Shown here: positions 1 through 64,000 of the stretch, in pieces | Position numbering within the stretch: the stretch's first letter is position 1 | How the letters are laid out: every line of letters begins with the position of its first letter | Assembly (NCBI GenBank): GCA_016219645.1 | Contig: JACRLR010000018.1 | Location: forward strand, 186,001 to 250,000 | DNA from: Nitrospirota bacterium | GTDB lineage: Bacteria > Nitrospirota > Nitrospiria > Nitrospirales > Nitrospiraceae | DNA length: 64,000 nt | Direction: 5' to 3' | The notes under the pieces: model-generated | Told to the model about the DNA's origin: nothing | Databases searched by the model: none | The model's input: only the letters and a program-made list of their open reading frames with translations | Program-made: the position numbers and the translations under genes

Positions 1-2
1 CA

Positions 3-1025
3 AAGAAAGCTGCGCGGCCGTCCTATACGCAGATTGCCATCGAATCATTAGTCAAGCTGGCCCGAGCGGACAAGCGGATCGTCGCGATTACAGCTGCAAT
101 GTGTGAAGGGACTGGCCTGAATATTTTCGAGAAAGAGTTTCCGGACCGGCTCTATGACGTCGGGATTGCCGAACAGCATGCAGTGACGTTTGCCGCAGGT
201 CTTGCGACCCAAGGCCTCCGTCCGGTGGTGGCCTTGTATGCCACCTTCTTACAGCGTGCGTACGACCAGGTGGTGCACGATGTCGCGACACAAAACCTGC
301 CAGTGACCTTCTGCATCGATCGCGGTGGACTGGTTGCGGAAGACGGGACGACACACCACGGGGCATTCGATTACGCATTTCTGCGACACATTCCAAACAT
401 GGTCGTCATGGCGCCGAAGGATGAAAATGAGCTGCAGCATATGATGAAAACCTGCGTCCTGCACGATGGGCCTGCTTCGGTGCGCTACCCGCGTGGACTC
501 AGCCTGGGCGTCGCGATGGATAAGGAGCCGGAGGCATTGCCGGTCGGAAAGGGTGAGTTGTTGCGCGATGGCACGGAGGTGGCGATTGTGGCCATCGGTG
601 TGCCGGTCTCCCCTGCCGTGACAGCGGCGAAGCGGCTTGAAGAAGAAGGTATTTCTGCGGCAGTGATTAATGCCCGTTTTGTGAAGCCTCTGGACCAGGA
701 CTTAATCGTCGAGGTAGCGAAGCGGGTTCGATACGTGGTGACGGTTGAAGAAGGCTGCAAAATGGGAGGGTTCGGCTCAGCCGTGCTTGAAGCCCTGTCC
801 GATGGCGGCGTGACCGGTGTGACGACAAAGATTTTGGGGTTGCCGGATTGGTACATCGAGCAAGGGCCGCAGGATTTCCTGCGCGAACGATATGGGTTGA
901 CGGCGGACGGGATCTATCAGAGCGTGAAAGAGTTAATCGACAAGACACCAGCTGTGCCACGAGAACAGTTCACCTTTGCGTCATCGCTCGACCGGCTTCC
1001 GCATGGAGATGAGCAGGGAAGCTGA
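3..1025 (+). CDS. dxs: 1-deoxy-D-xylulose-5-phosphate synthase, C-terminal part
   Basis: The reading frame is open from the window edge, so the start lies upstream. The visible 340 residues cover the pyrimidine-binding and C-terminal domains of DXS, a transketolase-like thiamine-diphosphate enzyme that condenses pyruvate and glyceraldehyde 3-phosphate in the cytosol as the first step of the MEP isoprenoid pathway. The AAMCEGTGL segment, the GIAEQHAVTFAAGLA segment and the DRGGLVAEDGTTHHGAFDYAFLR region are typical of DXS. ispG follows 36 bases downstream on the same strand, so two MEP-pathway genes are probably co-transcribed. Identity is close to certain; only the N-terminal half is missing. 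Confidence 0.96.
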   Translation, partial: KKAARPSYTQIAIESLVKLARADKRIVAITAAMCEGTGLNIFEKEFPDRLYDVGIAEQHAVTFAAGLATQGLRPVVALYATFLQRAYDQVVHDVATQNLPVTFCIDRGGLVAEDGTTHHGAFDYAFLRHIPNMVVMAPKDENELQHMMKTCVLHDGPASVRYPRGLSLGVAMDKEPEALPVGKGELLRDGTEVAIVAIGVPVSPAVTAAKRLEEEGISAAVINARFVKPLDQDLIVEVAKRVRYVVTVEEGCKMGGFGSAVLEALSDGGVTGVTTKILGLPDWYIEQGPQDFLRERYGLTADGIYQSVKELIDKTPAVPREQFTFASSLDRLPHGDEQGS

Positions 1026-1061
1026 CGGAAGGCGTGAGGGGGTAAGGCGAGAGTTAGGCGA

Positions 1062-2246
1062 ATGCATATCACGAGACGGAAAACCAGGCAGATTCAAGTC
1101 GGCAAGGTCAAGATCGGCGGAGACGCCCCTGTGTCCGTTCAGTCGATGTGTTCGACGGATACGCGCGATACCGCTGCGACGATCGAGCAAATCCGCCAGC
1201 TGGAGGCAGCAGGGTGTGAAGTGATCCGTGTCGCCGTGCCGGACGATGAAGCGGCGGCTGCGCTGCCCAAGATCAAAGCAGCCATGACCGTCCCACTGAT
1301 TGCGGACATTCATTTCGATCATCGACTGGCATTGAAAGCCGCGAAGGTTGTGGACTGCGTCCGGATCAATCCTGGCAATATCGGGGCCTGGTGGAAAGTC
1401 GAAGAAGTCATCAAGGCTGTGAACGATCACAACATTCCAATCCGCGTGGGAGTCAATGGCGGCTCGCTGGAGCGGGATCTGTTGGACAAGTACGGGTGGC
1501 CCTCACCGGAAGCGCTGGCTGAGTCTGCGCTCAATGCCGTCCATGCCCTCGAGGATGTGGGCTTCACGAACATGAAGGTGTCCCTGAAGGCGTCGGATGT
1601 ACACCACGCAATCGATGCCTACTGGTTGTTCGCCCACCAGTCGGATTATCCGCTGCATATCGGAATTACAGAGGCAGGAACAGCGATGACCGGGGCAGTC
1701 AAATCCACCATGGGTCTCGGGTACTTGCTCTCGCAGGGGATCGGCGACACCTTGCGTGTATCGCTTGCGGCTGATCCGGTCGAGGAAGTGAAGGTGGGAT
1801 TCGAAATCTTGAAGTCGCTCGAACTGCGGCATCGAGGGATCAATGTCATTGCCTGTCCGACCTGTGGCCGTGTAGAGATCGATGTGGTCAGAATGGCCAA
1901 TGAACTGGAAAAGAAGCTCGGCCATATTAAGACCCCCCTCAACGTATCGGTCCTCGGCTGTGTCGTGAACGGGATCGGCGAAGGGAAGGAAGCGGATATC
2001 GGGATCGCTGGAGGCGAAGGCAAGGGTATCTTATTTAAGAAGGGCAAGCTTGTCCGCAAGGTGCCGATCGAAGAGTTGATGGATACGCTGATTTATGAAG
2101 TCGAGCTGATGGCCAAAGAAAAAGATGCTGAAGGAAACGGGGAGGTCATTGCTCCTTCGAGTGAAGGATGGGAGTCCCTTAATCCTGCATCAGATCGGTC
2201 CTCGACACTCGGAAAAGAAATTCCAGTTCTCTCCAGTAAGCGGTAG
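1062..2246 (+). CDS. ispG: 4-hydroxy-3-methylbut-2-enyl diphosphate synthase (GcpE)
   Basis: A 394-residue IspG of the short bacterial two-domain type. It reductively opens 2-C-methyl-D-erythritol 2,4-cyclodiphosphate to HMBPP using a [4Fe-4S] cluster. The N-terminal TIM barrel begins with VQSMCSTDTRDTAATIEQI and contains PLIADIHFDHRLAL and INPGNIG. The C-terminal ferredoxin-like domain supplies the cluster cysteines in ACPTCGR and the later GCVVNGIGEG motif. About 40 residues after the catalytic core are poorly conserved and Ser/Glu-rich. It follows dxs closely. Together with the downstream hpnH this points to a locus for isoprenoid and hopanoid supply. Confidence 0.97.
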   Translation: MHITRRKTRQIQVGKVKIGGDAPVSVQSMCSTDTRDTAATIEQIRQLEAAGCEVIRVAVPDDEAAAALPKIKAAMTVPLIADIHFDHRLALKAAKVVDCVRINPGNIGAWWKVEEVIKAVNDHNIPIRVGVNGGSLERDLLDKYGWPSPEALAESALNAVHALEDVGFTNMKVSLKASDVHHAIDAYWLFAHQSDYPLHIGITEAGTAMTGAVKSTMGLGYLLSQGIGDTLRVSLAADPVEEVKVGFEILKSLELRHRGINVIACPTCGRVEIDVVRMANELEKKLGHIKTPLNVSVLGCVVNGIGEGKEADIGIAGGEGKGILFKKGKLVRKVPIEELMDTLIYEVELMAKEKDAEGNGEVIAPSSEGWESLNPASDRSSTLGKEIPVLSSKR

Positions 2247-2260
2247 ATCCCACCTTTAGC

Positions 2261-2380
2261 AGGATGCTCAAAAAGGCTGTCCAGCAAGGCCGCAGTGAAC
2301 GAAGAGGCGAGGCATACGATTCGGTATGTTGAGCTTCTGAGCGAAGCGAGAACGCCGCTGGCAGACTTTTTCAGCATCCT
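2261..2380. repeat. Repeat family A, copy 1 (palindromic, about 120 bp)
   Basis: The ends are inverted repeats: AGGATGCTCAAAAA on the left and TTTTTCAGCATCCT on the right. Inside lies a second inverted pair, a segment reading CCAGCAAGGCCGCAG opposite GCCGCTGGCAGAC. Related copies are at 5984-6102 and 20458-20583 (opposite orientation), with half copies at 10976 and 62024. It sits between ispG and tRNA-Cys. It codes for nothing convincing and would form a long hairpin in RNA. Confidence 0.85.
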
Positions 2381-2424
2381 GTGCTAGCCTCTCGCCTCTT
2401 TCCCAGACTATAATGCGTGCTTAG

Positions 2425-2500
2425 GGCGCCGTACCCAAGTGGTTAAGGGAGCAGTCTGCAAAACTGCGATGCAGCGGTTCGACCCCGCTCGGCGCCTCCA
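2425..2500 (+). tRNA. tRNA-Cys (GCA)
   Basis: A complete cloverleaf: acceptor GGCGCCG pairs perfectly with CGGCGCC, the D-arm closes CCC with GGG, the anticodon stem is GCAGT/ACTGC with loop CTGCAAA (anticodon GCA), and the T-arm is AGCGG-TTCGACC-CCGCT. The discriminator is T and CCA is encoded. A repeat-A copy lies just upstream and a T/G-rich hairpin just downstream. Confidence 0.97.
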
Positions 2501-2517
2501 CACCGCACTGGTGCGTG

Positions 2518-2606
2518 GTCTGTCTGGTTCATCTGGTCTATCTGGTTTGTTTGGTTCATTGAGTTGGTCTGGTTCAACCAAATAGACCAGACAGACCGAA
2601 CAGACT
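2518..2606. repeat. Repeat family C, copy 1 (low-complexity TGGTT hairpin)
   Basis: A strand built from TCTGGT and TTGGTT units (2518-2575) is followed by its near complement made of ACCAAAT/AGACCAGAC units (2575-2606), giving a long imperfect hairpin directly after tRNA-Cys. A similar structure is at 18427-18513. It may act as a terminator-like structure; no function is shown. Confidence 0.75.
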
Positions 2607-2866
2607 AAATGGGCCATCCCGATACCCTACCACTCCCCTGCCGGCCATCGACGTCCTGCCTCCCGGAGCGACCCTTCCAGACTGCTCTGGGAAGAAAGTC
2701 CGGCAGAGAACGGATGACTTGTGGAGATCGTCGTACACATGGTGGTGGAAAGTAAATTGACGGGCGACAAAATGGAGTGCTAGAATCTCAAACGTCTACA
2801 ACCTGCTAGTTCGGTGGCCGGATCGCCATCGTCACCATTACAGATTAAAAAGAAGGAGAGAGAGGA
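2607..2866. other. Intergenic region before hpnH
   Basis: This stretch of about 260 bases has no open frame that looks coding. It contains a good sigma-70-type promoter (listed separately), a likely leader of about 70 bases and the ribosome site AAGGAGAGAGAGG before hpnH. A segment reading GGGAAGAAAGTCCGG recalls part of RNase P RNA, but the rest of that RNA is absent. Confidence 0.6.
2757..2786 (+). promoter_or_regulatory. Predicted sigma-70 promoter of hpnH
   Basis: A -35 box TTGACG (2757-2762) and a -10 box TAGAAT (2781-2786) are separated by 18 bases. The predicted start near 2793 would give a leader of about 70 bases to hpnH. Confidence 0.65.
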
Positions 2867-3883
2867 ATGGCCGTTCCACTTTCCCAGATGGCTACTGTCA
2901 CGAAGTATGTGCTTGCCCAGAAGATGAAAGGGGTGAAGCGGTATCCTCTCGTGTTGATGTTGGAACCCCTATTCCGTTGCAATTTGGCCTGCGCCGGCTG
3001 CGGAAAAATTCAATATCCTGATCATGTGCTGGACAAGCGGCTCACCCCCGAGCAGTGTTGGGCGGCGGCGGAGGAATGTGGTGCTCCGATCGTCAGTATC
3101 CCAGGCGGCGAACCCATGATCCATCCCGAGATGCCCAAGATTGTCCGTGGGTTGGTTGAGCAGAAGCGGTATATCTATCTCTGCACCAATGCAATTTTGA
3201 TGGAGCGAAAACTCGACGAGTATCAGCCTTCAAAGTTCCTGACATTCAGCGTCCATATGGATGGCCTGAAGGACGAACACGATTTAGCTGTGTGTCGAGA
3301 TGGTGTCTATGACGTGGCGGTGAAGGCGATCAAGGCGGCACTGAAGCGGGGACACCGCGTTACGACCAATACGACTCTCTTCGACGATGCCAATCCCGAG
3401 CGGGTGAGGAAATTTTTCGATGCCATGACGGAGCTCGGCGTCGAAGGCATGATGATCTCGCCTGGCTACAGTTACCAGAAAGCGCCGGACAAGCAGCATT
3501 TTCTGAAGCGAGAACGCACGAGGGAATTATTTTCTCGTATTTTGGGGAACCCAAAGAAGGAGTGGCAGTTCAATCAATCACCACTCTTCTTGGATTTCTT
3601 GATGGGGCGGCGGGAGTATCAATGCACCCCCTGGGGTAATCCGACCTATAACGTGTTTGGATGGCAGAAGCCCTGCTATTTGCTGCAAGAAGGCTACGCG
3701 AAGACGTTCCGTGAATTGATGGACAGCACGGAATGGAATCACTATGGAACAGGGCGGAATGAGAAATGCGCCGATTGCATGGTGCATTGCGGGTATGAAC
3801 CGTCCGCAGTCGAAGATACGTTCGGAACGATGTCCGGGTTCGGCCGGACCGTCAAGCTGACGATGGTCCCCACCTCGCGATGA
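2867..3883 (+). CDS. hpnH: Adenosyl-hopene transferase (radical SAM)
   Basis: 338 residues, the usual HpnH length. HpnH links an adenosyl group to diploptene, the first step of hopanoid side-chain extension. The radical-SAM cluster motif is C-NLA-C-AG-C in the segment RCNLACAGCGKIQYP, followed by SIPGGEP (the SAM-binding GGEP motif). The C-terminal part contains the Cys-rich segment KCADCMVHCGYEPSAVEDTF, characteristic of this family. A strong ribosome site GGAGAGAGAGG precedes the ATG. It has its own predicted promoter. Neighbouring dxs and ispG supply the isoprenoid precursors of hopene. Confidence 0.95.
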   Translation: MAVPLSQMATVTKYVLAQKMKGVKRYPLVLMLEPLFRCNLACAGCGKIQYPDHVLDKRLTPEQCWAAAEECGAPIVSIPGGEPMIHPEMPKIVRGLVEQKRYIYLCTNAILMERKLDEYQPSKFLTFSVHMDGLKDEHDLAVCRDGVYDVAVKAIKAALKRGHRVTTNTTLFDDANPERVRKFFDAMTELGVEGMMISPGYSYQKAPDKQHFLKRERTRELFSRILGNPKKEWQFNQSPLFLDFLMGRREYQCTPWGNPTYNVFGWQKPCYLLQEGYAKTFRELMDSTEWNHYGTGRNEKCADCMVHCGYEPSAVEDTFGTMSGFGRTVKLTMVPTSR

Positions 3884-3971
3884 CGGGCTGCGTGAAGCGT
3901 CGTTCGTCTCTCGTCGTTTGCACGAAAGACACACGCTTCACGAGACACGCTTCACGTTTCACGACTCCTCA

Positions 3972-4364
3972 ATGACCGATACCAAGAATCACAGTGGTAG
4001 TGTGACCGGATCGCCGCAAGGCCGCGTATTTCAGCCGGCTTCCTTCTCCGAACTCGTCGAGGCGGTAGAGGTGGCGTTTGATTATCGCGGCGATGTGACT
4101 ATATCATTGAAATCCGGCGAATCCCTCAGTGGATACCTCTTCAATCGCCAGGTCAGGGAGTCCGATTCCTCTATTGACGTGTTTCCTTCCGATGCTTCTC
4201 CGGCTCGCCAGATCCGGTATGACCAGATCGTGACAATCGCCTTTACCGGGGAGGATACGGCCACTGGGAAATCCTGGGAAAGCTGGATTGCCAAGAAAGA
4301 ATCGGAGCGACGAGCCGAAATCGCTCGTGTCGCAGCCGACGCAAAAGCGCGAGGAATCTTGTAA
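3972..4364 (+). CDS. Conserved hypothetical protein, possible Sm-like beta fold
   Basis: 130 residues from the ATG at 3972. An upstream in-frame ATG at 3918 would add 18 residues read from repeated CTTCACG units, so it is rejected. The middle (DVTISLKSGESLSGYLFNR, then IRYDQIVTIAFTGEDTA) alternates short beta strands as in small barrel (Sm-like) domains. The end is an Arg/Ala-rich helix. There is no signal peptide or membrane segment. It follows hpnH after about 90 bases containing repeated TTCACG/GAAACG-type motifs. Function unknown; the fold is only a guess from the pattern. Confidence 0.6.
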   Translation: MTDTKNHSGSVTGSPQGRVFQPASFSELVEAVEVAFDYRGDVTISLKSGESLSGYLFNRQVRESDSSIDVFPSDASPARQIRYDQIVTIAFTGEDTATGKSWESWIAKKESERRAEIARVAADAKARGIL

Positions 4365-4513
4365 GGTCCCTTTTTCCCCTTCTGCTCTCCGTTCTGTTTT
4401 TCATTCCGAAGCCGCATCGTTGAGCACAATCCACAAGTGCTTGAAAACAGGCTCACCCGTCCATTATCTCTGAGTGCCACTTCGTTGACAACGTGTAGGG
4501 GCTATGTTAAAAA

Positions 4514-5140
4514 TTGCCCTTTAAAATTGGCCAAGGTCTGCCAAATTGGGCGAGACGGACGCTACGCTCGGCGACGGAAAGAGTCGTCAGTCCGGAGCAT
4601 GTGAGGCACATACAGGCTGTACAGAATAGGTCACGCTGGCGGGAATGGATCCTGGCCATTGCGGTATTGGTTGGGCTCCCTTCTGTGGTGTCTGCGACGC
4701 ATGAAGCTGACCATCGGTTTACGGTCGAAGGGTATGTCTGCGGAGCTGATGGAAAAAGCAGTGCGGATACTGATGTGCTCGTCAAGGATACCAGGATTTC
4801 CTACGGACAGGTCGTAAAGACTGACGGGGAGGGGTACTACAAAGCGTCATTCCACCTTCATAACGACAATCTTGACGACCCGCTTCTCATTGAAGCCAAA
4901 GGAGAGCGGCAAGAACGGAAAGTATCGTTTGACCCAAAGGATTTAGAGACGGAGCGGGTCATCCAGGTCAATTTTGGGAGCGGTTGCGTACGAGACAAGG
5001 GTAGCGATTTTTTATGGCTCTATCTAGGGTCGGGGGCCATGGCGGTGGCAGTCGGCGGCTTCATTGGAGCCAAATTGATTCGTTCAATGCGAAGGCAGGA
5101 GCCGAAACGAGGGAAGTCCCAGGGGAAGCATAAGAAGTAG
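4514..5140 (+). CDS. Exported membrane-anchored protein with a transthyretin-like domain
   Basis: Up to 208 residues from a TTG at 4514. The true start may be a GTG near 4600 (VRHIQAVQ) with GGAG just upstream, because the export signal WILAIAVLVGLPSVVSA comes shortly after it. The following 100 residues (FTVEGYVCGADGKSSADTDVLV, then VVKTDGEGYYKASFHLH) look like a carboxypeptidase-regulatory or transthyretin-like beta sandwich. A C-terminal transmembrane helix (LWLYLGSGAMAVAVGGFIGAKLI) and a basic tail anchor it. It lies just before the respiratory cluster, so a role in the cell envelope is plausible but unproven. Confidence 0.6.
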   Translation: MPFKIGQGLPNWARRTLRSATERVVSPEHVRHIQAVQNRSRWREWILAIAVLVGLPSVVSATHEADHRFTVEGYVCGADGKSSADTDVLVKDTRISYGQVVKTDGEGYYKASFHLHNDNLDDPLLIEAKGERQERKVSFDPKDLETERVIQVNFGSGCVRDKGSDFLWLYLGSGAMAVAVGGFIGAKLIRSMRRQEPKRGKSQGKHKK

Positions 5141-5329
5141 CCGATGCAGTCCGTGGGGATGGCGTGCACCTCGCTGGATCGGTAATCGGAGTAGCCGGGG
5201 AGTACGAGTGTCGTCACGGTATTCTTTAGATTTTCGCTTTTGCCGGGTAGGGAGCTTCCTGGTGGAGGCATTTTTTTTGTCTTCGTCTGAGAGTGACCCG
5301 TCTTTGATAGAGCGAGGAAAGAGGAACGG

Positions 5330-5875
5330 ATGAAGGTCATGAAACAGTTTAGAGTCTTGCAGCTGGCAGTCCTCGTGGGAGTAGGGCTTTTCCTGACGGC
5401 ATGTGGAGGAGAAGGAGGTGGGGAAGGGCCGATCGTCCCGCCGCCGCCGGCCCCTGCTGAGTGGGCTGACAAACATATGCCGTCTGACTGGTGGACCGAC
5501 GCGGCCAAACTCGAAGAAGGGCGCAAACTTTACACCGGTGAGACAAATCCTGATGTGAATTGTGGGAGCTGTCACGGTAAGGATGGGAAACCGACCAAGG
5601 CCGGCGCCCGAGACTTTCGCGTCTCGGATCGGATGAAGCTCTATTCCGACTCAGTGTGGGCCTGGCGGATCGCCGAAGGAGTTCCCAATACAAAGATGAA
5701 GGCATGGAAGAGCAAGCTGTCGGAGGAAGATATCTGGAAGCTTGTGTTGTTTACGGCGAGCTACGGGTTGCCTGGGAAGAGATGGGACACCGCAACGAAA
5801 TCTTGGGTTGATGCGGCAAGTGCCTCGGCAGCTCCTACTGCAGTTCCCGCTGTTCAGGAACCGGCCGGCAAGTGA
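5330..5875 (+). CDS. Cytochrome c lipoprotein
   Basis: 181 residues. The N-terminus is a lipoprotein signal ending LFLTAC, followed by a Gly/Pro-rich linker. A single haem c site CGSCH lies near residue 80. After it, the WRIAEGVPNTKMKAWKSKLSEEDIWKLVLFTASY segment supplies the distal Met and the C-terminal helix of class I cytochromes. The tail is Ala/Pro-rich. GAGGAAAGAGGAACGG precedes the ATG. It heads the respiratory region and may pass electrons to the membrane complexes encoded downstream. Confidence 0.9.
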   Translation: MKVMKQFRVLQLAVLVGVGLFLTACGGEGGGEGPIVPPPPAPAEWADKHMPSDWWTDAAKLEEGRKLYTGETNPDVNCGSCHGKDGKPTKAGARDFRVSDRMKLYSDSVWAWRIAEGVPNTKMKAWKSKLSEEDIWKLVLFTASYGLPGKRWDTATKSWVDAASASAAPTAVPAVQEPAGK

Positions 5876-5983
5876 TGAGGGGTTCGTTCCAGCAGTCGCG
5901 ACAAGCAGACTGCGGAGAGGTTTGTGGGTACACCGGGACGTCATGGGGCCTCCTGGTCCCGGATACGAGGATGTACTCCACGT

Positions 5984-6102
5984 AGGATGTTCAATAAGGC
6001 TTTCCAGCAAGGCCGCAGGGAGCGCAGCGGGGACGCGTACGCTTCGGTACGTAGATTCTCCGAGTGCTGCGAGAACCTCGCTGGTAGATTCTTCAGCATC
6101 CT
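5984..6102. repeat. Repeat family A, copy 2
   Basis: Begins AGGATGTTCAATAAGGCT and ends CTTCAGCATCCT, with the same internal CCAGCAAGGCCGCAG segment as copy 1 and the same orientation. The centre contains the small palindrome GCGTACGCTTCGGTACGT. It lies in the 509-base gap between the lipoprotein cytochrome and the first bd-like gene; the rest of that gap shows no gene. Confidence 0.8.
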
Positions 6103-6384
6103 GCCAGATCTTCTCGTTGTCCCCGTTCATGTTTTTGTTGAATTGTCGCACGGTTCACGGTGAAATGACGCTAGTCGGTACAACCCGCAACCTCCTGACG
6201 CCCAAGACCTTCGGTTGCAGGGAATGAGCGGGGTGAAGAGCGGATACCGTGGAACCGGAAAAGAGGATGGGCCTTGGCCGTCTCTTCGATACGCTGGCTT
6301 TAATCTTAATCTAATGACAAGAGCGTATGCTGCGGATATCTCGATGTCGGACGGCCTCCTAGCGAGGAGAGGCGTTGAAATACT

Positions 6385-8088
6385 ATGAAAATGTGGCAGC
6401 GCGGTCTGACGTTCGTCTGTGCGCTCCTGGTGTTGTTCGGCGGTGCGGCCTATGCCCAAACTCCCGGCCTGTCTGCGGTGGAGTTTCCCTATACAGGAAA
6501 TCGGACCGCCGTATGGATTGTCGCCCAGCTGCACACGCTCTTCGGGGCGTTCATTCTCGGCGCCCCGATCTTTATCGTCATCTCAGAATGGTTAGGCTAT
6601 CGGAAACAGGACCTTCGGTACGACCGCTTGGCCAAAGAGGTCACCAAGGTCACGGTCATTCTCTTCAGCATAACGGCTCTGACAGGGGGCCTGTTTATTT
6701 TCGTGCTCCTCGCCGCATACCCGCAGTTTACCTCGTGGTTCATCAATCAATTCTATCTCGTGTTTGCGGTGATCTACCCGCTTCTGTTCATCGGTGGGAC
6801 GATCGTGTTGTACGCGTATTTCTACACGTGGGATGCCTGGAAGGGTGAAAAGAAGGGGCGGCATATCGCGCTTGGTGTGCTCCTCAATCTCCTCTGTATG
6901 GTCACGATGTTTGTGATCAATGGCCCGACATCGTTCATGAATACTCCGCTGAAGGGCGAAGGTGTCTCGCCACAAGATCTCCTGGCAGCGGCGAGCTTGT
7001 GGGAGAAGATCGCCAATCAAAGCTGGATGCCGCTGAATCTCCACCGGATCGACGGTAACGTGGCGTTCGGAGGATTCGTGACAGGTATGATCGCCGCCTA
7101 TATGTATATGGGGGCAAAAACGCAAGAAGATCGGGCCTACTACGATTGGATGGGTTTCATCGGAAATTTGATCGCCGTGGGCGCGACGCTGTTCCAGCCC
7201 TTCACGGGATTACTGATGGCGTATGAGATGTGCGATTACGATTTTTCGTTCTGTCCGTACATGATGGCCGACCAGCTCTCGATGTTTTTCGAAATGCAGG
7301 GGGCAATGGTCGGACTGATGTTCCTGGCGATCAACTATTACGCCTGGCTCAGTCTAAAGCGCATTGAGGGGGCCGAAAGGGTCCGGATGACGATCCTGAC
7401 ACCCATCGTCATAGTGGCGTTACCCTTCGTCATGATGGCGGTGATGAATATCTATTGGATTCCCGACCCGAAGGGGCTGCTGTTCCTCCTGCCGTTGATT
7501 CTGGCGCCATTTCTTTTGGGTCGATTCATCCCGTGGACGGTCTCTGCGCGGACGGTGATTAAAATCGGCTTTTTGATGATCATCGTGAGCGATGCGATCT
7601 GGCTCACTCCCCGCGGATTCGCGGCCACCGGCGCCAATCTGGCGCCGGGGTTGGAACTGCCGTCGGATTGGGACATCCTGGCCACGATGCCGGCGAAAGT
7701 TTCCGCGATGTTCACGTTGGTGTTTGCCACGGTCGTCAACTATATTTTGTATAACCGGGCCATCAAGCAAGGCATGATCCACTGGGGGAAAATAGATTTC
7801 ACCTCCCAGTTCGTGTTGATATTCCTCGCGTTCACGTCAATCTGGACGATGGGTTTGATGGGCGCGGTCCGTTCGCTGGTGCGGAAGTTCTTCCACACCT
7901 ACAGTTTGGTGCCCGACCTCACCGCGGAGTCGTTCACGCCGACTCTGTCCTATTCTGCCTGGTGGATTACCGGGATTACCGTCGTCTTTTTCGCCGTCGT
8001 AAGTTTGGCTATCATCGTGGCGCTTCGGCCTTCCGAGTCGAAGGGCCATGTACCCGAACGCACCCCTGTGCCTGCTAGGGCCAAGTAA
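6385..8088 (+). CDS. Cytochrome bd-like oxidase subunit I homologue (first copy)
   Basis: 567 residues with an N-terminal export signal (to AAYAQ) and about 13 membrane segments. The fold is CydA-like. His50 in the first core helix (WIVAQLHTLFGAFILG) and His220 (MPLNLHRIDGNVAFGG) are candidate haem ligands. The quinol-binding Q-loop motif of true CydA (GWxxxExGRQPW) is not visible, and no CydB gene follows. It starts a co-directional cluster with a Rieske/cytochrome b pair and several cytochromes c, so electron exchange with cytochrome c is more likely than direct quinol oxidation. This is inference. Whether it reduces oxygen cannot be judged from sequence alone. Confidence 0.82.
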   Translation: MKMWQRGLTFVCALLVLFGGAAYAQTPGLSAVEFPYTGNRTAVWIVAQLHTLFGAFILGAPIFIVISEWLGYRKQDLRYDRLAKEVTKVTVILFSITALTGGLFIFVLLAAYPQFTSWFINQFYLVFAVIYPLLFIGGTIVLYAYFYTWDAWKGEKKGRHIALGVLLNLLCMVTMFVINGPTSFMNTPLKGEGVSPQDLLAAASLWEKIANQSWMPLNLHRIDGNVAFGGFVTGMIAAYMYMGAKTQEDRAYYDWMGFIGNLIAVGATLFQPFTGLLMAYEMCDYDFSFCPYMMADQLSMFFEMQGAMVGLMFLAINYYAWLSLKRIEGAERVRMTILTPIVIVALPFVMMAVMNIYWIPDPKGLLFLLPLILAPFLLGRFIPWTVSARTVIKIGFLMIIVSDAIWLTPRGFAATGANLAPGLELPSDWDILATMPAKVSAMFTLVFATVVNYILYNRAIKQGMIHWGKIDFTSQFVLIFLAFTSIWTMGLMGAVRSLVRKFFHTYSLVPDLTAESFTPTLSYSAWWITGITVVFFAVVSLAIIVALRPSESKGHVPERTPVPARAK

Positions 8089-8124
8089 CGGGTGCGGAAC
8101 GCCTGCTGAGAGAACGAGAATCGC

Positions 8125-8928
8125 ATGGGCAATGTGATGAAGAAGCTGGCGATCGGTCTGGTAGTGGGCGGTGTACTGGTCGGCGTCGCGAGGGGGCTCG
8201 AGTTTCCCTTCGTCTTTCAGATGCTGTTCCTTGGCTTCGCGATGCTGGGGGCGTTCGTTTTCATGCTGCTGGATGCGCCGCCGCTCAGGACTATGAGCGG
8301 GGGGAAATCGGTGTTTGCCCTCGTGGCGTTCTATCTGCTGTTGTGTGCAGTCTGTATCGCCGGCGCGGCGTTTCTGCCGCAATTTGACCCCGAAGATGAA
8401 AAGGGGAAGATCGCAAAGATTTTGAAGTCCCAGATCGAGGCCTCTGAAAAGGGGAAAACCGAGGAATTGATCGCGCGTGCCAAGGCGCTTGATGAGCAGG
8501 TCAAAGCCCTGGAGGTGCGGCTCAAGGCACTGGGCACGGATCAGGTCGTGCCGGCGCCGCAGCAGGCCGGGACGCCTCCTGCCCCAACGCCCAGTGTGGC
8601 GGTCGGCGATTTTATGAAGCTGGGAGAAGAACAGTGGCAGCTGATGGAATGCTACAACTGCCACAAGCTGAGGGGTGAGGGTGGAAAGAAGCGCGGTCCG
8701 GAGCTGGATAACATCGGCTCGTTTCTGACGGTCGACGAGATTAAGCAGAAAATTAGCGATCCCAAGAGTTTCATGGCCGAGGGATTCGAGAAGGAATGGG
8801 AGAAGGGCAGGATGCCCGACAAGTTTAAAGACCTCATGGAGCCAAAGGATCTTCAGGCGCTCGCGTCCTGGTTGGGGACATTCAAGAATACATCGGTCAA
8901 CACGCCGAAGCCGATTAAGAAGAAGTAG
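8125..8928 (+). CDS. Membrane-bound cytochrome c with coiled-coil linker
   Basis: 267 residues. Three membrane helices occupy roughly residues 8-90 (for example FVFQMLFLGFAMLGAFVFMLL). A charged coiled coil (residues 95-145, KIAKILKSQIEASEKGK onward) and a Pro-rich linker follow. The C-terminal class I cytochrome domain has the haem site CYNCH at about residue 176 and a Met-containing segment GRMPDKFKDL. One base separates its stop from the Rieske gene start, so translation is coupled. It probably serves as the cytochrome c subunit of the bc-type complex encoded next. Confidence 0.88.
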   Translation: MGNVMKKLAIGLVVGGVLVGVARGLEFPFVFQMLFLGFAMLGAFVFMLLDAPPLRTMSGGKSVFALVAFYLLLCAVCIAGAAFLPQFDPEDEKGKIAKILKSQIEASEKGKTEELIARAKALDEQVKALEVRLKALGTDQVVPAPQQAGTPPAPTPSVAVGDFMKLGEEQWQLMECYNCHKLRGEGGKKRGPELDNIGSFLTVDEIKQKISDPKSFMAEGFEKEWEKGRMPDKFKDLMEPKDLQALASWLGTFKNTSVNTPKPIKKK

Positions 8929-8929
8929 G

Positions 8930-9862
8930 ATGCAACCTAAACTGAAATCGAAGGTCCGCTGTACGGATCGGGAAATCGGAGAAGTGACCAAGGTCATCAT
9001 GGACCCGCTGTCTCAGGAGGTCAGCCATGTCGTCGTATCGATGAACGGCTCGGGTGAACGGCAGGTGTTGATGGGGGCGGTCCACACCATCACGGACGAT
9101 CTGGTGCAACTACGGTCGTCCTCCGCCGAAGTCATAGCCTTGCCGCCCTTCAAGCGGGAGGACTATGTCACGCTGCATGAAGTAGAGATTCCCGGCCTTG
9201 AGAGACATGTGCACGTCGAGTCGGGTGAAGTGCTTGTGCCGCTCCCTGAACTGGAACGAAACGTCAAGCGACGGACGTTCTTTGCGAATTTGACCTATGT
9301 GACGGGGCTGTTTATCGGATTGCCGCTGGTCTATCCCGTGCTGAAGTTCTTGATGAATCCGATGTATGCCTCGTTGGACAACCGTTGGTTGATGGTCGGC
9401 AACATTGCGAAAGTGAAGACGGAGGATGTCGGAACCCAATTCCAGTACAAACGCAGGGTCAAAGAAGCCTATATGCCCGAATCTGAAATCGAGAAGAATG
9501 TGTGGGTGGTCAAGGCGACTCCCGCGGTACTGGAACGAGTCTATCAAGGGAAGGATTTGGAGTTTCGGGATGCCGCCGGAAAACCCATCTGGACCAATAA
9601 AAAAGACATCCCCTACCTGGCATTTTCTGGAAAGTGCCCTCACCTTGGGTGTGGATTTAAGTGGCGAAATCACAAGGTGCTTGGGCCGGTCTTCCTGTGT
9701 CCCTGCCACTTGAGCATCTATGATGCGTCCGGCAAGGTGCTGGATGGTCCTGCCCCGCGCCCCCTCGACATGATGCCGATTCAGGTGTCTGCGAGCGGCG
9801 AAGTGCACATCATCGACATGGAATTCAAAGCCGGGACGAAATCCCAAACGCGGATCGTGTGA
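8930..9862 (+). CDS. Rieske iron-sulfur protein with N-terminal PRC-barrel domain
   Basis: 310 residues. Residues 1-75 (VRCTDREIGEVTKVIMDPLSQEV onward) resemble a PRC barrel, an unusual addition to a Rieske protein. A single membrane helix is at about 118-142. The Rieske domain has box I C236-P-H238-L-G-C241 and box II C257-P-C259-H260, so both Cys and both His cluster ligands and the disulfide pair are present. The ending KVLDGPAPRPLDMMPIQV is typical of b6f-type Rieske proteins. It transfers electrons from quinol to cytochrome c. Its stop overlaps the cytochrome b start. Confidence 0.92.
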   Translation: MQPKLKSKVRCTDREIGEVTKVIMDPLSQEVSHVVVSMNGSGERQVLMGAVHTITDDLVQLRSSSAEVIALPPFKREDYVTLHEVEIPGLERHVHVESGEVLVPLPELERNVKRRTFFANLTYVTGLFIGLPLVYPVLKFLMNPMYASLDNRWLMVGNIAKVKTEDVGTQFQYKRRVKEAYMPESEIEKNVWVVKATPAVLERVYQGKDLEFRDAAGKPIWTNKKDIPYLAFSGKCPHLGCGFKWRNHKVLGPVFLCPCHLSIYDASGKVLDGPAPRPLDMMPIQVSASGEVHIIDMEFKAGTKSQTRIV

Positions 9863-10974
9863 TGAGCGAGGATCCTTCTGCCGGCACGCAGATATCGGTC
9901 ACGGAGCGAGTCTTCACCTTTGTCGATGAGCGGGTGGGGCTGAAGCAGCTCACCGCGAAGATGCTCAATGAGTCGGTCCCGGGCGGCTCACGCTGGGCCT
10001 ATGTTTTCGGGTCCATCCTGTTGTTTATCTTCATCATGCAGGCGGTCACGGGCGTGCTGCTGATGTTCTACTATGTGCCCACCGCAGACCATGCCTATGC
10101 GAGCACCCAATATATCATCCATGACATCGACTATGGATGGTTCCTGCTGAGTTACCATTTCTGGGGCTCCTCCGCCATGGTTCTCTGCGTCTTTGCGCAC
10201 ATGTCTCAGGTCTTTCTCTGGGGTGCGTATAAGAAGCCGCGCGAACTGATCTGGCTGGTCGGGTTGGCGCTTTTCGCCCTCGTCATGGGATTCGGCTTTA
10301 CGGGCTATTTGCTTCCGTGGGACCAGCGAGCCTTCTGGGCCACGACTGTCGGCGTTGAGATTATGGATAAGGTGCCGGTGATCGGAGACTTCATGGCGCG
10401 CTTCCTCAAGGGGGGCCCGACCCCGGGGCAGATGACCTTGAGCCGGTTTTTTGTCATTCACGTCATGGTGCTTCCGGCAGCTCTGATTGGGTTGGCAGGC
10501 CTGCATCTCTTCCTTTTTCGATGTGCGGGACCGGCTGGCCCTTTCAGGGGTACAGCCATGGAGTTGAAGGCGAAGACCGACTACTTTTTCCCACGGCAGA
10601 TTTGGAAGGATGTCGTCGGGATGGCGGTCGTCTTTGCCTGTATCAGCGGATTGGCCTTCTGGGAGCCGGTCGTCTTGTTGGATGAAGCGACACCTGACCC
10701 CGGCGATTATCATCCCGAACCGGAATGGTACTTCTTATTCATATTCCAGCACCTGCGTCTGAGGATGTTCTCCGGCGAGTTGGGGCAGATTCTCGGTTCA
10801 ATCGTATTTCCCGGTCTCTTAGGGCTCGTGCTGGTTTTCCTGCCTTTCTTCGACCGAAGCCCCGAACGGAATATTTTTAAACGGCCGATAGCACTTATCG
10901 GATGGGTGGTACTCACAGCTTCGATTCTGCTTTTTACGGTGTCTGCCATTATTAATCGAGAGTTCTTGGATTAG
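9862..10974 (+). CDS. Cytochrome b of a b6f/bc1-type complex
   Basis: 370 residues from the ATG overlapping the Rieske stop (a GTG three bases upstream is possible). Haem ligands are H-X13-H in YHFWGSSAMVLCVFAH and H-X14-H in the segment starting IHVMVLPAAL. The 14-residue spacing is the b6-type. PEWYF, the quinol-oxidation-site motif, is present, so cytochrome b6 and subunit IV are fused in one chain. About eight membrane helices. It forms the quinol-oxidising core with the Rieske protein and the preceding cytochrome c. Confidence 0.94.
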   Translation: MSEDPSAGTQISVTERVFTFVDERVGLKQLTAKMLNESVPGGSRWAYVFGSILLFIFIMQAVTGVLLMFYYVPTADHAYASTQYIIHDIDYGWFLLSYHFWGSSAMVLCVFAHMSQVFLWGAYKKPRELIWLVGLALFALVMGFGFTGYLLPWDQRAFWATTVGVEIMDKVPVIGDFMARFLKGGPTPGQMTLSRFFVIHVMVLPAALIGLAGLHLFLFRCAGPAGPFRGTAMELKAKTDYFFPRQIWKDVVGMAVVFACISGLAFWEPVVLLDEATPDPGDYHPEPEWYFLFIFQHLRLRMFSGELGQILGSIVFPGLLGLVLVFLPFFDRSPERNIFKRPIALIGWVVLTASILLFTVSAIINREFLD

Positions 10975-10975
10975 C

Positions 10976-10994
10976 AGGATGCTGAAAAGATCTG
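10976..10994. repeat. Repeat family A, terminal fragment
   Basis: AGGATGCTGAAAAGATCTG matches only the outer end of family A. It lies immediately after the cytochrome b stop codon. The remainder of the unit is missing. Confidence 0.5.
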
Positions 10995-11106
10995 TCGGCA
11001 TGAAGAAGGTTGAGGTTCAGGCTAAGGTCGAGGCTTGGAGGAGTGCGTTGGGCCTTCACTCAACCTCAGTCTGCCTGCCCGCCTGCGCTCATCGTTGGAT
11101 ACCTGC

Positions 11107-12102
11107 ATGAACGATCCCATGTCTCCCACCAAGCTTGGGTTTGGCATTCTCTGGCCCGCCTTCTGGACGGGCTTGCCGATCAAGCTTGCCATCGCAGTAC
11201 TTTTTCTAGCCTTCGGGATTGTGCAATTTGAAACCAGGATCGCTCTCGCGTTCATGATGCTCCTGGCAAGCCCTGTGACGGTGTTTGCCCTTCCAACAAT
11301 CACCCTGGGATTGGACTCGCATATCGGCGAAGGAGCGGGCATCGTATTACTGTTTCTACTGGCAATTCCAATCGATATGTGGGCGCTCAGAGTCGTCGGC
11401 CGAACGTTTTTCCTCGAACAATGCCGTCGTGAGCCACCAGCCGGTTTGGGGCTGACCCTCTGGTGGAAGTGCGCATTGGTCGGCGCCATTTACCTTCCGA
11501 TCCTCTGGTTCGTTCAGAGCGCGGTGACCGATGCCTCGATCTCTGCGGCCCATTCGCTGTTCGAAGACGGTGTTCTGGAGGGGACTCCGATTGCGGAGCG
11601 AATCAGCATTGAGCTGACCCTTTGGGGTACCGTGGCCACGGCAACGCTTTCCTTGATGCTGATCATAGGCTTTTCGCTGGTGGGGCGGATGATTCGTGGT
11701 ACGGTGCAGATGGCGCCGCATGCCTCGGAGAATTATGAAGGCCTGATTGCGCGCTGGGACTTGATGCGGGTTCCGGTAGATCAAGGGTTACTGCTGACTG
11801 TGGTGTCCTGTGTGGCTGTTGTGCTGTCGATCCTGTTCTGGTTTTCTCTCCCGCAGTTTACACCGCATCCCCACGAATGTTGCAAGAAGGTAGAAGCAAA
11901 GGCCGAGCCGGAGATCAAACCGCTCGACGTACTGACAAAAAACGAAAATTTGATTGCACAGCTTGCGGCGCGGGTTGAATTTTTGATAGAACAGCAGGCG
12001 GCCGCGAACCTGGAAAAGGAAAAGAGTAGGCCAGTAGGCGAGGCAGCGATGAGTGAGCCTGAAACGACAGGGTCCGGTGCGCCCGCCGCCATGAAACCAT
12101 AA
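11107..12102 (+). CDS. Unknown polytopic membrane protein of the respiratory cluster
   Basis: 331 residues from the ATG at 11107. Two pairs of hydrophobic helices in the first 120 residues and two more before residue 265 suggest six or more membrane spans. A HPHECC motif just after the last span is followed by a soluble, Ala/Glu-rich helical tail. No known family is recognised. It lies between the Rieske/cytochrome b genes and the second bd-like gene on the same strand, 27 bases before the latter, so it may be an accessory subunit of that assembly. Confidence 0.75.
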
Positions 12103-12128
12103 ACGTGGGAGATGATGAGGTGAGGGCA

Positions 12129-13991
12129 ATGCAACATCAGGGTGGATGGATTCAGCGGCTTCTCCAGGTCTGTAGGGATCATGGAGGTACACTCTCGATG
12201 CTCGCGATAGTTGCGGGCCTCTTTAGTCTCCCCGTATTGGCCTTCGGGGCCGATGCCGCGCCGCCGGCTCCGACCGAGTATCGTGATGTGCCTTACGTCG
12301 GTGCCCGTAACGTGATTTGGGTTATCGCCCAGTTGCATTTGCTGCTCGCGGGGTTTGTGCTGGGTGTGCCGATGTTTGCTTGGGTATGCGAAATCGTCGG
12401 CTGGAAGGGCGGTGAAAAGCGGTACGACAAACTCGCCAAGGAGTTTACCAAGCTCCTGACCTCCGCCTATTCCACGACCGCCCTCTTCGGCGGCATCCTC
12501 TTGTTCCTGCTGATCGGGTTTTATCCCAAATTGATGAATTACCTGAGCGATATTTTCTTCCCGTCGTTTATTGTCTACTGCATCCTGTTCTTGGCTGAGA
12601 CCGCAACCCTCTACCTCTACTGGTATGGCTGGGACACGATGCAGGATGGCGGGAAGAAAACCTTTCATATTTTCCTCGGCTTCATGCTGAACTTCTTCGC
12701 GTTTTTTATCATGATCATCCCGAACTCCTGGGCGACGTTCCAGTCCAGTCCGGTCGTGCTGGCTGAGGGGTCGGATATTGCACGGGCCTGGGCCGCAACA
12801 TGGAACCCGACCTGGTGGCCCGTCAACATTCACCGTATCATCGCGAACGTCGTGCTCGGGGGCTACATCTGCGGTGCCTATGCCGGGATCCGCTACCTGT
12901 CCGCGAAGACCGCTGAAGAGCGCAGCCACTACGACTGGATGGGCTATGTCGGGAACTTCATCGGGGTCTTCGGTCTCTTGTCCCTTCCCTTCGCCGGCTA
13001 TTGGCTCATGCGTGAAATCTATCAGTACAACCAGCAGATGGGGATCACGCTCATGGGCGGCTTCCTGTCCTGGCTGTTCATTCTGCAGGCCATGCTCATC
13101 GGCGTGCTCTTTCTAGGATCGAACTATTATTTCTGGATCGGGATGACCTATCGCATCCCGGGATCCGACATTAAATATAAGAAACAAATGTTGGCGATGC
13201 TGATCGCGCTGCTGGTCTGCCTGGGTATCTGGATGACGCCCCACTCACTCGTGGCCAGTATGGAAGAAGCGAGGAAGATGGGTGGAAGTCACCATCCGCT
13301 GCTCGGCGTCTTCGGCGTCATGTCGGCCAAGATGACCGTCGCGAATCTCATGATCCTCGTCACCTTCATGAGTTTCATCATGTATTGGCGGGCCGGTAAA
13401 CAGGAAACGGTGGGCTGGGCAAAAATTGCGAAAATCTTCATGGGTTTCATCCTTGCCGTTTCGGCGATCGTGGTCATCGTTCTGGGCGTGTGGGGCTACT
13501 TCGTGCCCGCGATCGTCCGCATCAATTATTTCTCCACGTCGCAAGTATTGGTCGTGCTTGCAGTCCTATTGACGATCACTCCGCTGACGAGCATTCTGCT
13601 GAAGACCGCCAAGGTCACGACGGAAATGAACTGGGGCGTGATGCCTCCCCGGGCCGGCTATTCCCTTGTGCTCAATGCCATCATGATCATCCTCCTGATG
13701 ACGCTGATGGGGTACGCACGGTCGTCTTCGCGCGTCCATTGGCATGTCTATGGTGTGCTCCGCGATACATCGCAATATGCGTACTCCCCCGCGCTCGGCT
13801 ATGCCTCAGGCATCATGGCCTTGTGCACATTCTTATTCTGTATGATCGTGGCATTTATCTTCTGGGTTGCCACCATGGGCGATAAGGCGAAGGCGCCGGC
13901 TGTATCGAGCAAAGCGGGGCTGCCGCAGGGCCTGCCGGCGATGGCCGGCGCATCGAACGCGCTCGATGAACCGAATGCTCGCAAGTTGTGA
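12129..13991 (+). CDS. Cytochrome bd-like oxidase subunit I homologue (second copy)
   Basis: 620 residues from the ATG at 12129, preceded by GAGGTGAGGG; a GTG at 12105 is less likely. The N-terminal signal ends near VLAFGADA. His70 (WVIAQLHLLLAGFVLG) and His235 (PVNIHRIIANVVLGG) match His50 and His220 of the first copy, so the two are paralogues (also EKRYDKLAKEFTK against DLRYDRLAKEVTK). About 14 membrane segments. No Q-loop motif is visible. The two copies may form a heterodimer in place of CydA-CydB, which would explain why both are kept in one cluster. This is inference. Confidence 0.82.
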   Translation: MQHQGGWIQRLLQVCRDHGGTLSMLAIVAGLFSLPVLAFGADAAPPAPTEYRDVPYVGARNVIWVIAQLHLLLAGFVLGVPMFAWVCEIVGWKGGEKRYDKLAKEFTKLLTSAYSTTALFGGILLFLLIGFYPKLMNYLSDIFFPSFIVYCILFLAETATLYLYWYGWDTMQDGGKKTFHIFLGFMLNFFAFFIMIIPNSWATFQSSPVVLAEGSDIARAWAATWNPTWWPVNIHRIIANVVLGGYICGAYAGIRYLSAKTAEERSHYDWMGYVGNFIGVFGLLSLPFAGYWLMREIYQYNQQMGITLMGGFLSWLFILQAMLIGVLFLGSNYYFWIGMTYRIPGSDIKYKKQMLAMLIALLVCLGIWMTPHSLVASMEEARKMGGSHHPLLGVFGVMSAKMTVANLMILVTFMSFIMYWRAGKQETVGWAKIAKIFMGFILAVSAIVVIVLGVWGYFVPAIVRINYFSTSQVLVVLAVLLTITPLTSILLKTAKVTTEMNWGVMPPRAGYSLVLNAIMIILLMTLMGYARSSSRVHWHVYGVLRDTSQYAYSPALGYASGIMALCTFLFCMIVAFIFWVATMGDKAKAPAVSSKAGLPQGLPAMAGASNALDEPNARKL

Positions 13992-14063
13992 ATCATGGAC
14001 GTGGGATTGTGAGGGCAATGCAGTATTGAGGGCCAAGCACTTCTTGCTGCCCAAAGGGGATAT

Positions 14064-14690
14064 ATGAGTGAAATCGTTCGACTACAGTTGATTGGTCTCG
14101 GTGTGATGGGGCTGGGCATTCTCGCCCTGCTTTTTATTCGAGGCACGTTCATCCGAGTCACCGGATTTGTCACGATTATACTGGGCCTCTTCACGCTCGT
14201 GTCATTGTCGATTCCGCAAATGGCGTCCCTGCCGCCGGTTGAGGAGAAGTTCGACATTGCCACGGTCAAAACACCAACCGACTTGGCGGCCATTGGGCAA
14301 AAGGTTTTTTTTAGCAAGGGGCAGTGTGCCCTGTGTCACACCATTGGTCCCAGTGAATCGGCACGCTGCCCGGATTTAAAGGGAATCGGAGCCAAGCTGA
14401 GCCGCGAGTTTCTGTATGAGAGTTTGACGCAGCCGCAGGCCTACATCTATCAAGACTATCGCGTTGAAGGGATGGCGAAGGAGTATCCGGCCACCATGCC
14501 CTATATCAATAAGAATCCCATCGGACTGTCAAGGAATGAGATTCTCGCTGTTATTGCATTCTTGCAGCAGATGAGCGGGGAGCCGATTTCCATTGCGGTA
14601 TCCGAGCTGGCGGCGCCTGAGCAGGCCCCGGCCGTTCCGGTGCAGAAGGCAGCCGAGTCCGTCCCGGTAGCCGTGGCGCAAGTTCATTGA
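14064..14690 (+). CDS. Membrane-anchored cytochrome c (monohaem)
   Basis: 208 residues. Two N-terminal membrane helices (LIGLGVMGLGILALLFI and VTGFVTIILGLFTLVSL) anchor a cytochrome c domain with haem site CALCH near residue 92 and distal-Met region EYPATMPYI. Pairs of closely placed Cys (CALCH, then ARCPDL) are present. The C-terminus is an Ala/Pro-rich tail. It is followed by another cytochrome c gene after 10 bases. Confidence 0.88.
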   Translation: MSEIVRLQLIGLGVMGLGILALLFIRGTFIRVTGFVTIILGLFTLVSLSIPQMASLPPVEEKFDIATVKTPTDLAAIGQKVFFSKGQCALCHTIGPSESARCPDLKGIGAKLSREFLYESLTQPQAYIYQDYRVEGMAKEYPATMPYINKNPIGLSRNEILAVIAFLQQMSGEPISIAVSELAAPEQAPAVPVQKAAESVPVAVAQVH

Positions 14691-14700
14691 GGAGGAATGT

Positions 14701-15420
14701 ATGAAGGGTGCATTGGTCACGCCCATCATTGTGACGGTGGTCGTCTATCTCTTCTGCAAGTTTATTGTGCCCATTATACCCGGCTCGGCGCCGCTGCCGT
14801 CCAGCGTCATCATTCTGTATATGATGTTGACCATCTCGGGGATCGGGATCTTCTACACACTGAGCAAAGATTCCAAGGATGCCTTCTGGGGCCCGATCGA
14901 GCGATTCTTGACGGGAGATGGTATCGGCGGAATGCAGGCGTTACGCTGGGGTGTCCTGATCTGCTTTCCGTTGCTTGTCGGCTGGCAAACTTATAACAGC
15001 ACAGCGGTCAGCGATCAGCCTCCCTCGGAGAACCGGACGATTCATCCGGCCCCGCCGGGCGAATACGCCGGCCTGTCGAATCCTGTTGCCAAGACCCCGG
15101 ATGCCATCCAACAAGGGAAGGGTTTCTATGCCGCCTATTGTTCCCCCTGCCATGGCGGAAACTTCGACGGCAAGGGATCGGCAGCGAGAGGATTCAGCCC
15201 TCCTCCGGCGAACTTCGCGGACCCAACGACAATCGCCATGCTCCAGGAAAGTTATCTCTTCTGGCGCATCAAGAAGGGCGGCGTCGGCCTCCCGATTGAA
15301 GGGATGCCATGGAAATCCGCGATGCCACGCTGGGAATTGGAGCTCCCCGACGAATGGATCTGGAAGATCATCATGGGCGAGTACGACGGAGCGCATCAAT
15401 CACCGAGGACGTGGGAATGA
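14701..15420 (+). CDS. Membrane-anchored cytochrome c (monohaem)
   Basis: 239 residues, start preceded by GAGGAGG. Two N-terminal membrane helices are followed by a third hydrophobic segment (ALRWGVLICFPLLVGWQTY). The cytochrome c domain has haem site CSPCH near residue 150 and Met-rich distal segment GLPIEGMPWKSAMPRWELELPDEWIWKII. It lies in tandem with the preceding cytochrome and directly before a repeat-B copy. Confidence 0.88.
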   Translation: MKGALVTPIIVTVVVYLFCKFIVPIIPGSAPLPSSVIILYMMLTISGIGIFYTLSKDSKDAFWGPIERFLTGDGIGGMQALRWGVLICFPLLVGWQTYNSTAVSDQPPSENRTIHPAPPGEYAGLSNPVAKTPDAIQQGKGFYAAYCSPCHGGNFDGKGSAARGFSPPPANFADPTTIAMLQESYLFWRIKKGGVGLPIEGMPWKSAMPRWELELPDEWIWKIIMGEYDGAHQSPRTWE

Positions 15421-15423
15421 GAA

Positions 15424-15512
15424 GGCGGGTCTGATGTCTTCCGTGCTCGCGGACCGCGCGCCCTCAGAAGGGCCTCGGTCGACGCGCGCAGTAGAAGACA
15501 ATCAGACCCGCC
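15424..15512. repeat. Repeat family B, copy 1 (stem-loop)
   Basis: GGCGGGTCTGATGTCTTC at the left pairs with GAAGACAATCAGACCCGCC at the right. The inner part contains CGTGCTCGCGGAC and GTCGACGCGCGCAGTA, both shared with the copy at 61405-61497. The outer stems of the two copies differ in sequence but each pairs with itself. Confidence 0.8.
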
Positions 15513-15540
15513 CAGCGGGAGACGGAGAAAGAGGGAGCTT

Positions 15541-16419
15541 ATGAAGCATGGTCTGAGTCGAATCGTTCCGAACGTCGCCGTTGGCGCCGGGCTAGTTCTG
15601 GGACTGCTGCTGGCACCGCTGGCGGCCCAGCCGGCTTGGGCCGAAGAAAAGGCCCCAGCCAGCGCGTCACCCGAATCGGCATCGGAAAGTAATGCAGTCA
15701 CTGCTCCGTTGGTGAAGGGTGGACTGCCGGCCGATGATCCAACAGCAGCAGTCTGGAACAGCGCGCCCCAGGCGAAATTCCCGATGTCGCCGCAAGTCCA
15801 TTGGCCGAACCGCATTCTAGATGCCACGGTCAAGGATTTGAGCGTGCGAGCCTTGCATGACGGAACCAAGGTCGCCATTCTTTTGGAGTACGCAGATCCG
15901 ACCGAAGATGCGGACGATGCAGCTGCGATTGAGTTCATGGTGGGCGATAAGAAGGCCCACTTTGCCCATGGTCAGCCGATGTTGCAGGTGGAAGGCGGGC
16001 CGGTCAATATCTGGTTTTGGAGAAACAAAGATGCGAAGGGCGTCGACATGAATGCCATGGGCTTCGGCACCCTCAAGACGCAAGAGCATCAGGACGTGCA
16101 GGCCAAAGGCGTCTATTCCAACGGGACATGGAAAGTGGTCTTTACCAGGCCGCTCGAGACCGGACATCTTGAAGAAGATACGCAGATCCCAATGGGCGGG
16201 TTTATCAATATTGCCTTCGCCGTCTGGGATGGCAAGAAAGACGTCAGCGGCGCGGTGAAGGAGAAGGGGTCCCAAAAGGCGGTTTCCTCCTGGTGGAATT
16301 TCCGCGCAGAGGCGCCGCCCAATTATTCGGGCTACTACTACGCGGCCATTGCGGTGGGTTTGGCTTTCGGATTCCAGTTTTTTCTGATCCGTAATCTCAA
16401 GAAAGGGCCTCGAGCATGA
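15541..16419 (+). CDS. Haem-binding protein of the ethylbenzene-dehydrogenase gamma family (NXR-gamma-like)
   Basis: 292 residues. An export signal ends at about AQPAWAEE. The body (AVWNSAPQAKFPMSPQVHWPN, then VRALHDGTKVAILLEYADPTED) shows the beta-sandwich pattern of type II DMSO-reductase-family gamma subunits, which carry a b haem bound by Met and Lys/His. The same family includes the proposed nitrite oxidoreductase gamma subunit. A C-terminal helix (YYYAAIAVGLAFGFQFFLI) anchors it to the membrane. It overlaps the next dihaem cytochrome gene by four bases. A role as haem b electron carrier within the cluster is inferred; no catalytic alpha or beta subunit lies nearby. Confidence 0.78.
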   Translation: MKHGLSRIVPNVAVGAGLVLGLLLAPLAAQPAWAEEKAPASASPESASESNAVTAPLVKGGLPADDPTAAVWNSAPQAKFPMSPQVHWPNRILDATVKDLSVRALHDGTKVAILLEYADPTEDADDAAAIEFMVGDKKAHFAHGQPMLQVEGGPVNIWFWRNKDAKGVDMNAMGFGTLKTQEHQDVQAKGVYSNGTWKVVFTRPLETGHLEEDTQIPMGGFINIAFAVWDGKKDVSGAVKEKGSQKAVSSWWNFRAEAPPNYSGYYYAAIAVGLAFGFQFFLIRNLKKGPRA

Positions 16420-17444
16420 AGGCGGTCCCCTTATACGTATCGGGAGTGGTGAGTGCGCTGATCGGCATCGGGGCCCTGGTTGCCGGGGGTTGTGCCAACG
16501 ATCAGCAGGCGAAGGGGCATGAACTCTACAACCACTATTGCTCGCACTGTCACGGCGAGAGTGGACGCCAGAACGAAGGGTATAATTGGTCCTCTATGCC
16601 GGACCCGAAGCCCAAAGACCTCACGAATAAAGCAGAGATGAGCACGCTCAAGGACAAGGACATCTTCGAGACGATTTACCGGGATATGAAAGATACGGGT
16701 GAAGGGGGCGACGAGATCGGCGATGACGAGTTCGGCGTGCCTACCATGCCGACGTTCAAGTACACCCTGTCGGAAGACGAGATATGGGCGATTGTCGGCT
16801 ATGTCCGGGGCCTCCACGGCACGAAATTGGAGTTCAAGGTCGAAGAGAGAAAGAAACAGTTGGCTGACGCACTCACGGCGGCTCAAGCCAATTTGGACCA
16901 GGCGACGAAGGCATACGAAGAGGCTGAAAAGAAGGCCAACGATGAGGCTGAAGCGAAAAACGTCGATGTCGACGATGCGGCTTATGCCAAGGAATTGGCT
17001 GCCATGGCTCAGGCGAAAAAGGATCGTGATGCGGCCCAGACCGCGGTCAATAATTTTTCGTCCAGGCCGGGGAAAGGCCAGAGTGTGGCCAGGCCCGATC
17101 TCACCGTGAAGCCGGCAGAGATTCCAAAGTTGGTGGAGATCGGCAAGCGGTATTATGAGGACAAGTATGGCTGCAACGGCTGCCATGCCATCGGCGGTGA
17201 GGGAGGGAAGGTCGGGCCGGCGCTCGATCGAGCAGGGTTCAGATTGAATGCGACCTGGGTCTATCGGTGGCTGAAGAACCCACAGGCGATGGATGCAGAG
17301 ACCAGGATGCCGGCGCTCGGGCTCAGTGATGCCGATGCCAGGGCCGTGACGATGTACCTTACTACGTTGCGCGCGCCCGCAAATCCAGAGGGTTCGACCA
17401 ACAAGCCGGAAGAGCCTTTACCCGTCAGCAAGCCGGCAAGCTGA
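16416..17444 (+). CDS. Dihaem cytochrome c lipoprotein
   Basis: 342 residues. The lipoprotein signal ends ALVAGGC. Two cytochrome c domains: haem site CSHCH near residue 47, and CNGCH near residue 254 followed by AIGGEGGKVGPALD and distal-Met segment TRMPALGLSD. Between them is a long charged helix (about residues 145-215), probably a coiled-coil spacer. It is the last gene of the respiratory cluster. Its stop is two bases from the stop of the convergent UbiA gene. Confidence 0.9.
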   Translation: MKAVPLYVSGVVSALIGIGALVAGGCANDQQAKGHELYNHYCSHCHGESGRQNEGYNWSSMPDPKPKDLTNKAEMSTLKDKDIFETIYRDMKDTGEGGDEIGDDEFGVPTMPTFKYTLSEDEIWAIVGYVRGLHGTKLEFKVEERKKQLADALTAAQANLDQATKAYEEAEKKANDEAEAKNVDVDDAAYAKELAAMAQAKKDRDAAQTAVNNFSSRPGKGQSVARPDLTVKPAEIPKLVEIGKRYYEDKYGCNGCHAIGGEGGKVGPALDRAGFRLNATWVYRWLKNPQAMDAETRMPALGLSDADARAVTMYLTTLRAPANPEGSTNKPEEPLPVSKPAS

Positions 17445-17446
17445 TC

Positions 17447-18346
17447 TCAGAGTAGGAATCCCGCGACCATTCCGAAGAAGACGGCGGCCCCTACCCACAC
17501 ATGTTGCTGAAACATGTGGAAAGCGGTGGGAGTCGACACAGCCTGCCTGAGCTGCAGGGCTTGTCTCAGACACCACCAGCCGATGGCCACGAGTACTCCA
17601 TAATAGATCCAGCCGATGTCGGCAAGCCAGCCCGCGAGTCCCAGCAGGAACAGCATTGCACAAAAGACTGTCCCGACGGCGATCCACGTCGATGAACCGA
17701 ACAACAGCGTCGAAGACTTCACCCCGATCCGGCGATCATCCTCCCGATCTTGCAATGCGTAAATCGTGTCATATCCGATCGCCCAGCAGATTGTGGCAGC
17801 GAACAGGCACCAGGCTGGCGCTTCGATAGCCCCCCGCGAGGCGGTCCAGGCCATGATGGTGCCCCAGCCGAAGGCGATCCCCAAAATGGCTTGCGGCATG
17901 TGGATGACGCGTTTCGCGAACGGGTAAAGGGCAGCCAAGAGGATGGCGATTGGACTCAAGAAGATCGTGAAGGGGTCAAGGGATAATACGAGTATTGCGG
18001 CCAGCAGAAGAAAGAACCCCACGACCATCAGGGCATGTGTGACGCTGAGTTCACCCGAGGCAAGTGGACGGACCCTTGTGCGGGTCACATGCCGATCGAA
18101 GGAACGATCCGCTAAATCGTTCAAGACGACTCCCGCACTGCGCATCACAAATGATCCAATGACAAAGACGATAAGCAAATGAAGCGGAGGCGTCCCGCGA
18201 GCGGCGAGGACCAGGGACCAGAGTGTCGGGAGCATGAGCAGCCATGTTCCAGTCTGGTTTTGGAGGCGAATGAGTCGGCTGACAGCCGACCAGGACAATT
18301 GAGGCGGTACTGGTGATCCCGGTTCCGGCGAGGAAGATCTCGTCAT
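17447..18346 (-). CDS. ubiA: UbiA-family prenyltransferase (4-hydroxybenzoate polyprenyltransferase-like)
   Basis: 299 residues from the ATG at 18346. A longer frame reaching 18505 would begin inside the low-complexity hairpin and is not credible. About eight to nine membrane helices. Both prenyl-diphosphate/Mg sites are present: NDLADRSFD (first Asp-rich motif) and YALQDREDDRRIGVKS (second). These enzymes join a polyprenyl chain to an aromatic ring in quinone synthesis. The substrate could be 4-hydroxybenzoate or another aromatic acid, since Nitrospira uses menaquinone-type pathways. It converges with the cytochrome cluster. Confidence 0.88.
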   Translation of the reverse strand: MTRSSSPEPGSPVPPQLSWSAVSRLIRLQNQTGTWLLMLPTLWSLVLAARGTPPLHLLIVFVIGSFVMRSAGVVLNDLADRSFDRHVTRTRVRPLASGELSVTHALMVVGFFLLLAAILVLSLDPFTIFLSPIAILLAALYPFAKRVIHMPQAILGIAFGWGTIMAWTASRGAIEAPAWCLFAATICWAIGYDTIYALQDREDDRRIGVKSSTLLFGSSTWIAVGTVFCAMLFLLGLAGWLADIGWIYYGVLVAIGWWCLRQALQLRQAVSTPTAFHMFQQHVWVGAAVFFGMVAGFLL

Positions 18347-18426
18347 GGGGGTCAACTTAGCCGAGGGGTGTGGGGCTGTCAACGATACAGAAAGCGTGGC
18401 GCGTGAAACGCGCGAATCGGATGTTT

Positions 18427-18513
18427 CTCTTGTTTGTTTGGTTTGTTTGGTTTGTTTGGATGAAACTAGTCCAACCAGATGAACCAAATAAACCAAATAG
18501 ACCAAACAAACCT
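18427..18513. repeat. Repeat family C, copy 2 (low-complexity hairpin)
   Basis: Runs of TTTGTTTGG units are followed, after a short centre near 18467, by their complement in ACCAAATA/ACCAAACAAACC units, giving a long hairpin in the divergent gap between ubiA and the caspase-like gene. Same design as 2518-2606. Confidence 0.75.
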
Positions 18514-18565
18514 GGCCCGTTGTGCTCCCCGGATGTTTTTCTGTATAAGAATGCTTGTGCAGGTC

Positions 18566-20443
18566 ATGGATTCAGCGCGTCCGTCCCTCTTGCTTCGTGC
18601 GGCCTCAGGGGTTGTCGCGGGGCTGTCTATTCTGACGTTGACGAGTTGCTCGTTCTTCTCGAGAGGAGGGGGCGCGGTCGTCGGATACGATCTTCCCCTG
18701 ACGGTCCAACTTCGATCTGACCCAAGCATCGCCGCGGCTCAGCTCGCCTATCAAGACGCCTGCGGCCAAAGGCAATCCTTGCCGGTCGGGGCTCTATTAC
18801 AAGACCTCCTTGAGCGAAAGACAGGCCGTGTCTTTGAAAGGGTCCTTCCGGATGGGACAGGATCCCCCTCGGTTCCTGATGGCTATGTCGATGCATCGTT
18901 GGGGCCTGCCTCCGTCGACCTTGCGATCACCCGTAAGGCCAACAAGAGCTACCCTGCCATGGTCACTGTGGGGCTGGACTTTGCCTATAGGGCTGCCGAT
19001 GGGGTAGTCCTCTACAGCAAGAAAATTCAGAGCATCGGCCGTGGAGATGTCGAGGTCACCGATGCGTCGTGCGAGGTGAAGGGACTCGATGCGATTGCCA
19101 AAGAGGCAATAGGCTATGTGACAGATGGCATGGCCGCGTATCTTGGCACCTCTACCAAGATCGGCGAGGCTGCTCAAGCACGCAAGGCTGGCGGGTCCAA
19201 GCCGGCAGGGCAGGTTGCGCTTCAGTCATCGGCAGTCGCTCCTGCGCCTGTTTCAGCGGATGGACCTGCCACGGTGGTGTTCCGTGCGATCGTCCGCCCT
19301 GAGAATCACAATCAGATGTTGAGCACCGGTGAAGCGGTCGCGATCGAAATCGAAATCAAGAATGAGGGACCGGGACCTGCAAGGGCTGTCGAGTTGTCGG
19401 TAGCTGCTTCGCCTGCCTTGATTGAACGGATTCCCAGCAGGGTATCGGTCGGCGATCTCCAGTCCGGTGAGGTGAAACACATGGTATTGGAGGGCAAGGT
19501 TGGCAGGGTCAATAACGCCGTGCAGGCGGAGTTGACATTGACATTGCATGCCGGGTCCCAGTCGGCCCAGCTGCCCTCACCCAAGAAGTTTCTAGTGGCG
19601 ATGGTGCCTGAATCTGGAACAAGGGTCCAAGCGGCGCCGGTTGATGTCGATCAGCTGCCGAAACGGCCCAGCCTCCTCAGACAGCCGAAGGCCGTCGGTA
19701 TCGTGATCGGCGTGGGGCGGTTTCGGGAGAACGACGTCGTTCCGGTCAAGTATGCCGCGAGAGATGCGGAGGTCATCGCCGCCTACCTCAAGGCGATCGG
19801 TGGGATCCCATCCGAGCGTGTGCGCACCCTCGTCGACGCCCATGCCCTCAAGGCCGACCTGACCGAAGCGCTGGAAGAGTGGCTGCCCAAGCTGGTAGAT
19901 GCCGCCACGGTGGTCTATGTTTCGATTACGGGTCGAGGAGTCGTTGAGCCGGCCACCGGGGCAGTGTCGATCAGATTATTCGACAGTACCACCATGTCTG
20001 ATGCAAGACTCTATTCGCTTCGTCGACTGCATGATTCCTTGGCATCATTGCCGATTCAGCGGGCCGTCGTGATACTCGATCTCTCGCTGGAATGGGCGCC
20101 TGGCAAGGAGGCAACAGAAGGAACTGTTCCCTTGTGGGGGCAGAAAGCCAGCGGGAAAGAGAAGATCATGTGGATGATCGGCAACCGGGCAGTCCGGGAG
20201 GCCCCTAGTTATGACCAAGGCCGGCATGGATTGTTTGCCTATCAATTGCTGAAAGGTTTGGGCGGCGCGGCAGATCTCGATAAGAACGGTACCATCCTTG
20301 CCGGAGAACTGTGCACCTATACCAAGTGGCAGGTGCTCAAGATGGCTCAGGAGCAGTATGGCAATGGGCAGGAGCCCCTCTGTCTCCCAGGGCCGGGCCA
20401 GGGAGCCTCGGTCAGGCTGCAGCCTGTTGCCTTATTCAAGTAG
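18566..20443 (+). CDS. Lipoprotein with a degenerate caspase-like (peptidase C14) domain
   Basis: 625 residues from the ATG at 18566 (an ATG at 18551 is also possible). The signal ends LTLTSC, with the lipid Cys at 28. The central region (about 240-350) looks like an Ig-like or CARDB-type beta domain (VAIEIEIKNEGPGPARAVELSV). The C-terminal 240 residues begin VGIVIGVGRF and contain VPVKYAARDAEVIAAYL, the normal start of a caspase fold. Where active caspases have SGHG the protein reads YVSITGRGVV, and where they have DACHSG it reads ILDLSLEWAPG, so catalytic His and Cys both appear lost. It is probably a pseudoenzyme or scaffold at the envelope. Confidence 0.75.
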   Translation: MDSARPSLLLRAASGVVAGLSILTLTSCSFFSRGGGAVVGYDLPLTVQLRSDPSIAAAQLAYQDACGQRQSLPVGALLQDLLERKTGRVFERVLPDGTGSPSVPDGYVDASLGPASVDLAITRKANKSYPAMVTVGLDFAYRAADGVVLYSKKIQSIGRGDVEVTDASCEVKGLDAIAKEAIGYVTDGMAAYLGTSTKIGEAAQARKAGGSKPAGQVALQSSAVAPAPVSADGPATVVFRAIVRPENHNQMLSTGEAVAIEIEIKNEGPGPARAVELSVAASPALIERIPSRVSVGDLQSGEVKHMVLEGKVGRVNNAVQAELTLTLHAGSQSAQLPSPKKFLVAMVPESGTRVQAAPVDVDQLPKRPSLLRQPKAVGIVIGVGRFRENDVVPVKYAARDAEVIAAYLKAIGGIPSERVRTLVDAHALKADLTEALEEWLPKLVDAATVVYVSITGRGVVEPATGAVSIRLFDSTTMSDARLYSLRRLHDSLASLPIQRAVVILDLSLEWAPGKEATEGTVPLWGQKASGKEKIMWMIGNRAVREAPSYDQGRHGLFAYQLLKGLGGAADLDKNGTILAGELCTYTKWQVLKMAQEQYGNGQEPLCLPGPGQGASVRLQPVALFK

Positions 20444-20457
20444 CGCAGGTAGGCTGG

Positions 20458-20583
20458 CAGGCTGTTGATAAAGTCCGCCAGCGGCGTTCTCGCTTCGCTC
20501 AGAGGCTCAACGTACCGCAGAGGGTACGCTTCGTCTCTTCGCTTGCTGCGGCCTTGCTGGACGGCCTTTCTGAACAGCCTGCG
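20458..20583. repeat. Repeat family A, copy 3 (inverted orientation)
   Basis: Read on the minus strand it begins GCAGGCTGTTCAGAAAGGCC, continues through the shared CCAGCAAGGCCGCAG segment, then CGAGAACGCCGCTGGCGGAC, and closes with an inverted end. The outer inverted ends are GCAGGCTGTT and AACAGCCTGC. It directly follows the caspase-like gene. Confidence 0.8.
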
Positions 20584-20602
20584 ATTACTTCCGAACAAGT
20601 TT

Positions 20603-20661
20603 GTGAGTATCCGGGCCGTGCGTTTCTGTTATGCTCAAGTAGTTTGTCGACACCCTGCTAG
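20603..20661. repeat. Repeat family D, copy 1
   Basis: About 60 bases, from GTGAGTATCC to the segment GCTCAAGTAGTTTGTC and its end CTGCTAG, match 59924-59983 over their whole length with a dozen or so differences. No coding content. Confidence 0.7.
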
Positions 20662-20662
20662 T

Positions 20663-20681
20663 CAGGCAGGCGTGCTGCCTG
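20663..20681 (+). terminator. Small hairpin, possible terminator
   Basis: CAGGCAG and CTGCCTG form a 7-bp stem around the loop GCGTG. No T-tract follows, so intrinsic termination is uncertain. Confidence 0.35.
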
Positions 20682-20780
20682 GCAGCAAGAGCCTTGTTGC
20701 TCCGCTCTCGTCCACGGTTGAACGAAAAATTCCTTGAGGCGGAGAAAAAACCCGTGTAAGTTGTGAGATCTTACGCAAGG

Positions 20781-20821
20781 GCCGGCGTAGCTCAGTTGGT
20801 AGAGCAGCGGTTTCGTAAACC
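20781..20821 (+). other. attL of element 1: orphan 5' half of tRNA-Thr
   Basis: These 41 bases are identical to 34402-34442, the first 41 bases of the intact tRNA-Thr(CGU). They run through the anticodon loop (TTTCGTAAACC) and then diverge. The fragment is probably the original chromosomal tRNA 5' end, separated from its 3' half by integration. Confidence 0.85.
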
Positions 20822-21199
20822 CCACTCAGCCACATCCAGAAACCCCAATAAAACGCGGCAAACACCGATGAACAGTGGCGATTCGGTGACAGGGGTGATG
20901 CACCAGGATGCCCCTACATTTCCCTGGTTTGGACAATCATTTCCCTGCATTTTGCCATACACTTTTCGGCTGAAGCATGCCGACGCGGATCCCATCATGC
21001 AGCGCGTCGGCTGTCTAGGTGAAGGCAGAGTAGCAGTGGCTGATAGACCATCCGAACAGGAAGGCGGCAGAGTACACCGAGGATACCGCGCCCTAGGAGC
21101 TAGAGGCATCTTGGGATGGGCTCCTGGAGACATCTCAGGGAGATCTTTGCCTTAAACTAGGGGCACTCATAGGCCGCAAACACTGCGGAGTATAATACT
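20822..21199. other. Non-coding left arm of element 1
   Basis: About 380 bases directly after attL with no convincing gene on either strand. A TATAAT box at 21191-21196 lies too close to the next short frame for a normal leader. The region probably holds integrase/excisionase sites. Confidence 0.45.
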
Positions 21200-21424
21200 A
21201 TGAATTGGAAACGCTTGTTCTGTTCCCATCGGCGACATGGCTCTATGAAGGATTCCTTAACAAGCCCGAGGTGGGCAATCTTTGCCACCTACGGCAGTAT
21301 TTGTACGCAGTTCACTCCTCTAGGCAACGCCTGCATATCCCAGAGACTGTATAAGTTGCTGAAATACTTGGAGGAAAAAATTAACCATGACTTAATCCTT
21401 TATGGCATTCGGGTTGCTGTATAA
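21200..21424 (+). CDS. Hypothetical small protein, doubtful
   Basis: 74 residues starting MNWKRLFCSHRRHG. There is no good ribosome site, and a TATAAT box lies only four bases upstream of the ATG. Composition is unremarkable and no motif is recognised. It lies in the left arm of element 1, before the small-protein/protease pair. It may not be expressed. Confidence 0.25.
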   Translation: MNWKRLFCSHRRHGSMKDSLTSPRWAIFATYGSICTQFTPLGNACISQRLYKLLKYLEEKINHDLILYGIRVAV

Positions 21425-21488
21425 GGAGAGACCCTATTCCGCATAGAAAGGTGGGGGGGGTTGATTATCATTACAAGAGGTAGCTAAT

Positions 21489-21671
21489 ATGCATTCCCCA
21501 ATGGAAGAACAAAACCTACTCAACGCACAGCTCGACGCATTCAAGCAACAGAACCCACGAATTGTGGAGGCCATGCGTGTGCTTCACGTTGACATGGATC
21601 GTTACTTGCGCGCACTCGCTCAATTGAACCCTCCTACCAGCATATCCACAAATACCGCCTCGGGAGGTTAG
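21489..21671 (+). CDS. Small hypothetical protein coupled to an SDH-type protease
   Basis: 60 residues, mainly one long amphipathic helix (EEQNLLNAQLDAFKQQNPRIVEAMRVLHVDMDRYLRALAQL) with a disordered Ser/Thr-rich tail. A purine-rich AAGAGGTAG precedes the ATG. Its stop codon directly abuts the GTG start of the protease gene, so the two are very likely translated together. It could be an inhibitor, substrate or adaptor of that protease. Not recognised as a known family. Confidence 0.6.
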   Translation: MHSPMEEQNLLNAQLDAFKQQNPRIVEAMRVLHVDMDRYLRALAQLNPPTSISTNTASGG

Positions 21672-22673
21672 GTGCAGTCTACCTGGTCCCGAATACTTAG
21701 CGAAATAACAACCCAGTCAAAATTAAATCCCGCCGCGATTGATACCGTTCGTCGTGAAAAAATTACCGCAATTGAGTTGATTACAGCGCGTCCGCTGATC
21801 GTTTACGCGACTGCTTGGACCACTCCTGGGAGGAACGTTCCTCAAGACCTGCTTCAGATCGACTTCTCCGACAAGACCGGTTTTCGAGATGTGACAGAAC
21901 AACTGACAGGAGAGAATCTCGATATCCTTATTCATAGCCCCGGTGGTCTTGCAGAGGCGACACAGGGTATTGTCGATGGCCTGCGGGAAAGATTTTCAAG
22001 TATCCGTTTCATCGTCCCTCACGCGGCAAAGAGTGCGGCTACCATGCTGGCCCTTTCCGGGAATGTCATCCTTATGGATGAAGTCTCCGAATTAGGACCA
22101 ATAGACCCACAAATGCCAATCTTCCAGGGCGGAGGAGTGAAGTATTCGCCCGCTGATGCCATCTTGGGCCAGTTCGAGGACGCATCGAAAGACATTCAGG
22201 AACATCCTGAAAAACTGAGTATCTGGGTTCCCCTTCTCGCGCAAATGGGGCCGTCACTTCTCGTGGAGTGTGCAAATGCTAAGCTGTTATCCCGCACTCT
22301 AGTAAAAGAATGGTTAACAAAATACATGTTCAAGGGAGAGGTAGACGCGGCAGACAATGCTGAGCGCATTTCCTCCTATCTTGCAGATCATAAGAACTTC
22401 CTCTCTCATTCGAAACGGGTCAGCATGACAGAGTTGGTCAATCTCCATTGCAAAGTGGAAGATCTTCGAAACGCGCCCAATCTTCGCAACGCGGTTTGGG
22501 AACTCTATTGTGCGATAGACATTACAATGGCGAACTCAACTGCCTGCAAGATCATTGAAAATTCGTCTGGTCATGCCGTTATTAGAGCTCAACAGGTACA
22601 ACAAATGTTTATGCCAAATCCGTTCGGTATCCAAGCTAGTTTACCGGCTGGACTACCAACCTTTCCTATTTAG
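21672..22673 (+). CDS. Serine dehydrogenase proteinase (SDH_protease, ClpP/SppA-like fold)
   Basis: 333 residues from a GTG. The ClpP-like crotonase fold is shown by ILIHSPGGLAEATQGIVDGLR (HSPGG at 88-92) and PHAAKSAATMLALSGNVILMDEVSELGPIDPQ, in which Ser121 of AKSAATM is the likely nucleophile. The LGPIDPQ segment is a hallmark of the SDH/SppA group. There is no signal peptide or membrane segment, so it should act in the cytosol, unlike SppA. Its AT-richer composition differs from the phage operon to its right and suggests a separately acquired accessory module at the end of element 1. Such proteases occur in mobile and defence-like loci; its target is unknown. Confidence 0.82.
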   Translation: MQSTWSRILSEITTQSKLNPAAIDTVRREKITAIELITARPLIVYATAWTTPGRNVPQDLLQIDFSDKTGFRDVTEQLTGENLDILIHSPGGLAEATQGIVDGLRERFSSIRFIVPHAAKSAATMLALSGNVILMDEVSELGPIDPQMPIFQGGGVKYSPADAILGQFEDASKDIQEHPEKLSIWVPLLAQMGPSLLVECANAKLLSRTLVKEWLTKYMFKGEVDAADNAERISSYLADHKNFLSHSKRVSMTELVNLHCKVEDLRNAPNLRNAVWELYCAIDITMANSTACKIIENSSGHAVIRAQQVQQMFMPNPFGIQASLPAGLPTFPI

Positions 22674-23095
22674 TCCATCTGCAAAGCCGACAAGCCCAGC
22701 TTCAGAGTCTGGGCCTTCTCCCAGGGTCTCGAACGAAGCGCTTCAGCCTCGTAAAGCCTTCACGACCTCGGGATAGCTCAGCCGCTCCAACCCGAACCAT
22801 GGTCCCTTCCCGCACACAACCCGCAGGCATGATCATTGTGAGCACCGGTGCAATGAATGAGGAGATTTATTTTCGATTGACGAGCGATTGACGTTGCCTT
22901 CAGAGACTCACCTGAGTTAAATATCAAATACGTTGACTCGTTAATCCTCGGCGATCCCGTGATGGCGATCCCCGAGGAACGGTCAACCGGTTCCCAGTGC
23001 CCCGTTTCCAACCCAATTAATGGAAGGCCATGAGCGGGATCTTCCCCTAGCAGGGAAGATTCTGGAGTGGGCTTTTAATTGTTGGAGGGTTTGAA
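22674..23095. other. Intergenic control region of element 1
   Basis: About 420 bases between the protease module and the phage-like operon. It contains a small hairpin after the protease gene (CCCAG...CTGGG near 22697), a 56-bp inverted repeat at 22932-22987, and a stem ATCTTCCC/GGGAAGAT near 23040-23060. On the minus strand a 29-codon open piece ending at about 22732 (LERLSYPEVVKALRG) could be the last remnant of a lost gene. Confidence 0.5.
22932..22987. promoter_or_regulatory. Nested inverted repeat, possible operator or origin element
   Basis: GTTGAC (22932) pairs with GTCAAC (22982), and inside it CCTCGG (22946) pairs with CCGAGG (22972); the core carries GATC twice. It lies about 110 bases before the first gene of the phage-like operon, where a phage control region is expected. 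Confidence 0.5.
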
Positions 23096-23287
23096 ATGGC
23101 GGCCATTCCATATAAGGACCGGATCAAGCAGTTCTCGCTTCCCCTCGATCGCGATCACAAAACAATCCTCGATCGCTTGCACCAGAAGTCCGGTTTGTCG
23201 CGCGCGAAAGTCATCAGACGACTGTTGCTGCGCGAAGACCAAGCCTTGCCCCATGAAAAAACCCTGGCGACGAGGGAGGGCCGATGA
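23096..23287 (+). CDS. Small ribbon-helix-helix-type DNA-binding protein
   Basis: 63 residues. The pattern IKQFSLPLDRDHKTILDRLHQKSGLSRAKVIRRLLLRED is a beta strand followed by two helices, as in CopG/Arc-type regulators. A GGAGGG ribosome site precedes the ATG. It is the first gene of the tightly packed operon and overlaps the next gene by four bases. It probably regulates element 1 expression. Confidence 0.6.
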   Translation: MAAIPYKDRIKQFSLPLDRDHKTILDRLHQKSGLSRAKVIRRLLLREDQALPHEKTLATREGR

Positions 23288-23559
23288 AACGTCTGCCCGC
23301 CCAGGCCTCTGGCTCGCCTGCCCACCAGCGAAGCGGCCAGATCCTCTATGTGAGCGCCGCCGCCGTCTTGCTCGCTTGTAGCGAAAAAGCGATTCGCGCG
23401 AAGGTGGCGAGACAGTTGCTCCCCCATCGACGACTCGGTGGGCGCGTCATCTTTCTGCGGAATGAGCTTGAAACATTCCTCAGTGAGTTGCCTGGCACCT
23501 CGGTGGCCGAGGCGCAAGCGAATCTGGCGCTGCGATCTGGCGAGGAGGGGCCCCGATGA
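23284..23559 (+). CDS. Excisionase-like helix-turn-helix protein
   Basis: 91 residues. YVSAAAVLLACSEKAIRAKVARQLLPHRRLGGRVIFLRNELETFLSEL has the layout of the winged-helix MerR/Xis domain used by excisionases (HTH, then a wing ending in R-V-x-F-x-R-x-E-L). It overlaps both neighbours by four bases. It likely acts with the integrase at the other end of the element in directing excision. Confidence 0.65.
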   Translation: MKRLPAQASGSPAHQRSGQILYVSAAAVLLACSEKAIRAKVARQLLPHRRLGGRVIFLRNELETFLSELPGTSVAEAQANLALRSGEEGPR

Positions 23560-23759
23560 CCATGACGGGTCCTAGCCCATCATTGGCGACGCTCGATGAT
23601 CCAGCGCTCTTGCAATTATTACTGCGCCAGGATCTGCCGCCATTCTTAACGACCATGTATGCCAGCGAAGCGGATCGACGGATGGCTGCGCACGATCAGC
23701 CCGCGGTTCCGGGCATGATGACATTGAACCTTCCGTTCGGCCAAGGAGACGGTCAATGA
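23556..23759 (+). CDS. Hypothetical small protein of element 1
   Basis: 67 residues, starting MTMTGPSPSLATLDDPALLQLLLRQDLPPFLTTMYASEADRR. Pro- and Leu-rich, no membrane segment, no recognised motif. It overlaps both neighbours by four bases (ATGA), so it is translated as part of the operon, which is the main reason to accept it. Confidence 0.5.
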   Translation: MTMTGPSPSLATLDDPALLQLLLRQDLPPFLTTMYASEADRRMAAHDQPAVPGMMTLNLPFGQGDGQ

Positions 23760-24004
23760 ACAAGCAACGATACCGGAGGCCACCGAATTGTCCCTCATGG
23801 GTCCAGACTTCGCCAACGAAGGGTCCTGGGGTCATGATTCACGCGAAGAAGGCGCTCGCTTGGGGAGAGGGTCGCTCGTTAGAGGAAACCGCGCTCGCGA
23901 TGCGGCAGATCTACCATGCCTTACTGGCTGGCGATTTTGAGGCAGTTGCGCAGTATCCATTCGTCGTCACCAGCATCACCGAAACCGACAACTCAGGGGG
24001 TTGA
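23756..24004 (+). CDS. Hypothetical small protein of element 1
   Basis: 82 residues. Basic N-terminal third, then a helix-rich part (SLEETALAMRQIYHALLAGDFEAVAQYP). No known motif. Its start overlaps the preceding stop by four bases and its stop lies two bases before the replication-protein ATG. Confidence 0.5.
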   Translation: MNKQRYRRPPNCPSWVQTSPTKGPGVMIHAKKALAWGEGRSLEETALAMRQIYHALLAGDFEAVAQYPFVVTSITETDNSGG

Positions 24005-24006
24005 CG

Positions 24007-25008
24007 ATGTCACGGTATCGAAAAATTGATGTACGCATGTATGGGGATGAAGCATTCCGTGCCCTCTCCCCACCAGCGCCGTGCGGGCAATCGGTATTCG
24101 TGTATCTGCTCACTGGCCCTCATACGACGAACATTCCGGGCCTTTTCTCCGCTGGTGAAGCCGGTCTCGCTGAAGCGCTCGGCTGGCCGTTGAAAGGCTT
24201 TCGCGAAGCCTTTGCCGAAGCCTGCCGAAAGCCTCTCGTAAAGGCTGATTGGCACGCGCGTCTGTGCTGGGTGCCGAACGCCATTAAATTCAACAAGCCT
24301 GAATCACCGAACGTCGTCCTCAGTTGGCGCGTCACCTGGGATGAGCTGCCGGAATGCGATCTTAAATACGAAGCGTATCAACAGCTTAAAGCCTTCCTGG
24401 AAGGCATGGGCAAAGCCTTCGCCGAAGCCTTCGAGGAAGCCTGCCGAAAGCCTTTACGAAAGCCTTCGCTAAAGGCTATGGCGAATCAAGAGCAGGATCA
24501 GGATCAGGAGCAGGAGCAGGAACAGGAACAAGATATTTCCCGCGAAGTTTCGAATTCGCGGGCGGTTGCGGTTGAAGGGGTCAGTGCTGAGACTTGGAAG
24601 GCCTATGCATCAGCCTACCGAGATCGCTATGGAGCCGATCCCGTCCGGAATCGGCAGGTCAATAGTCAGCTGAAGAAATTGGTTGAGCTACTCGGCGAGG
24701 ATGAAGCGCCACCGGTCGCGGCGTTCTACTTGAGCTGCCATGACCAGCGGTATGTCATGGGACGGCATCCCGCGAATCTCTTACTGCTGAATGCCACAGG
24801 ACTCAGAACGCAGTGGTTCACCGGCATCAAGGCTACTCGGGGCGAAGCGCAGAGTGCAGAAAAGAAACAGGGTATGGACGAATTGTTCAAGCGGATTCGG
24901 GCTGAGCGGTCGCCAGACCCGATCGATGTCACGCCACCGCCACCCACAGCGATTGAGCAAGCCGACAACGAACCCCTTTGTGAACCGGGGGGAAGGATGG
25001 CGCTGTGA
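24007..25008 (+). CDS. Phage-type replication/initiator protein
   Basis: 333 residues from the ATG at 24007 (TTG at 24001 is less likely). The N-terminal 130 residues (MSRYRKIDVRMYGDEAFRALS onward, then LCWVPNAIKFNKPESPNVVLSW) resemble the winged-helix domain of phage and plasmid replication initiators (RepO/DnaD-like). A repetitive linker rich in EAFAEACRKPL and a Gln/Glu/Asp run follow, then a helical C-terminal domain (SAETWKAYASAYRDRYGADPVRNRQVNSQLKKLVELLG). The DNA of the linker forms direct repeats (separate entry), as in lambda gene O, where the origin lies within the initiator gene. Role assigned by layout, not by a decisive motif. Confidence 0.6.
   Translation: MSRYRKIDVRMYGDEAFRALSPPAPCGQSVFVYLLTGPHTTNIPGLFSAGEAGLAEALGWPLKGFREAFAEACRKPLVKADWHARLCWVPNAIKFNKPESPNVVLSWRVTWDELPECDLKYEAYQQLKAFLEGMGKAFAEAFEEACRKPLRKPSLKAMANQEQDQDQEQEQEQEQDISREVSNSRAVAVEGVSAETWKAYASAYRDRYGADPVRNRQVNSQLKKLVELLGEDEAPPVAAFYLSCHDQRYVMGRHPANLLLLNATGLRTQWFTGIKATRGEAQSAEKKQGMDELFKRIRAERSPDPIDVTPPPPTAIEQADNEPLCEPGGRMAL
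24193..24477. repeat. Iteron-like repeats inside the replication gene
   Basis: Two clusters (24193-24246 and 24387-24477) repeat variants of the 8-10 base unit GAAGCCTTYG/GAAAGCCTTT, with inverted copies AAAGGCTTTCG and TAAAGGCT at cluster edges. A related stretch, CTGCCGAAAGCCT, occurs in both clusters. The arrangement resembles an initiator-bound origin within the initiator gene. Confidence 0.5.
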
Positions 25009-25090
25009 GCAAGGAATGAGGGTCCGGGGACGAAGGGACGAAGGTACCATGTTTTAGCCTAACTCTCTCTAGATGCTCTCATGAGAGAGT

Positions 25091-25552
25091 TTGAGAAATT
25101 ATCGTACCTCAGTCCCTTTCGTACCCGAAAAGGGAGGGAAAGGATGGGGGGCACAAAAGTCTCGATCTGGCTTTGAGGCGGTTTTGGCCGCTTTCAAAGG
25201 GCAATTTGAGAGAGCACCAGATAGCCAAACCGGTGCTCTGGCGAAGGATATCACACGGTTACGAGCGGTTTTCGCGGGGTGTATGGCATTCAAACGGGAA
25301 ATGACAGCCGAATCTCATTGGGAAGTTCTCGTACCGATAACAACCAAATTCCTACACGGTCTTATCAGGAGCGGCACAGGGAATCGAGATCTTGGTCAGG
25401 GAATGAGTCGCGACGGCAGGGCAAATCCCCTCCAAGAAGCGATCTGGCTGGCGCGGTATGCGATCGAAAGCCTCAAGATGATGTCGGCAGCGATTTGCGA
25501 CCTAAGTAGCAATACCGAGGCAATCTGGACGAATCAGGAGAGAGCAGTATGA
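25091..25552 (+). CDS. Hypothetical protein of element 1
   Basis: 153 residues from a TTG; the start is uncertain, as no ATG is in frame upstream of residue 65. Mostly helical with a basic N-terminus (KSRSGFEAVLAAFKGQFERAPD) and a C-terminal helix (LQEAIWLARYAIESLKMMSAAIC). An inverted repeat AACTCTCT...AGAGAGTT overlaps the presumed start, possibly an operator or attenuator. It overlaps the next gene by four bases. No family recognised. Confidence 0.5.
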   Translation: MRNYRTSVPFVPEKGGKGWGAQKSRSGFEAVLAAFKGQFERAPDSQTGALAKDITRLRAVFAGCMAFKREMTAESHWEVLVPITTKFLHGLIRSGTGNRDLGQGMSRDGRANPLQEAIWLARYAIESLKMMSAAICDLSSNTEAIWTNQERAV

Positions 25553-25998
25553 GCGCCAAAGTCGGCCAACGCAGCCTGAAGCCCACCGAGATGTCCCGGC
25601 GCTATACGGCGCAGTTTCTGGAGGATATGGATGGCCGAAGCCTGATTGCCCGAGCCTTGCGGGGTCAATTGCGAGAACTCACGAACGATCTCGGCGGCAT
25701 CGCGCAGCTCTCCTATCAAGAGCGGTCTTTGGCCAAGCGAGTCGTCCATCTCCAGCGGTTGATCGAGCAAAAGGAGCGGGCGCTCATGCAGGGCGATCCG
25801 GTGGATCAAACTTCCTATTTCAGCGCCGTCACTCTGCTGAGCAGCCTGCTTTCCAAACTCGGCCTGAAGCGGCGAGCGAAGCAGCTGCCTTCATTGACTG
25901 AATATCTCAACGGCAAGGCATCGAGCCCTCACGCCGAGCCGACACCGACCATCATTGACAACCATTCATTAACCTCACACCAAGGAGATCCATCATGA
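25549..25998 (+). CDS. Hypothetical phage protein upstream of terminase
   Basis: 149 residues, highly helical and basic. The segment SYFSAVTLLSSLLSKLGLKRRAKQLPSLTEYL (start of a helical bundle followed by a short strand) resembles small proteins that precede terminase genes in phages. A small-terminase role is possible but not shown: no clear HTH is visible. It overlaps both neighbours by four bases. Confidence 0.5.
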   Translation: MSAKVGQRSLKPTEMSRRYTAQFLEDMDGRSLIARALRGQLRELTNDLGGIAQLSYQERSLAKRVVHLQRLIEQKERALMQGDPVDQTSYFSAVTLLSSLLSKLGLKRRAKQLPSLTEYLNGKASSPHAEPTPTIIDNHSLTSHQGDPS

Positions 25999-26735
25999 AA
26001 CAGGCACTAGCAGCGACCAAAACGCTCGTCAATACGCTTCGACATCACAAGGAGCAGCCCCTTCGAAGCCTGAGCGGCGATGCGCTTGAACGCTGGCTGG
26101 CCATCGTGGCCAACCTGCTCGAAAAGCTCACGGCGATGGCCAAGGAAATAGACAGTATCGATGCCGATCCGAAGCTCACCGACCGAGGCAAGCAGGACAA
26201 GCTGCTGGCTCTTGGCCCGAAAGCGGTCGGCAATGTCCAGAACCTCGGCAACGCCAGAACTCAAGCGGCTGAGGTCGTCGTTCGGCTGGAGCAGCTGATT
26301 TTCTCCTTGCTCACGAGCAAGCCTGCGGGCGATGTAGTGGTGACCTTCCTTCGAGAAGATGCAATCCGGCGAGGGACGCCCAAGGAACAGGCAGCGATGG
26401 TCTGGCTTGAGGCGATCAATCGCGGCGATCTGGAGACCGCGCGGGCCTTGCTGGATTGGCCAGGCTCGCCAGTGATCCCCGATGACATCCTACGACGGGG
26501 AAAAGAGAGTTACGCGCTGCGAGTCAATCCGGTCGCTTGGGAACAGCTCCAATATGTGAACACGCTGAAGGACAACCTCTCCTCCATCGCTCAACAGTTC
26601 GCCAGCTGGTTGCTCCTGCTCGGAGCCTCGCCAGAATCGGTGACACAAGCGACCGGTGTGGCTGTGCCGCCGTCCGCGAAGGTCATGCAGATGGACGAGT
26701 ATCTCAAAAAGGTCAGCACCGCCACGGCGAAATAG
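25995..26735 (+). CDS. Hypothetical helical phage protein
   Basis: 246 residues. Long helices throughout (LERWLAIVANLLEKLTAMAKEIDSIDADPKL; ARTQAAEVVVRLEQLIFSLLTSK). An Ala/Leu-rich middle and a segment PKEQAAMVWLEAINRGDLETARALLDWP recall helical-repeat modules. No signal or membrane span. Position before terminase suggests packaging or replication, but nothing specific is seen. Confidence 0.5.
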   Translation: MKQALAATKTLVNTLRHHKEQPLRSLSGDALERWLAIVANLLEKLTAMAKEIDSIDADPKLTDRGKQDKLLALGPKAVGNVQNLGNARTQAAEVVVRLEQLIFSLLTSKPAGDVVVTFLREDAIRRGTPKEQAAMVWLEAINRGDLETARALLDWPGSPVIPDDILRRGKESYALRVNPVAWEQLQYVNTLKDNLSSIAQQFASWLLLLGASPESVTQATGVAVPPSAKVMQMDEYLKKVSTATAK

Positions 26736-26744
26736 GAGGCAGCC

Positions 26745-27008
26745 ATGGGAATGAGTGAGGAACAAAAGGCCGCGTACCTGAAGGAGTGCCAGGCAGAGAA
26801 TGAAGCGATGCTCGATCGCATCTTCCTGAAAGTTTTCGGGCGGACCTGGCGTCTAGATGAAGCGGATCTGGAACGGGCGGCACATCTGGCCACCCTCCCG
26901 CATGGCGAACAGAACGGGGATAGCTCGCGGCATCCGCCGGACTCGTTGCAGAAAATCAAGGCGGACTTTCCCGACCTGTTTGGCACGGGCAAGACGGAGA
27001 ACCCGTGA
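26745..27008 (+). CDS. Hypothetical small protein before the large terminase
   Basis: 87 residues, acidic, with an N-terminal helix (MSEEQKAAYLKECQAENEAMLDRIFLKVFG). Good ribosome site AGGAGGCAGCC. It overlaps the terminase start by four bases. Its size and position would suit a small terminase subunit, but no DNA-binding motif is visible. Confidence 0.5.
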   Translation: MGMSEEQKAAYLKECQAENEAMLDRIFLKVFGRTWRLDEADLERAAHLATLPHGEQNGDSSRHPPDSLQKIKADFPDLFGTGKTENP

Positions 27009-28459
27009 ATATCATCCAAGCGATCGAAGACCAGGCCTTGTTCCGGCCATTATTTCGCAGCCTGGATACCTGGCGCATGTGGATGGTCGTGCTCAAGGCA
27101 ATCTTTGCCCTGGAGATGACCGAGGCAGAGCGCGTCCAGTTCACGGCGCTGACGGGTCGACACTCTCCTCCGGCTCAACAGGTCGAGGAATGCTGGTTGG
27201 TGATTGGCCGACGAGGCGGAAAAAGCTTCACTGTCGCCTTGATCGCCGTGTTCCTCGCCTGCTTCAAAGACTACACGGCCTGCTTGGGTCCGGGCGAACG
27301 CGGGGTCCTCATGATCATCGCCACCGATCGGAAGCAAGCCCGGGTCATCATGCGGTACATCCTCGCCCTGATCGAACACGTCCCGATGCTCAAGGCCATG
27401 GTGCTCCGCCAGGATGCCGAAAGCCTCGACCTGGACAATAGGATCTCGATTGAAATTACGACCGGGAGCCATCGCACCACCCGAGGCTACACCGTGATTG
27501 GGGCGCTGTGTGATGAAATCAGTTTTTGGAGAAGTGAGGACACAGCCAATCCTGCGGAAGAAATCTTAGCCGCTTTGCGTCCGGCCATGAGTACGATTCC
27601 AGGCGCGCTCTTGATTGGACTGGGCACGCCCTATAAGCGGAGCGGCCCGCTCTACGACGCTTATAAGCGACACCACGGGCACGAGGATTCGCCGGTCCTG
27701 GTCATTCAGGCCCCGACCCGGATCATGAATCCGTCGGTCCCGCAGAGCGTCATTGATCGAGCCTTTGAGCAGGATCCGATCAATGCGAGTGCGGAATATC
27801 TGGCTGAATTTCGATCCGATGTCGGCAGCTTCCTCGATCTGGACCTGATCGAACGCAGCATTGAAGTGGGTCGCCGGGAACGGGCTCCGCAACCAGATCT
27901 TCAATATGTCGCCTTTTGTGATCCGTCAGGTGGGGCTCGCGATGCATTCACACTCGCCATCGCCCATCGACAACGCTATCCGGCCCCGCGCAGTCGTCGA
28001 GAGGAAGAAGATCAACAACGACAGCCGCCTCGCGTCGTGTTGGATCTCTGCCGGGGTATTAGCCCGCCGTTTTCACCCGAGCAGGTCGTCAAGGAGTTTG
28101 CCGACGTGTTGCGGTCCTATCGCTGTCACACGGTGGTTGGCGACAAATACGCGATGGAATGGACGCGGTCGTCGTTCGAGAGAAACGGGATTCAGTACAA
28201 GCACAGCGAGCTGACGAAATCAGAATTGTACCTGGAGAGTTTGCCGTTGTTTGCCCAAGGCAGCGTGGATTTGCTCGATGTGAAACAGTTGAGCACGCAA
28301 CTCCTGGGGCTGGAACGGCGCACCGGCCGCTCTGGCAAAGACTCGGTGGATCATGCGCCAGGCGCACACGATGATTTTGCGAATACCTGCTGCGGTGCCC
28401 TGAGTTTGTGTGTGCAGCACCAGGCGACCATCCGCATCGTACCATTGGTCGGTCTCTAA
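27005..28459 (+). CDS. Phage large terminase subunit (TerL)
   Basis: 484 residues. The ATPase domain has a Walker A variant GRRGGKS (residues 68-74), a likely coupling segment TTGSHRTTRGYT and Walker B ALCDE (167-171). The nuclease domain begins YVAFCDPSGGARDAFT with the first metal-binding Asp, continues with HTVVGDKYAMEW and ends with the acidic motif DHAPGAHDDFAN, so a complete RNase H-type nuclease appears present. TerL cuts and pumps DNA into procapsids. The gene looks intact although no portal or capsid gene follows, so packaging would depend on another phage's particle or the element is decaying. Confidence 0.82.
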   Translation: MNIIQAIEDQALFRPLFRSLDTWRMWMVVLKAIFALEMTEAERVQFTALTGRHSPPAQQVEECWLVIGRRGGKSFTVALIAVFLACFKDYTACLGPGERGVLMIIATDRKQARVIMRYILALIEHVPMLKAMVLRQDAESLDLDNRISIEITTGSHRTTRGYTVIGALCDEISFWRSEDTANPAEEILAALRPAMSTIPGALLIGLGTPYKRSGPLYDAYKRHHGHEDSPVLVIQAPTRIMNPSVPQSVIDRAFEQDPINASAEYLAEFRSDVGSFLDLDLIERSIEVGRRERAPQPDLQYVAFCDPSGGARDAFTLAIAHRQRYPAPRSRREEEDQQRQPPRVVLDLCRGISPPFSPEQVVKEFADVLRSYRCHTVVGDKYAMEWTRSSFERNGIQYKHSELTKSELYLESLPLFAQGSVDLLDVKQLSTQLLGLERRTGRSGKDSVDHAPGAHDDFANTCCGALSLCVQHQATIRIVPLVGL

Positions 28460-28483
28460 GACATCATCACAGGGAGGTCTGTT

Positions 28484-29089
28484 ATGCCGAATCATCTGAC
28501 CCGCCTCACCGTCATTCCGAATCTGCTCGTGGAGCATGGTCGCATTGATCGCTCGATGCAGGACCGCGAGACCATTGCCGATGCCATGCGCGCACACGGC
28601 TGGACACCAGATCAGATCCACGCCCGCGTCTGTATCGACGGCAAGCTGATTCCACAGGCGCAATGGGAATACGCGATTCCTGCGCGTGGTTCCTCGATTG
28701 TGATCCGTCGCGTCCCGATGGGCGGGGGAGGGGGCGGCGGCAAGAACACCGGTATGATGATCGGGATGATTGCGGTGATGGCGCTCGCGCTCGCGGCCCC
28801 CTATGCTGCCCCACTCGTGGCCGGAACCCTGTTCGGCATGGTGACGAGCAGCGTGATTACTGCGACCAGCATTGCCCTGTCTGCCGGTGTCGGCATCGGC
28901 GGCATGCTCGCCCTACGGGCCTTGATTCCTCCGCCGTTGCCTCGACTCACCCGGGAGATTCCAGATGAAAAGTCCCTTCCAATATCAGTTTCAGCCCGAC
29001 GGCTCCATCACCCTCGCGGGATTGCCAGGCGTGCAGCTCGAATTGGTCGAAGAACAAGGCCGAGTGACCGGTCGCAATTGGCAAGATGA
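28484..29089 (+). CDS. Truncated tail-tip (host-specificity J-like) protein
   Basis: 201 residues. The sequence up to about residue 165 matches the start of phage tail-hub proteins: an N-terminal ubiquitin-like part, the turn RRVPMGGGGGGGKN, then a hydrophobic Ala/Gly-rich double helix and LIPPPLPRL. The J-type proteins normally continue for many hundreds of residues. Here the last 40 residues are Arg-rich and overlap the next gene by 125 bases, so the gene has lost its body. Compatible with decay or with a minimal form kept by a satellite. Confidence 0.6.
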   Translation: MPNHLTRLTVIPNLLVEHGRIDRSMQDRETIADAMRAHGWTPDQIHARVCIDGKLIPQAQWEYAIPARGSSIVIRRVPMGGGGGGGKNTGMMIGMIAVMALALAAPYAAPLVAGTLFGMVTSSVITATSIALSAGVGIGGMLALRALIPPPLPRLTREIPDEKSLPISVSARRLHHPRGIARRAARIGRRTRPSDRSQLAR

Positions 29090-29591
29090 ACTCAGGCTGC
29101 CGACCTATCAAGAAGAATGGGAGGCGATGGCGCAGGTGCGCGGGATGAGTGGGCGTCATGTGCGCTTCCTCTGCATGGATCAGTCTGAGAGTCGTCTCCC
29201 TGGTCATCCGCGACTGAACCCCAAGACTGTCGTGCTGCCCGAGCACGGGTGTCCGTTCGAATTGGGCCATACGGGCTTCGTCATTGGAACCGTGTATGCG
29301 TTCATCACAGGGTTCGACGACCTCAGGACAGAGATCCCCTCGCTGTTTGGCTTCGCACTGCCCTTCGAACCTGAAGGCGACTTCATTATCGGTCAAGCGG
29401 TGTTGTTTGATTCAGATTTGGCCAATGCGTCATGGGAGGGCTTGCAGAAGGAAATCTTGACGCATGTCTGCCCGATGACCTGGCGGGCCGATGCGGAGGG
29501 GGCTGAACACCTCGTGCAAGTGACGCTGACTCCTGGCGACTATCCCGGCTGTCCGAATTCGCAGATCTTGGCCATGTGGGAGGCGGCATGA
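28965..29591 (+). CDS. Hypothetical protein of element 1
   Basis: 208 residues, acidic, beta-rich with no membrane span. Notable pieces are FQPDGSITLAGLPGVQLELVEEQG, and near the end LVQVTLTPGDYPGCPNSQILAMW. The start overlaps the J-like remnant by 125 bases. It overlaps the next small gene by four bases. It may include the C-terminal remains of a tail protein, but no match is recognised. Confidence 0.5.
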   Translation: MKSPFQYQFQPDGSITLAGLPGVQLELVEEQGRVTGRNWQDELRLPTYQEEWEAMAQVRGMSGRHVRFLCMDQSESRLPGHPRLNPKTVVLPEHGCPFELGHTGFVIGTVYAFITGFDDLRTEIPSLFGFALPFEPEGDFIIGQAVLFDSDLANASWEGLQKEILTHVCPMTWRADAEGAEHLVQVTLTPGDYPGCPNSQILAMWEAA

Positions 29592-29728
29592 ACTGTCTGA
29601 ATTGTCGCGCAGGCCGACTGACGCTCGAAGATCCCAGGCGGGCGCTATGGACATGTCCCGTCTGCCATCAATGCTTCGGCATGTTCAAGGACGAAAAACC
29701 TAACCCGCCTGAGGTGCCGAAAGCATGA
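29588..29728 (+). CDS. Small zinc-ribbon protein
   Basis: 46 residues: CLNC near the start and CPVCHQC further on give four to five Cys arranged as a zinc ribbon. It overlaps both neighbours (ATGA at each end), which supports translation. Probably a small DNA- or protein-binding zinc protein of the phage-like operon. Confidence 0.6.
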   Translation: MNCLNCRAGRLTLEDPRRALWTCPVCHQCFGMFKDEKPNPPEVPKA

Positions 29729-30045
29729 CCCCGACTGCTCGCAGCCTGCAACATCTCAAGGCCTTGGGCTACGCCGCTCGTGTGGTCGAGAAGTGGAATC
29801 CCTTCGCGAAGATTCGGCAAGACTTGTTCGGGGCCGACCTGTTGGCGCTCAAAGCGGGTCAGCCGGTGCTCGCGATTCAATGTACCAGCGGCAGCAATCA
29901 TGCTGCTCGACGAGTCAAGCTTGAAGCGGAAGGGTTCGTCGCCCTCTGGAAAGCATCCGGCGCGGCCCTCGAAGTCTGGTCCTGGTCGAAACAGGGTCCA
30001 CGCGGGAAGCGGAAAACATGGACACTTCGACGGGAGGCCGTGTGA
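29725..30045 (+). CDS. Putative PD-(D/E)XK-type nuclease
   Basis: 106 residues. The layout RSLQHLKALGYAARVVEKWNPFAKIRQDLFGADLLALKAGQPVLAIQCTSG matches a restriction-endonuclease-fold core: FGADLLAL supplies the Asp, and LAIQCT takes the place of the usual (E/Q)xK strand. A basic tail follows. Small nucleases of this type (VRR-NUC or resolvase-like) are common in phages. The catalytic pattern is only partly canonical, so activity is uncertain. Confidence 0.5.
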   Translation: MTPTARSLQHLKALGYAARVVEKWNPFAKIRQDLFGADLLALKAGQPVLAIQCTSGSNHAARRVKLEAEGFVALWKASGAALEVWSWSKQGPRGKRKTWTLRREAV

Positions 30046-30146
30046 CCACGAGACAGATTCTCCATCAGTTGTGGAAACGGTGGGGCCATGTTAGGAATGT
30101 GATCGTGGGCCAAGGACGGCACCTCAAGCGAGAGGTGCTGACATGA
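30042..30146 (+). CDS. Very small basic protein
   Basis: 34 residues from a GTG, very basic (HQLWKRWGHVRNVIVGQGRHLKREVL). Accepted only because it fills the gap exactly and overlaps both neighbours by four bases. May merely be a coupling frame. Confidence 0.35.
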   Translation: MTTRQILHQLWKRWGHVRNVIVGQGRHLKREVLT

Positions 30147-30514
30147 CCACCCGCCAGCGCTTGCCCGCTCGTCGCAAATCCAGTACCCAAAAGATCAAGG
30201 TCGGCAATCGGCGCACCTTATACCTGAGCACCGATGGGACCCCTCCATCGGAGTTGTTTCTCAGGGTCAGAGGGACCGATACGTCGGCGGAGGTCACGGC
30301 CTTGTACGATTGTCTCGCCCGATTGGTCTCGATTGCCCTGCAATACGGCGCACCGTTGGAGATGGTCGGAAGATTGCTCCAAGGTGTCAAGGTCGAACCG
30401 GCCGGGATCGTCGTCGGCCATCCCAGTATCCACTTCTGTTCGAGTCTGCCGGATGCGATTGGCCAGCATTTGCTGCATCTGGGCCAGGACCTGCCCTCGA
30501 CACCCCAAGAATAA
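30143..30514 (+). CDS. TSCPD-domain-like protein
   Basis: 123 residues. The stretch from RTLYLSTDGTPPSELFLRV through ALYDCLARLVSIALQYGAPLEMVGRLLQGVKVEP resembles the C-terminal TSCPD domain of B12-dependent ribonucleotide reductases, also found as free-standing proteins in phages. No reductase catalytic domain is present. It may act in nucleotide metabolism or as a regulator; function is not known. Confidence 0.55.
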   Translation: MTTRQRLPARRKSSTQKIKVGNRRTLYLSTDGTPPSELFLRVRGTDTSAEVTALYDCLARLVSIALQYGAPLEMVGRLLQGVKVEPAGIVVGHPSIHFCSSLPDAIGQHLLHLGQDLPSTPQE

Positions 30515-30527
30515 GGACGCGATCCAA

Positions 30528-30617
30528 ATGCTCAATCCAAGCCCACAGTTTGCCTTACCGCCCGGATACCGCGCTCCCAGAGAGGGTTTTGTGCCCATCA
30601 CCACAACCAATAAATAA
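30528..30617 (+). CDS. Very small hypothetical protein
   Basis: 29 residues, Pro-rich (NPSPQFALPPGYRAPREGF). It lies in the 116-base gap between two larger genes. The frame is clean, but support is otherwise weak. Confidence 0.3.
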   Translation: MLNPSPQFALPPGYRAPREGFVPITTTNK

Positions 30618-30630
30618 AAGGAGACGCATC

Positions 30631-31272
30631 ATGGATATGAATACGCAGATCGCCAAACCGAGAACGAGCACGAGGACGACCAGCGCCCGTCGCGATGTGC
30701 CGGAAGCCCAGTTGCAGGAGTGGGCGCGCCGCGGGACAGAGAAATGGCGGGAGACCGTCGCCACGATCATCGCCTTCGGGCAGTTCTTGATTGAAGCGAA
30801 GGCGGCGGCCGGGCACGGGAATTTCAGTCGGCTATTCAAAGACCACGCCAAGCCGGTCGATCCCCCCATGCCGATCACGCAGCGTACTGCTGAGAAGTTG
30901 ATGAGCATCGCCGAGAATCCCGTACTTTCAAATCCGGCCAATTGGTCGAATTTGTCGAACGCCTTGAGCACCCTCGACACATTGGACCATCTCCCGCAGG
31001 AGGATCTTCAGCGGATGATCGGAGAAGGCAAAATATCACCAGAGTTGACCCAAGACGAGGCCCACATGCTCCTCTACTGTGGAACCGTCAAGGCCCAGGC
31101 GGCGCAGGCGGCCCTCGCGAAGGTGAAGGCCTACCAGAAGAAATTGGCGCGTCGTGCGGTCGCCGAATGCCTCTGTCAGTGCGTCCGCTGCGGCAGCGTT
31201 CACTCAGACCAGCGGCTGCTATCTCAAACTCAACAAGGGTCCAGCCATGAAAATGACGGCAAAGGCGATTGA
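30631..31272 (+). CDS. DUF3102-like protein
   Basis: 213 residues from the ATG at 30631, which has AAAAGGAGACGC upstream; longer open frames upstream overlap the TSCPD-like gene and are not credible. The core LQEWARRGTEKWRETVATIIAFGQFLIEAKAAAGHGNFSRLFKDH matches the DUF3102 pattern found in phages and plasmids (possible relation to partition or DNA-binding proteins). The C-terminus has closely spaced Cys (CLCQCVRCGS). It marks the end of one transcription unit. Confidence 0.6.
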   Translation: MDMNTQIAKPRTSTRTTSARRDVPEAQLQEWARRGTEKWRETVATIIAFGQFLIEAKAAAGHGNFSRLFKDHAKPVDPPMPITQRTAEKLMSIAENPVLSNPANWSNLSNALSTLDTLDHLPQEDLQRMIGEGKISPELTQDEAHMLLYCGTVKAQAAQAALAKVKAYQKKLARRAVAECLCQCVRCGSVHSDQRLLSQTQQGSSHENDGKGD

Positions 31273-31317
31273 TTGTATGGGGGCAGGGGGGGTGCCGTTC
31301 TACTAGTAAAGCACACG

Positions 31318-31347
31318 TTGCCAGGCATCCTAGTTCTGCTCTAGAAT
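31318..31347 (+). promoter_or_regulatory. Predicted promoter flanked by CTACTAG repeats
   Basis: TTGCCA (31318-31323) and TAGAAT (31342-31347) with an 18-base spacer, about 45 bases before a small RHH-like gene. CTACTAG occurs at 31300-31306 and again at 31349-31355, on either side of the promoter, suggesting an operator bound by that small protein. Confidence 0.55.
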
Positions 31348-31394
31348 ACTACTAGGTCACATTCTGTAAGGATATCCATTGGAAGGAGCGCCCC

Positions 31395-31550
31395 ATGAAA
31401 ATGATTACCGTGCCGGTCGAAGACAAGACCAAACGCGAGCTGGATCGGCTTCGCAAGGAAGGATGGTCCATTAACCACTTCACCCGCCTGGCTCTCACCA
31501 AAGCCTTACGGGCGCATCGACGGGAGCTGCGGGAAGCGAAGGCCGAATGA
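31395..31550 (+). CDS. Small ribbon-helix-helix-like protein
   Basis: 51 residues: MKMITVPVEDKTKRELDRLRKEGWSINHFTRLALTKALRAHRR shows a beta strand and two helices as in RHH regulators. Preceded by GGAAGGAGCG. It is closely similar to the C-terminal 48 residues of the next protein (MKMLTVPVEDSLKRELDKLRQ), so a duplication occurred here. It overlaps the HNH gene by four bases. It may control the promoter just upstream. Confidence 0.6.
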   Translation: MKMITVPVEDKTKRELDRLRKEGWSINHFTRLALTKALRAHRRELREAKAE

Positions 31551-32047
31551 AGCACCCTTCCTTGCCGGACCGGTTCTGGTCCAAGGTCGCGAAGGGACCA
31601 CCCGAGGACTGCTGGCTATGGATGGGGGCTAGGTTGCTCACCGGATACGGGGTCTTCAGTCTGGGCGGATCAGATGGGGCTCATCGCGTCGCCTGGATGC
31701 TGACCCACGGACCGATCCCTCCTGGTCGGCATATCTGCCATCACTGCGATAACCCGCCCTGCTGCAATCCCGCTCATCTCTTTTGCGGCACGCACCTGGA
31801 CAATATGCGCGACAGAGATCGAAAAGGGCGAGGCAATCACTATCACCCGCCTCGCAGCGGCACCGGACCGGGCCATCAACTGTCTCCGAAGGGAGCCACC
31901 ATGAAGATGTTGACGGTTCCGGTGGAGGATTCGCTAAAGCGCGAGCTGGATAAGCTTCGCCAAGAAGGCTACACGCTCAATGGCTGGGTGCGGGCGACGC
32001 TGGCCAAGGCACTGAAAGCGCGTAAGCAGCAGTCCGCGACGAAGTAA
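31547..32047 (+). CDS. HNH endonuclease, in frame with a C-terminal RHH-like domain
   Basis: 166 residues. Residues 1-105 are a phage-type HNH protein: CWLWMGARLLTGYGVFSLGG, AHRVAWMLTHGPIPPG, then CHHCDNPPCCNPAHLFCGTHLDNM with the zinc Cys and catalytic His. From residue 119 (MKMLTVPVEDSLKRELDKLRQ) an RHH-like domain follows in the same frame. The ATG at 31901 has GAAGGGAGCC upstream, so the second domain could also be made as a separate 48-residue protein. HNH proteins next to terminase genes often assist packaging. Confidence 0.7.
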   Translation: MKHPSLPDRFWSKVAKGPPEDCWLWMGARLLTGYGVFSLGGSDGAHRVAWMLTHGPIPPGRHICHHCDNPPCCNPAHLFCGTHLDNMRDRDRKGRGNHYHPPRSGTGPGHQLSPKGATMKMLTVPVEDSLKRELDKLRQEGYTLNGWVRATLAKALKARKQQSATK

Positions 32048-32072
32048 CCCCACCCAACAAGCGGAGGACATC

Positions 32073-32297
32073 ATGAGCATCAACTATGTGGCGATCAGAC
32101 TGAGTGGGCAGACGATCACCGGTCAGACAGAGACCTTCTATGACGCCGCCTTGGAGCTGCGCAAGATGCTCCGAGACCCGTTCTATAATCGACCAGACAG
32201 CCCGATCAAGACAATCTTCCTGAGCGACGAAACCACTCTGAGCGAATACCTGCCCTCTGAGATCGAGAACCCGGCGAACTGGCAGGAAGGCCGCTGA
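32073..32297 (+). CDS. Hypothetical small protein of element 1
   Basis: 74 residues (MSINYVAIRLSGQTITGQTETFYDAALELRKML onward). GGAGGACATC precedes the ATG. Mixed alpha/beta, acidic C-terminus. No family recognised. Confidence 0.5.
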   Translation: MSINYVAIRLSGQTITGQTETFYDAALELRKMLRDPFYNRPDSPIKTIFLSDETTLSEYLPSEIENPANWQEGR

Positions 32298-32298
32298 A

Positions 32299-32604
32299 AT
32301 GAAACGAACGCCCGTGAGAGTCCGCTTCTATGAACTGAGTCGCGACGGCACGGCGACGGTCGGGGATCTCTATATCGATGACCAGGGCCGATTGATTGCT
32401 GATCCGCCCGATCGCCGAGCCTTGGCGCGCTTGATCACCGAACCATTCCAGTTATGGCACCCACAGAAAGGCGACCTAGGGACCATCTTGCCGAGGGAGC
32501 ATCCGGAGGAGTTTTTGAAGGCCTGTGTGCGCGAGATTCGTGGCACGTACTTTTGGTGCAAGCAACTCCCCGAGTCCACCGGGACCATCATTCAGAGCCG
32601 CTGA
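32299..32604 (+). CDS. Hypothetical protein of element 1
   Basis: 101 residues with a plausible beta-rich first half (VRVRFYELSRDGTATVGDLYIDDQGRLIADPPDRRALARLI) and a C-terminal EFLKACVREIRGTYFWC. One base separates it from the preceding stop and its own stop overlaps the RadC start (ATGA). Probably part of a three-gene unit ending in RadC. Not recognised. Confidence 0.5.
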   Translation: MKRTPVRVRFYELSRDGTATVGDLYIDDQGRLIADPPDRRALARLITEPFQLWHPQKGDLGTILPREHPEEFLKACVREIRGTYFWCKQLPESTGTIIQSR

Positions 32605-33047
32605 TGAGTTACCGAATCCCGATGTATAAAATTTCAATGATCCGCGATGGGAGCGTGTGCGCCGAACGAAAGGCGATCATGAGTTCCAGGGATGTGCTCC
32701 CGATCTTGCGCGAATACTTCGAGCACCATGACCGAGAGGAAATGTTGTGCCTGCTGCTGGACGCGAAACACAAGCTCACGGGACTCCACACGATCAGCAT
32801 TGGGTCGTTGTCCTCCGCGATCGTCCATCCCCGCGAAACCTTCAAGTGCGCCATCATCAGCAATTGCGCCGCCATTATTCTCGCGCACAATCACCCCTCC
32901 GGCGATCCCACGCCCAGCCAGGAGGATCATGCCTTGACGAAGCGATTGAAGGACGGCGGGGATATCTTGGGTATTCCGGTGCTCGATCACCTCGTGATCG
33001 GCGAGAACGGGCGCTATGTGAGCTTCGCCGAAACCGGACAGCTATAA
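32604..33047 (+). CDS. radC: RadC-like JAB-domain protein
   Basis: 147 residues from the ATG overlapping the previous stop. It has the JAMM metalloprotease signature HNHPSGDPTPSQED near residues 93-106 and the usual preceding segment GSLSSAIVHPRETFKCAI. It lacks the N-terminal helix-hairpin-helix domain of chromosomal RadC and so is the short, mobile-element form. Short RadC proteins are typical neighbours of integrases and islands; despite the name, a DNA-repair role is not established. A second copy lies in element 2 at 36116. Confidence 0.85.
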   Translation: MSYRIPMYKISMIRDGSVCAERKAIMSSRDVLPILREYFEHHDREEMLCLLLDAKHKLTGLHTISIGSLSSAIVHPRETFKCAIISNCAAIILAHNHPSGDPTPSQEDHALTKRLKDGGDILGIPVLDHLVIGENGRYVSFAETGQL

Positions 33048-33060
33048 CAAGGAGGGCATC

Positions 33061-33246
33061 ATGGTGACGATTTCCATTCAGTGGCAGCGTCTTGATACCC
33101 GTCGATTCACAGGCGGGCAGATCAAGCGGTTTCGATATGACTCACCGGTAGCGGCTGCGGCAGCCATTCAGCGCTTCACCTCAGTGAGCTGGTGCCGACT
33201 CCTCAGCATGCGGGAAGTGAAAGGAGCGAGATATGAGACGCGGTGA
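33061..33246 (+). CDS. Hypothetical small protein before integrase 1
   Basis: 61 residues, basic (MVTISIQWQRLDTRRFTGGQIKRFRYDSPVAAAAAIQRFTSVSW onward). AAGGAGGGCATC precedes the ATG. It overlaps the start of the integrase gene by 14 bases. Could be an excision-control factor by position only. Confidence 0.45.
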   Translation: MVTISIQWQRLDTRRFTGGQIKRFRYDSPVAAAAAIQRFTSVSWCRLLSMREVKGARYETR

Positions 33247-34381
33247 CGGACTCATCCTCAAAGGGAAAAGCTGGTATTTGGAAGCTCGCATCGGCGGGAA
33301 GCGCTATCAAAAACGGCTGGGCAAGGGCATCACCAGAAAAATCGCTTTGGAATTGGCGCAAGTCGTGCGCGGCCAGATTCTCAAAGGCGAACTCGGGATC
33401 GGCGGAAAGAAGAAAAAGGACCTGAGCTTCAGCGAGGCCCGGAAGCGATTCGAGGACTGGATGCACAGCGACAAGAAGCCGAACACCATCCGCAGCTATG
33501 CCGCCTGCCTCCGTGCGCTGGAGAAAACCTTCGGCGGCCAGCGGTTGGGCCAGATCAGCACATGGCAGGTCGAAGCCTATCGGCAGAAACGGTCGAAGGG
33601 CGCGGCCCTGACGGAGCGACCCGACGATCTGAGCGACATCGAATGGAATCGGCGCTGCCAGCTCGCGCAGCGCGGCGCACCAATTCGAGTCAATCGAGAG
33701 TTGGCGGTCCTCAAAATGTTATTCAATCGATGCCGGGATTGGAACTTGTACGAGGGAGAAAATCCGGTCAGCAAGGTCAAGTTCCGCAAGGAGCCTCGGC
33801 GGCGGCTCCGGTTTCTGGAAGCCGAGGAAACGGACCGGCTGCTCGCCGCATGTGCTGAGCCTTTGAAGACCTTGGTGTTGGTCGGTATCAACTGCGGACT
33901 GAGAATTCACGCCGAGGCCTTGACGCTTCGGTGGGAGAATGTCGATTTGAAGCGCGCGACCCTCAGCGTCGAAAGTGCCTATGCGAAAAATCATCGCAGT
34001 CGATCCATTCCATTGAACTCCACGGTCAAGGCCGCGCTCGCCAATCTCCAGAAGACCGCTAAGAGCGACCTCGTCTTCGCCCAAGCCGATGGGCTGCCCT
34101 TTCGGTCGATCAAGACCGCCTTCGCGACGGCCTGCCGGAAGGCCAAGATCACTGACTGCACGCCGCACACTTTGCGACATACTTTCTGTTCGCGGCTGGT
34201 CATGTCGGGGGCAGATTTGCGAACGGTGCAGGAGTTGGGCGGCTGGCAGACCATTGGGATGGTCGAGCGCTATAGCCATCTCAGCCAGGCCCACAAGGCC
34301 GAGGCGGTCGAGCGGATTGGGGTAGAATTTCCCTATGGGATGCCATACCCTACGGACGAGGCGCTTGCAGTTGTGTCGTAA
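33233..34381 (+). CDS. int: Tyrosine integrase of element 1
   Basis: 382 residues. An N-terminal arm-binding domain (KGKSWYLEARIGGKRYQKRLGKGITRKIAL) and a core-binding domain (FEDWMHSDKKPNTIRSYAACLRALE) precede the catalytic domain. Catalytic residues are visible: Arg224 (GLRIHAEAL), His312 and Arg315 (HTLRHTF), Trp338 in the second-His position, and nucleophile Tyr347 (VERYSHLS). The gene ends 20 bases before the tRNA-Thr gene and points into it, as expected for an integrase next to its attachment site. Confidence 0.93.
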   Translation: MRRGDGLILKGKSWYLEARIGGKRYQKRLGKGITRKIALELAQVVRGQILKGELGIGGKKKKDLSFSEARKRFEDWMHSDKKPNTIRSYAACLRALEKTFGGQRLGQISTWQVEAYRQKRSKGAALTERPDDLSDIEWNRRCQLAQRGAPIRVNRELAVLKMLFNRCRDWNLYEGENPVSKVKFRKEPRRRLRFLEAEETDRLLAACAEPLKTLVLVGINCGLRIHAEALTLRWENVDLKRATLSVESAYAKNHRSRSIPLNSTVKAALANLQKTAKSDLVFAQADGLPFRSIKTAFATACRKAKITDCTPHTLRHTFCSRLVMSGADLRTVQELGGWQTIGMVERYSHLSQAHKAEAVERIGVEFPYGMPYPTDEALAVVS

Positions 34382-34401
34382 CCGTGTGATATTACGGGCA
34401 A

Positions 34402-34477
34402 GCCGGCGTAGCTCAGTTGGTAGAGCAGCGGTTTCGTAAACCGCAGGTCGTCCGTTCAATCCGGATCGCCGGCTCCA
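34402..34477 (+). tRNA. tRNA-Thr (CGT), restored at the junction of two elements
   Basis: Complete cloverleaf: acceptor GCCGGCG/CGCCGGC, D-arm GCTC/GAGC, anticodon stem GCGGT/ACCGC with anticodon CGT, T-arm GTCCG-TTCAATC-CGGAT, encoded CCA. Its 5' half (to 34442) is duplicated at 20781 and its 3' half (from 34433) at 54196, so it is flanked on both sides by an integrated element, and both integrases end close to it. Confidence 0.96.
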
Positions 34478-34482
34478 GTTTT

Positions 34483-35553
34483 TCAGCAGCTTAGAGAAGC
34501 CTCGCCAGATAAAATCTGGACCTGTGCTAAATTTGTGCTAAACGACCGTCCTGCTTCCAACGCGTCCACCCCTTCTCGAAGACTTTCCGGATAGTGATGG
34601 GCATAGCGCTGCGTCATGATTGGCGACCTATGACCGAGGAGCCGCTGCACCTTATACAGGTCTATCCCGGCCTGAACCATTCTCGTCACGAACGTATGGC
34701 GAAGATCGTGAAAATGAAGGTCTTGGATCTTCGCACTATCGAGCGCGGTGGTCAGAGCTCGCCGGATGTTGCTTCCGTCGAGGGTCGTCTGGGTTTCGCT
34801 GTAGAAGACGATATCAATCGTCCTTGGGCGCGCCGCGTATTTGCCTTTCAGGAGATCAAGCACGGTCGTGTTCACCGGGATCGTCCGTCGCTCGCCGTTT
34901 TTTGAACGAAAGACGGTGACCGTTCGACGGAACAGATCGACACCGGCCCAAGTAAGGGTCAGAATCTCCCCCATGCGCATGCCGGTATAGATGGCAAAGA
35001 CCAGGAGCTCCCGCAACCATGGAGCCGCAACAGGGAGAAGTCGCTGTTCTTCCTCCACGGTCAACCAGCGAACCCGCGTATTGTTTTCCTTCTCCATGGA
35101 GACACGGCAGACCGGGTTATCGGTACACCATTCCCACTCTCGACGAGCAAGATTGAACGCTTTCTTCAAGGTCGCGAGCTCCCGGTTAATCGTGGCCGGT
35201 TTCACCCCATCGGCATAGCGTTGGTTCTTGTAGGCGACAATCAGCTTCGGCGTGATGTGATCCAGCGTAGGATTCCCGAAGAACGCCTTCAGGTTTTTGA
35301 TGCTGGTGAGCTCTCGCCGATGATTAGCCCGCCTCGCCGCATGCTCACTTTCGTACCGATCCATCAGTTCCTTCAAAGTCCGATGTTGCGCTTCCGGTTT
35401 CTCGAAGAATCGGCCTTCGATAATCTGGACCTTCACCTTACCTAAGATCGCCTCAGCCAGCCGTTTATCAGCAGTCCCCGTCGACCGTCTGACCTGCTGG
35501 CCTTGATACGTAAACGACATCCACCACGTATTCCATCTCTTCACGAGTCCCAT
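34483..35553 (-). CDS. int: Tyrosine integrase of element 2
   Basis: 356 residues. SAM-like core-binding domain (residues 55-155), then a catalytic domain with Arg193 (TGMRMGEIL), a conserved Lys near 218, His282 and Arg285 (HDLRHTF), His308 (GHRSP) and Tyr347-equivalent Tyr317 (MTQRYAHH), so it appears active. It is only distantly related to integrase 1. The 3' end lies five bases from the tRNA. The C-terminal codons contain the tandem TTAGCACA units listed as a possible arm site. Degraded relatives are at 53932-54063 and 54244-54624. Confidence 0.93.
   Translation of the reverse strand: MGLVKRWNTWWMSFTYQGQQVRRSTGTADKRLAEAILGKVKVQIIEGRFFEKPEAQHRTLKELMDRYESEHAARRANHRRELTSIKNLKAFFGNPTLDHITPKLIVAYKNQRYADGVKPATINRELATLKKAFNLARREWEWCTDNPVCRVSMEKENNTRVRWLTVEEEQRLLPVAAPWLRELLVFAIYTGMRMGEILTLTWAGVDLFRRTVTVFRSKNGERRTIPVNTTVLDLLKGKYAARPRTIDIVFYSETQTTLDGSNIRRALTTALDSAKIQDLHFHDLRHTFVTRMVQAGIDLYKVQRLLGHRSPIMTQRYAHHYPESLREGVDALEAGRSFSTNLAQVQILSGEASLSC
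34523..34542. promoter_or_regulatory. Possible integrase arm-type site, left copy
   Basis: TGTGCTAAATTTGTGCTAAA, a tandem GTGCTAAA pair; 19 of 20 bases match 54047-54066 near the other end of element 2, in the same orientation. It also lies within the integrase 3' coding end, so shared ancestry of integrase genes is an alternative explanation. Confidence 0.4.
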
Positions 35554-35557
35554 TCGT

Positions 35558-35857
35558 TCACTCCTTTCCAGTGGGACTCGGTGTTATGGTTTCCCCGTGG
35601 CCGGGAGTATAGACGTCGCGCTTCGCTCTCGCAATCACTCTGTCCAGGTCGGAGTGGTCCACCCTCCGGGTGCCTATCTGGGGAGGTACGGACGTTTGCG
35701 TAGAAAAAGAGGACAGCCAGCGATCGATGTCCTGTTGATCAAACCGTACTAGTCCATGAATCTTCCGGCAGGGAATCTTGCCGTGCGCGGCCCAGAGATA
35801 GAGCGTGGACGGTTTGATGTTGAGCCGTGCTGAGAGGTCTTTTACCGTTAAGAGCAT
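35558..35857 (-). CDS. Helix-turn-helix excisionase-like protein of element 2
   Basis: 99 residues. LLTVKDLSARLNIKPSTLYLWAAHGKIPCRKIHGLVRFDQQDIDRWLSSF is a textbook MerR/AlpA-type HTH as used by excisionases. The C-terminus is disordered. It lies four bases upstream of the integrase gene on the same strand and is likely co-transcribed. Probably the recombination directionality factor or regulator. Confidence 0.8.
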   Translation of the reverse strand: MLLTVKDLSARLNIKPSTLYLWAAHGKIPCRKIHGLVRFDQQDIDRWLSSFSTQTSVPPQIGTRRVDHSDLDRVIARAKRDVYTPGHGETITPSPTGKE

Positions 35858-36115
35858 CGGTTACGATAGGAAGGGGGAGTCTGACGACGCCCCCTCACCT
35901 CCCCCCTGACATGGTGTGTCCGCGTGATCGCCGGCGTCGGATTCGGACCGCACTCCCAGTGGGTGCGAGCCGGCACCGCAGAGCAGCGGCCAGGCCTTCC
36001 GGGTGCCACTTCAGGCCTGTCCCCCGCGAAGGTGCCATCCCGCCTGCTTCTTCGACGCCCCACCCCTGTGCTGTGAAGGGTGGGGCTAGACATCGTGATA
36101 AAGAAAGAGGCGGAC

Positions 36116-36619
36116 ATGGCTATTCCCGGTTCCCAGGGCATGCTGCATGGGCCACGGCAGCCGACGCCGAGGCATGAATACGCCGTGCCGCGATACCAGG
36201 TCACGCTCGTCCGCGACAACCGGGCCGTCCCGCCTTCGTTGCCGTTGACCACTTCGGTCGCTGCTGCGGTCATCCTCAGACCGCTCTTTGCAGGACTGGA
36301 CCGCGAACAATTCCTGGTCTGCGGGCTGGATGCCAAGCATGCCATCATCGGCGTCAATCTCGTCTCGATCGGCTCCCTGACCTTGGCCATCGTGCATCCG
36401 CGGGAAGTATTCAAACCGCTGATCCTGATGAATGCTGCGGCCTGGATCTGTGCGCACAATCACCCCTCCGGCGATCCCACCCCCAGCCCAGAGGATCGTG
36501 TGCTTACCAGCCGACTCCGGCAGGGTGCCGACCTGCTCGGCATCACGCTCTTGGATCATCTCATCCTCGCTGACGAGCGCTGCTACAGCTTCGCCGATCA
36601 GGGCTGGCCCGGCGTGTGA
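36116..36619 (+). CDS. radC: RadC-like JAB-domain protein (second copy)
   Basis: 167 residues from the ATG at 36116, preceded by AGAGGCGG; a GTG at 36080 is possible. The JAMM signature HNHPSGDPTPSPED is present, with VSIGSLTLAIVHPREVFKPLIL before it. Like the element 1 copy it lacks the N-terminal domain. The DNA around the metal motif is almost identical in the two copies, so one element's copy probably comes from a recent common ancestor of the other. Confidence 0.82.
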   Translation: MAIPGSQGMLHGPRQPTPRHEYAVPRYQVTLVRDNRAVPPSLPLTTSVAAAVILRPLFAGLDREQFLVCGLDAKHAIIGVNLVSIGSLTLAIVHPREVFKPLILMNAAAWICAHNHPSGDPTPSPEDRVLTSRLRQGADLLGITLLDHLILADERCYSFADQGWPGV

Positions 36620-36740
36620 GGGCTGAGGCCCGCATGAGCCGGAGGCCCACGATCACGACGGACGCGGTCAACGCGCCACGCCCCGCGACTCGGAATCGTC
36701 CCTGCCCCGGACTCTTGCGGGGGGCAGGAAACGTGTCTCG

Positions 36741-37193
36741 TTATCGAACCAACGCCTTCAGTTGATCTTTGTCCAATTTACTCCCGAATTCCCGTTCTAC
36801 CCGTTCGGCCATCTCTTGCCACGTTCGCCCCGCGGCTTTCATCGCTCTCAGGACCGCCAATGCCTTTGCCAAGGAGCGATCCTCATGGGCATCGGGCTCC
36901 CGGGTCCCGAGGCCTAAGGCTTTTCCCAGTTCCGCCCGCAAGGAGTCTTTCAGGTCCTCTCGCTTCAGGGGAGTCCTGTCGACAGGCCTCGACTCTTTGA
37001 CTCGGCGAGGACGATCCCAATAGGGGGTCTTGCATTTGGGGCAGCGCAAGGGCTTCGACGGACGACGAGGCCACCAGGTGTTCCCACACCGGAGACAGGT
37101 GTGCTGATGCAGGACCGCCTGTTCCCCACGTCCTTGTACGAGTACTCGCTTGATAACAGGGGCGACCCGTAAGTTGTTGGAAAGAGGCATCAT
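36741..37193 (-). CDS. Zinc-ribbon helical protein of element 2
   Basis: 150 residues. An N-terminal zinc ribbon, CLRCGNTWWPRRPSKPLRCPKC, is followed by a charged linker and a helical C-terminus (LAKALAVLRAMKAAGRTWQEMAERVEREFGSKLDKDQLKALV) that may be a DNA-binding HTH of resolvase type. It lies seven bases after the HTH gene at 37200 on the same strand. Probably a regulator of the island; not a recognised family. Confidence 0.6.
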   Translation of the reverse strand: MMPLSNNLRVAPVIKRVLVQGRGEQAVLHQHTCLRCGNTWWPRRPSKPLRCPKCKTPYWDRPRRVKESRPVDRTPLKREDLKDSLRAELGKALGLGTREPDAHEDRSLAKALAVLRAMKAAGRTWQEMAERVEREFGSKLDKDQLKALVR

Positions 37194-37199
37194 CCGTCC

Positions 37200-37472
37200 C
37201 TAGAAATAGCACCCCCGTTTTACCAGCCGGGGGCTTTTTGCGGGGCGCGCCGCCGGCCTTGGCCGGCGATCGCGCCCTGCACTCTCGCTTTTGCCATTGA
37301 GACGCAGCACGCGGCTTCGTCCGTTGCGTTCCATCGCCCATCGGACTTTCGCGAGATCGAACCGCGCCATGCGACACATCCATTGAACGGGGATCTCCTC
37401 CTTGCGGTAGCCCCGTTGAATCGACTTCACGCCCATACGAAGTTCCGCCGCCAATTCCTTCACCGTGAGCAA
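37200..37472 (-). CDS. Helix-turn-helix protein of element 2
   Basis: 90 residues. LTVKELAAELRMGVKSIQRGYRKEEIPVQWMCRMARFDLAKVRWAM has the MerR/AlpA excisionase layout. The C-terminal half is very basic and probably disordered. The pair with the zinc-ribbon gene is the second regulatory unit of the island. A GC-rich stem CCCCCG/CGGGGG overlaps its 3' end. Confidence 0.6.
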   Translation of the reverse strand: MLTVKELAAELRMGVKSIQRGYRKEEIPVQWMCRMARFDLAKVRWAMERNGRSRVLRLNGKSESAGRDRRPRPAARPAKSPRLVKRGCYF

Positions 37473-37855
37473 CTCCTGCTTCTTGCCCAGTCCTTTCTTC
37501 CGGTGCAGCTCAGCACGGCGCTGACCATACCGGTGTGAGTGAGTGTAGGGAAGTACCCTGCTTGGGCCTGCTTGGGACAGTTAGGGACGATAGTCAGAAG
37601 CAAGCCGAATGGAATGTAACTTCGGGGGTACACAGATAGAAATTATTACTGTTATGTAAGAAGGGCGAGCAGGGATCTGGCTAGCTAACGAGCATGCAAA
37701 ATGGATAAATTGCGTGAAACAAGCGTGCTCTACGTGTCAATCCCGACAGGATTGAACGTAGGTGACGGGGATGACTGGTTGATTTCCAGAGCCACTCCCT
37801 CCCAAGTTGGCGTGCTTTCTCAGAGGGAAAGGGGTATTCTTCCGCGCAATGGTCC
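37473..37855. other. Intergenic region between regulators and metal cargo
   Basis: About 380 bases without a credible gene. It becomes AT-richer than its neighbours (near 37620-37700) and contains a small palindrome TCAATCCCGACAGGATTGA at 37738-37756. It probably holds divergent promoters and marks a junction between the island core and its cargo. Confidence 0.45.
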
Positions 37856-38890
37856 ATGAGAACATTACCTATGCGATTTCAAATCCTTGGGCATGACCAC
37901 CACCCCCAGAACGATACCGACACCTACAACCACGATCATACCCATGGCACCCTCGATCCAATCCTACTGACGACAGAGAAAGGGATTTGGGCGGTTAAAT
38001 GGTCGATGGTCGGATTACTCCTGACTGCCCTCCTGCAAGCGGCGGTTGTCGTGTTCACCTCCAGCGTAGCTCTCCTCGCCGATACGATCCATAACTTTGG
38101 CGACGCGGCGACGGCGGTCCCCCTGTGGATTGCATTCTTGATGGCCCAAAGGAAGCCGAACAAGAAATTTAGTTATGGTTATGGACGTATTGAAGATCTC
38201 GCTGGAATCGTGATTGTGTTCATCATGTTCGCCAGCGGACTGATGGCCGCCTACGAATCCATAAGCCGACTGTTCCAGCCTCAGGAGATCCACCACCTGA
38301 GCGCGGTAGTCATGGCATCTCTGATGGGCTTTACCGGCAATGAACTCGTCGCGAGGTTGCGGATTCGTGTTGGGAAAGAGATTAGCAGTGCGGCACTCGT
38401 CGCCGATGGTTTTCACGCTCGCACGGACGCATTGACAAGTCTAGGAGTGCTGCTTGGTGCGGTTGGTGTATGGCTGGGATATCCTCAGGCTGATCCATTC
38501 GTCGGGCTTGTCATTACACTCGTGATTTTCAAGATCGTGTGGGAGTCAGGAAAATCTCTGTTTTCGCGCCTGCTCGATGGGGTCGATCCCGAGGTCATCG
38601 ATGAGGTGACGCATTCAGCGCAACACGTGCCTGATGTCCTAGAAGTCGCGGAAGTGAGAGTCCGATGGGTGGGGCATCGACTGCTGGCCGATGTCAATAT
38701 CGCCGTGAAATCTGATCTCTCGGTCGAACAAGGCCATGAGATTGCCCATGAAGTGCGGCATCAGCTCTTGCATCATTTGCCGTACCTTGGCAATGCCACG
38801 ATTCATGTCGATCCTGCCACAGCGTCAGGCGAACAGCATCATCGGATTGGGAATCATGAACATGACGAACTGCCGACCCATTCACACTAA
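37856..38890 (+). CDS. Cation diffusion facilitator (Zn/Co/Ni/Cd exporter, CDF family)
   Basis: 344 residues; an alternative start is the ATG at 37871. His-rich N-terminus (GHDHHPQND, NHDHTHG) and C-terminus (HHRIGNHEHDELPTHSH) flank six membrane helices. The transport-site motifs are ADTIHNFGD in helix 2 and ADGFHARTD in helix 5 (H-x3-D each), the usual Zn/Co pattern. The C-terminal cytosolic domain (VEVRVRWVGHRLLADVNIAVK) is the ferredoxin-like metal-sensing fold. It exports divalent metal against protons. Confidence 0.92.
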   Translation: MRTLPMRFQILGHDHHPQNDTDTYNHDHTHGTLDPILLTTEKGIWAVKWSMVGLLLTALLQAAVVVFTSSVALLADTIHNFGDAATAVPLWIAFLMAQRKPNKKFSYGYGRIEDLAGIVIVFIMFASGLMAAYESISRLFQPQEIHHLSAVVMASLMGFTGNELVARLRIRVGKEISSAALVADGFHARTDALTSLGVLLGAVGVWLGYPQADPFVGLVITLVIFKIVWESGKSLFSRLLDGVDPEVIDEVTHSAQHVPDVLEVAEVRVRWVGHRLLADVNIAVKSDLSVEQGHEIAHEVRHQLLHHLPYLGNATIHVDPATASGEQHHRIGNHEHDELPTHSH

Positions 38891-39056
38891 CCATGTGCAA
38901 ACGGGGCAACGCCAGATGACTAACCGTCATATTACGGCATCCCCCCATGTCGCCTGTTTGGGACACTCGAGCCTATGACTTGAGTGAAGCAATTTTTGAA
39001 TAATGCGGGAATGAATGATTGGACGATTGGCCTTTACGCTGAGAAAGAGGTGGACG

Positions 39057-39794
39057 ATGACACGTCTAGTACGCCTTCTTGGATCCATTCTGTTGGTGGC
39101 AAGTTCAAGTGTTCTAACAGCCTCCGTTTATGGGGAGGAAGCTTTATTTGGAACGCCCAAAGGAGCCGAAGGCACTCGCATCTTCAAAGCGGCTGAACAT
39201 CCATTTTATAGTGGTACGTTCCACCTCAAGGGTGCCGGGACGACCCTCGTAGGGAGTATGCAGGACCGGGCTCCCTGGGACCACCTCGATTACGCCGGCA
39301 AACACCTGAATCCAGTGCAAGGGACCATCGAGATTGATGTGAACGAACCCACGAACAGTGGCCAGGTGGTTGCTGAGTTTGTTGAGGGCGCCGACCGGTA
39401 TCGGATCGTCTTTGACCGGTTTGCCGCGAAAGCTCCGTTCCAGGACGGAGGCGTTGCTACGAGGATTTATGAACATGGTGACTCCGGAAACGGCGATTCC
39501 TTGTATCCAAAAACGTGGCTCTATCTTGCTGGCTGGGGCACCGCCACGATGCACAAGAACGATCAGGTGCTCTACAAGGACTACGATGCCCATTTCATGG
39601 TCATGGAACGATCCCGTGATCCAAAAACCCATGAGATTCACTATCACGTGAAGCGAACGCTACCTGGGGGAGAAACCGATCCAGCCGGAATGGAAATCGA
39701 TCTCTGGGTCCGGTCGAAAGAACAAAACGCGAATAATTTTCCTCCCTTTGAGACCTTTGTTCATCTGTGCTGGGAAGAAGTCACCTGGCGGTAA
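39057..39794 (+). CDS. Exported protein of unknown function
   Basis: 245 residues from the ATG at 39057, which follows AAGAGGTGGACG; an ATG at 39015 gives a worse signal peptide. The signal ends near LTASVYGEE. The mature part is beta-rich (HPFYSGTFHLKGAGTTLVGSMQ; GTIEIDVNEPTNSGQVVAEFVEG; RIYEHGDSGNGDSLYPKTWLYLAGWGTATM) and could bind a ligand in the periplasm. Context is metal and stress cargo. No family recognised. Confidence 0.65.
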   Translation: MTRLVRLLGSILLVASSSVLTASVYGEEALFGTPKGAEGTRIFKAAEHPFYSGTFHLKGAGTTLVGSMQDRAPWDHLDYAGKHLNPVQGTIEIDVNEPTNSGQVVAEFVEGADRYRIVFDRFAAKAPFQDGGVATRIYEHGDSGNGDSLYPKTWLYLAGWGTATMHKNDQVLYKDYDAHFMVMERSRDPKTHEIHYHVKRTLPGGETDPAGMEIDLWVRSKEQNANNFPPFETFVHLCWEEVTWR

Positions 39795-39923
39795 CAAAGC
39801 TCTTCGTTAACTACTGCCCCCAGTAGACGGGACAGGTCCTCAATCCTCGCGATCAATTCCCGTGTTTTCCGAGACCCATTGAAGAAACCTTTTGCTCGCG
39901 CATGGGACCATCGGACACACCAC

Positions 39924-40304
39924 TCAACCCTCTCCGTGATCCTCCACTGGCACATGGTCGCACGGCAGCGGAGATTGGACCAGGATACACACCATGTTCT
40001 CGGAGGCGTGAGTATTGCGAATCGAGTGAGGCACGTCTTTCGAGACCAGGACCAAGTCCCCTGCATTTACGGGATATCGATCCGCCCCAACTACGCACTC
40101 ACCGCTGCCTTCCACAAAATAAAGGATCTCGTCCGAGATGGGGTGCCGATGTAGCGGATTCTGCTGGCTCGGCGCAATGCAGTACATGTTGAAGTGTATG
40201 TTGGAGGTCTCGAAAAGGCGTTTTCGTACAAAGGTTCGTTTTCGAAACTCCTTTGCTTCTTTGAGGCTGAAATGCTTTTTCTTCTCACTTCCGACCGGTT
40301 TCAT
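39924..40304 (-). CDS. Cupin-domain protein
   Basis: 126 residues. A single conserved barrel: PLHRHPISDEILYFVEGSGECVVG (cupin motif 1 with His, His and Glu) and GDLVLVSKDVPHSIRNTH (motif 2 with the third His), so the metal site looks complete. No signal peptide. It lies 18 bases downstream of the propeller gene on the same strand. Substrate cannot be told. The bases after its stop contain a further open minus-strand frame (RELIARIEDLSRLLGAVVNEEL) that may be a decayed extension. Confidence 0.8.
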   Translation of the reverse strand: MKPVGSEKKKHFSLKEAKEFRKRTFVRKRLFETSNIHFNMYCIAPSQQNPLHRHPISDEILYFVEGSGECVVGADRYPVNAGDLVLVSKDVPHSIRNTHASENMVCILVQSPLPCDHVPVEDHGEG

Positions 40305-40322
40305 ACGGATTCCTCCTTCCGG

Positions 40323-41435
40323 TCACTCCTGACCTTCACCTGTGAATATGGCTCCCACGGCAAGCCTCTTAGGAGAGGGGCCAACTTTGACTGTCGCGAC
40401 CACCTTCTGCTGCACCACATCTATGACCGTCACGTCATTCGAGCCCGAATTGCTCACCACTGCCAGATCCCCATTCGGTGTGAACCCGATCCAGTTGGGG
40501 TCACGACCAACCAAGACACGGCCAAGAATCTTGTGGTCGTTCGTATCCATGATGGTCACGTCATTGGTCGTCTGGGTAGACAGCCAGAGTTGTGTCCCAT
40601 CTGGAGTAAGGGCCAGTCCATGTGCATCTTTGCCTTCCACCGCAAACTTGGGCTCACATAGGGCAATACGGTCTATCACCTGATTCTTGGCAGGATCGAT
40701 AATCAATGCCCCGTTCAGCCACCGGATAGTCTGGTAAACCTTCTTCCCGTTTGGGGCAACGACCACCACGCGAGGAAACGCTAGGAGGGAAGTCTCGCTG
40801 GTGACCTGCCACACTACCGGGTCGAGTGCCACGAGCTTCATGTCGCCTTCGCTCGTAACATAGATCGTCTTCCCGTCAGGACTGCGGAGGGCAATGTGGG
40901 GTTTGCGCCCGATCGCTACCACCTTGATCACCTCTCTTTTAGCCACCTCGACGACGGCTATAGCGTCGGCTTGGTTGAGCGCCACGAAAAGGTAGCGGCC
41001 GTCGGCCGATACGGCAATTTGATGAGGGCCTCGGCCCACCTCAATGTTCGCTACCACTTCGTTCTTTGTGGGATCGATGAATGACACCGTACCATCGCCT
41101 TCATTTGAAACAAAAACAGCCGTGCCGTCAGGCGCGATGACCACTCCGTGCGGTTTGGCACCTGTTTTGATATGGGCCATCAAACGCCCGTGTTCAGGGT
41201 CTACCACCGAAACACCATCCCCATCGAAGTTCGTAATGAAGGCTCGAACCGCCTTCGGGGATTTGTTCTGGGTTCTGGCGTCCTGTGCCAGACTGGCGGC
41301 AGACGCATCACTGAGTAGCAAGAAGACGAAAAGCACGGTTGCGTTCTTGAAGGAAAGAGAACATAGGTGCTTTAGCCACCCGGCGATCTTATGAAGTCCT
41401 ACACAGGTTGAGTCTTTTTGGGTGATATGGTTCAT
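40323..41435 (-). CDS. YncE-like seven-bladed beta-propeller protein, exported
   Basis: 370 residues. A long signal region (LFVFLLLSDASAASLAQ) is followed by repeats of about 42 residues of the type GVSVVDPEHGRLMAHIKTGAKPHGVVIAPDGTAVFVSNEGDGT, at least seven in number, as in surface or periplasmic YVTN/YncE propellers. Such proteins often accompany metal resistance or cytochrome genes and may bind metals or quinoproteins' partners; no catalytic residue is evident. It is the first gene of a minus-strand pair with the cupin. Confidence 0.85.
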   Translation of the reverse strand: MNHITQKDSTCVGLHKIAGWLKHLCSLSFKNATVLFVFLLLSDASAASLAQDARTQNKSPKAVRAFITNFDGDGVSVVDPEHGRLMAHIKTGAKPHGVVIAPDGTAVFVSNEGDGTVSFIDPTKNEVVANIEVGRGPHQIAVSADGRYLFVALNQADAIAVVEVAKREVIKVVAIGRKPHIALRSPDGKTIYVTSEGDMKLVALDPVVWQVTSETSLLAFPRVVVVAPNGKKVYQTIRWLNGALIIDPAKNQVIDRIALCEPKFAVEGKDAHGLALTPDGTQLWLSTQTTNDVTIMDTNDHKILGRVLVGRDPNWIGFTPNGDLAVVSNSGSNDVTVIDVVQQKVVATVKVGPSPKRLAVGAIFTGEGQE

Positions 41436-41448
41436 TTTGAGCTCTCCT

Positions 41449-41748
41449 TTACAATTGGTGTGCGGTCACTGGTGGCGCCTGGCTTTTGACACCAAGCTGG
41501 AATGCCAGAGCCGTTATGAGCAAGAGGGTCGCGATCAATCCAAAAGAAGCCCGAAAGTTCTGGCCACCCCACAACCCAATCAGCAGCCCTGCCAAAATCG
41601 GTCCTGCAGCATGGCCCACATCGAAGAGGGTGCCGAAGGCGCCCATCGCGGATCCCAGGTGGGCTTCTTTGCAGAAATCAGCGACCAACGCCGCAGCCGA
41701 CGAGGTGAACATGGCCTCTCCAGTCCCGAAGCAAGCCGCCAAAAACAT
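41449..41748 (-). pseudogene. MFS transporter, C-terminal fragment
   Basis: About 100 residues (GTGEAMFTSSAAALVADFCKEAHLGSAMGAFGTLFDVGHAAGPILAGLLIGLWGGQNFRASFGLI) match the second half of a major-facilitator transporter of about 400 residues. A stop codon lies just upstream in the frame and the sequence further upstream is unrelated. The gene is truncated by more than half and almost certainly dead. It may be the remains of the transporter that usually accompanies ChrB-type genes. Confidence 0.75.
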
Positions 41749-41805
41749 AACCTGCGAGATCTGGGCTCATGAAGTCGGTACTGGCAATCGAGCACATTGG
41801 GCCCG

Positions 41806-42627
41806 TCACTTAAATATGTCGAAGAGAACTCGGAGCCCAATTTGTACACTGTTCTCCCATGCCTCTTGGCCATCTCCGATTCCGACGCGAGATCCTCTCC
41901 ATACAACGTCCCACTGCACATCCGGTGTTTTATACCAACGGAAACCCGTCTGAACCGCTGGAAACTCATCTTCGAAACTGAATGGATCACCGTTGAAGGC
42001 TTCCGCGATAAAGCGAAGCTCGCGGGAAAAGGTGATCACTTCAAAACCCGCTGCCCAGTAAAGCTTGCTGGTGTACTGGCCCCCGAGCCCCGCGTTGTAC
42101 TGCGACTTGGTGCCAATGTTCACATGAATGGCCAGCCCGTTATCGTAGGGGTCTGGGCTGCCCTCGGGCGTGAACAGGAACCAGCTGATATGTGCCATAA
42201 TGAACGAATTCCACAGCTGCCGGTTCCCACTTGTAGGGATCAGGAGGCTCGGGGCGATGGTTACGGAAGGAATAAGTCCGAATGACCGGTGCAGCAGGAT
42301 CTTAGGCTGGAAGACCAAATTCTCCAAGACGGTGAAGCGTTTGTCCTGATACTCTAGGCCGATACCGCCGGCAGTGATTTGCAACCAATCTGTCACAGAC
42401 ACGGCTTCCAATGTCGCTAAGGTAAGCGCAGCCTTTTGTCCCCTGATGAGCTCTAGGCCGGCAAACGACTCCGTCTCGAGTTGCCCTTTGTCAACGATGC
42501 GGGCATCATCGGTGACAAAGGGACGGACGGCCTCGGACGGGGTTGCCCAGACGGTCACCGCTAGGGACGCTATCAAACTCAGAATATTACTAAGTGCCCG
42601 GCGCCGCCCAGTTGTTATCCAGGTCAT
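41806..42627 (-). CDS. Outer-membrane beta-barrel-like exported protein
   Basis: 273 residues from the ATG at 42627, which has GGGGGATAAGCTA upstream; a start at 42726 would add 33 implausible residues. The signal peptide (LSLIASLAVTVWATPSEA) is followed by alternating amphipathic strands (FVTDDARIVDKGQLETESFAGLELI; LENLVFQPKILLHRSFGLIPSVTIAPSLLIPT; WFLFTPEGSPDPYDNGLAIHVNIGTKSQYNAGLGGQYTSKLYWAAGFEVITF) and a C-terminal aromatic strand ending DIFK. This is the pattern of outer-membrane barrels such as phenol-degradation meta-pathway-type proteins. Substrate unknown. Confidence 0.7.
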   Translation of the reverse strand: MTWITTGRRRALSNILSLIASLAVTVWATPSEAVRPFVTDDARIVDKGQLETESFAGLELIRGQKAALTLATLEAVSVTDWLQITAGGIGLEYQDKRFTVLENLVFQPKILLHRSFGLIPSVTIAPSLLIPTSGNRQLWNSFIMAHISWFLFTPEGSPDPYDNGLAIHVNIGTKSQYNAGLGGQYTSKLYWAAGFEVITFSRELRFIAEAFNGDPFSFEDEFPAVQTGFRWYKTPDVQWDVVWRGSRVGIGDGQEAWENSVQIGLRVLFDIFK

Positions 42628-42743
42628 TAGCTTATCCCCCAGGCGCTGGGAGAGGCTCGGCTCATCGGACTCCCTCGACACCCCGAATGCATGTACTGTA
42701 ACGTGTGTTTTAATTATAAGCAACATCTGTTACAGTGCCCATG

Positions 42744-43697
42744 ATGACTTGGCTTGTCCTCTCGTATTCCCTGTTGTCCCAGTTGGGGTCTAGCACTCGG
42801 GTTGGGCTATGGCGCCGACTCCAGCGGCTGGGAGCCGTTGTTTTGAAAAATGGCCTCTATGTTCTGCCCGATCGCGAGGACTGCAGGGAGGCCTTTCAAT
42901 GGCTTGCCCAGGAGGTTCAAGAGGCGAAGGGGGACGCCATCGTGATGAACGTCGACCGGTTTGAAAGCATGTCCGAGTCGGAGCTGATTACGCTGTTTCA
43001 CAAAGCGTGCAAGGAGAAGTATGAACAGCTTGATCAGCAGATCGCCGTTCTGGAGAAAAGCCTTCACCCACGATCACAACGGAAGAACCTCCCTCTGATC
43101 AGCAAGAAGCTCATGAAACTTGAGCAAGGGTATGAGGACGTGACCCGGCTGGACTTTTTCGACTCCCCCTATGGGGTCCACGTGGCCTCGCGGCTGCGTC
43201 ATCTGAAGCAAAGCTTATCCCAGGAGAGCCCCGCCATCAAAACGGTGCCCGTCGCTGCACTCGCAGCGTATCGAGATCGGCGATGGGTCACCAGGCCCCG
43301 CCCGCATATTGATCGCCTGGCCTGTGTGTGGTTGATCCGGCGATTCATCAATCCGACTGCTGTCATCCGCTATGCCACCCAGCCTGATCCCGATGAAGTG
43401 AGGTTTGATATGCGGGGAGCTGAATTCGGCCATGAAGGGAATCGTTGTACCTTTGAGACAATGCTGCTTCGGTTCGGCCTATCCGACCCAGCGCTACAAG
43501 CGATCGCTGAGATAGTCCATGAAATTGACCTGCGAGATGGCCGTTACGCACGACCAGAGGTTGCAGGCCTTGATGTCATTCTCAAGGGATGGCTCCTTGA
43601 GAAGCTTTCGGATCACGAACTGGAGTCACATGGCGTAACCCTCTTTCAAGCGATGTATGCGGCGCTTTCACGCAAGCCGAGGCCAGCTGACAGCTAA
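42744..43697 (+). CDS. chrB: Chromate-resistance protein ChrB
   Basis: About 318 residues; GTG 42735 and ATG 42741 are alternative starts. The N-terminal part (WLVLSYSLLSQLGSSTRVGLWRRLQRLGAVVLKNGLYVLPD) and C-terminal part (RPRPHIDRLACVWLIRRFINPTAVIRYA; FGHEGNRCTFETMLLRFGL; AEIVHEIDLRDGRY) match ChrB, proposed to be a chromate-sensitive regulator or reductase. The usual partner, the ChrA chromate pump, is absent here, and an MFS fragment nearby may be the relic of a transporter. Confidence 0.87.
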   Translation: MTWLVLSYSLLSQLGSSTRVGLWRRLQRLGAVVLKNGLYVLPDREDCREAFQWLAQEVQEAKGDAIVMNVDRFESMSESELITLFHKACKEKYEQLDQQIAVLEKSLHPRSQRKNLPLISKKLMKLEQGYEDVTRLDFFDSPYGVHVASRLRHLKQSLSQESPAIKTVPVAALAAYRDRRWVTRPRPHIDRLACVWLIRRFINPTAVIRYATQPDPDEVRFDMRGAEFGHEGNRCTFETMLLRFGLSDPALQAIAEIVHEIDLRDGRYARPEVAGLDVILKGWLLEKLSDHELESHGVTLFQAMYAALSRKPRPADS

Positions 43698-43727
43698 CCG
43701 ACCTGGCATTAGAAGAAGGAGAATCAG

Positions 43728-44441
43728 ATGCGCAGTGACTGGTGGCGTTTCCTCATCATGGGACTCGTGATGCTGCTGATATCCTGCAGCGCTCCCAATG
43801 TCACCACGGCCCAACCAAGGAGCGGCACCCCGTCCACGACAGAGGGATCGATGTCTTCCCATGAGATCACTCTCACATTCGACAGCTTCGAGACAGGGAG
43901 GGTCCCTCCCGGCTTTTCGACTGCCCTGACTGGTGGTGGCCCGGTCTCCTGGGTGATCCAGGAAGACCCCACGGCACCCAGTGGAGGCAACGTGCTTGCC
44001 CAAACAAGCGCCGACCAGACCGACTACCGCTTTCCCGTCTGCGTCTACGACAAGTTCACGGCCAAGGATGTCGAGGTCTCCGTGAAGTTTAAGGCCGTCT
44101 CAGGGACGGTGGACCAAGCAGCCGGTCTCGTGGCGCGGTTCAAGGACAAAGACAACTACTATGTGGTCCGTGCGAATGCCCTTGAGGACAACGTCAGGCT
44201 CTACAAGGTCGTAGGTGGCAGTCGTAAGCAACTCGCGGGGGCCAATGTAAACGTGCCGCATGGCGAATGGCACAGCCTCACGCTCGCGATCAAGGGTAGG
44301 CACATGGAAGTGCGTTTCGACGGCACGCTCCTGTTGAAGGCCGATGACCGGACCTTCGAAGAAGCAGGCAAGGTGGGACTGTGGACCAAGGCCGACTCGG
44401 TGTCGTATTTCGATGATCTCCGGGTGAGACCTTTACAGTAA
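43728..44441 (+). CDS. Lipoprotein with a concanavalin-like (3-keto-disaccharide hydrolase/DUF1080-type) domain
   Basis: 237 residues. Lipoprotein signal ending MLLISC. The domain from about residue 48 (EITLTFDSFETGRVPPGFSTALTGGG) to the end (VGLWTKADSVSYFDDLRVRPL) is the beta jelly-roll of the DUF1080 family; KDKDNYYVVRANALEDNVRLYKVVGGSR is its most typical stretch. Ribosome site AGAAGGAGAATC. Its decayed paralogue lies at 48049-48506, so the ABC transporter operon is bracketed by two copies. Confidence 0.82.
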   Translation: MRSDWWRFLIMGLVMLLISCSAPNVTTAQPRSGTPSTTEGSMSSHEITLTFDSFETGRVPPGFSTALTGGGPVSWVIQEDPTAPSGGNVLAQTSADQTDYRFPVCVYDKFTAKDVEVSVKFKAVSGTVDQAAGLVARFKDKDNYYVVRANALEDNVRLYKVVGGSRKQLAGANVNVPHGEWHSLTLAIKGRHMEVRFDGTLLLKADDRTFEEAGKVGLWTKADSVSYFDDLRVRPLQ

Positions 44442-44613
44442 AGAGAGCACGTTGGGAGGACTAAGGCCCTCAATGGGAATCGTGGCACTTTAGGATCGCA
44501 ACCAGCAGGTTCGCTTTCCTCACAGCAAACTTGCTCAGACCGGTCAGATGGGCTCTGTACAGGCCCCTAACCTGCCACCCAGGCAATCATCGTCAATCGT
44601 TAGAGGAAAGCCA

Positions 44614-45624
44614 ATGCAACGGATTCTCGTCGGGGTCCTCTTGGGATTACTGGCATCAGGCCTTCTCAGCTGCAGCCGAGGAGGAGCCCAAGAAGTTGTC
44701 GTCTACACGTCCGTGGACCAGGTGTTTTCCGAACCGATCTTCCGCGCGTTCGAGCGTGAGACCGGAATTGCCGTCCGCGCGGTATTCGATACCGAGGAGA
44801 CGAAAAGCACCGGAGTCCTCAACCGCCTCATCGCGGAAGCGCGGAGTCCCCGCACAGATGTCTTCTGGTCCGGGGATCCAGTTCGCCCATTTGTCCTCAT
44901 CAACCATGGCCTCGTCGAGGCGTATATTTCTCCAAGCGCCACCGCGATCCCACCTTCCTTTAAGGCCGCCGATGGCACATGGACCGGTTTCGCTGCCCGA
45001 GCGCGGGTGCTACTCGTGAATAAACATCGGGCCCCTTCGCAGGACACCCCCCGGTCCATCGAGGACCTCGCGAATCCTCGGTGGAAAGGGCAAGCCGCCA
45101 TGGCCAATCCGCTCTTTGGCACCACAACCATGCATGTCGCTGCACTCTTCGCTACCTGGGGACAAGCGCGGACAGAAAGATTTTTGGAGCAGGTGAAGGC
45201 GAACAAGGTACGGATTGCCAGCTCGAATGGAGAGGTCAAAAGGCTCGTCATTGCCGGCGAAGCGGCCTTCGGGCTTGTTGATAGCGATGATGCAACAGAT
45301 GCGCTGAACGCAGGAGCGGCTGTGGAGGTGGTCTACCCCGACCAAGACACGCTCGGCACCCTCGTCATGCCGACCGCCGTCGTGCTGATCCGTGGAGGAC
45401 CGCACCCGCAAAACGGACGGAAACTGATCGATTACCTGCTCAGTCCTGATATCGAAGCGCGCATGGCAGGGACCGCCGGCCACATGCCTTTGCGCAGCGC
45501 TGTGCCGACCCCGGTGCACGTTCGCCCAGTGAGTGCTCTGCGCATGATGCCTGCGGACTACTCCCGGGTGACCTCGGAGATCGAGCGCATCCAGCCATGG
45601 CTCCGGAATTGGGTCGGCCTGTGA
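44614..45624 (+). CDS. Fe(III)-type ABC transporter, substrate-binding lipoprotein
   Basis: 336 residues from the ATG at 44614 (ribosome site AGAGGAAAG). Lipoprotein signal ending LASGLLSC. The mature chain starts VVVYTSVDQVFSEPIFRAFERETGI, the classic start of FbpA/FutA binding proteins, and contains RTDVFWSGDP and TAVVLIRGGPHPQNGRKLIDYLLSPDIEARMA. The permease gene overlaps its end by 28 bases. The ligand might be ferric iron, but related proteins carry other solutes such as thiamine or phosphonate. Confidence 0.88.
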   Translation: MQRILVGVLLGLLASGLLSCSRGGAQEVVVYTSVDQVFSEPIFRAFERETGIAVRAVFDTEETKSTGVLNRLIAEARSPRTDVFWSGDPVRPFVLINHGLVEAYISPSATAIPPSFKAADGTWTGFAARARVLLVNKHRAPSQDTPRSIEDLANPRWKGQAAMANPLFGTTTMHVAALFATWGQARTERFLEQVKANKVRIASSNGEVKRLVIAGEAAFGLVDSDDATDALNAGAAVEVVYPDQDTLGTLVMPTAVVLIRGGPHPQNGRKLIDYLLSPDIEARMAGTAGHMPLRSAVPTPVHVRPVSALRMMPADYSRVTSEIERIQPWLRNWVGL

Positions 45625-47195
45625 GAACTCCTCTCAAGCGACTCGAGGAACCTCTTGCACTTTACAGTGTGGGTGTTGTGCTTTGCCTCGTGGCGCTGGT
45701 GCCATTCCTCTTCCTTGCCGGCGAACTGGTGGTCGGCGGCCCGAAGGTAATGTCCCAGAGCCTTGCGATAGTCACCTCGTTTCGCCTTCAGAAACTCTTT
45801 CTGGACTCTTTCGGTCTCGCCCTTGCGGTGACCGTCCTTTCCCTCCTGGTCGGCGTGCCCATGGGAGTGCTTCTCAGTAAGACGGATGTTGCCGGCCGAT
45901 CATTGGCTCTGCTCCTCCATGCCTTCCCCATCTTCGTCCCCCCGTTTCTGCTTGCCCTTGGCTGGTTCTACGTGTTTGGTCACCACGGGTTCCTCGGAAA
46001 CGAAAGGACCGGAGCTGCCCTGTTTAGCCCGCTCGGAGTCGTGGCCGTGCTTTCTCTGAATTTTGCCCCCATTGTCACCCTGTTTGTCGTGATTGGCCTA
46101 CAAGGCATTGATCAGACCTTGGAAGAAGCGGCCCGTCTGGTCGCTCCGCCGTGGCGGGTGCTGACCCGTATCCTGCTGCCACTCACCTGGCCGACCGTGG
46201 CGACCGCAACCCTCGTCGTGTTTGCGCTCGCCTTCAGCGAATTGGCGGTACCCATGTTTTTGCGCGTACCGAATTATCCGGCGGCAATTTTGGCGCGCCT
46301 CGGTGGCATGCAATATGATCCCGGCGAAGCGTTTGCGCTCGTGTTGCCTCTGCTGGGGCTTTCGCTGATTCTCTTATTCATCGAGCGCCGGTTCCTGGGC
46401 GAGCGGTCGTTTGAAGTGTTTGGCCTCCGTTCCACAGAAGCATGGACGAGGCCGCTCAGATCCTGGCGGCCCGTCATGAGCCTCGTCTGCTGGTTACTCG
46501 TACTCTTCAGCATCACGCCCCTTGTGGCCCTAGCGATTCGTGCGAGCGACGGTGGCTTTCCTGCGGTCTCCCAGTGGATCGGGTCTAGCCCAGGGTACAG
46601 CGTACTATTCGGGAGCATCTCCGCGACGGTGATTGTGATGATCGGACTCGTGGCAGGTCGCGCGGTCGCACGGAAGACACCTGGCTCCCGCTATTACGAT
46701 GCCGTTGCCGTCCTGGCGTTCGTCGCACCCGCGTCCGTACTCGGTGTGGGCCTCATCGCTGTGTGGAGTCGTCCAGCGACCCAGTTCGTATATGGAAGTA
46801 TAGTCATCGTATGCCTTGGTCTTATCGCCCGGTATGGAGTCATCGGCATCCGCACCCTCGCTGCGACGATTGCCCAGAGTTCGCCTCATTTAGAAGAGTC
46901 GGCGGCCGCCTTCGGTGCACACTTCTTTCGACGGCTGACCCGGATCTTGCTGCCGATGCATTGGCGAGGCGTCGTCGCGGCATGGTTGCTTGCCCTGGTG
47001 TTCTGCTTGCGCGATCTTGACACGGTCATCCTGTTCTATCCACCCGGAATGGAAACCCTGACGATCCGTATCTTTACGCTGGAGGCGAATGGCCCGGAGG
47101 CTGTGGTCGCCGCACTCGCCGTGCTCCACATTCTCCTCACAGCGGGCGTGCTCGGCGCAGGGGCCGCCCTCCTTCTCCGAGGAAGACCGCGGTGA
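45597..47195 (+). CDS. Fe(III)-type ABC transporter, fused permease
   Basis: 532 residues with two tandem FbpB-like permease units (each about six helices). Each unit carries an EAA-type coupling motif: IDQTLEEAARLVAPPWRVLTRILLPLTWP in the first, SSPHLEESAAAFGAHFFRRLTRILLPMHWR in the second. The start overlaps the binding-protein gene and the stop overlaps the ATPase start by four bases, so the three genes form one operon. Confidence 0.9.
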   Translation: MAPELGRPVRTPLKRLEEPLALYSVGVVLCLVALVPFLFLAGELVVGGPKVMSQSLAIVTSFRLQKLFLDSFGLALAVTVLSLLVGVPMGVLLSKTDVAGRSLALLLHAFPIFVPPFLLALGWFYVFGHHGFLGNERTGAALFSPLGVVAVLSLNFAPIVTLFVVIGLQGIDQTLEEAARLVAPPWRVLTRILLPLTWPTVATATLVVFALAFSELAVPMFLRVPNYPAAILARLGGMQYDPGEAFALVLPLLGLSLILLFIERRFLGERSFEVFGLRSTEAWTRPLRSWRPVMSLVCWLLVLFSITPLVALAIRASDGGFPAVSQWIGSSPGYSVLFGSISATVIVMIGLVAGRAVARKTPGSRYYDAVAVLAFVAPASVLGVGLIAVWSRPATQFVYGSIVIVCLGLIARYGVIGIRTLAATIAQSSPHLEESAAAFGAHFFRRLTRILLPMHWRGVVAAWLLALVFCLRDLDTVILFYPPGMETLTIRIFTLEANGPEAVVAALAVLHILLTAGVLGAGAALLLRGRPR

Positions 47196-47923
47196 GCGCA
47201 CTGATTGAGCTTGAAGACATTTGGTTGTGCTACGGAGGCCACTCGGTGCTTTCCGGCCTGAGCCTCTCTGTCCCTGAAAGGGACATACTGGCCCTGCTGG
47301 GCCCCTCCGGGTGCGGGAAATCCAGCGTGCTGAGGCTGATCCTCGGTTTGACAGCGCCGGATCGCGGTGTGGTCCGTCTCCGGGGAGAGACCGTGAGTGA
47401 AAACGGACGCATCATGCGTCTGCCGGAGGAACGCGGTCTCGCTGTGGTGTTTCAAGACCTGGCTCTCTGGCCTCATCTCACGGTGGGCGGTAATCTCAAC
47501 TTCGTGCTCGGCTCGAAAAAGCTCCCGAGTGAAGAGAAAGATCTGCGGATCACAAATGCACTCCGGCGCGTAAGTCTCGGTGGTATGGAACACCGGTACC
47601 CAACGGCGCTTTCGGGCGGCGAGCGGCAGCGTGTCGCGATCGCGCGAGCCCTGGTCCTGGATCCGGACGCGATTCTCCTTGACGAGCCCGCATCCAATCT
47701 TGACGTGGTTCTCAAGCGTGACCTCCTCAGGATGTTCCGACAAATCCTCAAGGAGCGGGAGGGGACGGCGCTATACGTGACGCATGACCCACGGGAAGCA
47801 GCCAGCCTCGGCGATCGTATCGCGATCATGGAGAAAGGGCAGATTGTTCAAGTAGGTGAGCTGTGTCAGCTACGCGCTCTTCCCGCAAACGATTTTGTCC
47901 GGGCTTTCGTGGAGGACATCTAG
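47192..47923 (+). CDS. Fe(III)-type ABC transporter, ATPase
   Basis: 243 residues from a GTG. Walker A GPSGCGKS, Q-loop VVFQDLALWPH, signature LSGGERQR, Walker B ILLDEPASNLD and H-loop VTHDP are all intact. It lacks the extra C-terminal regulatory domain of FbpC-type ATPases (about 350 residues), so it is a short form. It completes the transporter operon. Confidence 0.92.
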   Translation: MSALIELEDIWLCYGGHSVLSGLSLSVPERDILALLGPSGCGKSSVLRLILGLTAPDRGVVRLRGETVSENGRIMRLPEERGLAVVFQDLALWPHLTVGGNLNFVLGSKKLPSEEKDLRITNALRRVSLGGMEHRYPTALSGGERQRVAIARALVLDPDAILLDEPASNLDVVLKRDLLRMFRQILKEREGTALYVTHDPREAASLGDRIAIMEKGQIVQVGELCQLRALPANDFVRAFVEDI

Positions 47924-48048
47924 CAAGGCAGAAAGCCGCTATTGCAGTCACGGGAGTGTGCTGAAACTGGCTCTGCAAGAAGAGCGAATCGGGGCCATTG
48001 CATCGTGATCAACGACAACGAGAACATTTATCGCTCCCGCCCGGTACG

Positions 48049-48506
48049 CTGCCTGACGCTTTTGCGGTCGGGACGTTGTTTGACGGGCGTACCGCTGGAG
48101 ACTAGAAAGTTGTTCAGTCCAGTCATGCGCCAAGCCCACCTCACGTGATCGGGCAACTCATGGGGAAAGGGGCGGAACATGCGTAGACGGTGGTCCTGCT
48201 CAGCGGAACCACGTCGTTGGATCTGGATCTGGAAGTATCACTGCTGCCGGAGGAGGGCAAAGCGGACATGGGTGGTGGCCTCATCTGACGTGCAGCAGAC
48301 GCTCAAGACTTTCGACCGGATCATTGACGTTCAAAGTGGCGTAAACTCCGCGTCATGACGAGGGGATGCCAGCTACAAGTCTTCTTTGATGCAAAGTTGG
48401 TTTTGATTCGTGCGATCAGATCTTCACACCGGGCCAGGTTGGGCTCTGGACCAAATCTGACGCGGTGACATATTTCGACGACCTGCGGCTTCATATTCTG
48501 CCCTGA
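48049..48506 (+). pseudogene. Decayed paralogue of the DUF1080-type lipoprotein
   Basis: Read in three shifting frames, the DNA encodes LPDAFAVGTLFDGRTAGD-stop, VVQSSHAPSPPHVIGQLMGKGAEHA-stop, SLDLDLEVSLLPEEGKADMGGGLI-stop, then CQLQVFFDAKLVL and, after a frameshift, VGLWTKSDAVTYFDDLRL and a stop at 48504-48506. The last piece matches VGLWTKADSVSYFDDLRV of the intact gene at 43728. At least three stops and one frameshift show it is dead. It carries no usable start. Confidence 0.8.
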
Positions 48507-48517
48507 GAGCGCGTGCG

Positions 48518-48871
48518 ATGATCAAGGTAGTTACAGCCTTCGGGAAAGGAATGCGGAGTGCCCAACACATACGGAGATCTGTGACGGGACTGTTAGCGCT
48601 GATGTGTGCGGCAGGGTGCGCGATGTTAAGCGGAATCCCAGATCTCGACACTCCAGATGGACGGGTGTACGCGCAACGTTGTGGAGGCTGCCACGGCGTG
48701 TCCTATATAGGAGGTCATGGGGTGCCGGATCCGCGGTTCCGGACGATAGCGGAATGGCAGGAAGTCCTGCCCAAAATGGACCGTCTGATCCGCGAAAAAG
48801 GACTTCCACCACTGACACAACCGGAACGTGAGACCATAATCCGCTACCTCAGCCAGCACGCGAAATCTTAG
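48518..48871 (+). CDS. Small cytochrome c
   Basis: 117 residues. An N-terminal signal (TGLLALMCAAGC, possibly a lipoprotein site) is followed by the haem site CGGCH and the helix LTQPERETIIRYLSQHAKS. The distal Met is probably in LPKMDRLIREKGLPPLT. Short class I cytochrome. It lies between the pseudogene and the convergent RND pump. Confidence 0.8.
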   Translation: MIKVVTAFGKGMRSAQHIRRSVTGLLALMCAAGCAMLSGIPDLDTPDGRVYAQRCGGCHGVSYIGGHGVPDPRFRTIAEWQEVLPKMDRLIREKGLPPLTQPERETIIRYLSQHAKS

Positions 48872-48970
48872 GGTTCCCCCTTGAGGCGGCATTCCAACAC
48901 TGGGCTCAACGTCATGTGTCGGAGTGGGACTTCCTGGAATTCTTTGAATTAATGGATTCGGCCCAAGCTA

Positions 48971-51900
48971 TCACGGCACTCGGGACACTCCATTACTCAT
49001 CCTGCGACACATACGGGCATACACAGCAGGAATGACCAGCAGTGTTAACACGGTCGAAGTGAGCAGCCCGCCGATGACTACCGTGGCGAGGGGCCGCTGG
49101 ACCTCAGCTCCCATGCTCGTGGCCAGTGCCATGGGAAGAAATCCGAGGCTGGCGACGAGTGCCGTCATCAGCACGGGCCTGAGTCGGTCCATGGCCCCCT
49201 GCGTGATGGCCTGCTCAGTAGGGAGCCCTTCGGACTCGAGTAGCCGGATGTGGCTGACCAGCACCACACCATTGAGCACCGCAATGCCAAACAGGGCAAT
49301 GAATCCAATGACTGCCGAAATACTGAGCGGCAAACCGCGTAGCCAGAGGGCCAGAATGCCACCAGATAGGGCCAAGGGGACATTGAGAAAAATCAGCAGT
49401 GCGGGACGCATGGCCCCGAAGATGACCGACAGGACACCCAGAATCAGGAGGAGGGTGATGGGCACGACCACAGCCAAGCGACTGGTGGCTTCTTGGAGAT
49501 GCTGAAACTGTCCGCCCCATTTCAATTCGTACCCTGTCGGAAGTGATACCTCGCGTGCCACTCTACGTTGAGCCTCTGCTACAAAGCTGCCAAGATCCCT
49601 TCCGCGAATGTTAGTTTCCACCACGATACGTCGCTGCACGTGCTCCCGGCTGATCTGCGCCGGTCCCGTGTCCACCCGGATGGCCGCCACGCGGGAAAGA
49701 GGAACGAGTTCACCTTGACCGGTGGGGATGAGCAGACTGCCCAGTGCGAGAGGATCAGCTAATGCGCTGTCGGCTAAGCGGACGACGAGGTCAAAGCGTC
49801 GTGGGCCTTGCACCACAGTGCCGACGACACGTCCCACACGTGTGGCTTGAACAAGGGTCAGCACATCGTCTGCCGTGAGTCCATACCGGGCGATCTGTTC
49901 CCGATCCACAATCACTCGCAGCAGTGGAAGGCCCGCGACCTGTTCAACTTTGACGTCGGCTGCGCCACGCACGGTTTCTAACTGACGCGCCACAGCCTCG
50001 GCCTGCTTTTTGAGCACCTCCAGATCAGGCCCGAAGATCTTGACCGCGAGATCGGAGCGCGTTCCTGCGATCAACTCGTTGAAGCGCATCTCAATCGGTT
50101 GCGTAAATCCGAGGCTCACGCCCGGAACTGCTTCAAGAATGGCGGGCTTCATCTTGGCGATCAAGTCTTCGCGCGTGCCGGCCGTCGTCCATTCGTGCTG
50201 CGGCTTGAGGATGACGAACACATCGGACAGCTCCACTCCCATCACATCGGTCGCCACCTCGGGACTCCCGGTTCTGGTCACCACCTGCACGACTTCCGGA
50301 AATTGGCGAAATACCCGTTCGACGTCCAAGGCAGTTCGGACCGACTCGCTCAGGGACACGCTGGGTAATCGCCATACTTGAATCGCCATGTCCCCCTCGT
50401 CGAGTCGAGGCACAAACTCGATGCCGAGCCACCCGGTGATTCCAAGACTCACCACGAACAGCCCAATGGCTGGCGTCACCACCCAGGCCGGGCGCGCGAT
50501 TGCCCATCTGAGACAGGGCTCATAGGCACGGCGCAGCATGCCGATCACCGGCGTGTGCTCATGTCCAGATTTAGCCCGCACAAACCACAAGGCAAGCAGG
50601 GGGGTAACCGTCACTGCGAGGAGAAGTGATCCAGCCAGAGCCAGGATGACGGTCAGTGCCATAGGACGGAACATCTTTCCCTCGATCCCGGTTAGCGCCA
50701 GGATCGGCACGTATACGAGAATGATGATACTGACGGCCAGGGTCATGGGGCGAAGTACCTCGCGGCCGGCCGCCTGGATCTCACTCAGCCGTGCGTCCTG
50801 GCTCATGACCCCCTTCTTTGCCAATCGACGGAGGATGTTGTCGACCATTACGACCGAACCATCCACGAGCAATCCAAAATCGATGGCGCCGAGACTCATG
50901 AGATTGCCGGAGAGCCCCGCCTGCATCATCCCGCTGAACGCGATCAACATCGACAGCGGAATGGCGGACGCCACGATCATGCCTGCGCGAAGATCGCCGA
51001 GGAAGAGGAACAGCACTGCGACGACGAGGAGTCCGCCCTCAAGCAGATTGTTGCGCACGGTGTGTATCACCTTCGAGACGAAGATGGTTCGGTCGTAGTA
51101 GGGTTCAATTGTCACACCAGGAGGGAGAATCGCTTCAATCTCACTCACGCGGATTTTGACACGTTCAACAAGTTGCTGCGCATTCTCGCCCGCCAACATC
51201 TGGACCATTCCGATGACGGTTTCGCCCTCTCCCATCGCGGTCGCCGCGCCGATGCGGAGTGCCGACGCCTCCTTCACCTCCGCGAGGTCTGAAATGAATA
51301 TCGGTACGCCCCCGGAGCCGCGCGCCACCACAATCCTCGCGAGGTCGGCCACCTGGGTCGCCAAGGCCTCACCACGAATGAGCAATTGCTCGCGTTGACG
51401 CTCAATGTAGCCACCGCCGGCGATGGCATTGTTCCGTTCGAGCGCCTCAAACACTTGCCGAAGCGACAGTTTGTAGGACAGGAGCTTCGCGGGATCGACC
51501 ACCACTTGGAACTGTTGAGGTTCTCCCCCCCATATGTTGACTTCGACCACGCCCGGCACCGCCCGCAGGCGCATCCCGATCTCCCATTCGAGCAGCGTTC
51601 GGAGTTCCATGGCACTGTAGCCGTTTCCTTTTACGGTGAATTGATAGACTTCGCCCAATCCGGTTGTCAGCGGTCCCATAATCGGACGGCCATACTCGAC
51701 TGGGATACGTTCCATCGCACGGGCCAGCCGTTCGGCCACCAACTGTCTCGCGCGGTAGATGTCCGTCCGATCGTCGAAAATTGCGGTGACCGCCGAGAGC
51801 CCATAGCGCGACACAGAGCGGAGTTCGCGTAGGGCGGGCAATCCATTTAGCGACGTTTCAATCGGAAACGTGATGAACTGTTCCACTTCAACCGGGCCGA

Positions 51901-52063
51901 GCGCGGGGGAGCGGGTTAGGATCTGGACCTGAACCGGGGTCAGATCCGGCATGGCGTCAATGGTGAGGTGGAAGAAGGACCACAGGCCGATGACGATCAC
52001 GAAACTTGTTGCCACCAGCGTGAAGAAGCGGTAGCGCAACGAGAGGGTGAACAGCCGTTCCAT
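48971..52063 (-). CDS. czcA: Heavy-metal efflux RND pump, CzcA/CusA type
   Basis: 1030 residues, full length for the HME-RND family, with 12 expected membrane spans and two large periplasmic loops. The transport helix reads DFGLLVDGSVVMVDNILRR, with Asp, Gly and Asp in the CzcA-like (divalent cation) arrangement, not the Cu/Ag CusA pattern. Motifs ARQLVAERLARAMERIPVEYGRPIMGPLTTGLGEVYQF and VPRLDEGDMAIQV are typical. The partner adaptor gene lies upstream, two bases away. The outer-membrane CzcC/TolC-type protein is missing from the island, so a chromosomal one must be used. Confidence 0.94.
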   Translation of the reverse strand: MERLFTLSLRYRFFTLVATSFVIVIGLWSFFHLTIDAMPDLTPVQVQILTRSPALGPVEVEQFITFPIETSLNGLPALRELRSVSRYGLSAVTAIFDDRTDIYRARQLVAERLARAMERIPVEYGRPIMGPLTTGLGEVYQFTVKGNGYSAMELRTLLEWEIGMRLRAVPGVVEVNIWGGEPQQFQVVVDPAKLLSYKLSLRQVFEALERNNAIAGGGYIERQREQLLIRGEALATQVADLARIVVARGSGGVPIFISDLAEVKEASALRIGAATAMGEGETVIGMVQMLAGENAQQLVERVKIRVSEIEAILPPGVTIEPYYDRTIFVSKVIHTVRNNLLEGGLLVVAVLFLFLGDLRAGMIVASAIPLSMLIAFSGMMQAGLSGNLMSLGAIDFGLLVDGSVVMVDNILRRLAKKGVMSQDARLSEIQAAGREVLRPMTLAVSIIILVYVPILALTGIEGKMFRPMALTVILALAGSLLLAVTVTPLLALWFVRAKSGHEHTPVIGMLRRAYEPCLRWAIARPAWVVTPAIGLFVVSLGITGWLGIEFVPRLDEGDMAIQVWRLPSVSLSESVRTALDVERVFRQFPEVVQVVTRTGSPEVATDVMGVELSDVFVILKPQHEWTTAGTREDLIAKMKPAILEAVPGVSLGFTQPIEMRFNELIAGTRSDLAVKIFGPDLEVLKKQAEAVARQLETVRGAADVKVEQVAGLPLLRVIVDREQIARYGLTADDVLTLVQATRVGRVVGTVVQGPRRFDLVVRLADSALADPLALGSLLIPTGQGELVPLSRVAAIRVDTGPAQISREHVQRRIVVETNIRGRDLGSFVAEAQRRVAREVSLPTGYELKWGGQFQHLQEATSRLAVVVPITLLLILGVLSVIFGAMRPALLIFLNVPLALSGGILALWLRGLPLSISAVIGFIALFGIAVLNGVVLVSHIRLLESEGLPTEQAITQGAMDRLRPVLMTALVASLGFLPMALATSMGAEVQRPLATVVIGGLLTSTVLTLLVIPAVYARMCRRMSNGVSRVP

Positions 52064-52065
52064 CT

Positions 52066-53247
52066 TTACCCTCCCTCTCCGGACTCGATGTGTTCTTTCA
52101 GGAGGACGTTCTTCAGGTCAAAGACCCCGTCGACCACCACCTGCTCGCCCGCTGTCAGTCCTTTGCGCACTTCAACCCACCCCCCACCTTCGCGACCGAC
52201 GTCAATCGGGACAAAGGCATACCCAGTCTCTCGCTGCACGAACACGCCACGCACGTTGTCCGCCGTCGTCACCGCTGAGACGGGAATCGCCAAGGTCGGT
52301 GCACTTGCGATGGCCAACTGAACATCCACATACTCTCGTGGCTTCAGGCGCTGCTGCTGGTTCGCGACCTCGAACCGAACTCGAATCGTCCGGGTGGAAG
52401 CATCCGCGACCGGCGCAAGATACGTGAGCGGAGCCGTGACCGGCTCACCGCCCTTCGGCAGGATCGTCCCCACATCGCCCTCTTTGAACTTTCTGGCCTG
52501 TTCAATCGACAGGTTCGCGAAGACCCAGACCCGGCTCGTGTCGACGATCTCGAACAGCTCCTTTCCAGGAGCGACTCCCTGCCCCCGCACAATATGTTGC
52601 GCCACGACGGTTCCGGCGATCGGCGAGGTGAGCGTATAGCGATGCCCCTCCATATGACTGCCATGCTCCAGTTGATGTAATTCATCTGCCGTCAGGCCCA
52701 TGTTCAGCAGTTTCTCGCGCACGTGCTGGAATCTCGCCTTCGTCTCCAGATATCGGCCCTTGTCTTCAATGAGCTTTCGTTCGGACACAATGTCCTCGGC
52801 CCGAAGTTTTTCTGTTCGCCGGAAGGTGTTCTCGGCCACATCGACCTGCGCCTTGCTCACGAGGTACTCTTCAACTAGCTGATCGAACTGCAAACTGCCG
52901 ATGGCCGCGAGCGGCTGACCGGGCTTAACCCGATCACCGAGCTGCACGTGGATCTTCTCGACTTGTCCTTCAATCCGGGACGTAATCTGGGCAACCTGCT
53001 TCAAGTCGAGGGCGACTTCGCCCGGGGCCGTTACCACCTCTGGAACGACGTGCACGGCGACCGTGTCGATCCGTACTCGATCCCGCACGGCCGCCGGAGC
53101 TTGAATGATGCTGATGCGAGGAGCGCCTGATTGTGGCGATTTCGCCACCGATGATGCAGGTTCGCTACTGCGATCTCCGCACGCCGTGAAAGACAGGAAC
53201 AGCGCGAGCAAGCATGAGCCGCTCCAAGTAATCCCTCTGGTTCTCAT
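52066..53247 (-). CDS. czcB: RND periplasmic adaptor, CzcB/CusB type
   Basis: 393 residues. Lipoprotein-like start (LALFLSFTACGDRS). Barrel-sandwich and helical-hairpin domains (QVAQITSRIEGQVEKIHVQLGDRVKPGQPLAAIGS; helix VSKAQVDVAENTFRRTEKLRAEDIVSERKLIED) are followed by the beta barrel (VWVFANLSIEQARKFKEGDVGTI) and the membrane-proximal domain (NQQQRLKPREYVDVQLAIAS). First gene of the pump operon together with the small protein at 53433, it links the pump to the outer membrane. Confidence 0.93.
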   Translation of the reverse strand: MRTRGITWSGSCLLALFLSFTACGDRSSEPASSVAKSPQSGAPRISIIQAPAAVRDRVRIDTVAVHVVPEVVTAPGEVALDLKQVAQITSRIEGQVEKIHVQLGDRVKPGQPLAAIGSLQFDQLVEEYLVSKAQVDVAENTFRRTEKLRAEDIVSERKLIEDKGRYLETKARFQHVREKLLNMGLTADELHQLEHGSHMEGHRYTLTSPIAGTVVAQHIVRGQGVAPGKELFEIVDTSRVWVFANLSIEQARKFKEGDVGTILPKGGEPVTAPLTYLAPVADASTRTIRVRFEVANQQQRLKPREYVDVQLAIASAPTLAIPVSAVTTADNVRGVFVQRETGYAFVPIDVGREGGGWVEVRKGLTAGEQVVVDGVFDLKNVLLKEHIESGEGG

Positions 53248-53432
53248 AGATCAGGCTCCTATCTGAATCTCTTCGCAGGCGATACGCTCGGACCATCCAT
53301 GATAAGCCGGAGGGCTCAAAGTGGACGGCATCGCGATCCCCGGAGGTCAGAAGATGGGAAGGGCATCGCCCCTCACCGACATCTGACGCCGATATGTTGC
53401 GTTACTTGATTGTCAAGAAACGAAAAAATGGA

Positions 53433-53900
53433 TCAGAGGGATTGAAAGGGAGGGGCACGCAGTGGGATGGCAGTGGAGAGAAACAGAATGTTGGGTGGGG
53501 TGTCGGGCTGCAATGCAGCCACGACAATGGCTTGATTGGTCGTTGAACTGCCGTCGGATGGCAATTCAGCAATTATAATTCCTGGCTTTGGCTGTGGACG
53601 ATCGATCGGAACGGTCAGCAGTGAAAAATCGAGTTCAGCGTGATTGAGCGCATGACCGAAATGCCCAATAGTTTGAAGATGCTGATGCGCGGATTCAGGA
53701 CAGGTCGAATCGTGGACAGTTTCCGTGAACTCGCACTCGAGGTCTGGGGAGAAAACAGTATGGATCGTGCCACCATGAACATGACTCGCATCCCCGTGAA
53801 GATGATCGGCTTCGGGATGGATATGAAAGAACGGGACCACGAGCATCCACGTGGTCAACCAGAATATGGCAAGTATACGGACTCGCGTCACGCTCAACAC
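53433..53900 (-). CDS. His-rich exported protein upstream of the RND pump
   Basis: 155 residues. The signal/anchor helix RILAIFWLTTWMLVVPFFHIHPEADHLHGD is followed by a periplasmic part with 17 or so His in clusters (HIHPEADHLHGDASHVHGG; SAHQHLQTIGHFGHALNHAEL), suited to binding Zn, Ni or Cu. It lies 185 bases upstream of the adaptor gene on the same strand. Likely a metal chaperone or sensor for the pump, by position and composition. Confidence 0.7.
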   Translation of the reverse strand: MLSVTRVRILAIFWLTTWMLVVPFFHIHPEADHLHGDASHVHGGTIHTVFSPDLECEFTETVHDSTCPESAHQHLQTIGHFGHALNHAELDFSLLTVPIDRPQPKPGIIIAELPSDGSSTTNQAIVVAALQPDTPPNILFLSTAIPLRAPPFQSL

Positions 53901-53931
53901 CTTTCCGCTCTCGGTCTTTGTAACCTGAAAC

Positions 53932-54063
53932 TCAGGCTACACCACTTGGGTCGCAGGAGCAAGTTTCAACGCCTTTGCTTGTTGTCATCCAGGGAATCCA
54001 GAGAACGAATCGGTGCTTAGGTGGCTTTCTGGAAACTCCCCTTTGCTGTGCTAAATTCGTGCT
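53932..54063 (-). pseudogene. Integrase 3' end fragment
   Basis: About 43 codons ending STNLAQQRGVSRKPPKHRF to GVA, beginning with the same STNLAQ that ends the element 2 integrase core. No catalytic region precedes it. It is the remnant of another integrase of the same group, lying inside the right end of element 2. Confidence 0.55.
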
Positions 54064-54066
54064 AAA
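54047..54066. promoter_or_regulatory. Possible integrase arm-type site, right copy
   Basis: TGTGCTAAATTCGTGCTAAA, one base different from 34523-34542, in the same orientation and about 130 bases inside the right attachment repeat of element 2. Confidence 0.4.
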
Positions 54067-54195
54067 AGTTATCTAAATAGATGAGAACCATTGAAGTCAG
54101 TAGAGTCGCTAGAACACTCCTAAGTCTTGGTATACAAATAAAAAACGGGGAAACCATTTGAAACACCGAGTCTTTTTAAAATCGTCTTGTTCACA

Positions 54196-54240
54196 TTCGT
54201 AAACCGCAGGTCGTCCGTTCAATCCGGATCGCCGGCTCCA
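54196..54240 (+). other. attR of element 2: 3' half of tRNA-Thr
   Basis: 45 bases identical to 34433-34477, from the anticodon loop (TTCGTAAACC) to the encoded CCA. The tRNA 5' half is absent, so it is not a functional tRNA. The DNA immediately after it (TTTTCAG onward) resembles that after the intact tRNA, indicating that a third, older element of the same kind followed. Confidence 0.85.
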
Positions 54241-54243
54241 TTT

Positions 54244-54624
54244 TCAGTGGCTGATAGAAGCCTCGCAAGCTCGAACCTGCGCTTGTGCTAACCGACCGTC
54301 CTGCCTCCAACGCATCCAGCCCTTCCCGCGGACTTTCCACCGCCAAGGAGCCGCAGCAGTGAGAGGCCGCTGTTCGTCTGCCGTGGTCAGCCGGCGATCC
54401 CGAGTGTTGTTCTCCCGCTCCATCGAGACACGGCAGACCTGGTTATCGGTACAGCATCCCCACTCTCGACGACCCGGATAAAGCGCTCTCGAAAAAGTCG
54501 CAAGCTCACGATTACTCGTGGCTGGTGTGACCCCAATGGTATAGAGCTGGCTCTTATAGCTCAGGATCAGCGGCGACGTGACCCTACGCATAGAGCTGCG
54601 GGAGAGGAGAAAGGAATTGGGCAA
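54244..54624 (-). pseudogene. Degenerate third integrase
   Basis: The open frame codes for 126 residues. VTPATSNRELATFSRALYP and CTDNQVCRVSMERENNT match VKPATINRELATLKKAFNL and CTDNPVCRVSMEKENNT of the element 2 integrase, then the frame jumps straight to its C-terminal end. The whole catalytic domain with Arg, His-X2-Arg and Tyr is deleted. It sits in the same place relative to its tRNA fragment as integrase 2, so it is the left end of an older element. Confidence 0.8.
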
Positions 54625-55003
54625 CCTGGTCGGACGGGGCGGGACCAGACTTAACGCGAACCCGCTTTTCTAAGAGCTTCAAACGAATGGCCGCTACACG
54701 GAATCACAACGCTCTCATCCTATACAGGGCTATTATAAGTAAGTGCGTACGAGTACTAGACAATATTTAATTGCAGATTCCAATCAATCCCATTTTTCAC
54801 TCTGCGCCTCAGCCTGGATCATGTACTTAGCGGACCCCAGGGACAGAATGTACCGTGCCCGTATGTAACCCTTTTGGGGGGGGGTATCAGTGACCCTTTC
54901 GGGGTATTGTCATGTCCCCTCGAAAGTATCACAACGTCCCCCACAAGCGGTATCCCTGTTGATAACGATGAGGTGTTGCCATGATCTGTAAGGAGGTGTT
55001 GCC
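54625..55003. other. Intergenic region before the MauG-like gene
   Basis: About 380 bases without a convincing gene. AT-rich around 54720-54800. A G8 run at 54883 and several CCCTTTCGGGG/CCCCTCGAAAG near-repeats (54884-54925) lie about 90 bases before the ATG, possibly regulatory. Confidence 0.45.
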
Positions 55004-57430
55004 ATGCAAGTTGTAGGAAGTCCGATTCGAAGCAGATCCGGTATGCTCTGGGCCGCAGCCGGAGTTGCATTGTTCTTGCTCATGCAGGCGCCACTTGCGC
55101 GTGCAGTACTCAATCCACCGACTCCGTATGTACTTGATGCGGGAACCCAGCTGACGCTCGAGCAGGCCGGGATTCTCAAGCAGGATGGCCAGAAGTGGGG
55201 CCGCGTGCTGGGGAAGGCGCTGTTCTGGGATCAGCAAGCCGGCAGCGACGGGAATGCCTGCGCCAGCTGCCACTTCCACGCCGGAGCCGACACGAGGCTC
55301 AAAAATCAGATCAACCCGGGTTTCAACGACATCACCGTGGGAGTGAATGGAGATACGACCTTCGGCTCAGAGCGGTCGGATACTCTCGATGTTGCTCGGG
55401 GTATGATGCCGTCCGGTTCGCCGGCCGGTCCGAACTATACATTGAAGCCGGGGGATTTTCCCCTGCATCAGCTCAAGGACGAGACAGACCGGAATTCGAC
55501 GATCAAAACCACTACGAATGACCGCATCTCCTCCCAGGGCGCCTTCGACGGAACCTTCTCGAGGGTGAAAATCCTGGGTCAGCCGGATAAATGTACGCTG
55601 GATGGCGAGATCTTCCACGCGGGCCGCTATGCGGCACGCCAAGTGGAGCCACGCAATACGCCGACCACCGTCAATGCAGTGTTTTTTCACCGCAACTTCT
55701 GGGACGGTCGTGCCAACAACCTCTTCAACGGCGTGGGCGTCTTCGGCATGCGTGACATACACGGCGATCACAATAAGCGCCTGATCGTCCTGGATCAGAC
55801 CAACAAGCCGCAGCTCGGCTATCTACAAGTCGAGAACGCCAGTCTCGCCTCCCAGGCTGTCGGTCCGCCGCTGAGCGATCTGGAGATGTCTTGCGGTGGC
55901 CGGTCCTTTCCCGATGTCGGGCGGAAATTATTGTTCACCATCCCGCTGTTCCAGCAGAAGGTGGACAAGAGCGACAGCGTGCTCGGCCCCTATGTCAGCC
56001 CCCTTGGCAAGGGCCTCAAGCTGCAATACCGCTATGCGGAATTGATCAGGAAGACGTTCGATCCCAAGTATTGGGCTGCACCGGGGCGCTACAAGATCGA
56101 AAATGGGAAACTGGTGAATGACCCGAAAGGGTACACACAGATGGAGATCAACTTCTCCATGTTCTGGGGCCTCTCCATCATGCTCTACGAATCGACCCTT
56201 GTGTCGGACCAGAGCGAGTTCGACTCCCGCCAGGCGGATGGCCGCTTGGTCATGAATCCTGCGTTCGGTAACCCTAACAACGGACGCTGCACCACCAATC
56301 TGCCGGCTCCCCTTAGCGGCGATGAAGAGTTATTGCTGCGAGGATGCACAATCTTTTCTAAGGCAAACAACGGCAGCAATAGAGGGAATGATGGATTGAA
56401 GGGGGGAGGCTGTTTCACCTGCCACATCTCGGTGGGGGGTGGACAAGTAGGTGGAGTAGCAAGGTTTCCTTCGCCCATGCTCGCCGAGAACACGTTTCAG
56501 GCAGGGGAGACATTTCCGATTTTCCTGCCAGTCCCCGACAGAAATGGCGTCAGAGCCCTTCGGGATCAGGGCTTTGCGGGCCTCGGCCTCCGGCCTGCAT
56601 TCACCGATCAGATGAGCGGGAAGACGGATCCCTACGGTAACCCGCTATCGTTCGGGGGACAGCTCTGGAACCATCTGGACGGCCTGGCCAATGCCGTCCT
56701 GGACCCACCAGTTCAACGGGCCATTACGGCGGGAACGGCACCGGCCCGAGTCGTCGGAGGTGGAGGGGGCACCTTTGCCAAGCTCGAGGTGGACGGCTCG
56801 TCCAAGGCCCCGATCCTACGCAACGTTGCGCTCACACCGCCCTACTTCAGCTGGGGGGGGTATCCGTCGCTGCGGCAGCAGTTGAAAGTCTACAACCGTG
56901 GTATGAACCGGCGTGATATCACAGCCGCCAACGGCTACGCCGATCGTCCAGCCGGAAGCACCTGTACGACCGGCGACAACTCTGGCTCTGGCCCAGACGG
57001 CAAAACGGCCTTGACAGCACTGGGTAGTGACTGCAGCACCAACACCACCGGTGCCATTGTCGCTCTCGGCCTGGCCGATTGCGAGGTCCCTGCAGGGACT
57101 GCGCCTGGAGACGAATGTATTGCTCGGGGTTTGACTGTGGCCAATGATGATCTGGCTGCGCTTGAGCGGTTCATGAAATCGCTCACGGACCGTCGTGTTC
57201 AGTGCGACATCGCGCCGTTCGACCATCCGGAGTTGAAGGTCACCGATGGGCATTATGCCAGTGACCAGAACCGCGATGGTAAGGCGACCGACATCGCCTT
57301 CTCGCTTCCTGCGGTCGGTGCCTCGGGCTATGCGCCTGCGTCAGGGTTCTGCATTCCGAACTCAGGCGATCTGTTCGCTCCGGGCATGCAGGCGAGGTCC
57401 GGTGGTGCACGAGTACCATTGGCGCCCTAG
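55004..57430 (+). CDS. Large dihaem cytochrome c peroxidase/MauG-family protein
   Basis: 808 residues, roughly twice the usual bacterial cytochrome c peroxidase. Strong ribosome site TAAGGAGGTG. The signal peptide ends at about LARAVL. Two haem c sites are visible: CASCH near residue 88 and CFTCH near residue 473. The stretch RNTPTTVNAVFFHRNFWDGRA and the later KAPILRNVALTPPYFSWGGYPSLRQQLKVYNRGMN match the peroxidase/MauG family (normally HDGR and YFHDGS in those positions; here FWDGRA and YFSWGGY). It would act in the periplasm on peroxide or an unknown substrate. It may be cargo of the third, eroded element. Confidence 0.82.
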   Translation: MQVVGSPIRSRSGMLWAAAGVALFLLMQAPLARAVLNPPTPYVLDAGTQLTLEQAGILKQDGQKWGRVLGKALFWDQQAGSDGNACASCHFHAGADTRLKNQINPGFNDITVGVNGDTTFGSERSDTLDVARGMMPSGSPAGPNYTLKPGDFPLHQLKDETDRNSTIKTTTNDRISSQGAFDGTFSRVKILGQPDKCTLDGEIFHAGRYAARQVEPRNTPTTVNAVFFHRNFWDGRANNLFNGVGVFGMRDIHGDHNKRLIVLDQTNKPQLGYLQVENASLASQAVGPPLSDLEMSCGGRSFPDVGRKLLFTIPLFQQKVDKSDSVLGPYVSPLGKGLKLQYRYAELIRKTFDPKYWAAPGRYKIENGKLVNDPKGYTQMEINFSMFWGLSIMLYESTLVSDQSEFDSRQADGRLVMNPAFGNPNNGRCTTNLPAPLSGDEELLLRGCTIFSKANNGSNRGNDGLKGGGCFTCHISVGGGQVGGVARFPSPMLAENTFQAGETFPIFLPVPDRNGVRALRDQGFAGLGLRPAFTDQMSGKTDPYGNPLSFGGQLWNHLDGLANAVLDPPVQRAITAGTAPARVVGGGGGTFAKLEVDGSSKAPILRNVALTPPYFSWGGYPSLRQQLKVYNRGMNRRDITAANGYADRPAGSTCTTGDNSGSGPDGKTALTALGSDCSTNTTGAIVALGLADCEVPAGTAPGDECIARGLTVANDDLAALERFMKSLTDRRVQCDIAPFDHPELKVTDGHYASDQNRDGKATDIAFSLPAVGASGYAPASGFCIPNSGDLFAPGMQARSGGARVPLAP

Positions 57431-57477
57431 GTTCGCATTGTCGCGATAGAGCGGTTGTGAATATTCATGCAATCAGA

Positions 57478-57513
57478 CCGACGCCGGCTTCGTTTGAATG
57501 GAGCCGGCGTCGG
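57478..57513 (+). terminator. Strong hairpin after the MauG-like gene
   Basis: CCGACGCCGGCT pairs perfectly with AGCCGGCGTCGG around a 12-base loop. There is no T-tract, but the stem is strong. It lies 48 bases after the stop codon and before the next gene's start. Confidence 0.6.
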
Positions 57514-57561
57514 GCTCCCTCCCGAAACTGTACTGTACTGCCTATTCTCCATGGGATGCCG

Positions 57562-58002
57562 ATGAAGGCTATATGGCTAGGAATGAGGCGAGGGCTTCCT
57601 GGCTTGCTGCTTGGTGTGAGCATTCTCGCAGGGGCCCTTGGCTGTGGCTCAGGCGCTACTGACGATCGACCGAATCACAATTCGCCCATAGGGGTAAGCG
57701 AGCCAGCCGGGTTGCAGACGAGCCCTGTCGCTGGGAACGCTACGACCGCTGCGACAGCGAAGGGTATTCCGAAGGAACCATTCTCAGGGTCGAATCACAA
57801 GGCCATGCCACCCGATGATGTGAAAGCCCAGGAGCGACTGAAAGAGCTGAATGTCTGGGCCAAACAGGGATTCGCGGAAGAGGATGCCCCCCTCATACGG
57901 GCCTTGAACGACCCGGATGAACGGGTGCGTACGCGAGCGCAAGAATTGATGGTGGGAGACTGGTCTGCTGAGAGCACCGCGGGTTACCCCCCTCCACGCT
58001 AA
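57562..58002 (+). CDS. Lipoprotein of unknown function with helical (HEAT-like) end
   Basis: 146 residues from the ATG at 57562; a start at 57457 would run through the terminator hairpin. Lipoprotein signal ending LAGALGC. A Ser/Thr/Ala-rich linker is followed by VKAQERLKELNVWAKQGFAEEDAPLIRALNDPDERVRTRAQELM, which resembles a single HEAT-type helical pair. Probably linked to the preceding MauG-like gene. No known family. Confidence 0.6.
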   Translation: MKAIWLGMRRGLPGLLLGVSILAGALGCGSGATDDRPNHNSPIGVSEPAGLQTSPVAGNATTAATAKGIPKEPFSGSNHKAMPPDDVKAQERLKELNVWAKQGFAEEDAPLIRALNDPDERVRTRAQELMVGDWSAESTAGYPPPR

Positions 58003-58012
58003 CGGATAGCCG

Positions 58013-58048
58013 AACGCGTCAAGTTGTCCATTCAATCCGGATCCGCAT
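58013..58048 (+). other. Eroded third tRNA-Thr 3' relic
   Basis: AAGTTGTCCATTCAATCCGG and the next bases ATCCGCATCT match the T-arm and acceptor of tRNA-Thr (GTCCGTTCAATCCGGATCGCC) with substitutions and no CCA. A T-run and AGCCGCTTCGCC follow, echoing the sequence next to the other copies. It probably marks the former right end of the third element. Confidence 0.55.
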
Positions 58049-58154
58049 CTTTTTTTAGCCGCTTCGCCAATGCTCGTCTCTCGAGCAGAACCTGGTGTCA
58101 CAGGTTCTGTGAGTGTTTCGTTGGACACCTCCTTGTCGTGGCGGGCCTTGACTA

Positions 58155-58170
58155 ATCAAGTTTCGTTGAT
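58155..58170. promoter_or_regulatory. ArsR operator candidate 1
   Basis: ATCAA-N6-TTGAT (spacer GTTTCG), 12 bases before the arsR start. The same arrangement occurs at 58520-58535. Inverted repeats of this size are typical ArsR/SmtB operators. Confidence 0.65.
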
Positions 58171-58182
58171 ATATATGTAGCT

Positions 58183-58503
58183 ATGGTCGCGTTCACTGTC
58201 CCGCTGAAAAAATCCGTCTCACTGTTTCATGCCTTATCAGACGAAACGCGATTAGTCTTGCTTGAACGGTTGAACGAAGGGGAGCAATGCGTCTGTGAGC
58301 TGACAGATGCCATGAAAGCCTCACAGTCTCGCCTGTCCTTTCATCTCAAGGTGCTCAAGGGCGCCGGGCTCATTCGTGATCGCCGGGAGGGGCGTTGGAT
58401 GTACTACTCGATCGATCCAACTGCGATTGAGGAACTTGAAGCGGTGATCGATACCTTGAAGCAGGTCGCGAAGTCAGCTGGCTCAGCAAGTCGGTGCTGT
58501 TGA
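58183..58503 (+). CDS. arsR: Arsenic-responsive repressor ArsR
   Basis: 106 residues. Winged-helix ArsR family: LFHALSDETRLVLLERLNEGEQCVCELTDAMKASQSRLSFHLKVLKGAGLIRDRREGRWMYYSI. The metalloid-binding pair C-V-C is in the first DNA-binding helix (ECVCEL type, here QCVCEL), with a Cys-Cys at the C-terminus. It dissociates from DNA on binding arsenite. It is the first gene of the ars operon, with operator candidates before it and before arsM. Confidence 0.93.
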   Translation: MVAFTVPLKKSVSLFHALSDETRLVLLERLNEGEQCVCELTDAMKASQSRLSFHLKVLKGAGLIRDRREGRWMYYSIDPTAIEELEAVIDTLKQVAKSAGSASRCC

Positions 58504-58519
58504 TTTTTTGATCTAATTG

Positions 58520-58535
58520 ATCAACATTTATTGAT
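58520..58535. promoter_or_regulatory. ArsR operator candidate 2
   Basis: ATCAA-N6-TTGAT (spacer CATTTA) in the 43-base gap between arsR and arsM. It overlaps a further palindrome TTGATCAA at 58517-58524. Confidence 0.6.
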
Positions 58536-58546
58536 GGGAGAGGCTT

Positions 58547-59413
58547 ATGATTGATCAACAGGGGTTAAAAGACGAGATCAAGGCTCGGTATGGGAAAGCC
58601 GCGTTACAATCCCAGCAAAAGGAACAGCGTTCCTGTTGTGGAGCCGGTTCTGTTCTGACGGACGGGCAGCTCGACCCTATTACCGGCAATTTGTATGGAG
58701 ATGGCCAGACGGCAGTACTGCCAGAAGAGGCAGTTCGGGCATCGCTCGGTTGTGGCAATCCGACCGCATTAGCACACATTGCGATGGGCGAGACAGTCTT
58801 GGATTTGGGGTCTGGCGGTGGAATCGATGTGCTGCTGTCGGCCAGGCGCGTTGGGCCAAGCGGCAAGGTCTACGGGCTGGACATGACCGATGAAATGTTG
58901 GAGCTGGCCAGAGCCAACCAAGCCAAGGCCGGTGTCACCAATGTCGAGTTTCTCAAGGGCGATATCGAACACATTCCCCTGCCGGACAATTCGATTGACC
59001 TGATCATCTCCAACTGTGTCATCAATCTGTCGCCGGATAAGGATCGGGCGTTGGCTGAAGCCTTTCGGGTGCTGAAACCTGGTGGGCGGTTTGCTGTGTC
59101 AGACATCGTCATCCGAGGTGAGATGCCGAAGGCCATTCGGCAGAGCATCGAATTATGGGCTGGGTGCATCGCTGGTGCCTTGGAGGAGACAGAGTACAAG
59201 AGGAAACTCAGCCAGGCTGGCTTCGAGCAACTGTCTATAGAAGCCACGCGCGTCTATACGGCCCAAGATGCCCGGGATCTCTTCAACGGGACTGGCGTTG
59301 AAATTGAGGCGGTCGCCCCCCTTGTCGATGGCAAATTCGTGAGTGGCTTCATTCGCGCGTCAAAGCCAGTCGCGAGCCAAGCGGCCTGTTGCGCCACAAG
59401 TTGTTGCACATGA
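58547..59413 (+). CDS. arsM: Arsenite S-adenosylmethionine methyltransferase
   Basis: 288 residues. Cys30/Cys31 near the start, Cys157 ([10 protein letters not shown]) and Cys207 (WAGCIAGAL) are the conserved arsenic-binding cysteines. SAM-binding motif [17 protein letters not shown] (residues 84-100) and the acidic LDMTDEML follow the class I pattern. The Cys-rich end (ACCATSCCT) is a common ArsM feature. It methylates arsenite to volatile or less toxic forms in the cytosol. It lies between arsR and arsC with no arsenite pump gene nearby. Confidence 0.93.
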
Positions 59414-59420
59414 GCCAATC

Positions 59421-59897
59421 GTGAAACAGCGGATTCTGTTTCTCTGTACGGGAAACTCGGCGCGCAGCCAGATGGCAGAAGCCCTGCTCCGTTTGATTGC
59501 GGGTGACCACTTTGAGGCCGAAAGTGCCGGGACCCATCCGGCCGGCCTCAATCCTATGACGATAGAGTCTATGCAGGAAACCGGCGTAGATGTTCGACAC
59601 TATCGATCAAAGAATCTCGATGAATTTGTCGGTCAGCCCTTCGACTACGTCATCACGGTGTGTGATCGAGCCAAAGAGTCCTGTCCGGTCTTTCCCGGCG
59701 CGATCAATCTGCGTCATTGGTCTTTTGATGACCCGGCCCAAGCCCCATTGGACAGCCGGCGGGAGGTCTTCCGGCTGGTACGGGATGAAATTGCAAACCG
59801 GCTGTGCCAGTTTTTGATCGAAGAGGTGCGATTCGCCCCTACGGCTTTGCAGTGCGATTGTTGCAAGGTTCAACTCAAGCCTGACCTTATTGCCTAG
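59421..59897 (+). CDS. arsC: Arsenate reductase, low-molecular-weight phosphatase type
   Basis: 158 residues from a GTG at 59421, seven bases after the arsM stop; earlier in-frame codons lie inside arsM. The P-loop is C9-TGNSA-R15. Further cysteines of the thioredoxin-coupled ArsC are Cys81 and Cys88 (TVCDRAKESCPVFPG). A C-terminal CDCC cluster is unusual. It reduces arsenate to arsenite, the substrate of ArsM. Confidence 0.93.
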   Translation: MKQRILFLCTGNSARSQMAEALLRLIAGDHFEAESAGTHPAGLNPMTIESMQETGVDVRHYRSKNLDEFVGQPFDYVITVCDRAKESCPVFPGAINLRHWSFDDPAQAPLDSRREVFRLVRDEIANRLCQFLIEEVRFAPTALQCDCCKVQLKPDLIA

Positions 59898-59923
59898 ACT
59901 TTGCGATGGCGTCTGAACGGGTC

Positions 59924-59983
59924 TGCGAGTATCCAGACTTTGCGTGTCTGTTCTGCTCAAGTAGTTTGTCAACATTCTGTTAG
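59924..59983. repeat. Repeat family D, copy 2
   Basis: Matches 20603-20661 over about 60 bases (GCGAGTATCC through the shared GCTCAAGTAGTTTGTC to CTGTTAG). Lies in the gap between arsC and the nuclease gene. Confidence 0.7.
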
Positions 59984-60059
59984 CTTCCTTGATCTCCGTG
60001 GAGTGTCTCGCTGTCAAAAAAACGAGAAATAGTTGGCTGGACAGGCCAGGGACGTTAGC

Positions 60060-60569
60060 ATGCGTATCATGCTGAAGCATCGCATCATAACTGGTCTCGT
60101 GCTTATCTTGGTGGCAGCCTGTCCGTCCCTCTCCTGGGCGGACTTTGCCGCGAAAGTCGTCTCTGTCCATGAGGGTGATCGTGTCACGATCCGTCACAAT
60201 GGGAGAAGTGAGATGATTTACCTCAAAGATATCGATTGTCCAGACCTCAAGCAGCCCTATGGTAAACAGGCGAAGCATGTGACGGCTGCTTACGTCGGGA
60301 ACCGGGACGTGGTGGTTCGAGCGCTCACGCGAGACAAGCAGGGCCGGATGTCGGCCGAAGTTCTCCTTCCGAACGGACCGAACGTGGGGCGTGAACTGGT
60401 GAAGGAGGGACTGGCCTGGTGGCAGAGAGCAGGCTCGAGTGATCCTAGCCTTGGGGATCTCGAAGAACTCGCCCGGGCCGAGCACAGGGGCCTGTGGTCA
60501 GAACCAAATCCAGTGCCACCCTGGAAGTGGAAACCCACGAAGAGGACTAGTCGGAGGTATTCGAATTAG
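60060..60569 (+). CDS. Secreted thermonuclease-like (SNase) protein
   Basis: 169 residues from the ATG at 60060. The signal peptide ends SLSWADFAA. The SNase barrel follows: VVSVHEGDRVTIRHNGRSEMIYLKDIDCPDLKQPYGKQAKHVTAAYVGNRDVVVR, then KDKQGRMSAEVLLPNGPNVGRELVKEGLAWW. The conserved Lys/Arg and Asp positions are mostly kept, but the first Asp-rich loop reads EGDRVTI where SNase has DGDT, so calcium or substrate binding may differ. It would cut nucleic acids outside the cytoplasm or be inactive. Confidence 0.85.
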   Translation: MRIMLKHRIITGLVLILVAACPSLSWADFAAKVVSVHEGDRVTIRHNGRSEMIYLKDIDCPDLKQPYGKQAKHVTAAYVGNRDVVVRALTRDKQGRMSAEVLLPNGPNVGRELVKEGLAWWQRAGSSDPSLGDLEELARAEHRGLWSEPNPVPPWKWKPTKRTSRRYSN

Positions 60570-60675
60570 GTTTATCCCCCTCGCATGCCGGCGATCTTCC
60601 GCATCCGCGGCATCTTCTCTCATCACAACTGACAACAGCTTTCATCGTATAAAGATACGTTGCCTCGATACGGCG

Positions 60676-60710
60676 GCCCCTGCCTGAAGCAGAGCGCATC
60701 AAGCAGGGGC
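60676..60710. terminator. Hairpin between convergent genes
   Basis: GCCCCTGC (60676-60683) pairs with GCAGGGGC (60703-60710) with a 19-base loop. It lies in the 155-base gap between the + strand nuclease gene and the minus-strand gene at 60725. Usable in both directions; no T-tract. Confidence 0.5.
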
Positions 60711-60724
60711 AGAATTGTCAGGCT

Positions 60725-61129
60725 TTAGCTGCCGGACGCAGAATCTGTCGGTAGCGGGGAGGGTTCCGTTGTCGATGGGTCGGCAAAAGAAGGAAAGAGA
60801 TTGTCCATAAGCGAACCATGGCCCTCTGCATGGGTACTATCGCTCTTTGACCTGACGGCAGGAACGGTCTGGCTATGGGCAATTGCCTCGGCAGGAGGGA
60901 TCGTGCTGGTCTTGAGCACCTGCGTGACCTGCGCGTTGGTCAGGGGCTCAGACTGGTTCTTCGAAGCATAAGGCTGGTCCTGCCCGGAGTAGTACCAGAA
61001 ACTACCGGTAATGATGGCAACGGCCACAACCAGCCCGCCTACGAGATAGACCTCTTTGGTGTCCTTACTCGGCCCGACAATGGCAGGGGAGATGTTCCCT
61101 GCCGAAACTGGCGATGATGGATCCTGCAT
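60725..61129 (-). CDS. Single-span membrane protein, unknown
   Basis: 134 residues from the ATG at 61129, preceded by AGGAGGTTTGCATC; an earlier start at 61261 would add residues read from repeat-like DNA. One membrane helix (VYLVGGLVVAVAIITGSFWYYS, about residues 26-47), with a short cytosolic head and a Ser/Thr/Pro-rich outer part (STIPPAEAIAHSQTVPAVRSKSD). No catalytic motif. Confidence 0.6.
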   Translation of the reverse strand: MQDPSSPVSAGNISPAIVGPSKDTKEVYLVGGLVVAVAIITGSFWYYSGQDQPYASKNQSEPLTNAQVTQVLKTSTIPPAEAIAHSQTVPAVRSKSDSTHAEGHGSLMDNLFPSFADPSTTEPSPLPTDSASGS

Positions 61130-61640
61130 GATGCAAACCTCCTGTTTTCGTGAAACGTTAAAGGTGAAACGTGAAACGCGCGGACAATCATTAGGCCTTG
61201 GCCCTGCATCACCTCCCTCCGGCCGCTGATTCCGTCTGCCGACGGGCCAGTGCTTGAGCAATCGGAGTACCGGTGTTTCGAAGAGGAGAAAGCGAAGGGG
61301 AGTTGAGGAAAATTCAGGGGTTCAGAGAAAGGGAGGAGGGCCTGCGCGATGCGGGGAGGTTCGGACCGGCGTGGGATGCGGGGAGGGACCCGCAAAGCAG
61401 AGGAGGGAATAGCCAGGTGCCCTTCGTGCTCGCGGAACCCCCACGATGAAGCTGTGGTCGTTCGACGCGCGCAGTAAAGGGCGGCCTGGCTACTCCCTTG
61501 CGGAGGACGTATCTGACCTATAGGTGAGTGGATAAGCGTAGGCGGTTGCAGTAGACTTGCCCGCAACAGATTGCTCAGGCTGCTTTGCTATGCATCCAAG
61601 GTAGATCGCCGCACGCTTATTGGCCTGGACTGTACGCGCA
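61130..61640. other. Repeat-rich intergenic region
   Basis: About 510 bases without a credible gene. It contains TTAAAGGTGAAACGTGAAACG repeats (61159-61180) near the 5' end of the minus-strand gene, a copy of repeat family B and purine-rich low-complexity DNA (61285-61400). No coding frame has a ribosome site. Confidence 0.5.
61405..61497. repeat. Repeat family B, copy 2
   Basis: Left arm GGGAATAGCCAGGTGCCCTT pairs with right arm AAGGGCGGCCTGGCTACTCCC. The inner part contains CGTGCTCGCGGAAC and TTCGACGCGCGCAGTA, shared with 15424-15512. Confidence 0.8.
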
Positions 61641-62093
61641 ATGACATCAGCCACTATCAAGCTTTTCCTCCCACGTGGAGATGCGAAGAGCCTCCGCACT
61701 GCCGAAATATCTAACTGGACCGGCAAGGCCGTCGCCGCGCCCCGCACCGAACTAGACGAACTTCTAGCTCGCGAAGAACTCGAAAAAGCTGGCGTCTATA
61801 TCCTCATTGGCAATCACCCTCTTACTAATGCAGCTCGTGCCTACATCGGAGAGGCGGAGGTCATTCGTGATCGACTTAAGCAGCACAAGACAAAAGAGTT
61901 TTGGGTTTCAGCCATCGTTTTTGTCAGCAAGGACGAGAACCTGACTAACAGTGTGTTGACAAACGAGATGACGACACCGGAAACGACACCACGTCTGAGA
62001 TCACTGACGGAAGCTGAATGGCCTGCGGGCTGTTCAGAAAGGCCGTCCAGCAAGGCCGCAGCGAGCGAAGAGGCGACGCGTACTCTGTGTTGA
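61641..62093 (+). pseudogene. Truncated GIY-YIG-type protein ending in a repeat
   Basis: 150 residues from the ATG at 61641. The first 115 or so are real: KAVAAPRTELDELLAREELEKAGVYILIG...RAYIGEAEVIRDRLKQHK matches a GIY-YIG nuclease domain (GVYILIG and YIGEA), followed by FWVSAIVFVSKDENLTNSVL. From about residue 128 the reading frame runs through a half copy of repeat A and stops. Full-length relatives of this type continue with a DUF4357-like domain. It is probably broken or has a new tail. Confidence 0.7.
62024..62090. repeat. Repeat family A, half copy
   Basis: GCGGGCTGTTCAGAAAGGCC and CCAGCAAGGCCGCAGCGAGC match the first half of family A; the second half is missing. It forms the 3' end of the truncated GIY-YIG gene. 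Confidence 0.75.
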
Positions 62094-62117
62094 TTTCAAA
62101 CAATCTTCGGAGAACAT

Positions 62118-62735
62118 ATGACCACGCCCAATCAACACTGGAACGCAGTCTTCTCGACCAAATTAGACCAGGAACTCGGCTGGTACGAACGCGATGTGGC
62201 GCAGACATTGAAGTTCCTGGATCTTATCCCCGGGAGCCGTACTGCTACGATATTTCTTCCCGGTGCCGGGACGTCGGTTCTCGTTGACGAGCTTCTGACA
62301 CGAGGGGCGCGCGTGATCGTGAATGATGTCAGCGATGAAGCCTTGAGGAAATTGGAGAAAAGAATCGGGAATATTCAGGACAGAGTGACTTGGCTGCACC
62401 ATGATATGTCCAAACCGATTCCTGCGGGCCTTCCACAAGTCGATATATGGATTGATCGTGCCGTGCTGCACTTCTTGCTTGATGACGCCGAGATTGAGGG
62501 GTATTTCAGGAATTTGCGGTCCCTGCTACGGAAGGGAGGGTTTGCCCTGTTGGCCGAATTTTCAACCGCGGGAGCACCGATGTGTGCCGGGCTGGATGTG
62601 CATCGCTACTCTCTTGAGGAATTGACGACACGATTGGGAGAAGGATTCGATCTTATCAAGGATGAAGATTATACATTCATCAACCCGTTTGGCGACCCCA
62701 GGCCGTATGTCTATGCGCTCTACAAGAGAAAATGA
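62118..62735 (+). CDS. SAM-dependent methyltransferase (class I)
   Basis: 205 residues. SAM-binding motif ATIFLPGAGTSVLVDELLTRG with the acidic IVNDVSDEAL, the DIWIDRAVLHFLLDD motif IV region, and FALLAEFSTAG motif after it. The motif I is FLPGAGTS where most enzymes have xDxGxGxG, as in thiopurine-methyltransferase-like and metalloid-methylating families. It lies close to the ars genes, so a metalloid or thiol substrate is possible, but the target is not evident. Confidence 0.78.
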   Translation: MTTPNQHWNAVFSTKLDQELGWYERDVAQTLKFLDLIPGSRTATIFLPGAGTSVLVDELLTRGARVIVNDVSDEALRKLEKRIGNIQDRVTWLHHDMSKPIPAGLPQVDIWIDRAVLHFLLDDAEIEGYFRNLRSLLRKGGFALLAEFSTAGAPMCAGLDVHRYSLEELTTRLGEGFDLIKDEDYTFINPFGDPRPYVYALYKRK

Positions 62736-62869
62736 TGACCCTGACAAGGTATCGGGAACCGATTTTCGCCAATCCTACCTTCTTGCCTTCCTTCCTCAAT
62801 TCTGAAATGATTCCTGCCGCCTTCCCCCTACACGCAATCTACCGTATATGCCACATGTTTGGGGTATGA

Positions 62870-63250
62870 ATGAAAACTGAAGAACCGGCCCTTGCTGAAA
62901 AACTGCCCATCTATATGGTGGCATGGTCGCTTCCGCCCTGTTTCGTGATTCTAGCGGTAATTGTTTTGGCGTTGGATTCTTTCAACGACGCTGGGGTTGC
63001 CATACTCAAAGGCAAGTACATGTTCCTCCTGTTGGTGGGCGGGACGCTTCTGAACCTTTGGTTCTATGCCGTGCGCCAATTTAAGCTGAAACGGAAGCTC
63101 AGCCCGCTTCATATCATTGCCAGCCTGCTGTTTCCGGTCGCCTATATGAGTTTCTACTATGGAGCAGACACAACCCTAGTCATCGCGATCTGCCTGGTGG
63201 GGATTCCTGTCAGCATTTTATCGGCTCGGCAGTCTATGAATATGGTGTGA
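62870..63250 (+). CDS. Small membrane protein, unknown
   Basis: 126 residues with four predicted membrane helices (MVAWSLPPCFVILAVIVLAL; YMFLLLVGGTLLNLWFYAV; PLHIIASLLFPVAYMSFYY; TTLVIAICLVGIPVSIL). Basic loop RQFKLKRKL between helices 2 and 3. No recognised family. Confidence 0.55.
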   Translation: MKTEEPALAEKLPIYMVAWSLPPCFVILAVIVLALDSFNDAGVAILKGKYMFLLLVGGTLLNLWFYAVRQFKLKRKLSPLHIIASLLFPVAYMSFYYGADTTLVIAICLVGIPVSILSARQSMNMV

Positions 63251-63368
63251 GTCTCTGGGCTGAGAAACATGTCTGCAGGCGGCTTAATATCAGAGAAGTC
63301 TGGCAAGGAGGAGGGCAGGGCCAATCAGGAGACGCTCGGCATGGTAGGTGTCAGAAGGTCCTTGAGGA

Positions 63369-63542
63369 TCAGTATTCATCCAATTCATCCGTTTCGTCCA
63401 ACAGCTCGGCCGTGAACTCGGTATTTCCTGGGTCCCACTTCGCCAATGGGATACCCCCAGCCTTTAGAATCGCTTCCTGCTCCGTGCCGGCCGCGATCGT
63501 GAGATCATAATGAACGGTTTGTCGCACCTGAAACATTTTCAT
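63369..63542 (-). CDS. Small acidic protein, unknown
   Basis: 57 residues: FQVRQTVHYDLTIAAGTEQEAILKAGGIPLAKWD and a Glu/Asp-rich end (TAELLDETDELDEY). AGAGGCAACCAA precedes the ATG. The frame is clean and codon use resembles the neighbours. Function unknown; too short for most gene predictions. Confidence 0.6.
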   Translation of the reverse strand: MKMFQVRQTVHYDLTIAAGTEQEAILKAGGIPLAKWDPGNTEFTAELLDETDELDEY

Positions 63543-63850
63543 TTGGTTGCCTCTTGACGCTGATCGTTCAAATATCTACACCCTTGACGGAATCGACGGC
63601 CAACCGAAACGGGCCTTCTCTTTCATCGCCACGGATGCGTGGCGGATTCTAGCATTGAACGAGTTCGACCGGCTACCAGGCGACTGGGCGATTTCTGATT
63701 GAGAGGGAAGAAGGAGCACGGTCATTCTAGTATTCTGCTGCTCCACCCTTTCAGCTGCCAGTTCCCATCCCCATGGGAGTTCGTTGACCGCTCAGATTTG
63801 GATCGCTATCATTGTATCGACCCGATTACGCATCCTGTTGAGTTGGGATT
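63543..63850. other. Intergenic region before the glycosyltransferase
   Basis: About 310 bases with no credible gene. It separates the divergent small minus-strand gene and the glycosyltransferase and presumably holds both promoters; none is clear. Confidence 0.4.
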
Positions 63851-64000
63851 ATGAAACCGATTCTCTCCGTGGCGATCCCCGCACATAACGAGGAGGAGCA
63901 CATAGCGCGATGCATTGAGAGCGTCGTTGCTGCCGCTCGCCGCGCCTCCCAGCCAGTGGAAGTGGTTGTTGCCTTAAATCGCTGTACAGATAGAACGGGC
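63851..64000 (+). CDS. Family 2 glycosyltransferase, N-terminal fragment
   Basis: 50 residues before the window ends. ILSVAIPAHNEEEHIARCIESVVAA is the start of a GT-A fold glycosyltransferase, and VEVVVALNRCTDRT is the second strand with the D-x-T motif. Acts on sugar nucleotides at the membrane or cytosol. The gene continues beyond the edge. Confidence 0.85.
   Translation, partial: MKPILSVAIPAHNEEEHIARCIESVVAAARRASQPVEVVVALNRCTDRTG

Follow-up and report, generated by a model that had tools for sequence, protein, structure and literature searches.

Element 1, a 13.6-kb integrative element spanning positions 20781-34442 of the window (the whole 64,000-nt stretch of DNA analysed), is quite probably an intact satellite whose own terminase would package its DNA into procapsids made of the portal and coat of a helper phage. 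A satellite had already been proposed by the first-pass annotation. Since no hidden set of head and tail genes was detected, the relatives of the element are compact and intact, and the large terminase subunit (TerL) is under selection, this reading is well supported by comparison, and from it we infer packaging into helper particles.

The element resides in a Nitrospira-like genome of 3.65 Mb (G000:C18) and is bounded by a perfect 41-bp direct repeat, the left attachment repeat at 20781-20821 being identical to 34402-34442. The repeat corresponds to the 5' half of tRNA-Thr(CGT), and its right copy belongs to the intact tRNA-Thr(CGT) gene at 34402-34477 (these features, like all those of element 1 given below, lie on the + strand). 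Eleven further genomes of the genus share the gene upstream of element 1, and in each of them it is succeeded by an insertion-free tRNA-Thr sequence, the complete tRNA-Thr being visible at 7 of these 11 loci. The repeats together with the empty sites in congeners identify element 1 as a real 13.6-kb insertion, and the end points originally assigned to it were correct.

The gene of greatest interest encodes TerL (27005-28459; phrog_2, 5e-24). The protein is complete, as had been claimed, with every ATPase and nuclease motif kept. Walker A reads GRRGGKS and Walker B LCDE; the acidic residues of the nuclease are D306, D380 and D456/457, at positions that do not vary in a ten-row alignment. Walker A is replaced by GRRAGGS in two of the TerL relatives. 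The dN/dS ratio for TerL is about 0.09-0.16, indicative of purifying selection; across the pairs compared with unsaturated dS, dN/dS ranges from 0.09 to 0.41. The value of dS is high in the distant TerL pairs and 0.47 in the closest one. A profile search with TerL against PDB sequences gave no match, and among the INPHARED phages only distant matches were obtained, with 22-28% identity over about half of the protein.

The family of g10 (25549-25998) is conserved beside TerL, being present in 41 of the 45 TerL loci clustered and usually located directly upstream of the TerL gene. Its profile was not matched with consistent support by any PHROG family. The AlphaFold model of g10 (mean pLDDT 81) can be superimposed on the HK97 small terminase over 81 residues with Z of 7.2 and rmsd of 2.9, a score tied with those of unrelated helical rows, and the match covers more than most rows of similar Z do. 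Judging from its position beside TerL and this weak, tied fold match of a predicted model, g10 is likely the small terminase subunit (TerS). The next gene, g11 (25995-26735), encodes an all-helical protein conserved in Nitrospirota elements, in several of which its homologues adjoin TerS/TerL; it is possibly a capsid-interacting or packaging accessory factor. Foldseek found no significant match for g11 in PDB or among viral models, and its VIA fold matches, with Z values up to 12.3, were discounted, since helical bundles commonly reach such values; no function was assigned to it. The small protein g12 (26745-27008) has a homologous stretch in the G167 element.

Searches with Pfam and PHROGs assigned the remaining recognizable functions of element 1, and the replication, regulation and integration genes expected from the first inspection were all found. 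These are a ribbon-helix-helix regulator (23096-23287; PF01402) with a homologue in the G145 element, an HTH_17/AlpA-like regulator or excisionase (23284-23559; PF12728) with homologues in four sister elements, a DnaD-like replication/helicase-loader protein (24001-25008; phrog_1701, 1e-16), and a tyrosine integrase (33233-34381; PF00589, 5e-32) that is 44-57% identical to the integrases of sister elements. An HNH endonuclease (31547-32047; PF13392, 5e-15), a RadC-like JAB protein (32604-33047; PF04002, 9e-43) and a TSCPD-domain protein, regarded as cargo (30143-30514; PF12637, 1e-10), are also encoded. The small conserved protein g17 (29725-30045) is 67-76% identical to its counterparts in the G145, G148 and G170 elements, with dN/dS of about 0.1-0.2 in these comparisons. 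All 23 of the 23 main ORFs checked are open, and nine junctions between neighbouring genes are 4-nt stop/start overlaps (ATGA, GTGA or TTGA), which bears out the description of a tightly overlapped operon of clean genes. Neither a portal nor a major capsid or lysis protein was detected in element 1 by the same searches, in agreement with the earlier claim; the further statement that a protease is missing does not hold, since an SDH-type serine protease of the ClpP fold is encoded at 21672-22673 (PF01972, 2e-16; phrog_11747, 5e-63). Relatives of this accessory gene are absent from the sister elements. Its product resembles head maturation proteases weakly (E 4e-4 or worse) and is at most a putative capsid protease.

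Downstream of TerL lie a gene resembling that of tail assembly protein I (TAPI; 28484-29089) and the adjoining g15 (28965-29591). The TAPI-like gene had been taken for a truncated tail hub, and its match to the J profile is indeed restricted to positions 116-230. PF06805 (Lambda_tail_I), with a gathering score of 23.8 bits, scored below this threshold, at 13.0-16.7 bits, in all three homologues tested, with the same model end. In the elements of G145, G167 and other genomes, homologues of comparable stand-alone length precede g15, and a tape-measure gene often stands beside them. The last approximately 40 codons of the TAPI-like gene overlap g15 out of frame, which does not look like a disabling change. 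Its sequence is therefore better read as that of a complete stand-alone TAPI-like gene, and the truncated-hub interpretation is probably wrong.

Of the 236 genomes of the order, 21 carry a TerL homologue. Homologues also came from 41 loci of a species-representative collection, whose hosts extend from Nitrospira to Methylobacterium, Bradyrhizobium and Acidobacteria, and from four contigs of IMG/VR. In the TerL tree, the protein of element 1 groups with Nitrospirota TerLs encoded at such loci, in a clade of nine (support 100/99). Clustering of the gene neighbourhoods at 45 TerL loci left TerL, the g10 family (at 41 loci) and the integrase (at 27) as the only widely shared families, and no portal or capsid family clustered with them. 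At least 14 complete elements of 10.1-15.4 kb, distributed among Nitrospirota, Proteobacteria and Acidobacteriota, are bounded by tRNA-derived direct repeats; seven such units, element 1 included, are from Nitrospirota (11.6-14.7 kb) and seven from outside this phylum (10.1-15.4 kb). Their integration sites are the genes of tRNA-Thr, Ser, Arg, Lys, Leu, Met, Glu, Ala and Val. The core of TerS-like protein, TerL and integrase recurs in these repeat-bounded elements, the genes of the relatives being simple ORF calls rather than curated annotation.

Phage interference is common among satellites and has been established for SaPI, P4 and PLE. Such a function, together with the retention of TerL by selection, could suggest that TerS and TerL are kept in order to compete with the motor of an invading phage, the element being an anti-phage island. 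This is unlikely: the integrase and the tRNA repeats are kept and the integration sites vary, so the elements move; both the nuclease and the ATPase sites of TerL are preserved; and PADLOC recognized no defence protein among ten element proteins.

A decayed prophage, in which the head and tail genes were lost by internal deletion and TerL was left beside a piece of the tail hub, is quite unlikely as well. TerL is by origin a phage gene and the TAPI-like gene does match part of the J profile, but that gene is of similar stand-alone size in several elements, and many complete elements, inserted in various tRNA genes, show the same compact architecture. Such recurrence at unrelated sites, along with open genes and the low dN/dS of TerL, argues against a deletion remnant, as broken genes, relaxed selection or singular deletion endpoints would be expected of one. 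The relatives in which a full prophage might have been recognized are equally compact, tRNA-bounded and intact, with no portal found. No full prophage relative was encountered, and INPHARED phages gave only the distant TerL matches described above.

The lack of portal genes was followed in the relatives with several profiles. PF04860 was sought in 36 carrier genomes or records and found inside none of the units searched, the nearest matches being located at distances of about 23 and 37 kb, beyond the limits of the integrase-bounded unit. Within the order, PF04860 is present in 13 of 236 genomes and PF05136 in five of 236, G112 being the sole genome among the 21 with TerL to have either of them. 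PF05133 was absent from 23 genomes, its controls working, while PF06074 (Mu-type portal) was uninformative, as its controls gave no match either. A PHROG tally of 84 proteins encoded downstream of TerL in relatives applies to 25 listed families of 114, and the absence of a portal from the alphaproteobacterial relatives rests on PF04860 and, in some units, on gene sizes instead of this tally. It is very unlikely that element 1 is a complete tiny phage with unrecognized portal and capsid proteins: several ORFs have no profile match, but they encode at most about 246 aa and are therefore too small for a portal, and the widely shared families are limited to those of the TerS-like protein, TerL and integrase.

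The near absence of portal genes from the carrier genomes implies that an integrated helper is rare, and the helper of the proposed satellite is probably a virulent phage. The TAPI-like protein and g15 were also used to search IMG/VR; no viral contig was retrieved, so no helper was identified by that route. The life cycle may be envisaged as follows. Element 1, placed in the tRNA-Thr gene by its tyrosine integrase, would be excised by this enzyme and the AlpA/HTH factor when a helper phage is active, and would be replicated with the use of the DnaD-like initiation gene. A two-subunit terminase, with g10 as TerS and TerL, would then package its DNA into helper-derived procapsids whose coat and portal are supplied by the helper; a possible target of the TAPI-like protein and g15 is the tail tip of the helper.

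Satellites, as characterized in PMC13376191, are integrative elements of about 7-20 kb with genes for integrase, regulation and replication and no virion structural set. The gene content of element 1, as read from its sequence, agrees with this description (13.6 kb, integrase, HTH and DnaD-like proteins, no portal or capsid); the portal, major capsid and tail set of a Caudoviricetes prophage are missing. It is most similar in individual features to the following systems. Like cfPICIs, which have both terminase subunits and an HNH gene, it is an integrative element with an HNH gene, a large terminase of its own and a likely small one, whereas cfPICIs also encode coat, protease, portal and connectors (PMC10690885), and by Pfam/PHROGs and ORF sizes element 1 is devoid of this head set, lacking both coat and portal. 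With PICI/SaPI it shares size, att repeats and small regulators; some PICIs carry their own TerS, but prototypical PICIs use the TerL of the helper and bring at most TerS (PMC10690885), unlike element 1 with its intact TerL at 27005-28459. Size, the AlpA-like factor and the lack of capsid genes are also typical of P4-like satellites, but the DNA of P4 is packaged via a cos site by the terminase of P2, and P4 encodes Sid (PMC10690885), while element 1 encodes a TerL and general Pfam and PHROG scans of it returned no Sid. The Pseudomonas satellite AH14b, which has been studied experimentally and is packaged in helper capsids, is likewise capsid-less and has an AlpA-like gene and a TAPI homologue; apart from the latter no packaging or structural genes were reported for it (PMC4936722), in contrast to element 1 with its TerL. 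PICMI, a small satellite without capsid genes whose helper is a virulent phage, has no identifiable packaging genes (PMC10803314), which again differs from the TerL-bearing element 1. Finally, the virus Rctr16k (KX853514) has an integrase-like gene, a replication gene and a terminase that matches half of element 1 TerL at 27.5% identity, but this is a partial record with a tail gene and is not known as a satellite. The gene set of element 1 thus fits none of the definitions of PICI, cfPICI, P4 and PICMI.

Known satellites depend either on the TerL of the helper (PICI, P4) or on a complete head of their own (cfPICI), and elements with a motor and neither portal nor shell would occupy the space in between. 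Such elements would also pose the testable question of how a foreign TerL docks on the helper's portal, that is, of motor-portal specificity. The literature searched contained no TerL-bearing capsid-less satellite and no satellite family described for Nitrospirota or Alphaproteobacteria; VEIME and tycheposon work was outside its coverage. To our knowledge, the phages of nitrifiers are little known, and TerL with the g10 family can serve as a marker for finding satellites in Nitrospirota, Alphaproteobacteria and nitrifiers.

Variants of this architecture seem to reflect an exchange of modules between elements. Most members of the TerL-bearing set have TerS and TerL only, some add a coat protein alone, and others a tail-tip set. 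The chances are about even that they form a satellite class, extending across several phyla, whose members are equipped with a complete packaging motor and exchange virion modules one at a time. If so, the virions of the class would be chimeras built around the helper's portal, a strategy not described in the literature consulted on PICI, cfPICI, P4, PLE and PICMI. In the G124 and G145 units of 8-9 kb, in which an integrase is present and no portal was found, more distant TerLs (29-42%) are encoded directly upstream of an HK97-type coat protein. The tail-tip set of tape measure, TAPI and g15 occurs in units of G028, G068, G101 and G167, and the G170 unit has another TerL and a gene resembling those of head maturation proteases. 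The genome carrying element 1 itself contains a further unit, on contig C15, with Nu1-like TerS proteins, a coat protein and a serine recombinase.

Two of the sister elements, the compact relatives that bear a TerL homologous to that of element 1, carry GRRAGGS in place of the Walker A motif GRRGGKS (L006 and L007), the remainder of their TerL being conserved. Another element, in genome G077 (L092/L093), retains g10, the TerS candidate, and the all-helical protein g11, and has a different TerL. Because these two genes are retained and the TerL similarity lies mostly in the C-terminal nuclease half, its sequence suggests a TerL replacement.

Some units carry coat genes. In the compact integrase units L085/L086, L087, and L088 the coat protein gene directly follows TerL, and no recognised portal is present in them. 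A separate 8-9-kb unit (L090) is located in the same genome as element 1, on another contig, C15 (5505-13337); its genes include those for a serine recombinase, for a coat protein of the HK97 type, and for TerS proteins resembling Nu1, and neither TerL nor a portal was found in it. Other compact elements (L103/L104 and L120-L129) carry the tail-tip set of tape-measure, TAPI, and g15 genes; the one of this type in G167 is without TerL. In a 56.6-kb IMG/VR contig, G236 (L096-L098), a TerL-type unit and a group of portal and capsid genes occupy opposite ends, and the two may represent a satellite/helper pair within one strain.

Within the window, a second island (34443-54241) lies in tandem with element 1 at the same tRNA-Thr, with a duplication of the tRNA 3' half at 54196. 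Its integrase is encoded on the minus strand (34483-35553), and the island, as read from the sequence, also appears to carry cation-efflux/CzcA-like and ABC-transporter genes. Past the island there is a decayed integrase copy, 54343-54559 being 78% identical to 35017-35233.

A dispersed repeat of approximately 130-200 bp is present at 20455-20661. Its copies, approximately 80-94% identical, are very numerous across Nitrospira genomes, with several in the genome that holds the window, and a related stretch is located at 59902-59974.
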